This document shows positions 1-48,759 of a stretch of DNA of 48,759 nucleotides, in pieces. This DNA is from a virus: IMG/VR virus record IMGVR_UViG_3300018481_000010, positions 1 to 48,759 of that record. One strand, given 5' to 3'. The notes beneath the pieces were generated by a model. That model had not been told where the DNA came from. It saw nothing but the letters and a program-made list of their open reading frames with translations, and made no database searches. Within the stretch, counting starts at the first letter, position 1. Every line of letters starts with the position of its first letter. Made by a program: the position numbers and the translations under genes.

Positions 1-123
1 GATCCCGGTCAGTTCACGTTCGAAGTCGCCGAACGTGATCTTCCCGTCACGGATATCGGCCGTGAGGTGGGTGACCTTGCTCGTGGGGCTGATCAGGCGC
101 TTCGCGATCCGGTCGAAGTCAAC
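1..123. repeat. Left copy of the 123-bp terminal direct repeat
   Basis: Bases 1-123 are identical to 48637-48759. Both copies lie inside the coding sequence of the giant protein and in the same frame, because the unit length of 48,636 is divisible by three. This is what an assembler leaves when it walks round a circular or circularly permuted molecule. A genuine short terminal redundancy of the packaged DNA cannot be excluded from sequence alone. Confidence 0.97.
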
Positions 124-3100
124 GGCGGCCGTGTTGCCGAAGATCAGGGGCCGCGCGGCCTCGGCCATCAGCGGACTCATGGCGACCTCGCCCGCGCCGG
201 ACGCCCACACGTCGGCCTCGCGCAGCCAGCGCATCGCGATCTCGCCCGAGTCGAGGGTCGAGTAGCGGACCTCCAGCCGGTGCCACAGGAGCGGGTTGAT
301 GGCGTCGAACCGACGCTTCATGTCCTTGCCAAGGAACTCGCGGTACATCCGGCGCTGGGCCTGCACCTTGGCCCTCGCTGGCATCGAACCCCGGCCGACC
401 CGCTGGAACTTGCCCCTGATCCCCTCGGCCCAGACCTCGTTCGCGACCCCACCGGCCTGCTGGAACGCGGCCTGATTGCCCCACAGGTAGGACATCGACC
501 GCTCCATGAAGTCGAACTTCGCGTACTCGTTCGACGCCATGTAGCGGTTCATCATCCGCTGGGCTTCCTCATCGAGTTCAGACGGCTCGACCCCGATGCG
601 GATGCCCCGCATCATCGCGAACGCGTACGGCTCGACGGCCTCCTGCGCTTGGAAGAAGAACGCCCAGCGGCCGAACTTGAGGTTGGGGTACAGGCGCTCC
701 GTGATCTCACCGAGTGCGTTGTGACCCGTCCGGGTCGCCAGCGAGGACTTGATCTTGCCGGTCAACTTCTGGGTTGCCCCGACCGTCAGCGTCCCGCCTT
801 CGAACGACAGCAGGACGGCGTCCTGAAGGTCGCGTGGCGTGATGGTCCCCTCGGCCAGCGCCTTCCCGATACCCTCGACCTTCTCGGCGGCCACCTTGAT
901 CTCGGCCATGCCCATGCCGCGAGGGGTGGTGCCCATCTCCGACGCCGTCCGCATGACCGACCCGAACAGGTCTTCGGCCTGCTTGACCGTCACGACGTGG
1001 GTGAACTTGCGGGACGGGTCCTCGACCAGCCGTGACACGAAGGACTTCTTGGCTTCGAAGAAGATGCGCTCGGTCGAGATGTCGCGCAACATCTTGTCGC
1101 GCAGCGATCCGAGTGTCCCGACGCCGGGGATACGGAGGCCGCCGATGCCCGTCGCCGGGTTGTACGGCTGGGCCACGTCATCGGCGGCATCGAGCCACGG
1201 CTTGGTGCTGATCAGCCGCCCGCCCTCGTTGTACTTCATCCGCCACTCGGCCCGGCCCACCGACTCGGGCCGCAGGCCCAGCGTGGAGTCGGTCCCCGAC
1301 AGCGTCCGGCCCACCCGTCGGATCACGCCCGGCAGTTCGTCCAGTTGGGCCTGCGTGAGTTCGATGACGAGGTCGTCCATGTGGTCATCGAGGTAGTTCT
1401 TCACGCTGTCCATCAGGACACGGTCTTCGTACCCCTCGACCACGAACATGCGAGCGAGGTCGTCGTACTGGCGGATCGCCCGCTTGACCTCATCGATGTC
1501 GCCCGCCTCGATGGCCGACAGCAGGGCCTCGGCCCGTGCCCGCGTGAGTTCATCGGCCCCGATGTACGTGACCCGATTGATGTGGGCGATCCTGACGGCG
1601 TCGTTCTGGACCGTCGGCAGGGCGATGGCCTTGCGGATCGCCTCCTTCACCTGCGACACCCGACGCCCGTAGTGCTGGGCGTGGATCATCGCGAGCATGT
1701 CCTCGTCGGCCGTGGCGATGAAGGCACGGACGGCGTCGTCGGCGATCTTGTTGTCGTAGATGACGTGCATGTGCTTCACGGCCTGCTCGCGAGCCGACTC
1801 CAGCACCTGCTCGCGGGTCTGCTTGCCGACCGGCACGAAGTCCTTCTTGCGGCGGCGGATGTACGCCTCGACCCAGTGCCCGAACGACTGGCCGAAGCCG
1901 CGTGCCAGCCGGTCCTCGATGACCTGCGTCGGCCGGACGGCTTCGGCCCCGTCCATCGGGACGAGGTTGGTCCGCAGCACGTCGTCGGCCAGCATCTCGC
2001 CCGCCGTGCCCCGGCCCATGTTGCCGATGAAGATGCCGAACGACTGGTTGAAGTTGGCGTCCATGCCGTGGGCCTTGGCGAAGTCCTGCATCCCGATGTA
2101 GTTGTCGATGCCGAACGCGTTCGCGCCCCCGCGCGTGGCCTCCGACGAGAGGTGCGCGTTCATGAGCGGGCTGTTGTTGCGGATGCCGATCTCGGCGAAG
2201 TTGAAGTTGACGGCCTTGACGACCTGATAGACCCCGGTCAGCCGCTGGCCCTGATCCAGTTGCATCGCCAACTGCTGGCGCTTGGGCAGTTGGCTGATCG
2301 TGATCGCCGCCTGCTCCGGGTCGATACCCTGCTTCACGGCCTCCAAGAACAACTCGTTGGTGACCGTGTCGGACTTCATCATCCGGTCCAACTTGCCCGG
2401 ACTCATGCGGCTCGACAGGTCCCGGTACAGGTTGCCCGTGATCTGATCGGCGATCTCGGTACCGTGCTTCTCGGCGAGTGACCGGAAGAACGCCCCGCCA
2501 GCCGTCCGGGCAGCCGTAGCCCCGGAGCGGGCGATGATGCCCGTCCCGAAGTCGGCCAGCAGCAGGGGATCGGTGAAGATCGAGAAGCCAAGGTTGAGCA
2601 GCGCCCCGCCGATGTTCCCCTCGGCGTTCGCGATGGGCTGGCCCGCCATGACCAGTTCGTCAAGCAGTTGCTCGTCGCTGATCTTGCCGCTCTTGGCGTT
2701 CTGCCAGACCTGCTGCAACTCGGGCGACACGGCGCTCTGGGGCAGGTTCTTGAAGTCCTGTGCTCGGCTGGTCATGCCGATCAGGCCACGCTGGGTCATG
2801 TTGCCCAGCAGCATCAGGCCACCCATCAACTGGCCGACTGTCTCGCCAAGGTTGGTCGGGGCGTAGTCGAGGTCGCGCATCAGCGCCCAGTCGTCGCCAC
2901 CGTTGGCCTCGCGCTCGGCCCGCTTCTTCTCGCGGACAGCGCGGGCCTCCTCGCCCATGTCGCCCAGCAGCGAGAGCATCGAGAGCGGGTTGTTGCGGAG
3001 TTCGGCCGTCATCCGCTCGTACGCGGCAGGGTCGTTCTGCTGGATGTAGGTCATCGTCGCGAGCGGGTTCTGGACGGGGATCGATGCGATGGCCCCAAGG

Positions 3101-3465
3101 GCCGTGGCAACCGGGGACACGACCGTGCCCAGCGGCCCGCCCGCGAACCGGCCGATGCGTGACCCGATCATCGCCCCGGCGTTCGGGTCACCAAGGATGC
3201 CGCCGATGGTCCGGCCAACGCTGATCCCGACCCCGGCCCCGATCCCGGCCCCGATCTGGGCCGCGCCCTCGCCCGCCTCTGCCGCCGACCGGGCGAACAT
3301 CGAGGGGTTGAGGTTGACCTTGCCAAGGTTGGCGTACAGGCTCTCGGGCGTGTCCTCGGGATAGAACTGGTTCTGGGGCGACGGAGACATGAACGTGTTG
3401 TTCACCAGCCCGTTGCCGTACTCCTGCGGACGGACCCAGCGGGCCGTCCGGTCGAGGGAGTCCAT
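1..3465 (-). CDS. Giant polyvalent virion protein, N-terminal part (residues 1-1155 of 2835)
   Basis: This frame starts at ATG 3465, overlapping the stop of the upstream gene as ATGA. I read it codon by codon to base 1 with no stop, and it continues at base 48636 to the stop at 43594. The full protein has 2835 residues. Residues about 16-55 are Asn- and Pro-rich. Residues about 56-135 form a long Gly/Ala/Ile-rich hydrophobic stretch with glycine-zipper character, which could insert into a membrane. The rest of this half is charged and probably helical, with no enzyme motif that I recognise. The place between portal and scaffold genes and the great length fit an internal virion protein ejected with the DNA, of the type called large polyvalent proteins. 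Function is inferred from context; the continuous frame is seen directly. Confidence 0.9.
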   Translation of the reverse strand, partial: MDSLDRTARWVRPQEYGNGLVNNTFMSPSPQNQFYPEDTPESLYANLGKVNLNPSMFARSAAEAGEGAAQIGAGIGAGVGISVGRTIGGILGDPNAGAMIGSRIGRFAGGPLGTVVSPVATALGAIASIPVQNPLATMTYIQQNDPAAYERMTAELRNNPLSMLSLLGDMGEEARAVREKKRAEREANGGDDWALMRDLDYAPTNLGETVGQLMGGLMLLGNMTQRGLIGMTSRAQDFKNLPQSAVSPELQQVWQNAKSGKISDEQLLDELVMAGQPIANAEGNIGGALLNLGFSIFTDPLLLADFGTGIIARSGATAARTAGGAFFRSLAEKHGTEIADQITGNLYRDLSSRMSPGKLDRMMKSDTVTNELFLEAVKQGIDPEQAAITISQLPKRQQLAMQLDQGQRLTGVYQVVKAVNFNFAEIGIRNNSPLMNAHLSSEATRGGANAFGIDNYIGMQDFAKAHGMDANFNQSFGIFIGNMGRGTAGEMLADDVLRTNLVPMDGAEAVRPTQVIEDRLARGFGQSFGHWVEAYIRRRKKDFVPVGKQTREQVLESAREQAVKHMHVIYDNKIADDAVRAFIATADEDMLAMIHAQHYGRRVSQVKEAIRKAIALPTVQNDAVRIAHINRVTYIGADELTRARAEALLSAIEAGDIDEVKRAIRQYDDLARMFVVEGYEDRVLMDSVKNYLDDHMDDLVIELTQAQLDELPGVIRRVGRTLSGTDSTLGLRPESVGRAEWRMKYNEGGRLISTKPWLDAADDVAQPYNPATGIGGLRIPGVGTLGSLRDKMLRDISTERIFFEAKKSFVSRLVEDPSRKFTHVVTVKQAEDLFGSVMRTASEMGTTPRGMGMAEIKVAAEKVEGIGKALAEGTITPRDLQDAVLLSFEGGTLTVGATQKLTGKIKSSLATRTGHNALGEITERLYPNLKFGRWAFFFQAQEAVEPYAFAMMRGIRIGVEPSELDEEAQRMMNRYMASNEYAKFDFMERSMSYLWGNQAAFQQAGGVANEVWAEGIRGKFQRVGRGSMPARAKVQAQRRMYREFLGKDMKRRFDAINPLLWHRLEVRYSTLDSGEIAMRWLREADVWASGAGEVAMSPLMAEAARPLIFGNTAAVDFDRIAKRLISPTSKVTHLTADIRDGKITFGDFERELTGI

Positions 3466-6143
3466 CAGAGTGCGATGTTCCCGCGCTTACCCGCCGACCC
3501 GCCCTGCGTGAGGCTCGTAGGCTTCGACACGCCCGTGTAGCCCGTGGTGGCCTGCGGGGTCACGAACGGCTCCTGCTTGATGGTCGTCGGGGTCGGGGAC
3601 GGAACGGCCGACGGGACGGCGGGCGGGGGCGCGTTGACGACCTGCGTCGGGGTGGTGACGGTCCGGGTGCGGACCGGACCCAGCGCGGCGTTGATACGCG
3701 GCGACATCGAGCGGAACATCGACTGCCCGAAGAACGTGCTGTCGAAGACCGGGACCTCGCCCGTCCGCTCGGGGATCGTGGTCGGTCCCGCTCCCGCGAC
3801 CCCGCCGCGCGTGAGGTAGGCCGCGATGGACTGGGCATGCTGGGTGCTGATCTGCGGGCTGGTGAGCAACTTCTGGAGCGTCCAGTTGGACCCGCCGGGG
3901 ATGCCCGACAGGCTGGGCAGGCCGGTCTGGGGATCGATGTCGTTGGCCGTCAGGCTGGACGGGTAGTAGACATCGCCGCTCTTCCTCGCATCGATCTGCC
4001 ACGACTCCACGTCCCTGACCAGCCCGGCGCGCAGCGGGGCATCGTCAATCGCCCGGCGCTCCATGTTGGCGGCACGCTCGGCCTCGGCCCGCGACTGCAT
4101 CGCGTTGAGCACGCGCTCGCGGTCAGTCTCAGGACCGTAGAACCGGATCGTCTGCTTGTTGTTGACCGACAGCCTGATCTCGTTGCCCAGAGCGGCTTGG
4201 AAGCCCTGCTCGCCACCGGCTGCGCGGGCGTTCTGCATCGTCTTGGTCGGGTGGGCCGTGTAGTACTCGGCCTCCTGCTGGATGTAGTCCTCGTCGGGCA
4301 TGTTGCTGATCCGGCGGGCGTCCACGTCGGAGGCCCGCATCCGGGCCTGAAGGATCGACGCCTGTGACCCGATGACGAACGTGCTGCCATCGGCCCCCGT
4401 CTTGCCGGTCATCAGCCCGGCACGGTCGATCCAGTCATCCGGGTTGGGCTTGGCGTTGCCCGTGAGGCCCGTGATCCTGATCGCCCCCGTGGCCTCATCG
4501 ATGTCGGTCTTCGACGTGGCCGTGACCGGAATGGGCGACACGTGGCTCCATCGGAGTTCGCCGTCCACGTAGATGCCGTACAGGGTGGTCGGTGCCGTCC
4601 CGCCGCCCGTGTCGAAGGCGACCGTGTAGCCCTGAGTCTCGTCCCGGTTGAGTTGGACCTTCTCCCCGACGCCCTCACGGGTGTTGGGGTCCATGCCCTT
4701 GTACGCCTCGATGGTGATCGGGGCACCGATGTACGCCTGCCGGACGCCCGTCGTGCTGCTGGGCATGATGAACACGTCCCTGCCCGACAGGCGCGGATCG
4801 CCCAGCGGGACCACGGCCCAGCCCTCGGGCTTGTTGCCCGCCTTGCCCTTCTTGTCGCCCCCGATCCCCATCAGGACGGCCTTGCCCGACCGCAGGTCTT
4901 CGTCCTGCTGGAGGACGATGCTTGCCTGTTCGCCGACCTTGGCGGCCATGGTGGCCTGACCACCGGGCAGGTTGCCGTACGGGTCGTCCCAGATGGACGA
5001 GTCGCGGGGCTTGCCGTCGAGTGCCGCGATGGTGCCCTCGACCTGCCCCATGAGGTCCACGGCGAACTGGTTGTGGGGCTTGCCCGACAGCGGATCGAAC
5101 CCCGACGGGAGTTCGTCCTCGACCATCCGCTTGCCCTCAGTCGCGAACCAGTCCCGGTTCTCACGGATCGCGGCAGCGACCTCGGAGGGCTGGGCCGTCG
5201 GATCGGCGAGGATGTTGTTCAGTTCGCGGCCACGCCGGTCGGCGATCTCCTGAAACGCAGCCGTCCCGATAGACACCGACGCGGCGTCGGCCATCCCCTG
5301 CTCGCGGCCCAGCCGGGTCACGTCGGCGTCGTGGTTGCCCGACTTGACGGCGCGGGTCTTCTCGATCCCCAGCCCGGTCTGCTTGCGCCGGATCAGGCGG
5401 TCGATGTCGGCCTCGGTGAAGTTGCCCGAGAAGTTCGGGTCGTCCATGGCCTTGATCAGGTCGGCCTTGCCCTGCGCCATCGACGGGTCGTTGTTGAGCC
5501 GGAACAGGAAGTTGTTCAGGAGCGCCGGGTCGTTGAACGCCGCCCAGCCGCCGTTGTTCGACGTGTCAATGTCCGAACGCTTCACGTGCTGGTTCATGAC
5601 CATGTATTCCATGATCGAGGACTCAAACTGGTCCCACGGCTTCTCGTACTTCTCCCACGTCGCGTTCTGGTTCTTCTGGTAACGGGCCTCGCGGGCGGCG
5701 TAGTCAGACGAGGCCGACCCGCGCGCAGCGGCATCGCGGAACTCGGCTGCCTTGGTCATCAGCATCCGGTAGTTGGCCGAGTTCTGCGGCATCTTCCGCG
5801 CCCACTTCTCGTAGAACGCGGCCATCTCGCCTTCGCTGATGTCCTTCTGCTTGTAGTCGAGGTACGCCTTCGTTTCGGCGATGTTGAACTGGAAGGCGTG
5901 CAACTGGTTGTTGTAGTAGTCCCACATCGGGTCGTCCTTGGACACCCCGTCGCGGCGCTCCGTCCAGTACTTGAGCATCTGGTCGTCGGTGACCTTCTTG
6001 CCTTCGAACAGGCCGCCGCCCTTCCACGCCTCCTCGATGTTCGTGTCACGGACGCGCTGGTACTCCTGCGCGAGTGACACGATGGTGGCGGTCAGGGACG
6101 GCGCGCTGCGCGGAAGTCGCCCGAACCGCGCCCGGCGGGCCAC
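3465..6143 (-). CDS. Large virion-protein candidate between portal and giant protein (892 aa)
   Basis: I do not recognise this family. The start is GTG 6143, three bases after the portal stop, and the stop overlaps the ATG of the giant protein. The N-terminal 150 residues are rich in Trp, Tyr, Lys and Glu and look helical. A middle region (about 380-560) has beta-type, Gly/Thr-rich sequence. The last 90 residues are a Pro/Thr/Val-rich tail likely to be disordered, containing TPQATTG, which recurs in the small basic protein at 28351-28680. Its position in the packaging/head block suggests a structural or internal virion protein, perhaps injected together with the giant protein. No catalytic motif is apparent. 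Confidence 0.8.
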   Translation of the reverse strand: MARRARFGRLPRSAPSLTATIVSLAQEYQRVRDTNIEEAWKGGGLFEGKKVTDDQMLKYWTERRDGVSKDDPMWDYYNNQLHAFQFNIAETKAYLDYKQKDISEGEMAAFYEKWARKMPQNSANYRMLMTKAAEFRDAAARGSASSDYAAREARYQKNQNATWEKYEKPWDQFESSIMEYMVMNQHVKRSDIDTSNNGGWAAFNDPALLNNFLFRLNNDPSMAQGKADLIKAMDDPNFSGNFTEADIDRLIRRKQTGLGIEKTRAVKSGNHDADVTRLGREQGMADAASVSIGTAAFQEIADRRGRELNNILADPTAQPSEVAAAIRENRDWFATEGKRMVEDELPSGFDPLSGKPHNQFAVDLMGQVEGTIAALDGKPRDSSIWDDPYGNLPGGQATMAAKVGEQASIVLQQDEDLRSGKAVLMGIGGDKKGKAGNKPEGWAVVPLGDPRLSGRDVFIMPSSTTGVRQAYIGAPITIEAYKGMDPNTREGVGEKVQLNRDETQGYTVAFDTGGGTAPTTLYGIYVDGELRWSHVSPIPVTATSKTDIDEATGAIRITGLTGNAKPNPDDWIDRAGLMTGKTGADGSTFVIGSQASILQARMRASDVDARRISNMPDEDYIQQEAEYYTAHPTKTMQNARAAGGEQGFQAALGNEIRLSVNNKQTIRFYGPETDRERVLNAMQSRAEAERAANMERRAIDDAPLRAGLVRDVESWQIDARKSGDVYYPSSLTANDIDPQTGLPSLSGIPGGSNWTLQKLLTSPQISTQHAQSIAAYLTRGGVAGAGPTTIPERTGEVPVFDSTFFGQSMFRSMSPRINAALGPVRTRTVTTPTQVVNAPPPAVPSAVPSPTPTTIKQEPFVTPQATTGYTGVSKPTSLTQGGSAGKRGNIAL

Positions 6144-6146
6144 CGG

Positions 6147-8159
6147 CTACGCCTCTTCTTCGGGCGGCGGGCCGCCGCCCAGTTCCTGCTGGAACAGCAG
6201 GCGGTTCGTGGCCTCGCCCTCCTTGACCATCGTCTGGGCCATGACCTCGCCACCGCCCTCGGGCATGACCGGACCGGCCCCCGGAGGAGCACCCTCGACG
6301 TTGCCGGGCAGGGCCTCGTTGGCCGGGATCGGCTGCTCACCCGAACCGGGCTGCCCAGCAGCCGCGCCCATCGCACCACGCATGTCGTTCATCGCCTGTT
6401 CCTGCGTCGGCGGCCCACCGGCCCCCGGAGGACCACCGGCCCCCATGCCCTGCACGGCCTGCTGGGCGTTCTGGTAGCCCATGGCCTGCAACTGGGTGGC
6501 GACGGCGGCGATGACCTGCACGGCGGCCGGGTTGAGGGCCACGTCGGTCTGCTCGGTGCGGATGATGTTCTGCTCGGCCTCGGGATCGTCCACCCCGGTG
6601 CGGTCCATGCCACGGATGGCCGACCACAACTTGCCGTCCACGAGGGTCCGGGCGATCTGGGCCGTTTCCATGTCGTCGCGCGGGGTGAGCGAGGGGCTGA
6701 CCACGTCGAGCCGACCGCCCCCGGCGAGGATCGGCTCCAGATCGGGAGCCTTGTTGCCCCACACCGTCCGGGCCAGCGCCCAGATGTCCTTGCGCCAGCG
6801 GTAGAACAGGTCACGCTTCATCGAGATGCGAGTCTCGTAGTTCGCGACCAGTGCGTTGATGGCCTTGCTCGATGACATCACGGACGCGGGCGCAAGGCCA
6901 CGCAACAGGTCGTTCAGGCCACTGACATCGACCATCTCCTTGTCGATGCGGGTCATGAACTGCTCCAACTGGAACTCGGGCATCCACGGGGTGATGCCCT
7001 CGACCCGGTTGCCTGCTCCCGGTGCGATCACCTGATTGGGCTTCGGCCGCAGCCCGACCGGGACCTGATCGGGCGACTCGGGACCGACCAACTGCCAGTA
7101 CTGGGCGTTCACGATGTTGTGCATCAACTGCGACCCGCTGGTCAGCCGCTCGTCCTTCTCGCGGATCAACTGCTCGATGTCGAACAGTTCGGGGCGACCG
7201 TTGGGCACGCCGGGGATGTACGAGTTGAACAACGGCACGTACGGGATCACGCCCTCGTACTCGTTGAACTTCATGTTCTGGGCGACCTTGTTGCCCACGA
7301 TGATCGCGTTCCACGTGTCGTGGGTGATCGGCTTCAACTTGCCGTTCGCGGGCGGGCGACGGGCCTTGGGCTGGCGGTACCAGTAGTCCGTGACCTCGAT
7401 GGACCCGCCCATCCACATGGCCCGCCGCGCCATCGTCCACGACCCGAAGGACGTGATCGGCATCAGGTACGGGTAGGACTGACCGCTGCTGTCCTTGCGC
7501 TCGACGGCACACAGGCCGTACTGGGCGAAGATCGCCTCGGGGGTCATCAGGTACGAGTAGGCCGCCCAGTCGAGCGAGCGGTAGTCGCTCTGGCCCCAGC
7601 CCAGCCACAGGTTCCGGGGCTGGTCGATGATGTCCACGCGGGGGAAGCCCAGATCGCGGTCCCACCAGACCTTGGCAGCCGTCCGGCCGTAGAGGCCCTT
7701 CACGACACACGCCTTGTGGCTGATCAGGTTCAGCCCGATCTCTTCGCGCCACGCCCCGTACAGCCGCTCGCACATCGCCGCCATCTGGCGGGCGGGCGGG
7801 CTGTCCACGACCGGCACGATGTTCTCGATGGGCGGCACGGCTTGGAGGGCAGCCGGGATGTCCACGTAGATCGGCGGCGTGTTGATCGACAGGTGGGCCT
7901 TGCCGGGCAACTGGGCGCTGGAGTGGTACCACCAGTGACTGGCCCCGCCCTTGGCGAGGATCGCCTCGTCGGGCGGGTAGTACAGGGAGTCCCAGCGGTC
8001 GCATGCCGACACGAACGTCTGCTGATCAGACCACAACTGGGACCGGCGCTGCTGGAGGTCTTGGAGGAGGTCGAGTTCCCCCTCGGCGTACTGCCCGCCC
8101 GAGAAGTCGGCCTGCGAGAACTCGATGGCCTTGTTCAGGTCGAGGACGGCAAGCGCCAC
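6147..8159 (-). CDS. Portal protein
   Basis: 670 residues, starting at GTG 8159 behind a GAGGGG ribosome-binding site. It follows the large terminase gene, the usual place for a portal. The N-terminal half has the aromatic-rich pattern of phage portal proteins (for example SHWWYHSSAQ and NLWLGWGQSDYRS). A central helical part around residues 395-450 includes MSSSKAINALVANYETR, like the stem region of portals that thread DNA. The C-terminal 130 residues are low-complexity Gly/Ala/Pro/Gln and end in EEEA. A dodecameric portal forms the capsid vertex for DNA entry and exit and binds the terminase. The assignment rests on gene order, size and sequence style, without a database search. Confidence 0.82.
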   Translation of the reverse strand: MALAVLDLNKAIEFSQADFSGGQYAEGELDLLQDLQQRRSQLWSDQQTFVSACDRWDSLYYPPDEAILAKGGASHWWYHSSAQLPGKAHLSINTPPIYVDIPAALQAVPPIENIVPVVDSPPARQMAAMCERLYGAWREEIGLNLISHKACVVKGLYGRTAAKVWWDRDLGFPRVDIIDQPRNLWLGWGQSDYRSLDWAAYSYLMTPEAIFAQYGLCAVERKDSSGQSYPYLMPITSFGSWTMARRAMWMGGSIEVTDYWYRQPKARRPPANGKLKPITHDTWNAIIVGNKVAQNMKFNEYEGVIPYVPLFNSYIPGVPNGRPELFDIEQLIREKDERLTSGSQLMHNIVNAQYWQLVGPESPDQVPVGLRPKPNQVIAPGAGNRVEGITPWMPEFQLEQFMTRIDKEMVDVSGLNDLLRGLAPASVMSSSKAINALVANYETRISMKRDLFYRWRKDIWALARTVWGNKAPDLEPILAGGGRLDVVSPSLTPRDDMETAQIARTLVDGKLWSAIRGMDRTGVDDPEAEQNIIRTEQTDVALNPAAVQVIAAVATQLQAMGYQNAQQAVQGMGAGGPPGAGGPPTQEQAMNDMRGAMGAAAGQPGSGEQPIPANEALPGNVEGAPPGAGPVMPEGGGEVMAQTMVKEGEATNRLLFQQELGGGPPPEEEA

Positions 8160-8168
8160 GAGTACCCC

Positions 8169-9863
8169 TCAGTGGGTCTGGGCTGCCTTCAGGCGGGCCA
8201 GCAGTTCCGCGCTGAACTGTACACCGGGCTGATCCGGCTGAAAGTAGTCGAACGGGACGGCCGGGGCGGCGGCCCCCGGATTGAGCCGGGCCACGTCCAC
8301 GGCGACAGCGAGGCACATGACCGCGTCCTGCTCGATCTTGCGGTCGTCCAGTTTGTAGCCCAGCAACTGGCGACGGACGCCCAGCCACTTGCCGGACTTG
8401 GGCAACCTCAGTCGCCCCTCCTCGATCACCTTCTTCAACTGGTTCAGAAGCATCAACTTCTTCTGGCGCGTGCCGCCGAACTCGACCATCCGTACGGGGA
8501 TGGGGAGTAAGTCGCGGAACATCTTGCCGCCGAAGCCCGTGGCGTCGATCCCGGTCGCACATGTGACCCGATGGACCGGGTCGCTGTACGCGTTGTGGCC
8601 GTGCATCGCCAGCCCGGCGACCGACATCCCGGTCTGCCGACCGGACAGGCGATCCACCCACACCCCGTCCCAGCGGTAGCCCGCCGTGATGTCGAGGACC
8701 ATGCCCCACGTCGAGTCGAACGTCAGGGCGGGATCGATCCCCTGCACGTAACGATGGCCGCGCTTGGCAGGCTCGGTCGTCGGCATCTCGTCCACGAACA
8801 CGGCCTCGACCGACTGTGACCCGAAGAACGCCTCGCGTGACTCGATGGCGAAGCCGTCGATGTTCTGGGGGATCAGGTAGGGCGGCATGGCCGCCACGAT
8901 CCGGTCGAACATCTTGGCGTCGATCCCGAACCCGATGTTCTCGCGGGTGCTGATCCGCAGGCTGTACGAGTCGATCTTCTTGTCCGGGTTGTCGGGGTTG
9001 CCTTCCTGCCACTTGTCGGCGTACGCGGTCAGGCCCTCGGTCATCGTGCCGATCAGGAAGAGTTGTCCACCGGTACTCAACCGTCGGTTGTGGAGAACTT
9101 CATCGATCACGAAGTCGAAGTTGGGTTCGAAGGCGCACTCATCGAAGGACTCGCCGTCCATGTCCTTGCCGAGTGACCCGATGGCCCGCTCGCCGGTTGT
9201 ACGGAAATGGATAGTTCCGCCGCCCAGCAGGGGGTGGAGCCGGATCATCAGGTACTCGCCCCGGTACTTCTTCGACCAGTCGGCGACGGACGGCCCCAGC
9301 GTTTCGGTCAGAGGGCAGCCCGCCTCCTGCGCCTCGTGCGTACCCGAGAGCAACTTGGTGATCTCGTAGAAGACCAGTTCGGCGACCTCGCTGTGGACGC
9401 CGAAGTGGAACCACTCGTAGGTGAGCACCAGCCACCGCTCGACCGACCGGATGTCGAGCGGGTTGGGCGGTCGCTTGCCCATCTTGAACATGGTCGAGTG
9501 GAGGACCACGACGGCGAGGCCCAGCGTCTTCCCGGCCCGGTTGCCCGCCGCGACGGCCGTCGTCAGGTAGCGCGGCTGCCAGCGCGACTCGTCGCGGACG
9601 ATGTACGCCCGGAACAGCCGCGACTGGCCGGGGTGTGGCTTGAAGCCAAGGAACCGCTCGCAGAAGAAGTCCACGTCCCAGCGGGCGCGCAGCATGTCCG
9701 ACGCGAAGTTGGTCTGGGCGAACGCCCCGAATGTCTCGGGACCCTTGGCCGTGGCCGCTGCGCCCAGCACGGCCTTGGCCCTGCGCGACCGGCCCGTCGT
9801 CGGGTTCTTCGCGTCCTTGTCCCGTGACTCCAGCCGACCTCGTGTCGTCGCGAGGTCGGGCAT
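8169..9863 (-). CDS. terL: Terminase large subunit (ATPase and nuclease)
   Basis: 564 residues. Walker A motif GNRAGKT is at residues 107-113, a Walker-B-like acidic pair in GESFDECAF at about 238-245, and a coupling-type motif GTMTE at about 272-276. The C-terminal nuclease half shows acidic residues in GIDPALTFDSTWG (D377) and IDATGFGG, consistent with an RNase H-like fold. The enzyme packages DNA into proheads by ATP hydrolysis and cuts the concatemer. The start ATG 9863 overlaps the small-subunit stop (TGATG) and carries the recurrent GTGACCTGAT motif. There is little Shine-Dalgarno sequence, so translational coupling is likely. Confidence 0.93.
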   Translation of the reverse strand: MPDLATTRGRLESRDKDAKNPTTGRSRRAKAVLGAAATAKGPETFGAFAQTNFASDMLRARWDVDFFCERFLGFKPHPGQSRLFRAYIVRDESRWQPRYLTTAVAAGNRAGKTLGLAVVVLHSTMFKMGKRPPNPLDIRSVERWLVLTYEWFHFGVHSEVAELVFYEITKLLSGTHEAQEAGCPLTETLGPSVADWSKKYRGEYLMIRLHPLLGGGTIHFRTTGERAIGSLGKDMDGESFDECAFEPNFDFVIDEVLHNRRLSTGGQLFLIGTMTEGLTAYADKWQEGNPDNPDKKIDSYSLRISTRENIGFGIDAKMFDRIVAAMPPYLIPQNIDGFAIESREAFFGSQSVEAVFVDEMPTTEPAKRGHRYVQGIDPALTFDSTWGMVLDITAGYRWDGVWVDRLSGRQTGMSVAGLAMHGHNAYSDPVHRVTCATGIDATGFGGKMFRDLLPIPVRMVEFGGTRQKKLMLLNQLKKVIEEGRLRLPKSGKWLGVRRQLLGYKLDDRKIEQDAVMCLAVAVDVARLNPGAAAPAVPFDYFQPDQPGVQFSAELLARLKAAQTH

Positions 9864-10390
9864 CAGGTCACCGGCTCGTAGACCCCTTCGGGGGCGAGTC
9901 CGTCGCCGATCTCCCTGATCTCGACGGCCCGTGACTCGATGACGGTCGTGGGGGTCATCATGATCGCGCCGGACAGCAGCCGGGCCATGTTGAGCGTCAG
10001 GTCACGGTCGGCAGCCTTCTCGGCCCGGCGGTCGAGGAGCGCCTGCGCCTGCAAGCCGTGGGTGGCCGTGACCCGAAGGTCGCCGTCTGCGAGCAGGGCG
10101 GTGGCCTTGCGCTGGACGAGCGTCGCGAAGTCGAGTTGGGCGGCCGTGACCGCATCGCGCCCGATGTCCGATACGGCCTGCATGGTGGCCTCATCGAACT
10201 CGGGCCGCTGGCCGCCCAGACAGGCCCGCACGTGACGGCTGATCGTTTCGTGCTTGATCGGCCGCCCGGCCGCGCGCATCTCGACCTCGATCTGGGTGTA
10301 CGACATGCCCGACGCGAGCAGGGTGTGGACCTGCGCCTTGTTCTCGGGCTTGCAGACGGGACAGCGGTTGCTGGGCGTAAGCACGCGCAC
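9863..10390 (-). CDS. terS: Terminase small subunit-like DNA-binding protein
   Basis: 175 residues and the first gene of the leftward arm, directly before terL. The N-terminus has CPVCKPENK, a Cys pair that may bind zinc. A helix-turn-helix-like stretch follows (SGMSYTQIEVEMRAAG, then HETISRHVRACLGG), and the rest is helical, as in small terminases that recognise the packaging site. The start is GTG 10390; another in-frame GTG lies two codons downstream at 10384. The promoter should lie in the 96-bp divergent gap that precedes it. It could also act as a transcription factor, but gene order favours packaging. Confidence 0.75.
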   Translation of the reverse strand: MRVLTPSNRCPVCKPENKAQVHTLLASGMSYTQIEVEMRAAGRPIKHETISRHVRACLGGQRPEFDEATMQAVSDIGRDAVTAAQLDFATLVQRKATALLADGDLRVTATHGLQAQALLDRRAEKAADRDLTLNMARLLSGAIMMTPTTVIESRAVEIREIGDGLAPEGVYEPVT

Positions 10391-10486
10391 ATCCTACGAC
10401 AACGCCCGGCACGGTCGGCGTAAACGGTGTAAAGTGGCGTAACGCGGCGTTGCACCAAGCACGCCTCAGCAAGGAGAGCACGGCAG
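10391..10486. promoter_or_regulatory. Divergent promoter/operator region between the two arms
   Basis: This 96-bp gap separates leftward terS from the first rightward gene, so it should hold promoters for both arms. It contains phased repeats: GTAAA at 10420, GTAAA at 10429, GTAAC at 10439 and GTTGC at 10449, about one helical turn apart, in the context GCGTAAACG / GTGTAAAGTG / GCGTAACGCG. Such spacing suggests cooperative protein binding on one DNA face. The rightward end carries CTCAGCAAGGAG (10465-10476) as ribosome-binding site. I cannot place -35/-10 boxes with confidence. Confidence 0.6.
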
Positions 10487-10936
10487 ATGCCGCTCATCAC
10501 CGTCAGCGCGGGAACGCCCGCCATCCCCGCCGGGACCTACCCGGCCACCCTCGTCGGCATCCGCCCCAAGCGGATGGCGACCCAGTACTCCGTGCCGCCC
10601 GGCGCGGAGCAGGACTTCCTTGAGTGGACGTGGCTGGTCGAGGGTCCCGACCGCGACGTGGAGATCACGTCGCTCACCAGCCTCGCGACCTCGCCCAAGT
10701 CCCGCATCTTCGAATACCTCCTCGCGCTGGTCGGCAAGGACGCCGCCAGCATCGGGGCCGGGTTCGATGAGGGCGACCTCGTCGGCAAGGCGGTCATGGT
10801 GCAGACCATCGAGACTCCCGAAGGGTTCGCCAAGATCGACAAGATCGTGGCCGCCCCCAAGGGCCGCACCGCCCCGGCTGGCGAGAAGGTCAAGGCCCCG
10901 ACCCCGGCCGTCAGCGAGGACGACCTCCCCTTCTAG
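10487..10936 (+). CDS. Putative single-stranded-DNA-binding protein (SSB-like acidic C-terminal tip)
   Basis: 149 residues and the first gene of the rightward arm. The N-terminal 110 residues are beta-rich (TYPATLVGIRPKRMA, FLEWTWLVEG), compatible with an OB fold. A flexible Ala/Pro/Lys linker leads to the terminus SEDDLPF. An acidic tip ending in Pro-Phe is the protein-docking tail of bacterial and phage SSBs. Placed upstream of the primase-helicase, it probably coats single-stranded DNA during replication. The start ATG 10487 is set by CTCAGCAAGGAG ten bases before it. The stop is TAG, followed by a strong terminator. The core sequence is not a family I can name. Confidence 0.68.
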   Translation: MPLITVSAGTPAIPAGTYPATLVGIRPKRMATQYSVPPGAEQDFLEWTWLVEGPDRDVEITSLTSLATSPKSRIFEYLLALVGKDAASIGAGFDEGDLVGKAVMVQTIETPEGFAKIDKIVAAPKGRTAPAGEKVKAPTPAVSEDDLPF

Positions 10937-10952
10937 TTACATCCTGTAAACT

Positions 10953-10988
10953 GACCCCACCAGCCCCGCTGGTGGGGTCTTTCTGTTT
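10953..10988 (+). terminator. Rho-independent terminator after the SSB-like gene
   Basis: Perfect 11-bp stem GACCCCACCAG (10953-10963) / CTGGTGGGGTC (10969-10979) with a 5-base loop, followed by TTTCTGTTT. It lies 17 bases beyond the TAG stop and just before the ribosome-binding site of the next gene. This separates the SSB-like transcript from downstream genes, at least in part. Confidence 0.88.
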
Positions 10989-10999
10989 CAGGAGCACGC

Positions 11000-11206
11000 A
11001 TGACCGCACACGTCCAGACCGTCGTCACCTACAGCCTCACGGAGGCGGCCAAGCGGGTGGGTGTCAGCCGCCAGACGCTGTGGAAGGACATCCGGGCCGG
11101 GAAACTGCCCGTCCACAAGTCCGGCAACGCCGTCCACATCTACGCCGCCGACCTGCTGGACTACGTCCTGTCCTACCGGGGCGGTTCGGGGATCAGCGGG
11201 GCGTAA
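11000..11206 (+). CDS. Excisionase-like helix-turn-helix protein
   Basis: 68 residues with a MerR/excisionase-type winged HTH: SLTEAAKRVGVSRQTLWKD as the helix-turn-helix, then RAGKLPVHKSGNAVHIYAADL as the wing. Such proteins bind DNA as recombination directionality factors or small regulators. The start ATG 11000 follows CAGGAGC. It is isolated between two terminator hairpins, suggesting its own promoter or read-through control. No integrase is present, so an early-gene regulator is more likely than an excisionase. The second small HTH protein (27913-28116) has the same style. Confidence 0.82.
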   Translation: MTAHVQTVVTYSLTEAAKRVGVSRQTLWKDIRAGKLPVHKSGNAVHIYAADLLDYVLSYRGGSGISGA

Positions 11207-11266
11207 CATCGGGGGTCCGGCCCTGCTGACGCCGGATCGGGGACCTTCACGGCCTCTTAAACGCCA

Positions 11267-11290
11267 GAAACCCCCGTTTCCGGGGGTTTC
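11267..11290 (+). terminator. Terminator-like hairpin before the primase gene
   Basis: Stem GAAACCCCC (11267-11275) / GGGGGTTTC (11282-11290) with a 6-base loop, in the 115-bp gap 11207-11321. It lacks a clear T-tract, so it may be an attenuator or RNA-stability element. The variant start-associated sequence CTCAGCAAAGAG (11300-11311) follows it. Confidence 0.6.
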
Positions 11291-11321
11291 AGGACAACTC
11301 TCAGCAAAGAGTGGAGGGATC

Positions 11322-13436
11322 ATGCCCGAACAGGGCGAATATCGCAACAGCGACCGCCTCGTTGAGGCGTTGCGTCACGTCGAGATGGGCTTCGGAGCCT
11401 TCTCCGTGTGGTCAACCACCCCCGAAGGGGTCTGTCGCTGCCCGAAGGGACGCGAATGCACCTCGGCGGGCAAGCATCCCATCCCCCGCGACGGCTTCAA
11501 CGCCATGAGCCGTGACCCGAAGGTCGTCACGACGATGCTCTCGGCCGGTTCGAACCCCAACTACGGCCTCGTGTGGCCCGATGGCGATGACATTGTCGTC
11601 GTCCTCGACGTTGACGGGGCCGACTGGCAGGCCCGGATTGCCGAACTGAAGGCGAAGTACGGCCCCCTTCCGGCCACCAAGACCACGAAGACCCCGTCCG
11701 GGGGTTTGCACCTGTTCTACCGCTGGCCGAAGGGCATTCCGATCCCCGACACGAACCACCTCCACGGGTTTGTCATCCGTTTCCCGATGAAGGGCTACGT
11801 GGTGGGACCGCTCAGCGCAATCAACGGCAAGGTGTACACGACGGCGGGACCGGACGAGATTGCCGTCCTGCCGCCGACATGGGCCGCGACGACGCCGACG
11901 CCCGCCACCCGGCCCATGATCGTGGTCGAGGAGGGCAAGCCCGCGTACGAGATGCCCATCCACGTCCCGACCGGGACCCGCCACGACGAGATCGCCCGTC
12001 TGGTGGCCTCGCTGTGGAACAAGCGGGTCGAGCGGGCGGTCATCGAGGCCGGGGTCCGCGCGCTCGCGGAGCGGTTCGATGACCCGATGGAGCCGCAGCG
12101 CCTGAAGGACGAGATCGACCACGCGTGGGACACGGCCCAGAAGAAGTGGGTCGATCCCGCCGCTGGCGAGAACCGGACGGAAACAGGATCGGAAGTGCCC
12201 GCATCGGGTGGCCGAACCACCGTCGAGGTCGGGCTGCTCGATGCCGACGCCCCGGTCGTGCCCATCGCGATGCACGCCGACGCGATGACGGGCAGCGTCC
12301 AGTTGGCGACCCTGCTCGCCCACTTCGAACCCCGGACCGACGCGGGCAAGGAAGGACTGCTCGTCACGTCACTCGTGTACCTCGGTGCCCTGATGGGCCA
12401 CACGCCGTCGTGCTTCTACGGGTCCCGCGAGCAGCACACCTCGTTCTTCGCGATGCTGGTCGGCTCGACGGGCCGCTCGCGCAAGGGCACGACCGTCGAT
12501 CTCGTCCGCAGCGCCCTCGCCCAATGCACCGAAGCCACCCGTGGCCTCAAGCAGAGTCCCAACTCGGGAGAGGGCCTGATCGCTCTCGCCGAGAAGGCCA
12601 AGGGCGAGCCGATCCTCGTGGAGGAGGAGGAGTTCGACCGCTTCATCAAGGCCAAGGGCCGCGACGGCTCGACGCTGTCATCGATCCTGCGTCAGGCGTT
12701 CGATGACGTGCCGCTCTCGTCGGCCACGGTCAGCCGGGTCCTGCGCGCCCCGGTCCACCACATCGCGATGCTGGGCAACGTGACCCGCGAGGAGATCGTC
12801 GGGGGCATGGCGCAGGTGGACCTCAAGAACGGGTTCGCCAACCGCATCCTGTGGACGGGAGTGTTCCCCCGCGACACGCAGGTCAGCGTCCACGACAACG
12901 TGCTCTCGACCCACCTGCGCGACGAGTTGCGTGACGTGATCGCGTGGTCGCGCGGGCTGACCAAGCCGCTCATCGGTGGGGTGACCCACCAGATCGATGA
13001 CCGCGCCCGCGATGCCCTGCTCGCGGCCTCGGCCCGCTACAACGATGGGGTCGGGATGGCCCCCTTCCTGTGCCGCCGCCTCGACACCATCGCGGCACGC
13101 ATCGCGCTGGTCTACGCCTGCCTCGACTTCTCCCGCGTCATCACCATCGACCACGTCCTGTCGGCCCTCGCCGTGACGGACTACGCCAAGGCGTCCGCGT
13201 CGTGGGTGTTCCCCGAGACAACGGGTGACGCCCATGCCGACCTGCTCCTGCGCCACCTGCGCGTGGCGGGGTTCCTCGGGGCGCGCGAGATCGAGGCGCT
13301 GATCGGGAAGCGTGCCGTGGACCGCCAGCACGCCGCCGATGCGCTGATGCTCATGGGCTATGCCCGGATCGCGGAGCGACCCCGCTCTGACGGCAAGCCG
13401 GGACGACCGTCCCGTGGACTGGAGATCATCCCGTGA
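11322..13436 (+). CDS. Primase-polymerase / DUF3987-like helicase fusion
   Basis: 704 residues. The N-terminal primase-polymerase domain (about 1-200) shows the cysteine/histidine cluster CRCPKGREC...GKHP (residues 38-53), the catalytic pair in VVVLDVDG (D96, D98) and GGLHLFYRWP (H130), typical of bifunctional Prim-Pol enzymes. A linker follows, then a DUF3987-like helicase/ATPase domain with a P-loop variant GSTGRSRKGTT (381-391) and an acidic Walker B ILVEEEEF (431-438). It should prime synthesis and unwind DNA at the phage fork. The frame is open further upstream to 11061, but ATG 11322 has a GGAGG site and removes overlap with the preceding gene. No separate DNA polymerase is encoded, so host polymerase is probably recruited. 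Confidence 0.86.
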   Translation: MPEQGEYRNSDRLVEALRHVEMGFGAFSVWSTTPEGVCRCPKGRECTSAGKHPIPRDGFNAMSRDPKVVTTMLSAGSNPNYGLVWPDGDDIVVVLDVDGADWQARIAELKAKYGPLPATKTTKTPSGGLHLFYRWPKGIPIPDTNHLHGFVIRFPMKGYVVGPLSAINGKVYTTAGPDEIAVLPPTWAATTPTPATRPMIVVEEGKPAYEMPIHVPTGTRHDEIARLVASLWNKRVERAVIEAGVRALAERFDDPMEPQRLKDEIDHAWDTAQKKWVDPAAGENRTETGSEVPASGGRTTVEVGLLDADAPVVPIAMHADAMTGSVQLATLLAHFEPRTDAGKEGLLVTSLVYLGALMGHTPSCFYGSREQHTSFFAMLVGSTGRSRKGTTVDLVRSALAQCTEATRGLKQSPNSGEGLIALAEKAKGEPILVEEEEFDRFIKAKGRDGSTLSSILRQAFDDVPLSSATVSRVLRAPVHHIAMLGNVTREEIVGGMAQVDLKNGFANRILWTGVFPRDTQVSVHDNVLSTHLRDELRDVIAWSRGLTKPLIGGVTHQIDDRARDALLAASARYNDGVGMAPFLCRRLDTIAARIALVYACLDFSRVITIDHVLSALAVTDYAKASASWVFPETTGDAHADLLLRHLRVAGFLGAREIEALIGKRAVDRQHAADALMLMGYARIAERPRSDGKPGRPSRGLEIIP

Positions 13437-13735
13437 TGCAGCACCATCGCCTCTACTCCGTGATCACGAAGCATGACTGGCTGACCAACGAGCCTATCGA
13501 GGCGATGGTCGTCGCGACAGCCCGACTCGACTCGACGCTGGACGAGATCAGGTCACGGGTGCCCCGTTCGACGGGCTATCTGGCCGTCGTCAGCGGCCTC
13601 ACGTTGTCGGAGGCCGGTCGCATCGAGAGGGGACCTATGTCCCAAACGCCCAGAGGCCGTTTTGAGCACGAAAACCGACCTATGTCCCCTAAGTCCTCGC
13701 GCGCGAGTGCAGCGCACCCCCATCGGGGGTCGTAA
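13436..13735 (+). CDS. Small protein of unknown function after the primase
   Basis: 99 residues from ATG 13436, which overlaps the primase stop (TGATG); GTG 13433 is an alternative start giving 100 residues. The first half (HRLYSVITKHDWLTNEPIE, then ATARLDSTLDEIRSRVP) looks like a compact fold with a conserved-looking helix. The second half is basic and probably disordered. Two copies of the ACCTATGTCC repeat lie inside its coding sequence and each encodes P-M-S, so the 3' part of this gene doubles as a DNA element. Function unknown; translational coupling suggests replication or its control. Confidence 0.6.
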   Translation: MQHHRLYSVITKHDWLTNEPIEAMVVATARLDSTLDEIRSRVPRSTGYLAVVSGLTLSEAGRIERGPMSQTPRGRFEHENRPMSPKSSRASAAHPHRGS

Positions 13736-13785
13736 CACTGTTTACACACGAGCGTGGGGAACAGGGACATAGGTAGGACATAGGT
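13633..13785. repeat. Four copies of a 10-bp repeat, two per orientation (iteron or operator candidate)
   Basis: ACCTATGTCC occurs at 13633-13642 and 13678-13687, and its reverse complement GGACATAGGT at 13765-13774 and 13776-13785. Degenerate ATAGGT copies continue to the start at 13806. Between the two halves lie a 12-bp palindrome CTCGCGCGCGAG (13696-13707) and a hairpin ACCCCC/GGGGGT (13716-13730). The symmetric layout suggests a bound regulator or initiator and possible looping. It may control the 13806 gene or serve in replication. Confidence 0.75.
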
Positions 13786-13805
13786 AGTAGATAGGTATAG
13801 GTTAG

Positions 13806-14216
13806 ATGGGTACTAGTAAGGACACAGACCCCTTTAGGGCTGATGCCGCCCTTGTCTATCGGGCGTTGCGGGACTCCGGGCCTGCCAGTGCGGCCGTCCT
13901 CGCAGAGCGGGCCTTCCCGACGGAGTTCGGGCCTGACGACCCCGTCTACAGGTCGCTGCTCAAGCGAGGACTTCGTCGTGTCTACGACTCGCTGGTCTGG
14001 ATGCGGCATCAGGGGGTCGTGATCACGGCCGTCCCGTCGCCCGATGACCACTCGGTGTTCCATCTGGGGCGGGTCGAGGGTGCGGTATCGCCTCTTCGCA
14101 GCGTGCCCGTGCCTCGTGTTGCACGTGAACGACCGAGCGAGCCTGTGACAGTCGAGGTGTCACGCGATCAGGGCACGCTGAGTGATGCGATGGACATCTG
14201 GCACGGGGGTTCTTAG
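13806..14216 (+). CDS. Putative winged-helix DNA-binding protein
   Basis: 136 residues. The N-terminal 85 residues resemble a winged helix: ADAALVYRALRDSGPASAAVLAERAF, a second helix pair (SLLKRGLRRVYDSLVWMRHQG) and a beta wing (VVITAVPS, HSVFHLGRV). The C-terminal 50 residues are Pro/Arg/Ser-rich and probably flexible. It starts at ATG 13806, directly after the inverted GGACATAGGT copies, so it may regulate itself through them; that is inference. It ends with TAG just before the long non-coding region, which also suggests an initiator or regulator role. Confidence 0.62.
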   Translation: MGTSKDTDPFRADAALVYRALRDSGPASAAVLAERAFPTEFGPDDPVYRSLLKRGLRRVYDSLVWMRHQGVVITAVPSPDDHSVFHLGRVEGAVSPLRSVPVPRVARERPSEPVTVEVSRDQGTLSDAMDIWHGGS

Positions 14217-14456
14217 GGGATTTCGGTTCCGAACTGAAAACTCAGGGTCGGGTCCATCAGGTCACATTGAGCGTGGCGAAAAGTCCATCCGGTCACCAAC
14301 CTCAGTGACTTTACTCTTCCTCATACTGTTTGTGACCTGATCAGAGGAGGCTGCATCCCCGCGCACGGGGGAAACTCCGACGACGACGGGGGGGAGGGGG
14401 TACCGACCCGAAACGCAAGCGCCCCCCGGCCCGGCGATATGCTTGGCAAGGGCAAG

Positions 14457-14507
14457 AGATGTATGTGGGAGATACATCTATCTACACAATGAATGTACTC
14501 ATGTGTA
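14457..14507. promoter_or_regulatory. AT-rich double dyad
   Basis: Two adjacent inverted repeats sit in an AT-rich island within GC-rich DNA. AGATGTAT (14457-14464) pairs with ATACATCT (14472-14479), a perfect 8-bp dyad. TACACAATGA (14483-14492) pairs with TCATGTGTA (14499-14507) with one bulged base. Such structures are common at replication origins and operators. Which role applies cannot be decided here. Confidence 0.65.
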
Positions 14508-15216
14508 TTGATGAAAGCGCACATGTTCAGCACGACTGCCCTCCATGCGGGCACGGCGCAGCCCCCCTCGTGTGCGCCGCTAGGCTGACATGCAGGCCGC
14601 CGGTCCCCCCGATCAGGGCACCGATACGCCCGAGGCGGTGGACCCACGGTCCCCTCACCCCCACGAGGGCCATCCGGTCACTGTAACGTGGTTGCAATGT
14701 TCCTTTCAGAACACCTTGCACTCCCACGCTCAACCTCGTTTGCATCACCTCACCGCCATCGGTACACTCGCGGAGGCTCGTGAGAACGACGGGCCGGGGC
14801 CACTGCCAACCCTCCAGCACGGCAGAGCAAGCGAGGACCGAACCGCACACACGACCCGATCCAGACACCGGATCGGGAACCGATCCCCGGCGGCGGGGAC
14901 AGGAACGGGAACGACGATCACGATTGCGTAGGGACGAGCGGCACCAACCGCCGCTCAGACCTCACGGGCGGGTCGCCACTGAACGGTCAGGGAGCCGACG
15001 GCCAGTACCAGCAGCGCACGGCGGGTGCGATCTGGGAACACGGGGCAGGCGTAGGACGGGCAGGGGCACACCACGGCGCACGAGGACGACGACCGCATGA
15101 CGGGCCACAAGCCCCGACATCACGCAGGACCGAACAGGAACCGCGCCAGCCACCCGAACGGGGGCGGTGCGACGGCCGACACGACGGGACCCTGCGTGCG
15201 CCCGATCCCATGAGAT

Positions 15217-15282
15217 CACCGACCAGCCCGTGACCTGATCACGGCCTGATCGGTGCGCTCAGCATCGAACCTCAGCAAGGAG
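15217..15282 (+). promoter_or_regulatory. Hairpin plus start-associated sequence before the amber-interrupted gene
   Basis: Nested hairpin: outer arms CACCGACCAG (15217-15226) / CTGATCGGTG (15246-15255) with one mismatch, and inner arms CCGTGA (15228-15233) / TCACGG (15239-15244). It contains the GTGACCTGAT decamer (15230-15239) and GGTGCG, and is followed by CTCAGCAAGGAG (15271-15282). This is the first full example of the hairpin-GGTGCG-CTCAGC module found before several early genes. Confidence 0.72.
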
Positions 15283-15289
15283 ACTCACC

Positions 15290-15520
15290 GTGACCACCCC
15301 GAAGATCAAGGTCCCCGCGTACACCGGCCTCATCGACCGCCTCTGCGACGAGATGGACGACCTGCGCTAGGAGTACATGGAACTCAAGTTCGAACTCGAC
15401 TACACGCTGGGCACCGTCGAGCGTGCCATCGTCCGGGCCGCGATCCGCGACAACCTCGCCGCCAAGGCTGACCTTGAGGCCCGCATGGAGGCCCTTGGCA
15501 ACGCCGTCGGCGCGTACTGA
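15290..15520 (+). pseudogene. Small early gene interrupted by an in-frame amber codon
   Basis: GTG 15290 lies eight bases after CTCAGCAAGGAG. The frame reads 26 codons, meets TAG at 15368-15370, then continues open to TGA at 15518-15520 with well-formed coding sequence on both sides (DEMDDLR, amber, EYMELKFELDYTLG). With glutamine at the stop (a single C-to-T change from CAG) the product would be a 76-residue, largely helical protein. An in-frame ATG at 15377 has no good ribosome-binding site. TAG ends at least nine other genes here, so general recoding is unlikely. It may be a recent nonsense mutation, a population variant, an assembly error or a suppressed gene. Function unknown. Confidence 0.72.
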
Positions 15521-15564
15521 TCCAGCAACCCTCAGCACCAGCCTCAGCAAGGAGCACCCGACCC

Positions 15565-15849
15565 ATGATCAAGTACACCGCCATCCGCGACGAGCGTGGC
15601 ACGACCTACGTTGCCCCGCTGCCGCACCCGGTCCTGACCGGGTACTACGAGACTGCCCCGGCCACCCACGTGATGGTCTGGTACAACCGCGACACCCGTG
15701 ACTGGGTCGTGTCCTACTCCAGCACCGCGTTCGGGCAGCAGGTCGGCTCGTCGGAGTACGTCGGGTCGCGCTCGTGGGCCGATGACGAGGCGCAAGACCT
15801 CGTGAACGCCGCCGCCGCGTGCAAGCCGAACACGCACCTGCCCTACTGA
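15565..15849 (+). CDS. Small protein of unknown function (94 aa)
   Basis: Starts at ATG 15565, ten bases after CTCAGCAAGGAG (15543-15554). The sequence is rich in Tyr, Trp and Ser with alternating beta-type stretches (TYVAPLPHPVLTGYYETA, HVMVWYNRDTRDWVVSYSS) and ends in a short helix. There is no cysteine pair or membrane segment. It looks like a compact soluble beta protein of the anti-host or accessory class common in phage early arms. I do not recognise the family. Confidence 0.7.
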   Translation: MIKYTAIRDERGTTYVAPLPHPVLTGYYETAPATHVMVWYNRDTRDWVVSYSSTAFGQQVGSSEYVGSRSWADDEAQDLVNAAAACKPNTHLPY

Positions 15850-15862
15850 TCCGACCACCCCT

Positions 15863-15936
15863 CAGCCCGTGACCTGATCACGGGCTGCATGGTGCGCCGC
15901 ATCCTCAGCCTCAGCACCAGCATCCTCAGCAAGGAG
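15863..15936 (+). promoter_or_regulatory. Hairpin plus start-associated sequence
   Basis: Perfect 10-bp stem CAGCCCGTGA (15863-15872) / TCACGGGCTG (15878-15887) with loop CCTGA, again carrying GTGACCTGAT (15869-15878). GGTGCG follows at 15891, then repeated CTCAGC units and the start-associated sequence CTCAGCAAGGAG (15925-15936). With no T-tract, it is a poor classical terminator and may be an RNA-processing or protein-binding element. Confidence 0.75.
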
Positions 15937-15944
15937 CACGCTCA

Positions 15945-16316
15945 ATGAGCACCCCCACCGTCGCCGCGTCCCTCGATTGGGACTACGCGCTCAGCATGCC
16001 CAGCACCCGTGTCGCCGCACGGGTCGAAACCAAGGTCTGGACCGACGGCGTGGTCCTCGCCACCGTGTTCGGGGACGACGAGCGCGATGCGTTCAGCGCC
16101 AGCACGTGGCGCGGCGTGATCCGCCGCAACCCCAAGTGGGCCGTCGGCCCGGCGTGGTCGCTCCTCGATGACGACGGGCGGCTGATCGTCAACGGCCGGA
16201 CCCGCAGGGACCTCCTCGCGACGGCCGGGGCGTTCGCGATCAACGGGTGGGCCGCCCCGATCCGGGTGCGGATCGCCGCGTCGGAGCGGGCCGCACGCGC
16301 CGCTCAGCCCCGATGA
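15945..16316 (+). CDS. Protein of unknown function (123 aa)
   Basis: ATG 15945 is eight bases after CTCAGCAAGGAG. The protein mixes beta segments (RVAARVETKVWTDGVVLATVFG) and helices, with Trp residues at regular intervals (STWRGVIRRNPKWAVGPAWSLL) and a basic, Ala-rich C-terminal helix. Its stop overlaps the next start (ATGA), so the next two genes are probably co-translated with it. No motif that I recognise. Confidence 0.7.
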   Translation: MSTPTVAASLDWDYALSMPSTRVAARVETKVWTDGVVLATVFGDDERDAFSASTWRGVIRRNPKWAVGPAWSLLDDDGRLIVNGRTRRDLLATAGAFAINGWAAPIRVRIAASERAARAAQPR

Positions 16317-16489
16317 CCGGCCAGTGCCCGCACCGGTTCCTCTCGATCCGGTGCAACCGGCCGCACGGCCATCAGGACGCGCATGCCATCGGGACACCCC
16401 GCGAGGTGAACCGGTTCTTCCCCCGCTTCCCCGGAGTCAACGACACGGCCTGCCCGGCAGGCTGCACGAGAGAGGGACACGCCCGATGA
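16313..16489 (+). CDS. Small Cys/His-rich protein (58 aa)
   Basis: ATG 16313 overlaps the stop of the preceding gene, and the stop overlaps the next ATG. The sequence CPHRFLSIRCNRPHGHQDAH and a later CPAGC give four cysteines and several histidines, consistent with one small zinc site. Phage early arms often contain such proteins, written CxxxxxRCxRxxGHxxxH, of unknown role. Tight overlaps on both sides support it as a real gene. Confidence 0.62.
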   Translation: MTGQCPHRFLSIRCNRPHGHQDAHAIGTPREVNRFFPRFPGVNDTACPAGCTREGHAR

Positions 16490-16662
16490 ACACGTTCTGC
16501 CGCTACTGCGGGAACAGCCGAAGCGACCACGCTCAGTCGTGGTCGCGCTGCTACGGGTTCGAAGCCCAGCCCAAGCCGACCTGCCGCGTGTGCGGCGGGC
16601 GGTTCGATCCGGCCAAGTCCGGTCGCGAGGATTGCTGCTACCGGCACCGCCTCGACTCCTGA
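16486..16662 (+). CDS. Small zinc-ribbon-like protein (58 aa)
   Basis: ATG 16486 overlaps the stop of the gene before it; GAGAGGGA upstream is a plausible ribosome-binding site. It holds CRYCG, later CRVCGGRF, then CCYRH, which could form two zinc knuckles. It is the last gene of a three-gene overlapping set and is followed by a hairpin region. Nucleic-acid or protein binding is plausible, but unproven. Confidence 0.65.
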   Translation: MNTFCRYCGNSRSDHAQSWSRCYGFEAQPKPTCRVCGGRFDPAKSGREDCCYRHRLDS

Positions 16663-16675
16663 TCGACCCACCGTG

Positions 16676-16749
16676 CGTGCCCTGATCGACTGATCAGGTC
16701 ACGCTCGCGGTGCGCCGTTCGCACCTCAAGAAGCCACCTCAGCAAGGAG
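16676..16749 (+). promoter_or_regulatory. Double hairpin plus start-associated sequence before the MoxR gene
   Basis: Hairpin CGTGCCCTGATC (16676-16687) / GATCAGGTCACG (16692-16703) has one mismatch in 12 and a 4-base loop. A second hairpin GGTGCG (16709-16714) / CGCACC (16720-16725) follows, and then CTCAGCAAGGAG (16738-16749). The first right arm contains ATCAGGTCAC (16693-16702). This is the most elaborate example of the module and it precedes the MoxR/VWA operon. Confidence 0.75.
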
Positions 16750-16761
16750 TACTCTCACCTC

Positions 16762-18252
16762 ATGCCGAACGTGATCGGGCTGTTGCCCGCCACCGACCTC
16801 ATCGCCGCCCACCCCAACGGGGCGACGAAGATCACCTACGGGCCGCACGCGTACGTCGTGATCGACGCGGCCGGGTCGGCGACCCTGTTCGCCCAGAGCG
16901 ACGACCGCAAGGTCGCCGCGTACGACGGCACGAAGCCGTCAGCCGCGCTCAGCAGGATCGACTCCGACACGGTCACGGCCGTGAACGCGTTCCTGAAGCC
17001 GTTCGGCAAGGTCCGCGTCTACTGGCGCGCCAAGCCGGGCGAGGTCCCCTACCGTTGGCACCCGCTCAACGGCACGGCCGTGTCGGCAACCCCCCGCCCG
17101 CCCCGCAAGGCGAGCACGGCAGCCCCCAAGCCGCGCCGCAAGGCGACCCCCAAGCCCGTGGCGGCAGCCCCCTCAGCCCCGGTGGCTGAGGCTCCCGCCC
17201 CGGTCGCCGCTCCCGTCGCGACCGTCGTGACGGCCCATCCGGCCACCGCGCCGGTCATCGAGACTGCCACGACGTGGGCGGATCGCTTCAGCAAGCGGCC
17301 CACGGCCAAGACGGTCACCAAGACCTACAGCATCGTCGCGGACGTGCTGATCCCGACCGAAGACCTCGACACGCTCGACTCCGCGTACCGCCAGCGGCTC
17401 GCGGGGCAGGACGCCCACGTCCTGATCACCGGCCCTCGTGGCACGGCGAAGACGCGGGTGGCGCAGTCGTGGGGCTACGTGAACGACCTTGAGGTCGTGA
17501 TCGTGGCGGGCCAGTCGATCCAGATCGCCGACGACTGGTTCGGTGGCGTGAAGCCGACCGGTGGCGGCGGGTTCGACTGGGTCTGGTCGGACGCGGCGCT
17601 CCTGATCATGACCGGGCGGCCGTGCCTGATCGTGATCGATGAACTCAACCGCCCGGACAGTGCCAAGGCGCTGAACGGGATCATGGACCTGCTCGACTTC
17701 CGGGCAACGGCCAAGCCGCTCAACGCACCGCACGCGATCCGGCTGGTGCCCGGCCAGATGGTCATCGCGACCCTGAACGAGGGCATCGAGTACACCGCGA
17801 CCGTCGAGATCGACGCGGCCGTCCGCGACCGGTTCAGCCGGGGTGGCGGGATCACGATGCGCTACACGAGCGAGGCCATCGAGTCACGCATCGTGCGGGG
17901 TCAGGTCCCCGGCATCGACGCGACTGAGCACGGCCCGGACGTGTCGAAGAAGTTGGCCCGGATCGGCGCGCACCAGCGGGCCACGGTCAACGGCAAGGAC
18001 GGCGACATCGCGTACCCGTCCGGCACCACGCTCTCGACCCGTGCGCTGGTCGGGATCGCCGACAAGATCGTGACCGGGGGCCTCAAGCCCACGGCCGCCA
18101 TCTGGTCGGTCGCCAAGGCTACGTTCCAGCCCGAAGACATGCAGTCGATCAAGAACCTGATCGAGTCGCAGTTCGGACCGGACGCGGCCCCCATCGACGA
18201 CCTCGCCGACGACGACGACATCGAGTTGATGCTCGACGCGCACGGCGTCTAG
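16762..18252 (+). CDS. MoxR/CbbQ-type AAA+ ATPase
   Basis: 496 residues. Residues 1-104 form a small beta-rich domain. A low-complexity Ala/Pro/Lys linker (about 105-170) connects it to an AAA+ core with Walker A GPRGTAKT (224-231), Walker B CLIVIDEL (288-295), sensor asparagine in VIATLNEG (N339) and an arginine-finger region DRFSRG (356-361). This is the MoxR/NorQ/CobS group, which remodels a partner through a VWA protein with a metal-dependent adhesion site. The C-terminus is acidic. The VWA partner is two genes downstream, each spaced by a CTCAGCAAGGAG start site, so the three should be expressed together. The substrate is unknown. Confidence 0.88.
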   Translation: MPNVIGLLPATDLIAAHPNGATKITYGPHAYVVIDAAGSATLFAQSDDRKVAAYDGTKPSAALSRIDSDTVTAVNAFLKPFGKVRVYWRAKPGEVPYRWHPLNGTAVSATPRPPRKASTAAPKPRRKATPKPVAAAPSAPVAEAPAPVAAPVATVVTAHPATAPVIETATTWADRFSKRPTAKTVTKTYSIVADVLIPTEDLDTLDSAYRQRLAGQDAHVLITGPRGTAKTRVAQSWGYVNDLEVVIVAGQSIQIADDWFGGVKPTGGGGFDWVWSDAALLIMTGRPCLIVIDELNRPDSAKALNGIMDLLDFRATAKPLNAPHAIRLVPGQMVIATLNEGIEYTATVEIDAAVRDRFSRGGGITMRYTSEAIESRIVRGQVPGIDATEHGPDVSKKLARIGAHQRATVNGKDGDIAYPSGTTLSTRALVGIADKIVTGGLKPTAAIWSVAKATFQPEDMQSIKNLIESQFGPDAAPIDDLADDDDIELMLDAHGV

Positions 18253-18276
18253 GTCACCACCTCAGCAAGGAGTCCC

Positions 18277-19644
18277 ATGGACACGTTCAGCATCATCCGC
18301 AAGGCGGTCGCCGATCAGGCGGCCGACCTGAGCAAGGTCGGGGTGGACCCCCGGACCGCCCACGTCGGGCGGATCACGGCCGCCGTCCAGTCGGTGGTCG
18401 ATGTCCTCACGCCGCCGCAGGGCGGCCGGTACATCGTCGGCTTCGCCGACATCAGCACGGCGGCGACCTCGCTTGGCGAGCACCGCATCATCGTGTCGAG
18501 CAAGCCGCTCAAGGACTCGACCCTCAACATGGTCGAGCAGGCCGTGGTCATCGCCACGTTCGCCGCCCACGAGATCGGCCACACGATCATCACGGCACCG
18601 CGCAAGGAGATGATCGAGGCACACAACCCCAAGAGCGGGTTCCATGCGGTCACCAACCTCGCCGACGACATCATCCTTGAGCCTTGGATGGTGGACCGGT
18701 TCCCGATCCTCGCCGACGCGTTTGAGTTCACGGGCCTCTGGGTCCTGCGCTCGACGGCCCCGTCACTGCCCAAGGTCGTGAAGATGACCAAGGCGATGAC
18801 CACGGCCGAACGGTTCAACGCGATCCTCAGCGCCACCCGCTACGACGACACGACCGACATCGTGTGGGACGGCGCGGCGGCTGAGGCTGAGCGCGACTGG
18901 GGTCGTGACTGGAAGCGCCGCCTGATCGAGGCACGCGTTCGCGATCACGCCACGTTCCTCGCCCTCTGCGACGAGATGTGGGAGCGGATCAGGACCGAAG
19001 CCGACGAGGACGAGCCGGTCGAGCAGCCCCCGATCATCGACTGCCCCATCGGGCCGTCGAACGAGAAGCCCCCGGAGGGTGGCGAGGAACCGCCCGTCGA
19101 TGGTCCCAAGCCGCCCGTCAACGACGGTGGCGAGGAGCCGCCGACCGATGGCCCCGACGAGGGTGGCGACGAGCCGCCGGTCGATGGACCCACCCAGCCG
19201 ACCGACAAGCCGGGCGAGGGCGGCGAGCAGCCGTCCGACAAGCCCGCCGATCCGAACGACCAGCCCCGTGACTGGGACGACGACAAGCCGGGCGACGAGC
19301 CGGGCGAGGAGCCGACCGACGAGCCGGGCAAGGAGCAGGGCGAGGACGGCAAGGAGCAGGGCGAGCAGCCCAGCACCGACACCGACGGCCCCAGCGAGGA
19401 CAAGCCCGACCCCGACCGCGACGGCCCGGAGAACCCGGACGGCGAGGGCGGTGGCGGGAACAGCGAAGCGACCAGCCGGGACGAGGACTCGCTCGACCCC
19501 GACGAGATCGACAAGAGCACCCACGATCAGGCTGAGCGCCACGAGTGGGACGCGGACGACACCGAAGCGGCCGTCCGCACCTACGCCTCGACCACGGTGA
19601 CCTCGTTCGGTCGCCACGGCTCGATCAGCACCCGCTGGGACTGA
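18277..19644 (+). CDS. HExxH metallopeptidase-like protein with long acidic tail
   Basis: 455 residues, starting at ATG 18277 five bases after CTCAGCAAGGAG. The N-terminal 260 residues contain FAAHEIGHTI (HEIGH at 98-102) and then TNLADDIILEPWM (about 126-138), the arrangement seen in the metallopeptidase-like N-domain of phage and bacterial CobT-like/DUF2201-type proteins. Residues about 265-420 are a disordered Pro/Asp/Glu/Gly repeat tract (EEPPVDGP, EEPPTDGP, DEPPVDGP), then a short folded C-terminus. CobT-like proteins carry N-domain, acidic linker and VWA domain on one chain; here the chain stops after the acidic tract and the VWA is separate. Whether it cleaves protein or is a structural metal site is unknown. 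Confidence 0.8.
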   Translation: MDTFSIIRKAVADQAADLSKVGVDPRTAHVGRITAAVQSVVDVLTPPQGGRYIVGFADISTAATSLGEHRIIVSSKPLKDSTLNMVEQAVVIATFAAHEIGHTIITAPRKEMIEAHNPKSGFHAVTNLADDIILEPWMVDRFPILADAFEFTGLWVLRSTAPSLPKVVKMTKAMTTAERFNAILSATRYDDTTDIVWDGAAAEAERDWGRDWKRRLIEARVRDHATFLALCDEMWERIRTEADEDEPVEQPPIIDCPIGPSNEKPPEGGEEPPVDGPKPPVNDGGEEPPTDGPDEGGDEPPVDGPTQPTDKPGEGGEQPSDKPADPNDQPRDWDDDKPGDEPGEEPTDEPGKEQGEDGKEQGEQPSTDTDGPSEDKPDPDRDGPENPDGEGGGGNSEATSRDEDSLDPDEIDKSTHDQAERHEWDADDTEAAVRTYASTTVTSFGRHGSISTRWD

Positions 19645-19682
19645 TCGGGCCACCACCCCCCTCAGCAAGGAGATGTGACCCG

Positions 19683-20609
19683 ATGAACAACAGGCCGACC
19701 TACAAGCCCGAAGACCTCGACGCCCAGCACGCGTGGTTCAACCCGGCCAAGCGATCCGACCGGGGTCGCGAGGTTCCCATCACGTTCGACGCTCCGACGT
19801 TCGTGTCAGCCGGGGCCGTCGCGACCATCCGGCGGGCGTTCCAACTCGCCCGCACCGGCCGCGACGGCTGGCAGTCCCACAAGTACGAGGGGCGGTTCGA
19901 CAACCGCGCCGCCGCTCGTGCCACCCGTCAGGAACTGGACGTGTTCAAGCACCGGACGGGTGAGAGCGCGCCGCGAGTCAAGGTGGCGATCCTGATCGAC
20001 GCCAGCGGCTCGATGGCAAAGGACGACGCGAAGATCGAGAACCCGCTCGACCGGACGATGAAGATGATCACGTCACGCCGCCTCGCGGCTGCCGCGTTCG
20101 GTGCCACCATCGCCAAGGCGCTGGGCGCGGTGCCGACCGTCGATCTGGACGTGTACCAGCACTCAGCCAACCGTGGCTCGATGGTGATCAAGTGGCGCTG
20201 GTCGCGAGGGACCCCGATCCGGGTGTTCAACCGTGCCAGTGATCGCGGGATCGGCCGGTCGGGCAACGCCGACGGGCATGCGCTCGTTGCCATCGCCGAC
20301 CGGATGCTCAGGTCCATGAAGCGCAATGAGCGTGGCGTGATCATGGTCGTGAGCGACGGGCTGCCGTCGGTCCCCGGCGACGGGGGCCTGTACGGGAGCG
20401 CCGCCGGTCAGGCCCTGATCGACGCGGTCGCCCACTGCCGCAAGCATGGGATCACGGTCGTCGGTGTCGCCATCGACGGCTCCGACCAGACGGTCTACTA
20501 CGGTGCCGACACGATCCCGTTCACGGGTGACTGGATGGCACTGGGCAAGCACCTCGCACGGCTGGTCGGCAAGGCGCTCGCCACGCCGGTCGTCACCAAG
20601 CGCCGCTGA
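19683..20609 (+). CDS. VWA-domain protein (MIDAS), partner of the MoxR ATPase
   Basis: 308 residues from ATG 19683. The frame is open further upstream, but CTCAGCAAGGAG (19661-19672) sits ten bases before this start. The VWA domain (about 98-300) begins VKVAILIDASGSMAK with the metal-binding DASGS (106-110) and continues to VIMVVSDGLPS and GITVVGVAIDG, as in CobT and NorD/CbbO proteins. The N-terminal 95 residues are basic and unrecognised. VWA subunits couple MoxR ATPases to a target through Mg2+-dependent binding. With the two preceding genes it forms a complete remodelling set. The downstream hairpin at 20622 probably ends or processes the transcript. Confidence 0.87.
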   Translation: MNNRPTYKPEDLDAQHAWFNPAKRSDRGREVPITFDAPTFVSAGAVATIRRAFQLARTGRDGWQSHKYEGRFDNRAAARATRQELDVFKHRTGESAPRVKVAILIDASGSMAKDDAKIENPLDRTMKMITSRRLAAAAFGATIAKALGAVPTVDLDVYQHSANRGSMVIKWRWSRGTPIRVFNRASDRGIGRSGNADGHALVAIADRMLRSMKRNERGVIMVVSDGLPSVPGDGGLYGSAAGQALIDAVAHCRKHGITVVGVAIDGSDQTVYYGADTIPFTGDWMALGKHLARLVGKALATPVVTKRR

Positions 20610-20621
20610 ACCCCATCGCCT

Positions 20622-20682
20622 CTGGCCGGGAGATTGCTCCCGGCCAGCACGATGCGACTCAGCATCACCACTCAGCAAGGAG
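20622..20682 (+). promoter_or_regulatory. Strong hairpin plus start-associated sequence after the VWA gene
   Basis: Perfect 11-bp stem CTGGCCGGGAG (20622-20632) / CTCCCGGCCAG (20637-20647) with loop ATTG, starting 12 bases after the VWA stop. GATGCGACTCAGC follows, and then CTCAGCAAGGAG (20671-20682). There is no T-tract. The arm sequence differs completely from the other modules while position and flanks are conserved, so the structure rather than the sequence appears to be what is kept. Confidence 0.78.
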
Positions 20683-20688
20683 ATCGAC

Positions 20689-20919
20689 ATGGTCTACGTC
20701 GTCAACATCAGCAACGTCCTCGATGAGGACACGGGCACGGTCGGCGTCATTCACGTCACCGTCAACAGCAAGGACGAGGGCGAAGCACTCATCGCGGAGA
20801 TCGTCCGCGAGGAAGAGTGCGATCCGGCAAACTTTGCTCTCGTGGTCGCAGCCGACGACTGGGAGTGCGTCGGTCACGGCGACGGTCCCCTCTGCACCGC
20901 AGCCCCCCGGCTCAACTGA
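20689..20919 (+). CDS. Small acidic protein of unknown function (76 aa)
   Basis: ATG 20689 is six bases after CTCAGCAAGGAG. The sequence is beta-alpha in style (YVVNISNVLDEDTGTVGVIH, then NSKDEGEALIAEIVREEECD) and strongly acidic. Its stop overlaps the next ATG (TGATG). The acidic, compact character resembles small phage inhibitors that mimic DNA or bind host enzymes, but there is no direct evidence for that. Confidence 0.68.
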   Translation: MVYVVNISNVLDEDTGTVGVIHVTVNSKDEGEALIAEIVREEECDPANFALVVAADDWECVGHGDGPLCTAAPRLN

Positions 20920-21119
20920 TGAGCGGACGGGACGCGCTCGCTCGCAAGTCCAAGGCGTCGAGCATGGTCAAGGCGTACTTCGAACTCCTCAAGGAGGACG
21001 AGTGCAAGTGCGGGTACTTCGAAAGCGCCCGCCGCCATCACGACCCGGCCGACCGGGACTTCCACCCCATCGACGTAGCCCCGAAGGCACCCCGCCCGAC
21101 CGGCACCGTCGTCTACTAG
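20919..21119 (+). CDS. Small basic protein with Cys/His motif (66 aa)
   Basis: ATG 20919 overlaps the stop of the preceding gene. A basic helix (KSKASSMVKAYFELLKED) leads into ECKCGYFESARRHH, a possible partial metal site, then a Pro-rich end with a TAG stop. Family unknown; the overlap and codon pattern support a real gene. Confidence 0.6.
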   Translation: MSGRDALARKSKASSMVKAYFELLKEDECKCGYFESARRHHDPADRDFHPIDVAPKAPRPTGTVVY

Positions 21120-21144
21120 CCCCCACCTCAGCAAGGAGTCCATC

Positions 21145-21432
21145 GTGACACTCATCGCCCTGTTCATCGTCGCCCTGCTCAACGCCGGGATCATCCCGGC
21201 CATCGGGTTCGAAGACGAGCCAATCGTCGCCGTCATGGGCGAGGTTGCCGTCGGTGCCCTGATCGAGCAGCAGCCCGCCTGCGATGGCGGCACCACCCTC
21301 TGGGACTTCAACCGCGACAACTCCGACGGCCTCGCGGTCATCGGGCTGGCCGGTGAGGCGTGCGAGTTCGCCGCCGAGTTCTACCGTTCGCCAGAGACTG
21401 GCCTCTGGCAGTTCGCCGTCAACGGTTCCTGA
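21145..21432 (+). CDS. Small secreted or membrane-anchored protein candidate (95 aa)
   Basis: GTG 21145 lies six bases after CTCAGCAAGGAG (21127-21138). The N-terminus TLIALFIVALLNAGIIPAIG is hydrophobic and could be a signal anchor. The remainder is acidic and contains two cysteines (QPACDGG, GEACEF) that could form a disulphide outside the membrane. No positive residue precedes the hydrophobic stretch, so export is uncertain. Family unknown. Confidence 0.65.
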   Translation: MTLIALFIVALLNAGIIPAIGFEDEPIVAVMGEVAVGALIEQQPACDGGTTLWDFNRDNSDGLAVIGLAGEACEFAAEFYRSPETGLWQFAVNGS

Positions 21433-21445
21433 ACCCCACCGCCTT

Positions 21446-21508
21446 CGGCCGTGACCTGATGGTCGCGGCCGACACGGTGCGACTCAGCACCTCAGCCTCA
21501 GCAAGGAG
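21446..21508 (+). promoter_or_regulatory. Hairpin plus start-associated sequence
   Basis: Stem CGGCCGTGACC (21446-21456) / GGTCGCGGCCG (21461-21471) with loop TGAT and one G-U-type position; the left arm and loop include GTGACCTGAT (21451-21460). GGTGCGACTCAGC and then CTCAGCAAGGAG (21497-21508) follow. The layout is nearly the same as at 20622. Confidence 0.76.
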
Positions 21509-21516
21509 AGATCATC

Positions 21517-21846
21517 GTGAGCAAGACCAAGACAGACGACCGGATGTACACCTCGACCCCGTGCGACAAGTGCGCCGGGCCGACCCTCCAGATCGGGCAG
21601 GGCAGCATCTGGTGCCCGTCAGAGGACTGCACGCCGGGCGGCCACTTCGTCGTCCGCGTGGCGTTCGCCCGGCCGCCCAAGCGGGACGCCGACGGCAACT
21701 GGGAGCGCACCGCCCTCCCGCAGCGCACTCCCCGCCAGCCCGTGGCCCGCATCGCCAGCCAGCCCACGGCCAAGCCGGTCGTGATCAAGCCCGCGAACGA
21801 CGGGTTCGACACCGGCCTCGACGGCTTCATCGAGAAGCCGCGATGA
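21517..21846 (+). CDS. Zinc-finger-like protein (109 aa)
   Basis: GTG 21517 lies eight bases after CTCAGCAAGGAG. The N-terminal half has CDKCAGPTLQIGQGSIWCPS and a fourth cysteine in EDCTPGGHF, a typical four-cysteine zinc ribbon. The C-terminal half is basic and Pro-rich, probably flexible, ending in a short acidic helix. The stop overlaps the next gene (ATGA). A nucleic-acid-binding role is plausible. Confidence 0.68.
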   Translation: MSKTKTDDRMYTSTPCDKCAGPTLQIGQGSIWCPSEDCTPGGHFVVRVAFARPPKRDADGNWERTALPQRTPRQPVARIASQPTAKPVVIKPANDGFDTGLDGFIEKPR

Positions 21847-22049
21847 CGCTCATCGTGCTGGCCGTCGCCACGGTGGCGGCCTACCTTGCCGGGGGTGACG
21901 GCGACCAGCCGTTCAACTCCAAGCGGGCGTTCGTCGCCGGGCTGGCGGTGTTCCTGATCCTGAGCCTCGTGCTCACCGGGAACCCGCTCACCATCCTCGA
22001 TCAGGTCACGGCACCGGACGGTGGCGTGATCACGGAGTACCCGTACTGA
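21843..22049 (+). CDS. Small membrane protein (68 aa)
   Basis: ATG 21843 overlaps the stop before it. Two hydrophobic segments are visible: LIVLAVATVAAYLAGG near the N-terminus and FVAGLAVFLILSLVLTG in the middle, with a short polar loop containing NSKR between them and a polar tail. It could alter the host membrane or act as an early superinfection-exclusion factor; a holin role is less likely given its distance from the late genes. Confidence 0.68.
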   Translation: MTLIVLAVATVAAYLAGGDGDQPFNSKRAFVAGLAVFLILSLVLTGNPLTILDQVTAPDGGVITEYPY

Positions 22050-22219
22050 TGGGACGAGCACCCCGCCACCTCAACCAGCCGGAAGCGCCGTGCCCCTGCG
22101 GCGCTCCCGCCTACCGCGCCTCCACCTACACCGGCCGCCGTCAGGTGCGCCGCTGCTCGCAGTGTGACCGGATGACGGCCCGCTGCGTGTGCCCGAAAGG
22201 ACCCGACCACCGTGACTGA
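22049..22219 (+). CDS. Tiny zinc-ribbon-like protein (56 aa)
   Basis: ATG 22049 overlaps the stop of the membrane-protein gene (TGATG). The sequence CPCGAP, then CSQCDRMTARCVCP gives six cysteines in a ribbon-like pattern, with Arg/Lys residues between. The 3' end overlaps the following GTG start by eight bases. Its coupling on both sides and clear cysteine pattern support it. Confidence 0.62.
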   Translation: MGRAPRHLNQPEAPCPCGAPAYRASTYTGRRQVRRCSQCDRMTARCVCPKGPDHRD

Positions 22220-22388
22220 ACCCCAGTTCATCCTCGACCTGCGTGCCTGCGAGCACGTCCTGTCGGTGACGTACATGCCCACCAGCAAGCGCGTCATCGT
22301 GACCTTCCCCCGCGAGCGCGGCGGGCGGTCTTCCATGACGGTCCCGGCAGCCAAGGCGCTGCTGACCCGCCTCCAGTCCCGTGTCTGA
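22212..22388 (+). CDS. Tiny basic protein of unknown function (58 aa)
   Basis: GTG 22212 overlaps the end of the preceding gene by eight bases, and its own end overlaps the next start by eight bases. Beta-type sequence (PQFILDLRACEHVLSVTYM, RVIVTFPRERGG) is followed by a C-terminal helix (AAKALLTRLQSR), giving the look of a small beta-beta-alpha fold. Family unknown. Confidence 0.58.
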   Translation: MTEPQFILDLRACEHVLSVTYMPTSKRVIVTFPRERGGRSSMTVPAAKALLTRLQSRV

Positions 22389-22611
22389 CCGGCCCCGCCT
22401 CTACGTCGGCCAGCGCGTCAGCGTCGAGTCGGCCACCTTCGGGACACGCAGCGGGATCATCCGCTCGTTTCGGTTCGGCGAGGACGGTGACGACCTCGTC
22501 GTCGTGGACCTCGATCCCAGCGCCGGTCGCCAGCCGACCGGTGCCACGATGGGCTGGGTGTTCGATGAGCGCCAGATCAGCCCGCTCAATCCCCTCACCC
22601 AGAAAGGGTGA
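22381..22611 (+). CDS. Small beta-barrel-like protein (76 aa)
   Basis: GTG 22381 overlaps the upstream gene. The sequence is beta-rich (LYVGQRVSVESATFGTRSG, DDLVVVDLDPS, MGWVFDERQISPL), in the style of SH3/KOW-like small barrels in which an opening VGQRV is followed by an interaction loop. It ends within a hairpin (22592-22614), so termination or RNA stability may be linked to its stop codon. Confidence 0.63.
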   Translation: MSDRPRLYVGQRVSVESATFGTRSGIIRSFRFGEDGDDLVVVDLDPSAGRQPTGATMGWVFDERQISPLNPLTQKG

Positions 22612-22614
22612 GGG
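22592..22614 (+). terminator. Hairpin containing a stop codon
   Basis: Perfect 9-bp stem CCCTCACCC (22592-22600) / GGGTGAGGG (22606-22614), loop AGAAA. The TGA stop of the upstream gene (22609-22611) is inside the right arm. There is no T-tract, so termination would be partial or factor-dependent. A variant start-associated sequence (22637-22649) follows. Confidence 0.6.
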
Positions 22615-22659
22615 ACGCGTACACTGCAACCTCAACCTCAGCGAAGAAGGGAAACCTCA

Positions 22660-22935
22660 GTGAAGATCACCCGCGTTCGGAGTGGCCCCAAGCCCACCCC
22701 GTTCCACCCCCTCATGCAGGCCCATCTGGAGATGGACCGCCCGTTCGTGGTCGCCACCGACCGCGCCATCTGGGGCACGTTCAGCGAGTTCCAGCAGGCG
22801 ACCGAGTACGCCGACCGCATCTCGTGGGTCGAGCCGTACGGCTCGCGGATCATGGTCCTGATGAACGGCCAGCGCCTGTACGGCACGGTCGGTCAGGGTT
22901 CGGTCCTCAAGCCCTCGATCAGCCGCCCGGCTTGA
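22660..22935 (+). CDS. Protein of unknown function (91 aa)
   Basis: GTG 22660 after the degenerate site CTCAGCGAAGAAGGG. The basic N-terminus KITRVRSGPKPTPFHPLMQ is followed by mixed beta/alpha sequence (PFVVATDRAIWGTFSEFQQA, YGSRIMVLMNGQRLYG). It begins a new stretch of overlapping genes that runs to 26815. No motif that I recognise. Confidence 0.66.
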   Translation: MKITRVRSGPKPTPFHPLMQAHLEMDRPFVVATDRAIWGTFSEFQQATEYADRISWVEPYGSRIMVLMNGQRLYGTVGQGSVLKPSISRPA

Positions 22936-22941
22936 CCGGCC

Positions 22942-23427
22942 ATGGTCGGCGACGACCTCGATGAGTTCACCGCGTACACGCTCTGGCTCGTGTGCTCCGA
23001 AGGTCCGTACCTGTCGAGTGTCCTGATGGACATCGACATGGTGGACCGGGGCCGGACGAGGGGCAGCGTACGCGGCCTCATCGAGGATGCCCTCTGGGTC
23101 CTCAACGAGGCGGGCTACGTCCGGTTCCGCGAGGGGCACCGGGCCGACCCGCTCACCTCGATCAAGGCCACCGAGATCGGGTACTCCAAGGCTGGGTTCG
23201 CCATCGCCGTGCGCGAGGTCGGACCCAGCCACTCGTACGGCGGGCACCATCCCGACCATCCCGGTGACGCCACGGACTGGCGCAACCACGGCCATTCGGC
23301 TGTAGGTGTCGGTCCTATCGAGCGAATGCCCATCCGCGAGCACCTAGCCGCGTACTGGGACCACGCAGACATCCACTTCGACGCCCTCTGGGAGGTCGAG
23401 GACATGAAGAAGGAGCGCAAACAGTGA
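22942..23427 (+). CDS. Protein of unknown function with winged-helix-like N-terminus (161 aa)
   Basis: ATG 22942 is six bases after the previous stop. The first 80 residues (FTAYTLWLVCSEGPYLSSVL, RGLIEDALWVLNEAGYVRFREG) resemble a winged helix. A His/Gly-rich stretch (SYGGHHPDHPGD, then WRNHGHS) could bind metal. The C-terminus is a helix ending KKERKQ. The stop overlaps the next GTG. Function unknown. Confidence 0.66.
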   Translation: MVGDDLDEFTAYTLWLVCSEGPYLSSVLMDIDMVDRGRTRGSVRGLIEDALWVLNEAGYVRFREGHRADPLTSIKATEIGYSKAGFAIAVREVGPSHSYGGHHPDHPGDATDWRNHGHSAVGVGPIERMPIREHLAAYWDHADIHFDALWEVEDMKKERKQ

Positions 23428-23771
23428 GCGCCTACGAGGAAGAGATGCCACGCGGCGAGATCGCAGCGTGGGAAGCCGACGCACAACTGGGCCTCGACGG
23501 TAGCGCCGTCCCGGCCAAGAGCATTCACATCCCGGCAGCCGACCCCGATGAGGCCACGCTCGACGCAATCGTCGCGTTGTGGCACGAAGCCGACGCCCTG
23601 CACGACGAGGCCGAAGAACTCAAGGACGAGGCTCGCGGCAAGGAGATGCTGAGCGAGGACAAACTGGACGACGCCCAAGACCTGATCGACAACATCGTCT
23701 ATGCCCACCCCGAATGGAAGGGTGCGCTGGAGGACGGCAAGGACCCGCGTGCCACGTCGTGGGACGAATGA
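23424..23771 (+). CDS. Acidic helical protein (115 aa)
   Basis: GTG 23424 overlaps the preceding stop. It is strongly acidic, with a central heptad-like helix (ALWHEADALHDEAEELKDEA) likely to be coiled coil. The end overlaps the RlpA-like gene (ATGA), so the two are translationally coupled. It may be a DNA mimic or an adaptor; neither can be shown from the sequence. Confidence 0.66.
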   Translation: MSAYEEEMPRGEIAAWEADAQLGLDGSAVPAKSIHIPAADPDEATLDAIVALWHEADALHDEAEELKDEARGKEMLSEDKLDDAQDLIDNIVYAHPEWKGALEDGKDPRATSWDE

Positions 23772-24169
23772 TCCCGGTCGTCGTGATCGCCGGTCTGGCT
23801 GCCGTACTGGCGGCGGGCGGGGGGCCGCCCGTTTCTCTGGGGGGAGAGAGCCAAGGGACCGCCCGTTCCCGCACCGTCGCCATGCCCTTGAGACAGTCAC
23901 GCTTCAAGGGCGTGGCCTCATGGTACGCGACCGGTCCCCAAGGACCCGGTCACGCCGCTGCCGACAAGCGCCTCCAGCGTTGGCTGGGCAAGGGCTGGCG
24001 GGGCGAGGCCGTCAACGTCTGCAACCTCAGCCAGTCGGTCTGCGTTCGGGTGATCGTTGACGACACCTGCGGCTGCCCCGGCCGACGCCTGATCGACCTG
24101 CACCCGGAGGACTTCGCGATCCTCGATGCGGTCACGGCTGGGCTGACCGACGTGGTCGTGACCCGATGA
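23768..24169 (+). CDS. Secreted double-psi beta-barrel (RlpA-like) protein
   Basis: 133 residues from ATG 23768. The N-terminus IPVVVIAGLAAVLAAGG is a signal-type hydrophobic segment. The mature part shows the RlpA/expansin double-psi barrel pattern: GVASWYATG (48-56), VNVCNLSQSVCVRVIVDDTC with paired cysteines and D98/D99, then RLIDLHPEDFAIL and a closing strand LTDVVVTR. RlpA proteins bind or cleave peptidoglycan glycan strands. The conserved acidic residue is present, but enzymatic activity is inferred. Finding it in the early arm, not beside the lysis genes, is unusual; it may remodel the wall during infection or block superinfection. Confidence 0.8.
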   Translation: MIPVVVIAGLAAVLAAGGGPPVSLGGESQGTARSRTVAMPLRQSRFKGVASWYATGPQGPGHAAADKRLQRWLGKGWRGEAVNVCNLSQSVCVRVIVDDTCGCPGRRLIDLHPEDFAILDAVTAGLTDVVVTR

Positions 24170-24468
24170 CCGACGACTTCGAAGGCCGGATCATCACCAA
24201 CCCAGACCCGATGAGCCAAGCGGCAGCCGAGTCGATGAAGCCGTTCGTCGCCAGCCAGCGCCGTCGTATCTGGCTGCTCATCGGGTCACACCCTAGCGGG
24301 CTGGCCTGCTGGGAGGTCGAACAGATCACCGGGATGCTGCACCAGTCGGTGTCGGCATCGATCAACTGGCTCTGGAAGTACGACTGGCTGGTTCGCGACG
24401 GCGAGAACCGCACCCCGTCGAACCGCCGGGCCTACATCTACAAGGCCCAGAGAGGAAGAACCCCATGA
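24166..24468 (+). CDS. Winged-helix DNA-binding protein (100 aa)
   Basis: ATG 24166 overlaps the previous stop. The core RRRIWLLIGSHPSGLACWEV, then EQITGMLHQSVSASINWLW and a basic wing (RDGENRTPSNRRAYIYKA) matches a MarR/ArsR-like or replication-type winged helix. Likely a small regulator of early or late transcription. The stop overlaps the next ATG. Confidence 0.72.
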   Translation: MTDDFEGRIITNPDPMSQAAAESMKPFVASQRRRIWLLIGSHPSGLACWEVEQITGMLHQSVSASINWLWKYDWLVRDGENRTPSNRRAYIYKAQRGRTP

Positions 24469-24938
24469 CCCAGACCCAGCGCCCACTGCACGAAACCCAC
24501 ACCTGCGAGGACTGCGGCGCGATCATCACCGTGCCGTACGCCAAGCCCCATGAGGCGGGCGAGCGTCATGACTACGACCTGCGTTGCAAGGTGTGCGGCC
24601 AAGCCGGGGTCATCCGTGTGTCCGTCGATCCCGACCGCGACATCGAGGTGAGCGTCACGGTCAACGACCAGAACACGGTGCTGTTCGGCAACGAGATCGA
24701 ACTCATGGCCCCGTGGATGGACAAGGGCGAGGTCAGGCGGTGGGCCACCCGGCTCGCCGCCATCTCGGCGTGGCCGCAGCCCCCGACCTTCGACACCGAC
24801 CTCATGCAGTCGGCGTTCAGCGAACACGAGATCACCCACCACGGTGTCGATCCCGATGCGCTGATCCCGATCCCGCAGGACTGCCTCGATGACGTGAAGG
24901 CTCGCTACGCCAGCCTCGCACTCGTGGCGCAGCCGTGA
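24465..24938 (+). CDS. Zinc-ribbon protein of unknown function (157 aa)
   Basis: ATG 24465 overlaps the stop before it and follows AGAGGAAGAA. The N-terminal 50 residues contain CEDCGAI and CKVCGQAG, a four-cysteine zinc ribbon. The rest is acidic and mixed (VSVTVNDQNTVLFGNEIE, then HEITHHGVDPDALIPIP). The HEITHH string is a possible metal site but lacks the usual helical context. Located directly before the RusA-like gene, so a DNA-processing role is possible. Confidence 0.66.
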   Translation: MTQTQRPLHETHTCEDCGAIITVPYAKPHEAGERHDYDLRCKVCGQAGVIRVSVDPDRDIEVSVTVNDQNTVLFGNEIELMAPWMDKGEVRRWATRLAAISAWPQPPTFDTDLMQSAFSEHEITHHGVDPDALIPIPQDCLDDVKARYASLALVAQP

Positions 24939-25429
24939 GTCCGCTCCCCCTCCCCGACCGGCTGTTCGTCTGGGTTCCCGGCCACCCCGTCCCGCAAGGC
25001 TCGATGAAGGGCTACGTACGGATGGGCAAGGCCGGGGTCCCGGTCGCGGCCGTCACCAACAGCAACCCGCTGCTCGTGGCGTGGCGGATGAAGGTCACCG
25101 GCCACGCCATCGCAGCACGCGAGAAGCGCGACGATGCACTGCTGTTCCCCATCACCGGTCCCATCGGGGCACGCATCGACTTCGTGATGTCACGGCCCCA
25201 GTTCCACTTCGGGACGGGCAAGAACCGTGACGTGCTGAAGCCATCGGCCCCCGCCTACCCCAACCAAGCCCCCGACATTGACAAGTTGTTGCGTGCCGTC
25301 TTCGACGCACTCACCGACGCTCAGGTGTGGCGCGATGACGGTCAGGTCGTCTTCGTCCAGACCACCAAGTCCTACGTCAGCCCCGGCCGACCCGAAGGCG
25401 TCGGCATCACGATTGGAGTCATGAAGTGA
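24935..25429 (+). CDS. rusA: RusA-like Holliday junction resolvase
   Basis: 164 residues from GTG 24935. The RusA family pattern is clear: opening FVWVPGHPVPQGSMK, a strand-helix core, the conserved acidic motif APDIDKLLRAVFDALTD (D114, D116, K117, D124) and VWRDDGQVVF with more acidic residues (134-135). These dimeric enzymes cut four-way junctions and branched DNA with Mg2+, helping to resolve replication and recombination intermediates before packaging. It overlaps genes on both sides. With the PD-(D/E)XK nuclease at 27092 it makes up the recombination part of the early arm. Confidence 0.9.
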   Translation: MSPLPLPDRLFVWVPGHPVPQGSMKGYVRMGKAGVPVAAVTNSNPLLVAWRMKVTGHAIAAREKRDDALLFPITGPIGARIDFVMSRPQFHFGTGKNRDVLKPSAPAYPNQAPDIDKLLRAVFDALTDAQVWRDDGQVVFVQTTKSYVSPGRPEGVGITIGVMK

Positions 25430-26313
25430 ACGTCCACGCCCAGAGCACAGAGTCCAAGCAGGCCCGCCGGGCGCGCAGGCTGCGCGACCCCGACATCCTT
25501 CAGGACCCGCAGGGGACAGGCGAGAAGCGCCAGTACATCAAGATCACGCCCGAGATGGAGGGCGAAGTACTCGCCGTCCGGCACCGGCTGGGGATCGGCG
25601 CGACGTTCGGCGACATCGCCGAAGAGGTCAACCTTCCGTCGCGGACAGTCCGCTACATCCTCACCCAGATGCCGCACCTCAAGCGGCAGCAGTCGGGCGA
25701 TGAGGTCACGGCAGCATCGCTGAAGGACCGCATCTACGACGTGATCTCAACGGTCCTCGTCATCCGCGACGTACCCGAACTCCGTGCCCTGCTGGGCATG
25801 GGCGACCCTGAACACGATGTCGTCCATGTCCTGCACTCGCTCCACTCGCAGGGTCGCATCGACTTTGACGAGCGGGGGAACGGTCAGGGCACGGCCACCT
25901 ACGTCAACATCCGCATGCCGAAGCGTGGCCCCAAGCCCAAGCCGGTCGAGGCGAACAATGACGACGGCATCCCGAGCGGGTTCCCACGGGTCCCGGCCGG
26001 GGAGCCAGCACCGGAGCCGGTGGCCCAAGTCACCGCCCCGGTGGAGGCTCAACCCACGCCGGTCGAGGAAGGATATCCGCTCCTCGTCGCGCTCGTTGCA
26101 CGTGAAGCGCAGCGACGTGAGGCCGACGAGAAGGGCCTGACCTACCTCGCGGCTGCCGAAACCCTCAAGGACGTGGACCCCGAGATGTACCGCGAGTTGA
26201 TCGCACGGGCTGAGGGTGACGCGACCCCCTTCCCCTCGCCGCTGGAGCGCGAGTACCTGCGCTACGCCCAGACCGTGCCCCTCCCCCAGCCCATCCCGAA
26301 GGAGAGCAAGTGA
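25426..26313 (+). CDS. HTH/winged-helix regulator candidate (295 aa)
   Basis: GTG 25426. After a basic N-terminus (KQARRARRLRD), residues about 40-85 look like a helix-turn-helix (LGIGATFGDIAEEVNLPSR, TVRYILTQM). A second winged-helix-like block follows (KDRIYDVISTVLVIRDVPEL, VVHVLHSLHSQGRIDFDERG). A Pro/Glu/Ala-rich linker leads to a helical C-terminus. Two DNA-binding modules in one chain suggest a transcription regulator, perhaps the switch to late genes. It could instead be a replication accessory protein. Confidence 0.68.
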   Translation: MNVHAQSTESKQARRARRLRDPDILQDPQGTGEKRQYIKITPEMEGEVLAVRHRLGIGATFGDIAEEVNLPSRTVRYILTQMPHLKRQQSGDEVTAASLKDRIYDVISTVLVIRDVPELRALLGMGDPEHDVVHVLHSLHSQGRIDFDERGNGQGTATYVNIRMPKRGPKPKPVEANNDDGIPSGFPRVPAGEPAPEPVAQVTAPVEAQPTPVEEGYPLLVALVAREAQRREADEKGLTYLAAAETLKDVDPEMYRELIARAEGDATPFPSPLEREYLRYAQTVPLPQPIPKESK

Positions 26314-26591
26314 CCCGAAGAGCACCCGCCGCCGAGAAGATCAATGCCCTCGTCGGTGTCTTCATCGCCCTCAAGGGCGAGTTGCATACCAGAGCGGAGG
26401 TCGATGACCCCCGCGTTCAGGTGGCCCTGATCCATGCGGCCACGTCCATCGCCATCGCCACCGAGACACGGGACATCGGCATCCTCGCCCCCGGTCACGG
26501 CATCCGTGACTACACCCGTGTCGATCCGGGCGATCACTTCGCCCACCCCGACGCCGACCTCGTCGCCGAGATCGACGCCGAGTTCCGGTGA
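26310..26591 (+). CDS. Small helical protein of unknown function (93 aa)
   Basis: GTG 26310 overlaps the stop of the regulator. The first 55 residues form two likely helices (AEKINALVGVFIALKGEL, RVQVALIHAATSIAIAT), followed by an acidic/His-rich tail (DPGDHFAHPDADLVAEID). Overlaps with both neighbours support expression within the operon. No recognised family. Confidence 0.64.
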   Translation: MTRRAPAAEKINALVGVFIALKGELHTRAEVDDPRVQVALIHAATSIAIATETRDIGILAPGHGIRDYTRVDPGDHFAHPDADLVAEIDAEFR

Positions 26592-26815
26592 GTCCCGTCA
26601 ACGAGGAGGAGCCGGTCCCCCAGCCCACGCTGGCGGATCGGTTCGCCATCCGGTCACGGACCCTGATGGGGGCGAGTGACCGGATGCCCATCAGGGTCCT
26701 CATCCTCTTCACACTCACCGCCATGTGCGTCACACTGGCACCCATCCCTGCTAACCTCATCGGCGTGGCGGCCCTCAGCCTCCTCGCCCTCGACACCGCC
26801 GTCCATCGGCGATAG
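26588..26815 (+). CDS. Small membrane protein (75 aa)
   Basis: GTG 26588 overlaps the previous stop. A polar N-terminus of 35 residues precedes hydrophobic segments RVLILFTLTAMCVTLAPI and LIGVAALSLLALDTAV, giving one or two membrane passes and a basic end HRR. TAG stop. It may be an early membrane effector; it is not next to the lysis genes. Confidence 0.65.
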   Translation: MSPVNEEEPVPQPTLADRFAIRSRTLMGASDRMPIRVLILFTLTAMCVTLAPIPANLIGVAALSLLALDTAVHRR

Positions 26816-26822
26816 GAGAACC

Positions 26823-27092
26823 ATGTCCGAGATCACCCTCCTCGACCCACAGGAGACAAGCACCCTGCTCGCTGCCACCAACGCGAGCAAGGAAGCCAGC
26901 ATGCTGACCAAGATCACGACCGGGCTGATGTCCGTGCTCGACTCCGACGCCAGCGTGTTCGTCGTCGGCCTGACCGAAGGCCACATCAACAGCCTCCGCA
27001 CCCGCATGTACCGGCGGAACGTCCGCGTCACCGTCCGCAAGACGGAGCGCAACGGCGAGATGGGCCACGTCCTGATCGCGACCACGATCTGA
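26823..27092 (+). CDS. Small alpha/beta protein of unknown function (89 aa)
   Basis: ATG 26823 follows the good site TAGGAGA. Two N-terminal helices (SEITLLDPQETSTLLAATNA) are followed by beta sequence (ASVFVVGLTEGHINSLRTRM, NVRVTVRKTERNGEMGHVLI). The stop overlaps the nuclease start (TGATG), so it is coupled to the nuclease and may be its accessory or inhibitor. The function is not shown by any motif. Confidence 0.64.
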   Translation: MSEITLLDPQETSTLLAATNASKEASMLTKITTGLMSVLDSDASVFVVGLTEGHINSLRTRMYRRNVRVTVRKTERNGEMGHVLIATTI

Positions 27093-27916
27093 TGCCGACC
27101 AAGACCAAGCCGCTCATCGTGGTGAAGAGCGGACCCCGCAACGCACGCACCGATCCCGAGTCGGGGCTGCGGTTCTACATGTGGCGCGGCGAGGAGTACC
27201 CGTCCGTCACGTCGATCCGCAACCTCGCCGGGATGCCCCACAACCTCGCCCAGTGGCGCACCACTCAGGTCATCGAGAAGGCGATCAACGAGTTCCCGGC
27301 GTTCACCCGCCAGATCAACGACGGCACCGATGCCAAGGCCATCGCCACGTGGCTGCGGGCCGGGGCCAACAAGAAGCGCGACGAGGCGGCCGATCTGGGC
27401 ATCCGTGTCCACGACGCCGCGTCCAAGAACATCGCCATCGACACGGCCGACGCGGATGTCGCGCCGTTCCTCGTCCAGTACCGGCGCTGGATGGCCCACA
27501 CCGGGATCGAGGTGCTGCTCGCGGAGCGGCAGGTCTGGAACGAGAGCATCGGCTACGCCGGTACGTTCGACCTGATCGGCCGCTTCAAGCGGACGGGCAA
27601 GGTCGTGATGATCGACCTCAAGACGGGGTCCGGCACCTACCCGGAGCACGCCCTCCAGTTGGAGGCGTACGCGAACGGTGAGTTCATCGGCGAGGACGAC
27701 GTGGTCGATCAGGCCGCGACCTCGCTGCTGGAGTCGGTCGAGTTGCGGGCCGTGCTCCACCTGCGGAAGGACGGCTGGACGATGAAGTTCATCCCGGCCA
27801 GCGACCGTACGTGGATCGCGTTCCGTGGCCTGCTCGTGTTCGCCCAGTGGCAGTTCGCCAACCCCGTCCTCGATGGCCTGATCGACCGGACCATCGAGTC
27901 ACCGCGCGCCCCGTGA
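27092..27916 (+). CDS. PD-(D/E)XK nuclease (RecB/Cas4-like)
   Basis: 274 residues. Motifs of the RecB/Cas4 exonuclease group are in order: GIRVHDAA (H107), E145 in LLAERQVWNE, GTFDLIGRF (D160), VVMIDLKTGSG (D175 and K177) and ALQLEAYAN (Q189). Cas4-type iron-sulphur cysteines are absent. Such phage nucleases act as 5'-3' exonucleases in recombination and DNA degradation, often together with an annealing protein; the SSB-like protein at 10487 could partner it. ATG 27092 overlaps the previous stop; the 3' end overlaps the next GTG. Confidence 0.87.
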   Translation: MPTKTKPLIVVKSGPRNARTDPESGLRFYMWRGEEYPSVTSIRNLAGMPHNLAQWRTTQVIEKAINEFPAFTRQINDGTDAKAIATWLRAGANKKRDEAADLGIRVHDAASKNIAIDTADADVAPFLVQYRRWMAHTGIEVLLAERQVWNESIGYAGTFDLIGRFKRTGKVVMIDLKTGSGTYPEHALQLEAYANGEFIGEDDVVDQAATSLLESVELRAVLHLRKDGWTMKFIPASDRTWIAFRGLLVFAQWQFANPVLDGLIDRTIESPRAP

Positions 27917-28116
27917 CCCTGCCCAACCGCATCCGCCTCAAGGCTGCGGCGGCGATCCTTGGTGTCCATCCCGAAACGCTGCGCGAGTGGGCACACGACG
28001 GGATGGTCACCTACTGGGCCGTCGGCAAGGGCCGGTACATGGAGTTCGACCGGCGGGACATCGAGGCACTGGACATGTCGTTCCGGCGTGACCGGAAGGA
28101 AGCGCCAGTGCGCTGA
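27913..28116 (+). CDS. MerR/excisionase-like HTH protein (67 aa)
   Basis: GTG 27913 overlaps the nuclease stop. The frame is open further upstream but only inside the nuclease gene. The core RLKAAAAILGVHPETLREWAHDG is a MerR-type helix-turn-helix and the wing MVTYWAVGKGRYMEFDRRDI follows. It is a second small excisionase-like protein besides the one at 11000. With no integrase in the genome, it is more likely a regulator. Its stop overlaps the next ATG. Confidence 0.8.
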   Translation: MTLPNRIRLKAAAAILGVHPETLREWAHDGMVTYWAVGKGRYMEFDRRDIEALDMSFRRDRKEAPVR

Positions 28117-28298
28117 TGGCCGGTCGCTACGTCTGTGCCCAGTGCGGCGCGCCGGGAGCCGTCGATCCCGGCTTCACCCAGATGGACGCCCGCTACGCAA
28201 CAGGTCGTTGCACGGGCGTCCACGAGGGCAAGCAGTTCCTCGTTCGCGAGGACGTGAACAACACCCAGAAGCGCAAGACGAAGAAGCCCCGGTCCTGA
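28116..28298 (+). CDS. Small zinc-ribbon protein, last gene of the rightward arm (60 aa)
   Basis: ATG 28116 overlaps the stop before it. CAQCGAPG and a later cysteine in GRCTG make a partial zinc ribbon; the C-terminus is very basic (KRKTKKPRS). The TGA stop (28296-28298) lies in the loop of the arm-ending terminator, so translation of this gene runs into the hairpin. Nucleic-acid binding is likely. Confidence 0.66.
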   Translation: MAGRYVCAQCGAPGAVDPGFTQMDARYATGRCTGVHEGKQFLVREDVNNTQKRKTKKPRS

Positions 28299-28311
28299 TG
28301 GACCGGGGCTT
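28284..28311. terminator. Bidirectional terminator at the convergence of the two arms
   Basis: Perfect 11-bp stem AAGCCCCGGTC (28284-28294) / GACCGGGGCTT (28301-28311) with a 6-base loop. Rightward, TCTTCGTTGTTG follows; leftward, the T-rich TTCTTCGTC follows. It stops both convergent arms. The last rightward stop codon is within the loop. Confidence 0.92.
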
Positions 28312-28326
28312 TCTTCGTTGTTGCCT

Positions 28327-28349
28327 CCCCCTGCCGGGGGAACAGGGGG
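28327..28349 (-). terminator. Second hairpin after the last leftward gene
   Basis: CCCCCTG (28327-28333) / CAGGGGG (28343-28349), one base beyond the TAG of the gene at 28351. A G-run in the loop could also pair as CCCCC/GGGGG. It backs up the bidirectional terminator for leftward transcripts. Confidence 0.65.
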
Positions 28350-28350
28350 A

Positions 28351-28680
28351 CTAGGAAGCGATCCGCGTGCCCTTGCCCCGCGAGGCGGGCGGCTTGGGCT
28401 TGCGCGGCTGCGGGGTGCCGGGGGTGTACGACACCCGCTGGATCACGTCACCGCTCTTGGTGGTCTTCTTCGGCCCGTAGGTGACCTTCGGCTTCGCAGC
28501 CTGAGCCGCCTTGTACTGGGCCTGCGGCACCGCGCCTCGCCCGGTCGTCGCCTGCGGGGTCTGGAAGCCGGGGTTGTATCCGGCCGACGCCTTGATCCCC
28601 GGAGCCGTGTTGCCACGAGGGGCGGGCGGCGTGGCCTTCATCTTGACCGCACGGCTGACGGTCCGGCGCGGTGTCACCAT
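28351..28680 (-). CDS. Basic disordered small protein (109 aa)
   Basis: Last gene of the leftward arm, with a strong GGAGGGG ribosome-binding site before ATG 28680. The protein is rich in Pro, Lys, Arg, Gly and Thr throughout, with no predicted fold (TVSRAVKMKATPPAPRG, PRKPKPPASRGKG). It contains TPQATTG, also present near the C-terminus of the 892-residue virion-protein candidate. It may be packaged with DNA or bind nucleic acid. TAG stop. Confidence 0.66.
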   Translation of the reverse strand: MVTPRRTVSRAVKMKATPPAPRGNTAPGIKASAGYNPGFQTPQATTGRGAVPQAQYKAAQAAKPKVTYGPKKTTKSGDVIQRVSYTPGTPQPRKPKPPASRGKGTRIAS

Positions 28681-28685
28681 GGGAC

Positions 28686-28943
28686 CTACCCCTCCTTGGG
28701 CTTGAGCACGCTCGACTGCGGGAGGGTGTCCTCGCCGGGCACGGCATCGCGCACCTTGGCACCCGGCTCGCGGCCGACGGCATAGTACTCCTCGGGCGTG
28801 AGTTGATCGCCCGTGAACTTGTGGGACTCCTCGTACGCCTCGCGCGCCTCGGTCTGGGCCTTGGTCACGTCCTCGCCCTTGGCGGGCTTGGCGGCCTTCG
28901 GCTCGTCGTTGGTGGTGGTGATGGTCTTCTCGCCAGCAGCCAT
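28686..28943 (-). CDS. Small charged protein of unknown function (85 aa)
   Basis: ATG 28943 is preceded by TAGGAGA. The sequence is polar and charged, with a Lys/Ala/Thr-rich N-terminus and a helix-forming middle (KAQTEAREAYEESHKFTGDQ), then LTPEEYYAVGREPGAKV. It is probably flexible. Being at the end of the late operon suggests a minor virion or accessory protein. Family not recognised. Confidence 0.64.
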   Translation of the reverse strand: MAAGEKTITTTNDEPKAAKPAKGEDVTKAQTEAREAYEESHKFTGDQLTPEEYYAVGREPGAKVRDAVPGEDTLPQSSVLKPKEG

Positions 28944-28952
28944 GGGTGTCTC

Positions 28953-29309
28953 CTACGTGGCCGTGATGGAGGGAGTGGTGAACCCCGACACGAGGTTCCC
29001 GGCCGCGTCACGCAGCCGACCCGTGTCGTCGGGTCCCGGCGTGTACCGCACGATCACGGCCTGACCGGCAGTCACCGCCGACGCGAGCGTGAGCGTGAGC
29101 ACCGTGCCCGCGCATACGGCGTTGGTGACACCGCGTGCCACGCCCGCGACGGTCACGTAGAACTGGGACTTGAGCGGCGCAGCGGGGAGGACCGCCTCGC
29201 CGAACGTGAGTGCGACCGACGACGCAGCCGCCGTGCGAGCGCCGCTCTGGGCCGGGGCGCTGGCGTTCTTCCAGCCGAACCACAGCCTTCGGATCACGAA
29301 CGAGGCCAT
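28953..29309 (-). CDS. SwmB-like beta-sandwich protein (118 aa)
   Basis: 118 residues. The repeat-like sequence PLKSQFYVTVAGVARGVTNA, GTVLTLTLASAVTAGQ, AVIVRYTPGPDD and RLRDAAGNLVSGF matches the SwmB-type domain, an immunoglobulin-like beta-sandwich common in large adhesins and in phage decoration or tail proteins. A single-domain protein at this place may decorate the capsid or tail. The start carries the junction motif GTGACCTGATG, with GGGGAAG just upstream. Confidence 0.74.
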   Translation of the reverse strand: MASFVIRRLWFGWKNASAPAQSGARTAAASSVALTFGEAVLPAAPLKSQFYVTVAGVARGVTNAVCAGTVLTLTLASAVTAGQAVIVRYTPGPDDTGRLRDAAGNLVSGFTTPSITAT

Positions 29310-29313
29310 CAGG

Positions 29314-29445
29314 TCACTTCCCCTTCACCTTCTTCGCGGGCTTGGGCTTGGGCTGTTCAGCCTTCGCCTCCTTGTCCCATCGCTTCGCGATCTCGGGATG
29401 CTTGGCGTGCATGAACTTCCGCTGCTTGTCCGACGCGTAGGGCAT
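29314..29445 (-). CDS. Short basic phage protein beginning MPYASDKQRKFMH (43 aa)
   Basis: ATG 29445 is chosen over a longer frame because MPYxSDKQRKFMHAxHPEIAKRW is a start seen widely in small phage virion-region proteins, and AGGAGC lies before it. The rest is Lys/Pro-rich. The family has no agreed function. The junction GTGACCTGATG precedes the start, with the upstream stop inside it. Confidence 0.75.
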   Translation of the reverse strand: MPYASDKQRKFMHAKHPEIAKRWDKEAKAEQPKPKPAKKVKGK

Positions 29446-29449
29446 CAGG

Positions 29450-29650
29450 TCACGGCTCCTTGGGACCACCGGGGTCATCATGACCCCGCCGGACCCGCCA
29501 CGCAATGCTCGTCAGCACCACGATGGCCCCGGCCAGCACCGTCCCACGCTCCGCGATCCCCAAGGCTCCAGCCGTGAGGATCGCGCCGACCATGACGAGG
29601 CAGATGGCGATGAGCGCGTAGAGCGCAGCGTTGGCCGGGTCGAGTTTCAT
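29450..29650 (-). CDS. Small two-segment membrane protein (holin candidate, 66 aa)
   Basis: ATG 29650 overlaps the stop of the upstream peptidase gene (ATGA); a longer frame would lie inside that gene. Two hydrophobic segments are seen, ALYALIAICLVMVGAILTAG and TVLAGAIVVLTSIAWRV, with a short turn, then a polar tail. Two-segment membrane proteins beside a wall hydrolase are typical class II holins. The tiny proteins at 30742 and 30867 are other candidates. Confidence 0.68.
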   Translation of the reverse strand: MKLDPANAALYALIAICLVMVGAILTAGALGIAERGTVLAGAIVVLTSIAWRVRRGHDDPGGPKEP

Positions 29651-30591
29651 CAGCGCCCCGGCCACTTCTCTCCGTGCATGAGGGCTTGCTCCCACTCGTC
29701 ATCGCGGGCCATGACCGCAGCCGTGACCTGATCGTCGCAGTTGACGGGCGGCGGGGTCGTGGGCGGAACGGGGATCGGCGTGGTCGCGATGTTCGTGACC
29801 TTGGACTTGTTCACGTACACCATCGTGTTGCGCCCGACCCCGTCGCTGTAGCCCTGCGCCGTCTTGATCTCGATGGCGAGGGCTTCGCCCCGGTAGCCGT
29901 AAATCTGGGCGCGGGTGCCCGCATCGGGGATCGTGCCCCGCTTGTCCGTCAACTTCCAGTCGTTGTAGAAGGGCGTGTTCCCGGCCACGTCACCGCGCTT
30001 GCGGGACTCGGACTCGGCCGCGTACACGATGAAGTCACCGCCCATGGACACCAGCCTCGCAGTCGTGGTGGAGTGGTTGCCGTTCGGCCAGAGCGCGTTC
30101 CTGACTTGCGGCCACGGTGCCCACGCTCCTCGGGCACCTTGGTCCCACAGCGGATCGAAGAACCCGACGAGGTCGTCGGCCTCCTTCCACCCGAACAGGC
30201 AGACGGCATGCCCGAAGTCGTTGGTCTGGACCTTGAGCCAGCCCGGCAGGTCGGCGTACTGGCAACCCGCCGTGACCGCATGGCCGGTGCGAAGACGCTC
30301 GGGGATGTCGGCGATGGCGACGGACTTGAGCGTGACCCCAAGGGCCTTGAGGGCACCGGCCCGAAGTTCGCTGGCGCTGTTGCCGTGGTTGTGCGGCCGA
30401 CCACCCGCCGCGCGGATCGCGTGGGCCTCGTTCTTCATGAGCGTCGAGAGTCCGGTCCGTGCGGTCAGCGCGGCCATGTGGGCCGAACAGTACCCGCAGC
30501 AGACCATCGGACTCTCTGACCGCTCGCTCACCACGGTGAGGTCGGGGAGGAGTCCGACCACCTTGCCGTAGCGGTAGTCGGGAAGGGCCAT
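29650..30591 (-). CDS. C39-like cysteine peptidase, endolysin candidate (313 aa)
   Basis: The first 160 residues have the papain/C39-like order: a cysteine motif MVCCGYCSAHMAAL (C31, C32, C35), then NDFGHAVCLFGW with the probable catalytic H128 and GFFDPLWD with D146. The C-terminal part holds a beta-rich stretch (ARLVSMGGDFIVYAAE, YGYRGEALAIEIKT) and a Pro-rich linker (PIPVPPTTPPPVN). Such domains cleave peptidoglycan cross-bridges or process proteins. Position among three small membrane proteins at the end of the late arm favours lysis. No signal peptide is visible. The start has the GTGACCTGATG junction without a strong Shine-Dalgarno. Confidence 0.72.
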   Translation of the reverse strand: MALPDYRYGKVVGLLPDLTVVSERSESPMVCCGYCSAHMAALTARTGLSTLMKNEAHAIRAAGGRPHNHGNSASELRAGALKALGVTLKSVAIADIPERLRTGHAVTAGCQYADLPGWLKVQTNDFGHAVCLFGWKEADDLVGFFDPLWDQGARGAWAPWPQVRNALWPNGNHSTTTARLVSMGGDFIVYAAESESRKRGDVAGNTPFYNDWKLTDKRGTIPDAGTRAQIYGYRGEALAIEIKTAQGYSDGVGRNTMVYVNKSKVTNIATTPIPVPPTTPPPVNCDDQVTAAVMARDDEWEQALMHGEKWPGR

Positions 30592-30595
30592 CAGG

Positions 30596-30745
30596 TCACG
30601 GGAGCGGGTCGGCCGCCTCCGTTTCCTTCTCGTACTCGTCGGGCACCGGCTCCTCGACCTCTTCCTCGTCCTCGACGGTCTTCGGCTCCTCTTCCTCGGC
30701 GTTCTCGGGTTCCTGCTCCTCGGCAGGGACTTCCTCGGTCGTCAT
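30596..30745 (-). CDS. Very acidic small protein (49 aa)
   Basis: ATG 30745 has a strong AAGGAGG site. Nearly half of the residues are Glu or Asp (EEQEPENAEEEEPKTVEDEE), with Pro breaking any helix. The start overlaps the stop of the tiny membrane-protein gene (ATGA). Function unknown; it may be a DNA mimic, a chaperone or a charge partner for basic virion proteins. Confidence 0.66.
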   Translation of the reverse strand: MTTEEVPAEEQEPENAEEEEPKTVEDEEEVEEPVPDEYEKETEAADPLP

Positions 30746-30870
30746 CGAACAACCTCCTTCAGGCCACGGATGACCGTGGCTCCAAACCAGATGATGACAG
30801 CCCACATGCCTGCGGATACGAACATCCAGAACGTGATCCAGATGACTCGTTCACGCGGGCTTGGACTCAC
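30742..30870 (-). CDS. Tiny single-pass membrane protein (42 aa)
   Basis: GTG 30870 overlaps the stop of the gene before it (GTGA), and its stop overlaps the next ATG. After a short polar N-terminus (SPSPRER) comes one membrane span (VIWITFWMFVSAGMWAVIIW), then a basic end (IRGLKEVVR). Type and place suggest a lysis accessory or spanin-like/antiholin role. Confidence 0.6.
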   Translation of the reverse strand: MSPSPRERVIWITFWMFVSAGMWAVIIWFGATVIRGLKEVVR

Positions 30871-31010
30871 GCGATCCGCCAGATGATCAACCCGATACCG
30901 ATGGAGATGACGGCCCAGTCGGTCAGGTTCCGACCCTGATGCGTGGCCTCATCGACGGCCGCAAGGACCACCCCGACGATGAGCAGGACGAGGATGATGA
31001 CGGACAGCAT
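30867..31010 (-). CDS. Tiny two-pass membrane protein (holin candidate, 47 aa)
   Basis: ATG 31010 lies five bases after AGGAGGA, the best ribosome-binding site in the lysis region. Two hydrophobic segments (LSVIILVLLIVGVVLAAV and WAVISIGIGLIIWRIA) flank a short polar loop (DEATHQGRNLTD). It is directly downstream of the tail-fibre gene and upstream of the peptidase, a usual holin place. Confidence 0.68.
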   Translation of the reverse strand: MLSVIILVLLIVGVVLAAVDEATHQGRNLTDWAVISIGIGLIIWRIA

Positions 31011-31019
31011 GGCTTCCTC

Positions 31020-34000
31020 CTACGACAGGACTGGCAGGTAGTGTTCGGTCACGATGATGACGCCCGGTCCCCCGGCACCACCAGCCTTGGCAGCCTGACT
31101 GGCCGTGGAGGATGAGCCACCGCCGCCGCCACCGTAGTTCCCGCCCGCGTCCCCGACGGCGATGTTGCCCCACTTGCCGCCACCGCCCAGCACGCTCGCG
31201 CCGCCCGTGCCAGACGAATAGCGGATCGCGTTGTTGACGCCACCACCGCCACCGCCCTGCCCATCGGCGCTGACCTCGGCCACGCCGTTGGTCCCACCAC
31301 CGCTCCCCGGCGTGGACAGGGACGATCCCGACGAGAGTTTCGTCCCGACGGCACCGCCGTTCCCACCGAAGGCTTGCAGTACCGTGGCCCCGTTGGAGAA
31401 CGCCGACGTTGACCCACCGTTGCCACCAGCCCCGGCCACGCCCGTCCCGCCAGCCCCGACGATGACGCTACAGGAGGAGGCGAGGGACGCCGCCGTGAAC
31501 AGGTGGCGACAGTAGCCGCCACCACCACCACCGGCACCCGACCCAGTCTCAGCCGCGACCGTAGCGGGAACCCCGCCGCCCGCTCCACCTCCACCCACCA
31601 CCTCGACCACGATGTGCGACAGACCGGCGGGCTTCGACCACGTCCCGCCCGCCGTGCCGTACACGCGTACGACCGGCACGGGCTGGCTGATCGTGGGCAG
31701 GCCACCACCGGCATGGCTGTGCAGCGTGGTCGGCGTGCCGTCGGTCAGGTCCGTCCAGTTGGCGTCGGCCTCGCGCACGTAGCCCGTGTGCGGGTCAGCC
31801 GCCGCTTCGTGAGCGGACAGGTCGGGGATCGCAGGCTGACCCGTCAGGGATGAGTACGCGATCTGCCCTGCTTGCAGGCCCGTGGTCGCATGGGTGTGGT
31901 CGGCGCTCTCCAGCCTGTACCCGGTGTGCGGATCAGCCGCCGCCACGTGGCCTGCGAGATCGGGGATCGCAGGCGTACCGGTGATCGCCGAGTACGCGAT
32001 GGTCCCACCCTGCAAGCCCGTGGTGGCATGGCTGTGATCCGCCGACTCCAGTCGGTAGCCCGTGTGCGGATCAGCAGCAGCAGCGTGGGCCGTGACCGGA
32101 TCGGCAGGCATCGCGTGCTTGTGGTCGTTCTTCGACCACGTCGTGGCCGCGCCACCGGCAGCAGCATCACCGAACGCCTGCGTCGAGGGCGTCGAGCCAG
32201 CAGCCGGGATGGCGGGCGGGCCTGTCAGCGAGGAGTACGCGATCTGCCCACCCTGCAACCCGGTGGTCGCATGGGTGTGGTCGGCAGACTCCAGCCGGTA
32301 CCCGGCGTGCGGATCGGCCAGCCCCGCATGCGCCACGACGGCTGCGGTCGGGGCATCACCCAGCGCGACGGTCGCGGAGGTCGTGCCGGTCGGCAGTTGG
32401 GCGAGCGGGACCTTGGTGGTGGCATCGAGGCTCGCGTAGCCCGACGCCGCACCCTTCTCGGACTCCTTCTGGTAGCCGGTGTGCGGATCGGCAGCAGCAG
32501 CGTGGGCGGCGGTCGTCCCGGCTGGCTCCGCACCGATGGCCGCGTTGACGTTGACCGCGTCGATGTAGTTGAGGGCACCGCCCAGATAGGTGGCGAAGTC
32601 CCCGTCGGTCGCGCCCGGCGGAACACCGGCAGCCGGGCCGGGGATGCCCTGTGGCCCGATGGGTCCCTGCGGTCCGGGGTCGCCCTGCGGACCGGCCGGA
32701 CCGGTCGATCCGGTGGCCCCGGTCGGACCCGTCGGACCCGGCACGGTGCTGTCGGCACCAGCCGGACCCGTGTTGCCGGTGTCGCCCTTGATCCCTTGGA
32801 TGCCCTGCGGTCCCTGCGACCCCGTGGCACCCGTCGTTCCGGTGTCTCCCTTGACCCCCTGCGGCCCCTGTGGCCCCGTAGGGCCGGGGACGGTGCTGTC
32901 CGCACCGGCAGGGCCGGTCGGTCCTGTCGCGCCCGTAGCGCCCGTCGTACCGGCGGGTCCCGTGTCACCCGTGTCGCCTTTGACGCCCTGCGGACCCTGA
33001 GAACCGGTGGCCCCGGTCGGCCCCGTGTTGCCGGTGTCACCCTTGATGCCTTGCGGACCCTGCGATCCGGTGGCACCAGCCGGTCCCTGCGGGCCGGGGA
33101 CCGTCGAGTCGGCCCCGGCAGGACCCGTCGGGCCAGCCGGTCCCGTGGCACCGGTCGCACCGGCAGGACCCGGCACCGTCGAGGCGGCTCCGGTCGGACC
33201 GGCCGGTCCTTGCGGACCTTCGGGACCGGGCGGCCCCTGCGGACCGGGGGCACCGCCGCCGAACGGTGCGCCGTTGACCCAGATGACGCCAAACTCGGGC
33301 GAGGTCAGTTCGGTGTCGCCGCCAAGGACGAGGCCCTGATCCCCGCCCTCGACCACGTCACGAGCGCCACCGTCCGTGCCCCGATAACGGAGGACGCCGC
33401 CCTTGGAGCCGTCGATCTGGACCCCGCCCGCATCCACGATGGACGCACCAAGGGCACCCGGCGACCAAGCCGTCGCGACCGACGACTCCTCCAACTTGAC
33501 GGCATCGAACCACGCCTTCGATCCGGCCACGCCCCCGGCCTTGAGCGCCACCCAGACGACGATGTCCGCTTCCCCGACCTGATAGATCGGGGAGCGGTAG
33601 CGGTTCACGTCGTACTGGACGTTGTAGAAGAGGGTGTCCTCCTCCAACTCCTTGGTGACGATGTCCTCGCCAGCCGAGTTCTTGACCGGCAGCCCGTCCT
33701 CGCCCACCAACTGGAGTTGGGCACCCGAGTCGCCCTGTGACTTCATCAGCCCGGTGAGGATGTAGGTGCGGCCACCGCGCAGCCGGACGGGCATCGAGTA
33801 CAGGAGGAACGGACCCGATCCGGTCACGTTGCAGCGCGCCGACCGCGATCCGTACACGTACTCGCTGGTGTCGGCCGCCCACGGTGGTGCCATGGGGGTC
33901 TGGGCCACGAGCGGGGTCGCGTCCGGCAGCGAGGCGAGGTTCATCCCCCACTTGTCGAGTTTCGGGGACGCCCCGGTACCCGACTGGATCGTGACCTTGT

Positions 34001-35381
34001 CGAGCGTCGGCCCTGCGCTGGCGCTGGGCAGGAACCACGCCCGCCAGAACAGGTAGCGGGCGAGCGGCACGCTGCCGATCTCATCGACCCACGCCGTCGG
34101 TGCGGCAGCAGCCGTCGCGTTCGACCCGTACTGCATCTTGAGGGTCGTGTCGGCGGGCTGGGTGGCCGGAAGGATGCTCGCCGACAGCCACTCGTCGGGT
34201 GCCGTGGTCAGGTCCCGGCGATGGGTGGTCAGGCCGTAGCGGGGAGTGAATGCCTGCGTGTCGCTGACGTTGACCCCGGTCCCGCCGATGGTGTCACGGA
34301 CCTCGACCGCGACCGTGACCGGAACGCCGTCGGTCAGGTTCAGCGAGGACAGCACGTGCGTGGTGGCCGTGCCCGCCAGCCAGCCCGAGTCGTACACGGG
34401 CGAGGCACACGACACCCGGTACTCGGCCTGCACGATGGCCGTCGCCGTCCACGACACCGACAGGCGCGGGGCACCGTTGTCGAACACCATCCGCCGGGTG
34501 CTGCCCAGCACGACCGATGCGACCACGCCGACCGTGAACAGCCGCGAGGTGGAGTACAGGCTGTTGCCCTGCGCGTTGCTGGTGCGGACCTTCCACGAGT
34601 AGGTGAAGCCAGCGGGCAGCGGGGTGGGCTGGACGAGGGAGTTGCCCGCTCCCGTGACGTGGTAGGTCCCGACGTGGGTCGGCCCGGGGTTCTCCCACAC
34701 GTCCACGTCGGCCCCGGTCTGGGCACCGTCCGTGGCGTCATGGGTCCACGAGTAGGTCGGGGTGGTGGACTGGTTGATGGCACCGGCAGCCGGGGCGACC
34801 AGCGCAGGGGCATCGGGGACCGTCTTCTCCTCGTAGACGATCTCCAGATACGGCTCGTAACCCGCCTTCTCGCCGGACCAGATTTCCGTGTAGTCGCTGG
34901 CCGTGATCTGATCGAACACCCAGACGAGGCGCGAGGCGCTAGCGTCCCAGTACGACCGCAGGGCGGCCGTGACGACGACGACCTTCTTGGCGTTGGCCGT
35001 GGACCCCGACGCGAACGACGCCTGATCGGTCGAGGTCGGGATGATGTCGTCCCACTGGCTGGTGTTGGCCGACGAGAACCCGCTGTTGCAGTTCTGGGTG
35101 CCCGATGCCGCCAGCCACGGAGCGCCCGCCGCCATCCGGCGCACGTAGATGTCGCTGCTGGCTGGCCCGACGTGGGCGTGGTCGCTGATCCAGAACACCA
35201 ACTTGCCGCTGGTGATCGACTTCCAGTCCTGCCAGCCGACGGGCGGGGTGAACCGCACGGCGCTGCGGTAGCGGGTGCCCGACCACGTCCCGACCGGGAG
35301 GTGCGGTCCCAGCCCGGCGGCGTACGCCGGGGACTGCATCGCAGCGAGGTCGCCGCCGACGGGGACGTTGATCGTGGGCAT
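31020..35381 (-). CDS. Large tail fibre with collagen-like repeats and Gly-rich tip (1453 aa)
   Basis: ATG 35381 overlaps the previous stop and is preferred over a longer frame. The N-terminal 190 residues resemble a DNRLRE-type jelly roll, then Fn3-like domains (about 200-440), a carbohydrate-binding-module-like region (about 500-635), a collagen-like Gly-X-Y tract (about 710-915, [14 protein letters not shown]), and four or five repeats of about 43 residues carrying [19 protein letters not shown] (about 1000-1215). A glycine-rich C-terminal domain (about 1235-1453) begins GGTWSKPAG. Such fibres are trimers that bind host surface sugars, and the glycine-rich tip is the probable receptor-binding part. 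TAG stop. Confidence 0.85.
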
Positions 35382-38300
35382 CAGGTCACGCTCGTCATCG
35401 ACAGCACGCTCGTGCCGACGGTGATGTTGATGTCGGTGCCCTGACGGGACCCGGCAGCGTTCCAGTCGAGGTTCGTGTCCCACCCGCTGTTCTTGAGGGT
35501 CACGAGTTCGAAGTCGCCCATCTCAAAGGACGAGTTCTGGATCAGGTTGTGCCCGCCGCGCATCGAGCCGAATGTGATCGAGGCAGCGTCGATCCCCTGC
35601 GGGGTCAGCCGCACCGACTCCCACGCGATGGACTCACCCGTGACCGGGTCCTTCTGCGTCCAGTCGTTCCAGATCGAGAGGCCCGCGTTGGTGATGACCA
35701 ACTTGTAGTCCGAGTTGTCGGGGTCCATGACCTCGATGCCCTCGGTGCCCCATCGACCCACGAGCGTGCCGTCGGCGTCGTAGACCTCGATCCGGGGCGG
35801 GCCTGCCTCGGCCTGCTCCTTCTCCTCGTCGGTGAGGAGCGGTGCGTTGCCGACCCGCAGGGTGCCCGACGTGATCCACGTGGCGTTGATCTCGCCTGCG
35901 AACAGGTCTTCGATCATCGCCTCGGTCCAGAGCAGCGTGTCGGCGGGCAGGGCGCTGGGCAGGCCGACCAGCGTGACCCCATCGGCATCCTTGGTGACCC
36001 AGCCCATCTCGTCGTTGTCGGCGACCTTCACGTCCACCGTGATCGGGTTGCCCTCGCCGTCGAGGGTGCCGGTGTCGTGCTTGGTGTTGCCCGACCAGTC
36101 CACCGACCGCAGGCGCACGTCGATGGCCTTCGGGTCACGCCCGTCACCGTTCGCGAGGCCGGTCAGCACGACCAGCGTGGCGGCCGTGTGGATGCTGACC
36201 CACTCGGGGGCCGCAGGGTACGGGGGCAGCGCGGGCTGTGCCTCGATGGGCGGGTCGGCATCGGGATCGGCGATGATCTCGGGTGCCCCGGCGAAGGCCG
36301 CTCGCCGGTACTGGACCTCGGTGTACGCGAAGTCGTCGGCGTTGATGGGGTTCCAGCGCAGCCCGACCGTCGCCATGCCCGATGCGATCACGACACCGTC
36401 GGGCCTCGGCGGTGCCTTGTCGTCGGCGGCCGACGTGACCGTGACCTCATCGGACCAGTCGGAGCGGTTGCCCGACACGTCGATGGCCGCGACCCGCAGG
36501 TGGTACGGGGTGGCGCTGACCACCGGGACGTGGACGATGATCGTGTCACTGCCGTCGGCGTCGGCCGACATGGCGACCCGCTGCTGCGCCCTCGTCCAGT
36601 CGGCCGTGGGCGGATCGCCTGCCGTGTAGCGCGTGGACTGGAGGACGAACTCGGCAAGGTCGGCAAGGTCGTCGGCGGCAGGCGGGACGTAGCCGACCGT
36701 CGCGAACAGGCCCGTCAGCGAGGAGCCGTCCTCCTGCACGACCAGTTCACTGGACGCGCTCTTGATGACCGGGACCGGGGGCGGCTCCGTGTCCCCGGTG
36801 GGCGGCGGGATGTCCTCGGCCGAGATCGGGCAGTAGACCTCGTGGTAGGTGTTGAAGTCCGGGTTGGGGTTCTCACCGGGGTCACCGGGCGGGTCGAACA
36901 GTTCCTGATCGAGTTCGTAGATGCAGCCCGAGTTGAGGTCTTGGTACGTGGCCGCGAGGACCGGGTCGGTGTCGAGCGGCAGGCCGCTGGGCGGGGCATC
37001 GGGCGTGCCCGACTGGTAGACCACGTCGGCGAAGTACGTGACGGTGGCCGATCCAGACGCCGGGAAGTTCGCCACCCCGGCGAGGTCATAGACGCCTTGG
37101 TTCCACACGAGGTTGGTGCTGCCGACGACGGCTGACGCATTGCCGTGGATGCGGGTGCCGCCCGGCCCCAGCGGATAGGCGTAGGCGATCCGGTAGAACG
37201 TGCCAGCCGTGACCGGGAACGGGGTGGGCAGCGGGACCGTGACCCAGCGGGTGGTGCCGGGAGTCTCCGTGGAGTTGACGGTCAGCAGCAGGGTGCCCGT
37301 ATCCGACCACAGGGTGAACGGACGGGTGGTGAGCGTGCAGTCGCCCGCGATGTACGCACGGAAGGCCGTGATCTGGCCGTCGGCCAGCACTTGGAACCGC
37401 TCGCCCAGCGTGTACGAGCCGTCATTGTTGGTCCCGGCGATGGGCGGGGTGCCCGCCACCTGCATCTGCTCTTCCGGCCCCAAGACCAGTGGCGTGATGG
37501 ACGCGGCCATCAGGGCACCGGGTTCGGGTGTCGCGATGGGCGGTTCACCGTGGGCGACCGGGACGCCGTGCCCGGTCTGGAACTCGATGGGCACGCCGGG
37601 GTAGGCCGACCGGATCAGGTCGGGATCGGGCGGGGTCGAGGTCTGCTTGGGCGAGATCGTGAGCGTGAGGTCGGTGTGCCCGTCGGGGTCGTACCGCCAC
37701 TCCACCCCAAGGATCGTCCACATCCCGCCGCTGCCGTAGAGCGCCGTGTCCACGACCCCGCGCTTGATGTCGATGGCGATCCGGTCACCAAGGTCCCAAC
37801 CGTCGAACGGCTGGAGGCTGTCGGCCTTGATCGCGAGCGCCATCCGCTTGCCGACCTTGGACAGTTCGGCCGTCGCCTCGGCCGCGCGTCGGTTGAGGTC
37901 GGCCTGATCGATGATGTCCTGATAGAAGCGGGTCTTGACCCGGCGGCCCCACTTCGCCTCGGGCAGCAGCACCTTGCCGCTGGCGCGGTAGACCTTGACC
38001 TCGCCCCGCTTCTGGCCGATGGCGAGCACCTGCGTCCCGAAGTCGCCCAGCGCGATGACCTGAAAGTCGTTGAGCAGGCCGCCGTACTCCAGCCGGATGT
38101 TCTTGCGGTCCTTGCCCCAGTTGTCCACCAGCGCCCATTCGAACGTCTTGTAGTCGTCGGTCAGGGCACGGTCCCAGAACCTGATCTGCGCCCCGGTGCC
38201 CTGCTTGTGCGAGTCGAGCAGGCCCAAGATGAACGGCAGCGCCTCGCTGTACGTCGAGTAGATCGTGACCTTCTCGGTCAGCGCGGCGAACCGGGTCGGT

Positions 38301-40183
38301 GGCGCGATGGCGATGAACGCGACCGGGCTGTTGGGGACCTTGTTCTTGTGGTGGAGCAACTGGTCCTTGATGACCGTGTCGATGCTCTGGTTGATGTACT
38401 TGGACCCGCCCCCGCCCGCGTTGTCGGCGGCCTTCTCGGCGTTCTTGGGATCGAACCGCTCGTCCACCGCCGTCTGGAGCAGGCCCAGATAGTCGGTGCC
38501 GTAGAACGTGACCGTGTCGGGGTCGGCGTCGAAGTCGGTGATCAGGCCACTGAAGATCGAGCGGTAGCGGTCGCCGTAGTACTGCTGGACTTGGTAGTGG
38601 ACCTGATGTGGCTCGATGGCCGGGCAGTACGGGTGGAGGGCGGGGAGGCTGAAGTACATCTCGCCGCCACCGTTGAGGTAGCGGGTGGCCCCAAGGTTGA
38701 TCGGGTCATCGACGTAGCCGATCAGGGTCCCCGGTCCCCGGCTGGTGCCCATGTTGAACAGGGCGATCCTCGCCGGGGCGAGGCGGTTCATCTGGGTGGT
38801 TTCCAGATCGGGCGCGCCGGGGTCCAGTTCGTACGCCTCGGTCAGGGTGAAGGCATCCTCGGACCATGCGAGCGACCACGCGAGGGTCGAGTCCTGCACC
38901 CGGATGCGGTACGTGTAGTTGCCCGCCGGGATCGGCCGACCGGCGTACTGGCGGCTGATCAGGGCCGGGACGGCATTGATCTCGTCGGCGTTGGCGCTGA
39001 TCTCGCCCGTGTCCCAGACGTTCCGGTCGGGGTTGTTCCAGTCCAGCCCGGTCGTGGGCTGCATCTGGATGTGGAACTGGTAGAGCGGGTTGCTCTCAGG
39101 GTCGCTGTACGTCCCGCCGAAGTGGACGGAGGCGAGGTCGGGGATGCTGCCAAGGTTCGTTGCCGTTACGGAAGGCGGGAGGCTGTTGAGTCGCAGGGCG
39201 CGACGAGCCGACCATGTTCCCCAGTCCCCGACGTTCGCCTTCGTCCGGGCCTGCCACTCGTAGGCGGTGTCGAACTTGAGGGCCTTCCCCGTGAGTGAAA
39301 TCGGGACGACGAAGCGGCCCGTCGCTGTCTCGTCGGAACTTGCCCGCTGATAGGACGTATCGCCCTTCGGCCAGACCTCGGTCGATGTCGTCCCCTGCCA
39401 TACCTTGATCTCCCGTGAGTCCATGGGGTCGAAGTCGGGGTCGCTGTGCTGCCCTTCGAACGACTGGCTGAAGGACACGCCCGTGGTGGCCGGGGCCAGC
39501 AGGGTGGGCGCATCGGGGTTGAGGTTCTTGGGTTCGAACGTGACCCGAAGGAGCGGCCGGTTGTTGGCTGCGACGTTCGGGTCACCCGAGTACCCGACAC
39601 CACGCTGGGCGGTGCTGCGCTCCTCCTCCGGTGCCCTGATGACGAAGCCGTAGTTGGCTGCGCCCAGTCCGGCCCCGATCCCGGTGACCTTGATCGACTT
39701 GGGCACGACGGGCCGGACCTGCGCGGTCACGTCCACCCACACGAACACGGCGTCCTGTGGCTTGCCCGTCAGCGAGTTGATGGGGAAGTCAGCGCCCTTG
39801 GGCTTGCCCGCGATGGTCGGCCACGCGTAGTCGCCGCTGACCCACGTGTCCTCGTTCGCGGCACCGGCATCGGCAACGGCGAAACCAGAGGTCAGGCGGT
39901 CGAACCAGAGCCTCGGCTTGCCCCCGACAGTCTCGTGGCCCGCGACGTTGGTCGCGGTACGGAAGCCGAACTCGATCTTGGTGATCGAGGCCATCTTGTT
40001 CCACTCGACCGTGGGCATCGTGAACTGGAGCAGGGTGCGGTAGATGATCTGGTTGGGGCCGGACGCGCCGACCGGTCCGAAGATCAGGTGGCGCTCACCC
40101 GTGCAGCCCAGTTTCCCGTCGAGGTCACGCTGCCTGCGGACGACCAGCGACTTCGCGACGGTGAAGTCAACAGACTCGGCCAC
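35381..40183 (-). CDS. Large tail-tip hub and fibre protein (ReqiPepy6 Gp37-like core, 1600 aa)
   Basis: GTG 40183. Regions in order: DNRLRE-like domain (about 1-215), two Fn3-like domains (about 220-440), a hub region (about 465-870) with [20 protein letters not shown] and [20 protein letters not shown], resembling the Siphovirus ReqiPepy6 Gp37-like tail protein, a DUF4082-like domain (about 915-1060, [18 protein letters not shown]) and more Fn3-like domains. The end has [13 protein letters not shown], the opening strand of a carbohydrate-binding module that then breaks off. It probably forms the tail tip with the Dit-like protein and binds sugars. Assignment by sequence style and position. 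Confidence 0.78.
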
Positions 40184-40184
40184 G

Positions 40185-41159
40185 TCAGGCGAACGCCTCG
40201 CTCCAGAACAGCCGCGACCCGCTGGCGAGGTCAGCCGTGTGGCTGTACTTGAACGTCGGCGAGCCGGGCGCGACCATCGGCTTGCGGTTGGCCTGCCCCA
40301 TGGTCACGAGGTCCATGCGGAGTACGAGCGGCGAGTTCTCGGGCGTGATGGACTGCGTCATCAGGACACGGTCGTCGCCGAACCAGCGGTAGATCGTGGG
40401 CGGCATGAGCGTGGTCCCATCGGACTGGAGCCGCTTGACCGTGATCGTCATGTCCACGCCGTTGAGGCCGGTCAGCCGGAAGTTCGCGTCGGCAGCCGGG
40501 GTCGCGGCCACGATCAACTGCATGTTCATCGGGGTTTCGTAGTCGCCCCGGTTGACGGCGATCCCGTCGGTCAGCGAGTTCTTGATGCCCAGCAGCGCGA
40601 AGGACTGCTCGGGCAGCACGTAGACCCTCGGGTCCTTGGCGATCAGGCGGGACGCCCATCCGGCCACAACGGCGCGCACCCCGGACTTGGCCGATCCGGG
40701 CACGCCATCGACCAGCCCCTTGTCGGCGAGCCGGTCCCGGTTGAGCGTGAACCGCAGCCCGGCCTCGGGGCGGGCCAGCAACTGGAGGTTGGTCACGCCC
40801 GTGGGGAAGTCCGAGTCGAGCGTCGGCTGGCTGAACGTGAGCGGCAGGAAGCCCCGGTCACCGGGCGACTCCTGATACGCGGCGGTCGGGCTGAACGCCG
40901 ACCGCATCAGGTGGAGCGTGTCGAACAGTTCGGCCAGCGTCGGCTCGTAGATGAAGCCGGACAACTCGATGATCCGGGGACCCAGATACACGTCGGACGC
41001 GTGGATGCCGTCGGCTGCCGCCCGCTTCTCGGTGTAGCCCACGGCCGTCACGCCCGAGTAGTCGGCGTTCTCGACCACGATGCCCTTGAGCATGCGGCCG
41101 TTCTCGGTCAGCGTGTTGACCTGCATGCCTCGATAGGCGATGGGCTTGCTCAAGTCCAT
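40185..41159 (-). CDS. Distal tail (Dit-like) protein (324 aa)
   Basis: ATG 41159, four bases after the connector stop, in a variant GTGACCGGATG junction. The sequence RIIELSGFIYEPTLAELFDT followed by LHLMRSAFSP is typical of the N-terminal belt domain of siphovirus distal tail proteins, and the later part is a beta-rich galectin-like region (TPMNMQLIVAATP, NFRLTGLNG). It would link tail tube or connector to the tip hub encoded next. Having a Dit without a tube gene nearby is odd. Confidence 0.68.
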   Translation of the reverse strand: MDLSKPIAYRGMQVNTLTENGRMLKGIVVENADYSGVTAVGYTEKRAAADGIHASDVYLGPRIIELSGFIYEPTLAELFDTLHLMRSAFSPTAAYQESPGDRGFLPLTFSQPTLDSDFPTGVTNLQLLARPEAGLRFTLNRDRLADKGLVDGVPGSAKSGVRAVVAGWASRLIAKDPRVYVLPEQSFALLGIKNSLTDGIAVNRGDYETPMNMQLIVAATPAADANFRLTGLNGVDMTITVKRLQSDGTTLMPPTIYRWFGDDRVLMTQSITPENSPLVLRMDLVTMGQANRKPMVAPGSPTFKYSHTADLASGSRLFWSEAFA

Positions 41160-41163
41160 CCGG

Positions 41164-41835
41164 TCACCAGTAGCGACGGACGGTTCGGATCAGGCCACGG
41201 TGGCGATCCCACTCCTGCTTGGCCCCGGCTGCCATCTGCATCATCTGGGTCGGGGACACGTCCGTGTTGTTGGTCTGGCCCTGCCACTGGGCGAACAGCG
41301 AGCGGTCGTGGGCCAGCGTGTCGAACCCCTGCGACCTCGCGTAGGCCCGGACGGAGTACTCCTCCTCGACGGACAGGGGAAGGTCGGTGTCAGGCGTGAC
41401 CGGATCGGGCATCGGACGGGCTGCGTAGCCGTGGATGCGGAGGCCGTAGGTCGCGGCGGGGAACTCGGCCAGCGCCCAGATCGGGAAGTCGATCCGGCCA
41501 CCGTCGGACGTGGGGTAGAAGTTGAACCCGCCCGACCCGACCCACCCGTCCACAGGCTCGTTGAGGTTCCAGACCCAGCCGTCCTCAAGCCGCCTGATCT
41601 CGACACGGTAGGGCAACTGGATGATCGTGGCGTACGAGAACTGGATGACCTTGCCGGTATCGACATCGGTCACGAGCGTGATGTCTTCGAACGTGTCGGT
41701 CGGAGCGACCCGGTTCAGGTCGGCGATCCCGCCACGGATGAAGTCCTGAACCTGTGCCGTCGAGAAGACGGCCTTGTCCTCGTCCGCGAGGTCGCGATAG
41801 ACGCCTGCTGTCAGGTCGTTCAGCGTCGTCGTCAT
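41164..41835 (-). CDS. Head-tail connector protein (223 aa)
   Basis: ATG 41835 behind GAGGGGA. The N-terminus (TLNDLTAGVYRDLADEDKA, FSTAQVQDFIRGGIADLNRV) is helical as in gp6/gp15-type adaptors, then a beta-rich middle and a C-terminal helix rich in Gln. It is placed between capsid and tail genes, where connector or tail-tube proteins bind the portal. It could also be the tail terminator or nozzle of a short tail. Confidence 0.7.
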   Translation of the reverse strand: MTTTLNDLTAGVYRDLADEDKAVFSTAQVQDFIRGGIADLNRVAPTDTFEDITLVTDVDTGKVIQFSYATIIQLPYRVEIRRLEDGWVWNLNEPVDGWVGSGGFNFYPTSDGGRIDFPIWALAEFPAATYGLRIHGYAARPMPDPVTPDTDLPLSVEEEYSVRAYARSQGFDTLAHDRSLFAQWQGQTNNTDVSPTQMMQMAAGAKQEWDRHRGLIRTVRRYW

Positions 41836-41855
41836 CGTGTCCCCTCAGAACGACG

Positions 41856-41885
41856 GGGGGCCGTGACCATCAGGCCACGGCCCCC
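41856..41885 (-). terminator. Hairpin after the major capsid gene
   Basis: Stem GGGGGCCGTG (41856-41865) / CACGGCCCCC (41876-41885) with a 10-base loop, in the 73-bp gap between capsid and connector genes. No T-tract follows on the minus strand. Such a hairpin often lets capsid mRNA accumulate above downstream tail mRNA. Confidence 0.72.
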
Positions 41886-41908
41886 ATCGTACTTCCCGTC
41901 TGGTGTGC

Positions 41909-42973
41909 CTACGCGGCCACGACGAGCGGATAGCGATAGGCCCGGTAGCCCTGAATGTTCAGCCCGGCCGGTCCCATGAGCGGGGAGCCGTCGAACCCGA
42001 CGAGGGTCTGACCGATCATCCCCTTCCAGCCCATGATCGCCCGCTGGGCGAGCGGGTCGGCGTGATCGCCACCCCGCGCGATGCGGTACGCCTCGACGGT
42101 CTGGAAGTCGCCGATGGCGTACGCCTCGGGGCCACTGAGGTAGAGGTCCCACGGGGTGGTGTTGTTCTCGGGAAGCCGGTTGGTTTCCATGAACCGGACG
42201 CCACGGAAGGTGCCGACCTCGCCGTTGAGCAGGTCGGTCGGGTTCTGGTACTTCTTGGTGTCGGTCCAGCCGAGTTCACCAGTCTCGGTCATGATCTGGG
42301 CGGCAGCCTCGGGGGAAAGGAAGCCGTGGTAGGTGCCGTCCGGGTAGGTCGGCACGTTGCGCCGCTTCATCTGGGTGACGGCATCCACGACGCCCTTGGC
42401 GAAGCCGGTGATCCCGACCGTGGCCGTGAGCACCGGGGTGCTGTTGACGATCAGGTCCTTGAGGACCGTTTCGACGTAGTCCACGGCGTTCCACGCCAAC
42501 TTCTCGGCGGCCTTCGCGTACAGGTCGAACGGCGAGAAGATTTCGGCAAGGTCGGTCATCGCGGTGGTCTTGCCGACCTGCTTGCCGCCGAAGTTGAAGG
42601 TGTCGAACAGCATCTTCTCGGTTTCGGGCGGGACGCCCTCCAGCAGTTCGACCGCCGGTCCGAGATCGCCGAAGCCCGTGTACACGAACTGGTTGGTGCC
42701 GGGCACGTGGTTCGCCCGGAGGTACATGTTGCCTTCCTGCGCGAACACGGCCTTGTCGCGGAGGACTTCGATGGTGTCACGCACGACGAGCGCCGTGACG
42801 ACCTTGGCGAACTCGGCGTTGAGGCCATAGGTCGCCACACGGGCGGCGTCGGTGAACGCGACACCCGGAACACCGGCACCCAGCGTGCCGACGTTGGACG
42901 GGATGATGGGCTGGGAACCGGGGTCGGTCTGGATCAGACCGCCGCCTTGGTTCCCGCCGATGAATGCAGCCAT
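41909..42973 (-). CDS. Major capsid protein (N4-gp56-like, HK97 fold)
   Basis: 354 residues. ATG 42973 has GAGGGAG upstream. The pattern FAKVVTALVVRDTIEVLRDKA, then MYLRANHVPGTNQF near the N-terminus and LLNGEVGTFRGVRFMETNR near residue 275 matches the N4-gp56 family of major capsid proteins. It forms the icosahedral shell with the scaffold-like protein encoded just upstream. The C-terminal sequence YRYPLVVAA is typical of a short final strand. The start includes no propeptide that I recognise. Confidence 0.86.
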   Translation of the reverse strand: MAAFIGGNQGGGLIQTDPGSQPIIPSNVGTLGAGVPGVAFTDAARVATYGLNAEFAKVVTALVVRDTIEVLRDKAVFAQEGNMYLRANHVPGTNQFVYTGFGDLGPAVELLEGVPPETEKMLFDTFNFGGKQVGKTTAMTDLAEIFSPFDLYAKAAEKLAWNAVDYVETVLKDLIVNSTPVLTATVGITGFAKGVVDAVTQMKRRNVPTYPDGTYHGFLSPEAAAQIMTETGELGWTDTKKYQNPTDLLNGEVGTFRGVRFMETNRLPENNTTPWDLYLSGPEAYAIGDFQTVEAYRIARGGDHADPLAQRAIMGWKGMIGQTLVGFDGSPLMGPAGLNIQGYRAYRYPLVVAA

Positions 42974-42988
42974 GCTGCTCCCTCTCGG

Positions 42989-43549
42989 TTAGAACTCCCC
43001 CTCGCGTGCGGCGGCTTGGACGGCCGGGGCCATCCGCCGAAGGTCGGCGAGGAGTTCGTCCTTGGTCTTCTCGTTGGTCGGCTTCTGGCCGTTGCCGGGC
43101 ATGCCCGGCGCTCGGCGAGGAGCCGCGTTCGGATCGATCCTCGGTGCTGCCCCGGCTCCCGACTCGCCCAGTGCCTCGATGGCGGCAAGTTTCTCGGGCG
43201 CAAGTGTCCCGATGGCATCACCAAGCACGCCTGCTGCGTACGGGTACTGGGCCTGCAACTGGGCGGCCTGTCGAGCCGTCCGCTCCTGCTGGAGTTCAGC
43301 CTCCAGCGCCCTCACACGCGCAGCCTCGGGAGTCTCGCCGACAGGGGCCGGTGACGGTTGGGCCTTGAGGGCGTCGATCTGTGCCCTGAGAGCCTGTGTC
43401 TCGGCGTTGTGGGCGCGGTCCTTCCCGCTTGAGCGGTTCCTCCAGAAGGCTTCGACCTCTTCGACGGTCTGGGCACCGGACTGCTCGACGGGATCATCCG
43501 TGGAGCCGTTGGTCCCAGCCGTGGCGTCGGTCTGGCGTTCCTCGGTCAC
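42989..43549 (-). CDS. Scaffold-like protein (186 aa)
   Basis: GTG 43549 with a strong AGGAGGA site. Acidic N-terminus, then a Gln/Glu/Ala-rich coiled coil (ETQALRAQIDALKAQ and RVRALEAELQQERTARQAAQ), a Pro-rich stretch and a basic-acidic helix at the end (KDELLADLRRMAPAVQAA). Length, coiled coil and place just before the capsid gene fit a scaffolding protein that directs shell assembly and leaves the prohead. No protease gene is evident beside it. Confidence 0.8.
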   Translation of the reverse strand: MTEERQTDATAGTNGSTDDPVEQSGAQTVEEVEAFWRNRSSGKDRAHNAETQALRAQIDALKAQPSPAPVGETPEAARVRALEAELQQERTARQAAQLQAQYPYAAGVLGDAIGTLAPEKLAAIEALGESGAGAAPRIDPNAAPRRAPGMPGNGQKPTNEKTKDELLADLRRMAPAVQAAAREGEF

Positions 43550-43593
43550 TCGTTCCTCCTACTGTGATCGCGCCACTGGCGTGGCGTCAAGGG

Positions 43594-46500
43594 TCAGTAC
43601 GACGTGGCAAGTCCTTCGATGCTGCTCTCCTGCTCCTCCAAGCCCAGCGCGTCGTTCGCGACGGCCTGTGCCCCGCCCACCATCTCGCGGACGTACTTGG
43701 TGCCCTGAATGGGTCCGGCAGCGTAGGTCCAGATGTCCTCGGCGACCTTGCCCGGATCGAAGTCCTTGATGCTGTCGATGTCGTAGCCCTCCTCCAGCGC
43801 ATCCGACGCCTCCAGTCCCCACTTGGCGAACCGGCGCAGCCAGAGCGGGTCGTTGACCGGGACTTCGAACGGCGTGGCCGGAAGCATCATGCCGATGCCC
43901 CGGATCAGGCCCTCGTGGTTCTCAAGGTACTCGCGGAACTCGGGGTCGCTGTCCTTCTGCATCTCGACGGAGTTCCAGATGCGCTGGCTGAGGAGCAGCC
44001 CACCACCGGGGGCCGGGATGCCGAACGGCTCGGCCGCGAGGAAGCGGAACAGTTCGGGCATGACCTTGCCCCACATGTACGAGGCCGGGTAGTAGGCGAG
44101 GTACGGGTGGTTGAGGCTGCGCTCCACGAGGTTCCGCCTGCGCCGGAAGAACACGTTGGTGTGGGCCGCGTCCTCGGCGATCCGCGATGAGGTCACGCCG
44201 GACTGGTGCAGGCCCTCCTGCATCGAGTCGTAGGCGAACCCGTACTGGGGTGTCTCGGGCATCCTGAACAGGCTTTCGAAGACCTCCGTGACCTCATCGC
44301 TGACCTTGGCCTCGGGGTTCTGCTTGAGGTAGTCCCAGACCCGCATCAGCCACTTGCGGAAGTAGGCGAACGCCTCGCGCAACTTCGGGTTGGGGGCCTT
44401 GCCGGTCGCCTTCCACAGCAGGAACTGGTCAACGAAGTGCTCCATGACCTCACGGTCCACGGCGTCCTTCGGGGCACCGACCGTTTCGCTGGCGGCCCGG
44501 ACCATCGAGTCGAGGGTCTTCTTCTCGTCCTTGACGGCCGCCTCCCAGACCTGCTGGGCCGCATCAGCCGCAGCCCGCTTCGGGGCGTGAGCAGTCGTGG
44601 CCGTGGTTGCCTTCCGCCGGGCATCCTCCAGCGCGTACTCAGCCTCGCGTCGGGCGCGGGAGGCGTTGCTCGCGGCGAACATCGCCGTCTGGTCGGCCTT
44701 GACGGCTGCCCGCGCCGGGCCAGCGACCTCGGGCTTGTACGCGTACCTCTTCGGGATGCGGAGGATGTAGTACCCCTGCGCGTCCTTGGTGACCAGCGGG
44801 CCGATCCGGCTCGCGACCGACGCCACGTCGGCGTCACTGAGGAGGCGGGCCTCGCCCACGTTCAGCCGGAACTCGGCCCCCGGCTTGATGACGGACGGGT
44901 TCTGGAACCACTTCTTGGCCTCGGCCACGCCCTCGCGCTCACGAAGCAGGCCCTCGTCCGTGATCTTGTGGGTCTTGAGGAGGACTTCCCGCGCCTTCTT
45001 GGCCTCAGCAGCCTTGATCTCGGCGGCCTTCTCAGCCTCCTTGGCCTTCTCGACCGCCCGCTGGGCAACCCGAACGTCGCTCTCGGCCTTGACCACCGCC
45101 TGCCGTGCGACCTTGGCCTCGGCCTCGGCCGCGTCACGCGTGACCTCATGGCCGGTCCGTGTCCTGATGGACTGCGCGTGGGCGATGGCCGTGTCAGCCC
45201 GCTTCTGGGCGACCTTCACCTCGCGCTCGCCGACACGAGCGTTGAAGTCATCGAGCATGACCTGCATCTGGGACGGGTTCAGGTCACGCTGGTACAGGGC
45301 ATGGGCGATCTCGTGCTGGAACGTGGTCCCATCGCGCAGGTCCGACAGGCCGATCAGCACCTGCTGGTCGGGGCCGAAGAACATCGAGGCCCCCCGGACC
45401 TTGCCCTCGCCCGCCTGCTGCATCAGCGTGTGGATCGGGTCCATCATCCCGTAGCCCGCGATCACTGGCGCGCCCGGCTTGCCCCCGACCTTCACGTTCT
45501 CGGTCGGCACGTCGATCTGGGGCAGCCCTCCCTGCATCAGGTACCCGGCCCGGCCGTGGACCTTGTCGCTGATCGCCAACTGCTTGATGTCCACCGGCTG
45601 GAAGTCGTGGGCCTGACGCAGGACGGTGAGTTCGGGGTCCCAGACGTTGCGGTACTCGTCCCACAGGTACCACTGGTACGCGCCGTTGCCGACCTCGGCC
45701 AACCAGCCGTTCTTCACCGGGTCGGCCGCGATGGCGGCCTCCTTGTGGGCCGTCAGCAACTCGTCGTACGCCCGGTAGTCGGAGCCGTAGATCGTGACCT
45801 CGCGACCCAGCACCTTCTCCAGATCGGTGTCCTCGGTGAAGGTGGCGAAGAAGCGGTCGGCATCCGCCCGCGTCATGCCGCCCGAGTACGCACCCTCGGC
45901 GAGGGTCTTCTTCTCCTGCGCCGCGACGGCCTTCTCGATCTTCGTCGTGATCCAGTTGCGGACAGCCTGCGGCCCCTGCCGCTTGAGGTCGGCGATGACG
46001 GCCTTGTCGGCCTTCAGGACACCGATCTTCATGGCCGGGGCATCGGACCACCCGTACTCGCCCGCCCCCGATGGGCGGTTCTTGGCGATCCACTTGTCGA
46101 TCTTGTCCCGGCTGCCCTTGGTCATGCGCTTGTAGAAGTCGTCCCACTGGGGGTTGCCCGGCCCACCTGTCTGCTCCCACAGCCAGTTGGTCAGGGTGCC
46201 CACCATCTGGCGATCCATCACGCCACGGTCGAACTTCTCGACGCCCGACAGGTCCACGGCGAAGTAGCCGGTCTTCATCGCCAACCCGTTCGACGTGTTG
46301 AGGATGCGCTCGGCGAACTGGGACGGCTGCTCCTCCGTGGGCGACAGCGCCGTCTGGACCGGACGCCACACGCCGTCATCGCCCAGCATCTCGACCTTGT
46401 CGGCCGTCACGACCGACCGGGCACGCTTGTTCTGGCTGGCGTTCACGCCACCGACGGCGTCGTCCCACTCGACCACGTCCTGCCGGGCGCGGAGGACCAC

Positions 46501-48759
46501 GCTGGTATCGCTGTCGGCGTAGATCGTGGCCGGGTGGGTGGCGACGTACTCGCCCACGCGCCAGTCGCTGGCCGCCCGGACCTGCGCCACCGTCCGGTAG
46601 ACGAAGCCCTCCTCGGACTTGAACTGGGTCGGCGTCGTGGCGTTGCCCCGGTAGTCCTTACCGAACCGGGCGGGCGGTGTCGGTGGCCTGACCCGCACCC
46701 GGAAGAAGTCGGGGTCCTCGGCCACGGCCTTGGCGAACTGCATCATCGAACCCATGGCCCGATTGGTCGCCATGTTCCGCCAGACCACGTCGGGGTTCTT
46801 GATGTAGGCGTACGGCAGGCCCTCGGCCGTCAGGGCGTCGTCCAGTGTCTCGACACCGGTCGCGTTGTGACGCCATGGCTTGATGGCGACGTTGGCGTCC
46901 ATCTCGGCCGCGCCGGGCATGATCTCGTACAGGACAGCCGCCGCGTTACCGGACGAGCCGGACGTGGTCAGGGCCTCCAGTTCGTCCTGAAGGGCCTGCG
47001 ACATGTCGTCGCCCTGCTCCTCCAGCATGTCCGTGAGTTCATCGATCCGGTTGCCCGACTCCTGAATCTCGTTGCGGGCCTGCTGGATCAGGGCGAGGAA
47101 GTCGGCGTTCGACCCGGTCGCACGACCGGCCATGGCCCGCGCGCTGACGTACTGGGCCGACTCGCCGATGTAGGTGGCCTCGGTCACCCAGTGGCCGATC
47201 AGCACGGGATCGACCTCGGCCTTGGTCATGGCCTTGACGGCCTCGTCCAGCGCCACTGCCCGCTTCTTGGGGTCGGCCGGGATTTTGGCCTTGCCCTTCT
47301 CATCGACGGTCTTGTACGTCTGCTTCAGTTCGGTGAGTTGATCGGCCGCCTTCTTGGGCAGCGCCGGGGGCTTGACCGGGACGTTCGCCGCCCACTTGGG
47401 GTCCGACCGCTTGGCCTTGGCCCAGTCTGGGATCAGGTCCAGCCAGTGGGCCTCCGGGTCCTTCAGGCCACTTTCCACGATGTCGCCCAGCCACTGGAGC
47501 ATCGGGCTGGTCTTGAGGACGTGCTTCTTGCGGTAGCCCGTCCGCAGGTAGTCGGTCGCGACACGAGCGGCCGACGCCATCTGGTTGGCCGATGCGGCCA
47601 CGCGAGGGGACCCGGAGTCGATGTGCTGCTGGACCGCGCCGACCGGGACGTAGTTACCGATCTCGGTGCCACGGGCGAAGCCGATCTCGTTCATCGTCAC
47701 GTCCACGCCATCGGGCTTCGTGGCGCTGATCGTGGACACGATCCGGTCATGGTGGTCGGCCATGCCAAGGATCGTGTCGGCCGACTGCTCCAGATCACCC
47801 GTCGGGTCACCGACCGTCTGTGACCCGAAGCCGCGCACCCGGAACCGGGTGTTGATCATCTCGTTCCGGGTCAGGTTCATGTTCGGGCTGAACATGGCGA
47901 ACCCGATGTTGTTCATGAAGTGGTGGATCGTGTCCATCCGCTGGAGGTCGATGTCGTGGGCCTTCCACATCCGGCGGTACAGGCCCACGGACAGGTCGGA
48001 GATGGTCACGTCCTTGGGGTTGATCATCTGTGACCTGATGACCTGCGCCTCCCAGACCGTCCACTCGCGGTCGGGATCGCGGAGCGCGGCCTCGCCACCG
48101 GGGATGTAGGCCCACCGGCCGCCAAGGTTGATCCGCTCCAGTGGCTCCATCGCGGTGGCCTCTTCGCCCATCCGCTTGATGATCCGGGCCTGATCGGTCC
48201 CCTTCGGGGCACCCGTGACCGGATCACGCAGGTAGGCCCGATCCAGCCACGCAGCCTCCAGATCGGCGATCTCCTGTGGCGTCCGACCGGCCAGAACCTG
48301 CGCCTCCTCCTTCCCGACCCGCCCGCCGTAGCCGTACAGGCGGGCGAGCGTCGGATCGGACGCCATCTGGAACATCAGGCCCATGCTGTCCCACTCGGTG
48401 GGCGTCAGGCCCGCGAAGTCCTCGGCCCCGATGGTGACCGGACCGACCCCGCGCACGCGCTGGGCCATGAACTCACGCTCGGACAGGCCCATGGCCTCGG
48501 CCCGGACCTGCGCCAGCCGCCGCTCCTGCTTGACGGCCTCGGCCGAGTACCCGAACTGGGTCCACGCGTCCCACCACTCGTCGGGGTCGAAGTTGGCCCC
48601 GACCCACGCCTTCTGGATGTACTCGGGCGTGGCCCCGATCCCGGTCAGTTCACGTTCGAAGTCGCCGAACGTGATCTTCCCGTCACGGATATCGGCCGTG
48701 AGGTGGGTGACCTTGCTCGTGGGGCTGATCAGGCGCTTCGCGATCCGGTCGAAGTCAAC
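43594..48759 (-). CDS. Giant polyvalent virion protein, C-terminal part (residues 1156-2835), HExxH motif
   Basis: This is the continuation of the frame that begins at 3465; the last 123 bases of the window repeat the first 123. An internal ATG at 48492 is residue 1204 and not the true start. A zinc-metallopeptidase signature HEIAHALY lies at residues 2263-2270. It is followed by Ala/Lys/Glu-rich segments likely to form coiled coil (about 2290-2390). A later helical block includes FVDQFLLWKAT and FAYFRKWLMRVWDYL, the kind of sequence found C-terminal to the HExxH motif in phage polyvalent proteins, where an acidic residue may be the third zinc ligand. Likely roles are ejection into the host and modification of a host protein or wall during entry. 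Catalytic activity is inferred from the motif only. Confidence 0.88.
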   Translation of the reverse strand, partial: VDFDRIAKRLISPTSKVTHLTADIRDGKITFGDFERELTGIGATPEYIQKAWVGANFDPDEWWDAWTQFGYSAEAVKQERRLAQVRAEAMGLSEREFMAQRVRGVGPVTIGAEDFAGLTPTEWDSMGLMFQMASDPTLARLYGYGGRVGKEEAQVLAGRTPQEIADLEAAWLDRAYLRDPVTGAPKGTDQARIIKRMGEEATAMEPLERINLGGRWAYIPGGEAALRDPDREWTVWEAQVIRSQMINPKDVTISDLSVGLYRRMWKAHDIDLQRMDTIHHFMNNIGFAMFSPNMNLTRNEMINTRFRVRGFGSQTVGDPTGDLEQSADTILGMADHHDRIVSTISATKPDGVDVTMNEIGFARGTEIGNYVPVGAVQQHIDSGSPRVAASANQMASAARVATDYLRTGYRKKHVLKTSPMLQWLGDIVESGLKDPEAHWLDLIPDWAKAKRSDPKWAANVPVKPPALPKKAADQLTELKQTYKTVDEKGKAKIPADPKKRAVALDEAVKAMTKAEVDPVLIGHWVTEATYIGESAQYVSARAMAGRATGSNADFLALIQQARNEIQESGNRIDELTDMLEEQGDDMSQALQDELEALTTSGSSGNAAAVLYEIMPGAAEMDANVAIKPWRHNATGVETLDDALTAEGLPYAYIKNPDVVWRNMATNRAMGSMMQFAKAVAEDPDFFRVRVRPPTPPARFGKDYRGNATTPTQFKSEEGFVYRTVAQVRAASDWRVGEYVATHPATIYADSDTSVVLRARQDVVEWDDAVGGVNASQNKRARSVVTADKVEMLGDDGVWRPVQTALSPTEEQPSQFAERILNTSNGLAMKTGYFAVDLSGVEKFDRGVMDRQMVGTLTNWLWEQTGGPGNPQWDDFYKRMTKGSRDKIDKWIAKNRPSGAGEYGWSDAPAMKIGVLKADKAVIADLKRQGPQAVRNWITTKIEKAVAAQEKKTLAEGAYSGGMTRADADRFFATFTEDTDLEKVLGREVTIYGSDYRAYDELLTAHKEAAIAADPVKNGWLAEVGNGAYQWYLWDEYRNVWDPELTVLRQAHDFQPVDIKQLAISDKVHGRAGYLMQGGLPQIDVPTENVKVGGKPGAPVIAGYGMMDPIHTLMQQAGEGKVRGASMFFGPDQQVLIGLSDLRDGTTFQHEIAHALYQRDLNPSQMQVMLDDFNARVGEREVKVAQKRADTAIAHAQSIRTRTGHEVTRDAAEAEAKVARQAVVKAESDVRVAQRAVEKAKEAEKAAEIKAAEAKKAREVLLKTHKITDEGLLREREGVAEAKKWFQNPSVIKPGAEFRLNVGEARLLSDADVASVASRIGPLVTKDAQGYYILRIPKRYAYKPEVAGPARAAVKADQTAMFAASNASRARREAEYALEDARRKATTATTAHAPKRAAADAAQQVWEAAVKDEKKTLDSMVRAASETVGAPKDAVDREVMEHFVDQFLLWKATGKAPNPKLREAFAYFRKWLMRVWDYLKQNPEAKVSDEVTEVFESLFRMPETPQYGFAYDSMQEGLHQSGVTSSRIAEDAAHTNVFFRRRRNLVERSLNHPYLAYYPASYMWGKVMPELFRFLAAEPFGIPAPGGGLLLSQRIWNSVEMQKDSDPEFREYLENHEGLIRGIGMMLPATPFEVPVNDPLWLRRFAKWGLEASDALEEGYDIDSIKDFDPGKVAEDIWTYAAGPIQGTKYVREMVGGAQAVANDALGLEEQESSIEGLATSY
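48637..48759. repeat. Right copy of the 123-bp terminal direct repeat
   Basis: Exact repeat of bases 1-123. One copy should be removed to obtain the 48,636-bp unit genome. After removal, the large leftward reading frame passes from base 1 to base 48636 without interruption. Confidence 0.97.

Follow-up and report, generated by a model that had tools for sequence, protein, structure and literature searches.

A CobS/CobT-like MoxR–VWA system carried as three separate genes in a complete phage genome, with a probable protease on a chain of its own

Three neighbouring plus-strand genes of an uncultured phage, encoding an AAA+ ATPase (16762–18252), a HEIGH-containing protein (18277–19644) and a VWA protein (19683–20609), are each almost certainly homologous to the viral CobS/CobT-like family, in which a MoxR-type ATPase is paired with a chain made of an HExxH domain, an acidic linker and a VWA domain. 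Beyond this family placement, we consider it somewhat probable (about 0.55) that the three proteins make up an early-expressed, three-chain MoxR–VWA remodelling machine in which a probable protease forms its own chain. The motifs named in the original prediction (GPRGTAKT, HEIGH, TNLADDIILE and DASGS) were all found as described, in a trio of open reading frames; its reading of the trio as a CobS/CobT-like system whose CobT-like chain is split at the acidic linker agrees with profile comparison, with Foldseek and with a syntenic relative carrying the same split. The features, in coordinates of the window (the whole 48,759-nucleotide stretch analysed), are as follows.

16738–16749, plus strand: CTCAGCAAGGAG ribosome-binding box of the ATPase gene (sequence)
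16762–18252, plus strand: AAA+ ATPase of the CbbQ/NorQ/midasin (MoxR-type) class, 496 aa (PF07728, phrog_249, PDB profiles)
16762–17100, plus strand: ATPase N-terminal domain of ~110 residues, of no known family, then an Ala/Pro linker
17431–17454, plus strand: Walker A GPRGTAKT, residues 224–231 (sequence)
17632–17652, plus strand: Walker B VIDELNR (sequence and alignment)
18261–18272, plus strand: CTCAGCAAGGAG ribosome-binding box of the HExxH gene (sequence)
18277–19644, plus strand: HExxH zincin-like protein with acidic tail, 455 aa, the N-terminal half of a CobT-like chain (hhalign, AF2/BFVD)
18568–18582, plus strand: HEIGH, predicted zinc-binding and catalytic motif, residues 98–102 (HExxH alignment)
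18652–18681, plus strand: TNLADDIILE, residues 126–135, probable third metal ligand (alignment)
19000–19566, plus strand: Asp/Pro/Glu/Gly-rich tail, residues 242–430 (composition)
19661–19672, plus strand: CTCAGCAAGGAG ribosome-binding box of the VWA gene, evidence that translation starts separately (sequence)
19683–20609, plus strand: VWA protein with MIDAS, 308 aa, the C-terminal half of a CobT-like chain (hhalign, AF2)
19998–20012, plus strand: MIDAS DASGS, residues 106–110 (sequence)

In HMM–HMM comparison with CobS/CobT-type families, all three chains matched viral CobS/CobT-like profiles: the ATPase against 13 phage ATPases (hhalign Prob 99.9, E 1.5e-34), the N-domain of the HEIGH protein against 11 phage CobT-like N-domains (Prob 96.9, E 1.7e-10) and the VWA protein against phage VWA halves (Prob 98.3, E 1.4e-14). 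The controls included reversal, shuffling and masking of motifs, and the shuffles were clean; the N-domain scored 71.6 against a maximum of 17.2 over 100 column shuffles, and its Prob was still 88.4 after masking HExxH.

The ATPase matched AAA_5 (PF07728, 1.4e-8) and the CobS-like phrog_249 (1e-13), and its profile found midasin (1.7e-19), CbbQ (7e-18) and NorQ (3.6e-17) in the PDB. These matches assign it to the CbbQ/NorQ/GvpN-type MoxR ATPases, defined by AAA_5 with CbbQ_C and a midasin-like core, with its CbbQ_C match (PF08406) at 12.9 bits, under the 20.6 cut-off that both relatives exceed. The P-loop was present in all ATPases compared in the alignment (21/21), and sensor 1 (TLN) and an arginine finger (AAVRDRF) were also found; judged by sequence, the ATPase motifs are intact. 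All matches to AAA_5, AAA_16 and CbbQ_C lie downstream of the N-terminal domain, which is conserved in virus contigs L002 and L021. A tblastn search among phage records found no relative of the ATPase.

An AF2 model of the HEIGH protein matched phage CobT/VWFA proteins in BFVD by Foldseek, and among its best 19 viral fold matches all the named or known ones are phage CobT-like/VWFA proteins. The original prediction had named the lack of any CobT-like or metallopeptidase match as telling against it, and the N-domain does have CobT-like matches. Among solved structures no good match was found, the best being a weak one to minigluzincin/selecase (E about 0.4). The N-domain contains HExxH followed by N-x-x-[ED]-D-x-x-[IL]-[ED], the pattern of the family, and TNLADDIILE is the equivalent of N-x-L-E-D-x-x-I-E in other viral homologues, with NIAEDARLE in L021 as a bridging sequence; the third zinc ligand is uncertain, as the window has D in place of the E of LED. 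In the model, HEIGH lies inside a helix spanning residues 85–116 and the acidic motif inside a helix spanning 120–141. From these motifs, the HEIGH protein is probably a zinc peptidase. Its acidic tail, the equivalent of the acidic linker in fused CobT-like chains, had been put at 150 residues; it is present but longer, at about 189 residues (242–430; D 19%, P 19%, E 16%, G 14%).

The HEIGH protein had no match in Pfam, PHROGs, NCBIfam or PADLOC and no relative by tblastn against phage and plasmid records, where the VWA protein had one weak match; neither the HEIGH protein nor the ATPase had a relative in two scans covering 84,980 prokaryote genomes. DUF2201, a metallopeptidase–VWA family earlier suggested for comparison, gave no Pfam match in the window (PF13203, DUF2201_N). 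We also considered a defence-system or VMAP ternary-system reading (PMC7159879) and found no support for it: PADLOC gave no significant match, with none for the HEIGH or VWA protein and, for the ATPase, solely a 29-residue P-loop stretch matching JetC (E 0.039), and bpMoxR in L021 (2.5e-4) was below cut-off.

The AF2 model of the VWA protein found its best Foldseek matches in HCTV-2 and other phage CobT-like proteins. Its start is the SD-preceded ATG at 19683, and the mechanical ORF start at 19545 was not used; the MIDAS of the L021 counterpart reads DGSSS. The acidic linker followed by a MIDAS VWA domain, a feature of the family, is thus present here but across two chains.

In the usual form of the family, the N-domain and VWA domain share one chain; in the window and in L021 they are two genes with their own start sites. 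By Foldseek, the HEIGH and VWA halves match identical fused phage proteins, for example A0A6J5RLL3, L7THW0 and A0A3G3LYT8. The ATPase and HEIGH genes are adjacent in two other virus contigs, one of which has the full trio, and because of this recurrence the motifs are not due to chance. L021 carries the ATPase, HEIGH and VWA genes separately and in the same order; its phage is syntenic with the window (terminase 50% and capsid 56% identical), and the N-domains are 34% identical. The same split in a syntenic genome therefore shows that it is real and conserved, and a frameshift or assembly error was ruled out as its origin by this recurrence together with the separate SD boxes and starts. The observation that each gene has its own CTCAGCAAGGAG proved true but not specific to the trio: this sequence occurs exactly ten times in the window, always on the plus strand and just before starts (10465, 15271, 15543, 15925, 16738, 18261, 19661, 20671, 21127 and 21497), and is therefore a ribosome-binding element of the whole block rather than a mark of the trio.

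Surveying fused and split forms, we found that the split trio recurs in L021 and that fused forms occur widely among tailed viruses, but also that a split had already been published. The split is not new in kind, since a split cobT was described in 2021 for the halovirus HHTV-2 (Haloarcula hispanica tailed virus 2; PMC8651126). Genes 2, 3 and 10 of HHTV-2 likewise provide an HExxH protein with acidic tail (355 aa) and a VWA protein (428 aa) as separate genes, plus an AAA; gene 8 was considered as the split N-half and rejected, gene 2 being the correct one. Unlike in the window, where the ATPase gene comes first in a contiguous trio, the HHTV-2 ATPase gene lies about 3 kb off, and its product carries an N-terminal helix-turn-helix domain where the window ATPase has a different domain. 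On the AAA tree, the HHTV-2 split is a separate event, because HCTV-2 and Hardycor1, its closest relatives, have the fused form. Another split set was looked for in the first 50 kb of Streptomyces phage Jay2Jay, and none was found.

Compared with the CobS/CobT-like pairs (cobST) of tailed viruses (PMC8651126), in which an AAA+ gene lies near one for an HExxH N-domain/acidic linker/VWA chain, all three window proteins match by profile, but here the chain is encoded by two genes and the N-terminal domain of the ATPase differs. For viral CobST, a helper role was proposed in which the ATPase and VWA chain would assist host CobN and so increase the supply of cobalamin (PMC8651126). The VWA protein does match the cellular CobT VWA domain (Prob 95.3, E 2.4e-8), the ATPase matches CobS (Prob 96.1), and two other phage proteins exceed the Pfam CobT cut-off; we nevertheless regard such a role as quite improbable for the trio. 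The window N-domain profile gave a Prob of 0.1 against four cellular CobT proteins, Pfam CobT (PF06213) had no match in the window at E up to 10, and, among solved proteins, midasin, CbbQ and NorQ are closest to the ATPase, which falls outside the CobS clade on the tree. Cellular cobaltochelatase CobS/CobT thus resembles the trio in overall plan and VWA homology, but its CobT lacks HExxH and its ATPase sits on another branch. The genome is complete, as indicated by an exact 123-nt terminal repeat, and neither CobN nor the ribonucleotide reductase large chain was found in it, although the host may encode a CobN. Within the limits of these searches, the claim that the phage has no cobalamin genes stands.

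HExxH was kept in 14/14 viral N-domains aligned, including those of the window and L021, and lost in 4/4 genuine cellular CobT proteins, which favours a metallopeptidase over cobalt chelation and strengthens the original suggestion of a different target. Among the comparators, the chains of Gordonia phage GMA6 and Brevibacterium phage Cantare retain HExxH. By pattern, Thermus phage P23-45 and Pumpernickel have no HExxH, so not every phage chain associated with such an ATPase has the peptidase motif. We doubt a reading in which the HEIGH domain is a relic with a structural or metal-binding role and the trio, like CbbQO, remodels without proteolysis: CobT shows that the fold can lose HExxH yet remain in a complex, and CbbO has no described peptidase domain (PMC4660213), but H, E, H and the following acidic residues are strictly conserved over 14 very divergent viral proteins. 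A literature search of limited coverage found no reported activity for any viral family member.

The trio lies in a plus-strand replication block, with a Prim-Pol primase upstream and RusA and an exonuclease downstream, and this position suggests early expression in infection. Most comparator phages also have the pair beside replication or nucleotide genes. A virion-assembly machine, in which motor, adaptor and peptidase fold and trim structural proteins, was among the options first listed; assembly was proposed for the MoxR and metallopeptidase–VWA pair of group 2.2 jumbo phages (PMC7824862), and a MoxR–VWA role in tail growth of Acidianus two-tailed virus is cited in PMC7824862 and PMC7911831. 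By description only, the jumbo-phage pair has the same three activities but a fused adaptor chain. Gene position makes assembly unlikely here, as the genes for terminase, capsid and tail lie on the minus strand, away from the trio, and in 11/12 annotated phage loci the roughly 5 kb around the pair contains no named head or tail gene, the exception being S-B05, with tail fibres.

The CbbQ/CbbO and NorQ/NorD pairs share the ATPase class and a MIDAS VWA partner with the trio, but their adaptor is one chain with the VWA domain, and CbbQ/CbbO has no HExxH chain. NorQ/NorD is not known to have one either. Returning to the proteolytic three-chain machine, by analogy with CbbQO (PMC4660213) and MoxR–VWA systems (PMC7159879), the ATPase would form a hexameric ring, as in CbbQ/CbbO and midasin, on which the VWA protein would dock, its MIDAS metal gripping an acidic residue of one target; ATP hydrolysis would deform this target, and the HEIGH zinc peptidase, joining via its flexible acidic tail, would cut it. 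The split may free the peptidase to come and go, untied from the adaptor. The likely target is a complex of host or phage proteins that the machine encounters early in infection.

More broadly, and tentatively, most viral 'CobT' proteins might serve not as chelatase subunits but as the peptidases of a widespread proteolytic machine that is driven by ATP, targeted through VWA and used early in infection. In this phage lineage the machine would come as three detachable parts; if so, the protease would be an interchangeable module. Two papers disagree on how to read this viral gene pair. In PMC8651126, the annotation of the cyanophage gene as a peptidase is regarded as mistaken and a role in cobalamin synthesis is put forward, whereas PMC7824862 describes the N-domain as a metallopeptidase and suggests a role in virion assembly. 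The retention of HExxH in aligned viral N-domains and its loss in true CobT bear on this dispute, and the split form is convenient for testing, since deleting or mutating the peptidase would leave the adaptor intact. As a separate observation on annotation, the viral two-gene pair is often labelled as vitamin B12 enzymes, and most viral versions keep the protease site lost in the real B12 proteins.

The three open reading frames of the original prediction are present at their positions in the window with the motifs described for them, and lie among these features (L002 and L021 are two related virus contigs):

16762-18252, + strand: ATPase
16762-17100, + strand: N-terminal domain of the ATPase, about 110 residues, kept in L002 and L021
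18277-19644, + strand: HEIGH protein, whose HExxH-bearing N-terminal part is here called the N-domain
19683-20609, + strand: VWA protein
43594-48636 joined to 1-3465, - strand: 2,835-residue ORF spanning the contig ends, with a weak match to phrog_9880 (function unknown)

Alignment showed Walker A, Walker B, sensor 1 and the arginine finger of the ATPase to be intact; its N-terminal domain matches no known family, and the HHTV-2 counterpart differs in carrying a helix-turn-helix domain there. The HEIGH protein gave no matches in Pfam, PHROGs, NCBIfam or PADLOC. The VWA protein, with a complete DxSxS, starts at the ATG at 19683 behind its own ribosome-binding box (SD).

To place the family, we compared profiles of the window proteins and their relatives with phage CobS/CobT-like proteins using hhalign, the comparators (from cyanophages, haloviruses, Gordonia, Brevibacterium, Roseobacter and other phages) being retrieved and checked individually. 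All three chains matched, as predicted, with E-values from one single comparison apiece: ATPase to CobS-like (Prob 99.9, E 1.5e-34), N-domain to CobT-like (Prob 96.9, E 1.7e-10) and VWA to CobT-like VWA (Prob 98.3, E 1.4e-14). The N-domain comparison scored 71.6, whereas none of 100 column shuffles exceeded 17.2 and the reversed template reached 12.0; masking HExxH still left a score of 45.6. The N-domain as modelled by AlphaFold (pTM 0.71) had phage CobT/VWFA proteins, including HHTV-2 gene 2, as top viral fold matches, several of the 19 best being unnamed; the lower-confidence VWA model (pLDDT 58.5) matched the same fused phage proteins. In profile comparison with solved structures, the ATPase groups with CbbQ, NorQ and midasin.

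Only L002 and L021 were found as clear kin in IMG/VR. L002 has the ATPase (42% identity to the window) and the HEIGH gene (61%), the latter cut by the contig end. L021 carries the whole trio as three separate genes in the same order (33%, 34% and 32% for ATPase, HEIGH and VWA over aligned stretches), at the same place in a syntenic contig (terminase 50%, capsid 56%, exonuclease 47%). HEIGHT and N-x-A-[DE]-D-x-x-L-E are common to all three HEIGH proteins.

Most comparators carry the HExxH and VWA domains on one chain, joined by the acidic linker; the split form occurs in the window, L021 and HHTV-2, where it is already published (PMC8651126). In the ATPase tree, HHTV-2 falls outside the window clade, in a strongly supported group with HCTV-2 and Hardycor1, both of the fused form, so either splitting or fusion happened at least twice. 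The window clade therefore adds a second case, independent and conserved, of an architecture that is not new.

HExxH is kept in 14/14 aligned viral N-domains, a set excluding Thermus P23-45 and Microbacterium Pumpernickel, in which pattern search found none; where phages pair a chain of this kind with such an ATPase, retention of the motif is therefore general, not universal. Cellular CobT from four plasmid-borne cobST loci lacks HExxH and has a VEQARVE-type sequence at the position of viral LED..IE (a short query served only to locate annotated cobT genes, sequences then being taken from the records). Cellular CobT gave no direct match to the window N-domain (Prob 0.1) and Prob 96.1 against a wider phage N-domain set (hhalign). 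This comparison makes a chelatase role for the trio appear less likely and a peptidase role for the predicted HExxH N-domain more likely, in line with the original move away from cobalt chelation. Separately, 1,872 plasmid records matched a phage CobT query at E up to 1e-3; in one examined, a Cupriavidus plasmid (L035), a HECAH...NALEDTFIE protein adjoins a MoxR ATPase near TrfA and DnaE.

In CbbQO, mutagenesis supports a ring working with a MIDAS adaptor, the adaptor gripping an acidic residue of the target (PMC4660213). By analogy, the ATPase would be a ring motor, the VWA protein its MIDAS adaptor and the HEIGH protein a tethered putative peptidase.

An exact 123-nt direct repeat at the window ends (1-123 and 48637-48759) indicates a complete genome map of about 48.6 kb. 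Neither CobN nor a ribonucleotide reductase large chain was found in this genome, agreeing with the predicted lack of cobalamin genes. The - strand carries the packaging and virion genes (terminase, capsid, tail), among them a tail-fibre gene (31758-33068) with internal repeats, some of them collagen-like; on the + strand are a Prim-Pol primase, the trio, RusA and an exonuclease. Replication genes lie beside the system here and in most comparators, a position that speaks for a target met early in infection rather than for virion assembly, one of the roles first proposed.

The box CTCAGCAAGGAG noted before each trio gene is real, and occurs as 10 exact copies directly before + strand start codons (10465-21508), so it is not trio-specific. 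As it is also missing from the L002 and L021 contigs, it is uninformative on the trio as a unit beyond indicating separate translation starts. Its CTCAGC part reaches past a normal SD and resembles start-associated sequences of some actinophages. A 45-nt direct repeat (15214-15258 and 15853-15897, 82% identical) contains the near-palindrome CCCGTGACCTGATCACGG, and these repeats are possible regulator-binding sites.

Follow-up and report, generated by a model that had tools for sequence, protein, structure and literature searches.

A giant, probable virion protein of polyvalent type with a predicted zincin-like metallopeptidase domain and a variable putative cargo region

Zincin-like metallopeptidases (MPTases) of phage polyvalent proteins have a helix bearing an HEXXH motif and a second helix bearing a glutamate, and the segment inserted between these helices varies (Iyer et al. 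2017, PMC5512222). The published proposal for their function is processing of the polypeptide itself (PMC5512222). The N4 virion RNA polymerase (vRNAP) gp50 (Schitoviridae) is an ejected protein with a probable membrane-spanning N-terminus, an enzyme, an HExxH domain, and a helical C-terminus (PMC12633501). Although it has an HEXXH domain, N4 vRNAP enters the virion uncleaved (PMC5512222), and this is the main caution for any model of self-processing. We analyzed a viral DNA of 48,759 nucleotides (IMG/VR record IMGVR_UViG_3300018481_000010; the whole stretch is called the window below) that encodes a giant protein with an HEXXH motif, and we compared this locus with its relatives and with the systems above.

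Bases 1 to 123 of the window are an exact direct repeat of bases 48637 to 48759, as found by comparing both ends, and the record is therefore read as circular. The giant open reading frame (ORF) runs on the minus strand from 3465 to 1 and on from 48636 to 43594 in one frame; it encodes 2,835 amino acids and takes up 8,508 of the 48,636 unique bases, or 17.5% of the genome. It begins with an ATG at 3465 that shares bases with the stop codon of the 892-aa gene upstream (TGATG). The join is no artifact, since relatives run unbroken over the junction, one of them (L042) aligning across it as a single stretch covering residues 23 to 1803 of the giant. Close to the N-terminus, the Gly/Ala-rich tract contains 10 overlapping GxxxG motifs against 3.7 in shuffles, with none of 5,000 shuffles scoring as high. 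Most relatives also have a Gly-rich hydrophobic N-terminal tract; the 21-residue hydropathy peak in the window's protein, 1.5, is borderline for a membrane helix. A sequence-only reading of this DNA had described both a joined protein of 2,835 residues filling about 17% of the genome and a hydrophobic Gly/Ala tract at about residues 56 to 135. The first is borne out by the terminal repeat and the continuous frame, and the second by the excess of GxxxG over shuffles and the similar tracts in relatives.

Table 1. Features of the giant protein and its neighboring genes in the window
Feature	Position	Strand	Basis
Terminal direct repeat	copy 1, 1..123; copy 2, 48637-48759	.	Exact match
Giant protein, residues 1-1155	1..3465	-	ORF and joining; residues 1115-1155 lie inside the 123-bp repeat
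Giant protein, residues 1115-2835 and stop	43594..48759	-	ORF; 48637-48759 duplicates 1-123
Gly/Ala-rich hydrophobic GxxxG tract, residues 56-135	3061..3300	-	GxxxG count against shuffles; most relatives have a comparable tract
Conserved N-core, residues about 200-1155 (on to about 1215 at 48457-48636)	1..2868	-	phmmer map; HMM
Variable middle (putative cargo bay), residues about 1216-2200	45502..48456	-	Profile mapping; common only to nearest relatives
Predicted peptidase core part 1, residues 2226-2273: three strands and HEXXH helix	45283..45426	-	A5 alignment; model
HEIAH, residues 2263-2267	45301..45315	-	H2263, E2264, H2267, and also S2277, invariant in family alignment
Predicted insert between zinc-binding helices: arms 2276-2377 and 2457-2538, tip domain 2383-2448	44488..45276	-	Model
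Predicted peptidase core part 2, helix 2550-2566 with E2554	44404..44454	-	A5 alignment; model
C-terminal helical domain, residues 2600-2835	43597..44304	-	Alignments; ERSLNHPY (2660-2667), SYMWGKV (2674-2680)
892-aa protein directly upstream of giant	3465..6143	-	Conserved N-terminal part; synteny
Portal protein	6147..8159	-	phrog_64, E 0.015; synteny
Terminase large subunit	8169..9863	-	phrog_2, 1.6e-10
Putative scaffold, directly downstream of giant	42989..43549	-	Position, composition; synteny
Major capsid protein	41909..42973	-	phrog_1357, 4.6e-22

Searches with both halves of the giant by tblastn against 50,697 phage records gave no match, and a scan of viral contigs with the window's giant protein alone returned nothing. 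Kin were instead located through the terminase and capsid proteins, and profiles of the giant were then built from these kin. A profile of the C-terminal part found 156 confirmed relatives in viral contigs (the best 80 of 156 were kept) and a second giant profile found 243 (the best 80 of 243 were kept), the two sets overlapping. Three giants compared with the 50,697 phage records produced no family match, the only shared segment being a ParB-like one in one case. A search of 84,980 genomes of bacteria and archaea matched a single contig, a distant relative of 50 kb in an Anaeromyxobacter bin; it appears to be a phage caught up in the bin, consistent with a lifestyle that does not involve integration. 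Searches of Pfam, PHROGs, and NCBIfam with the window's giant gave nothing convincing except phrog_9880 (1.2e-8, positions 1401 to 1495 of the C-terminal part), and profile searches of the PDB gave no convincing match. The giant represents a new family of putative virion protein of polyvalent type, a kind that is already known, and it stands for a common lineage of phages that has no recognizable cultured member in the phage collection searched.

Profile mapping shows that the N-core and the C-terminal domain form a framework kept family-wide and that the putative cargo bay between them varies by lineage. The N-core was detected by HMM in 69/69 complete relatives; the C-terminal domain, which starts at about residue 2535 to 2600, is common to the family and is its most conserved part. 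Some relatives carry ADP-ribosyltransferase, ParB_N, GNAT, or methyltransferase domains as cargo. The middle section of the window's protein had no convincing match in Pfam, PHROGs, NCBIfam, or the PDB and none in plasmid records, and the predicted peptidase is the one enzyme recognized in this giant. These cargo enzymes, together with the published description of the class (PMC5512222), support the earlier assignment to the polyvalent proteins; the layout of core, cargo bay, and C-terminal domain had been overlooked in that reading.

Relatives occur in long forms (n = 30; 2,056 to 3,148 aa), with a median of 1,336 residues between core and C-terminal domain, and in short forms (n = 39; 1,454 to 1,997 aa), with a median of 258. 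An HEXXH motif is present in 28/30 long forms and 0/39 short forms, a count that leaves out L045 (split ORF), against a chance expectation of 2.6% per protein; in long forms it sits 139 to 539 residues ahead of the C-terminal motif. Short forms, which occupy the same gene slot, have neither peptidase nor cargo. Because relatives share ancestry and few events are involved, the association of peptidase with length is not independent evidence: a tree built from the C-terminal domain requires three changes to account for the distribution of the peptidase, and peptidase and length change jointly only about two to three times. Two long forms, L161 (2042-10564) and L183 (2099-10651), have an ADP-ribosyltransferase domain and no HEXXH, and cargo is therefore not always dependent on the peptidase. 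By eye only, L161 and L183 were also judged to contain a HipA-like kinase segment. In L045, an in-frame TAG at 7970-7972, near the boundary of core and cargo, separates the core of the giant from the portion with cargo, peptidase, and C-terminal domain; it may be a real stop, a readthrough site, or a sequence error.

The HEIAH at residues 2263 to 2267 is the sole HEXXH of the giant. By itself such a motif is modest evidence, because 3.4% of shuffled versions of the protein contain one, and conservation decides. The motif goes beyond chance since it is kept at matching positions in relatives. In an alignment of 20 relatives (A5), the two histidines and the glutamate of the motif are invariant, as is a serine ten residues past the second histidine, and a further glutamate is near-invariant; an alignment of 23 compact forms (A8) agrees in each of these respects. 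Identity in the two alignments is 24 to 45%, and invariance of H, E, and H, including the catalytic Glu, across such divergence makes it quite unlikely that the site is structural or inactive, although N4 vRNAP retains an HEXXH domain and yet is packaged uncut (PMC5512222). The near-invariant glutamate (E500 of A5, E2554 in the window, E131 of A8) lies in a helix in the models, and its position is occupied by histidine in some relatives. It is the probable third zinc ligand, with H2555 adjacent, and its distance from the first HEXXH histidine is about 40 to 80 residues in compact forms and 291 in the window.

The model of the window's domain (mean pLDDT about 65) predicts three strands (at 172-177, 180-188, and 193-198 in model numbering), the HEXXH helix, coiled-coil arms with a tip, and the Glu helix. 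Block means of pLDDT over peptidase core part 1 are about 52 to 86, and about 73 to 86 near the HEXXH helix. The predicted coiled-coil insert of about 260 residues, its arms mostly above pLDDT 90, carries a small alpha/beta tip domain; compact relatives have no such insert between the zinc-binding helices, and the model of one has the identical order of strands and helices without the hairpin. This predicted order of three strands, HEXXH helix, and Glu helix fits the published account of zincin-like MPTases in polyvalent proteins, in which the two helices may also be separated by an insert (PMC5512222), and the data fit a zincin-like metallopeptidase domain with H2263, E2264, H2267, and E2554 as its predicted site. 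No zincin was among the Foldseek or VIA-align matches, coiled coils dominating the lists and the models being of moderate confidence: against the PDB and viral folds the window model returned coiled coils, and the compact model returned nothing credible. That no zincin was returned does not count against a zincin fold.

The sequence-only reading had named the HEIAH motif at residue 2263, long coiled coils, and a metallopeptidase. The motif stands in the joined translation and is conserved in relatives, the coiled coils are placed by the model at about 2276 to 2377 and 2457 to 2538, and the metallopeptidase call gains support from the invariant HEXXH and serine, the near-invariant third ligand, and the predicted strand and helix order. 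That reading had missed that the coiled coil is an insert inside the peptidase domain. It had put forward structure prediction around residue 2263 as a check, and the outcome was divided: the strand and helix order is MPTase-like, while the fold-search lists contain no zincin and the models have a mean pLDDT of about 65. An HEXXH domain with different spacing and no invariant serine occupies the same place before the C-terminal domain in L084, L085, and L184, and is perhaps a second, independently acquired peptidase type.

In nearly all sufficiently long loci the gene order is terL, portal, the 892-aa or another ORF, giant, scaffold, capsid, connector, and tail protein, so that the giant is encoded beside virion structural genes, between portal and scaffold/capsid. 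The N-terminal part of the 892-aa neighbor is kept in relatives and the remainder diverges; this protein is a candidate, perhaps, for a second internal virion (ejection) protein. The phage likely has a short tail, since no tail-tube or tape-measure gene was recognized in the window and its major capsid protein has a distant relative (about 25% identity) in Streptomyces Beephvirinae, a group in which one phage has been called a podovirus. A tape-measure function for the giant itself, setting tail length, is extremely improbable: one short form weakly matches a tape-measure PHROG (1.2e-4), but the capsid gene is downstream of the giant, the searches recognized no tail-tube gene, just two small genes separate the capsid from the tail-tip genes, and distant capsid relatives include podoviruses. 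Many phages encode a prohead protease where the giant lies, which would suit a head-maturation protease acting on scaffold or capsid during assembly; that role has a low probability, given that short-form phages, in which HEXXH is absent, also have these scaffold and capsid genes and that the HEXXH domain is embedded in a giant protein and a separate scaffold gene exists.

Elsewhere in the window, a dynein-type AAA ATPase (AAA_5) gene at 16762-18252 (+) is followed, one gene beyond, by a VWA-domain gene at 19545-20609 (+), the pair resembling CobS/CobT or MoxR-VWA chaperones. The gene at 11061-13436 (+) joins a Prim-Pol primase/polymerase to a DUF3987 helicase-like part and likely encodes a replication protein. 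A 1,487-aa protein (31020-35483, -) whose repeats are collagen-like and whose C-terminal domain is glycine-rich is a tail fiber candidate.

We consider it reasonably probable that the giant is an internal virion/ejection protein of a short-tail-like phage and that its peptidase frees cargo from the framework by cleaving itself or a partner. In this reading the head would contain several copies, which would be ejected along with the DNA into the cell, and the Gly-rich N-terminal tract, for which the sequence-only reading had proposed a membrane channel or anchor, may help at the membrane. The most likely substrate of the peptidase would be the giant or a partner among the virion proteins, and cleavage, whether ahead of packaging or at entry, would release cargo from the framework; the predicted coiled-coil hairpin may position or gate the substrate. 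No cleavage site was identified in the giant protein. The peptidase keeps its place next to the C-terminal domain in lineages whose cargo differs, which makes a task in the service of the framework likelier than that of an extra effector. The alternative, an effector directed against host proteins after injection, draws on the effector-like cargo of relatives and on the occurrence of effectors in polyvalent proteins and of zincins among conflict effectors (PMC5512222), but it is unlikely in view of that fixed position, which fits a chassis function better.

Short-tailed phage ejection proteins often carry wall hydrolases, and the giant occupies a virion-gene position, as would be expected of an enzyme that digests cell-wall peptide or envelope proteins for DNA passage through the wall and periplasm, a role at the wall that the sequence-only reading had suggested. 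Such digestion is rather improbable, because HEXXH is missing from the short forms that fill this gene slot and because self-processing is the published proposal for these MPTases (PMC5512222); moreover, neither a wall-binding domain nor a known hydrolase was recognized in the window's protein by Pfam, PHROGs, or NCBIfam, and its nearest motif match is the HEXXH domain of N4 vRNAP. Returning to release of cargo by self- or partner cleavage, a fuller version can be offered tentatively, though we regard it as doubtful: the giant may serve a large lineage of uncultured phages as a general delivery chassis, with a conserved virion framework, one plug-in bay for effectors, and a built-in peptidase that releases cargo on entry and has its active site bridged by a substrate-sensing or threading coiled-coil stalk. 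Because nature supplies long forms with peptidase and cargo as well as short forms lacking both, the family offers a way to ask what HEXXH domains do in giant ejected proteins, N4 vRNAP included.

Several described proteins share parts of this arrangement. FlowerPower gp9 (1,635 aa), of a Streptomyces phage in the Beephvirinae, is likewise encoded between portal and capsid, and the capsids are distantly related; gp9 was rejected as a homolog of the giant, profile search finding no homology. Like the T7 and P22 ejection proteins, the giant has a neighborhood among head genes and, by our reading, a corresponding role; unlike them, it is much larger, has a predicted peptidase and a variable cargo region, and has no database match. 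N4 vRNAP is also a giant virion-type protein of comparable layout, with weak profile similarity at the HEXXH region, the one N4 region compared (hhalign E about 1e-4 and probability 37 to 57%, over 29 to 67 columns around HEXXH, against the family profile). Unlike the N4 locus, that of the giant has a different gene order, and profile searches of Pfam and PHROGs gave no match to an RNA polymerase domain in the window's giant. Compared with the phage polyvalent proteins (PMC5512222), the family differs in having its own N-core and C-terminal domain, unmatched in Pfam, PHROGs, and NCBIfam apart from phrog_9880, and an invariant serine after the HEXXH, and the window's copy in having a predicted 260-residue coiled-coil hairpin and no recognized second enzyme. 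Like those proteins (PMC5512222), the giant is large, multidomain, and encoded among virion genes, it combines HEXXH with a predicted Glu helix and a variable insert, and its relatives carry ART, ParB, and methyltransferase domains.
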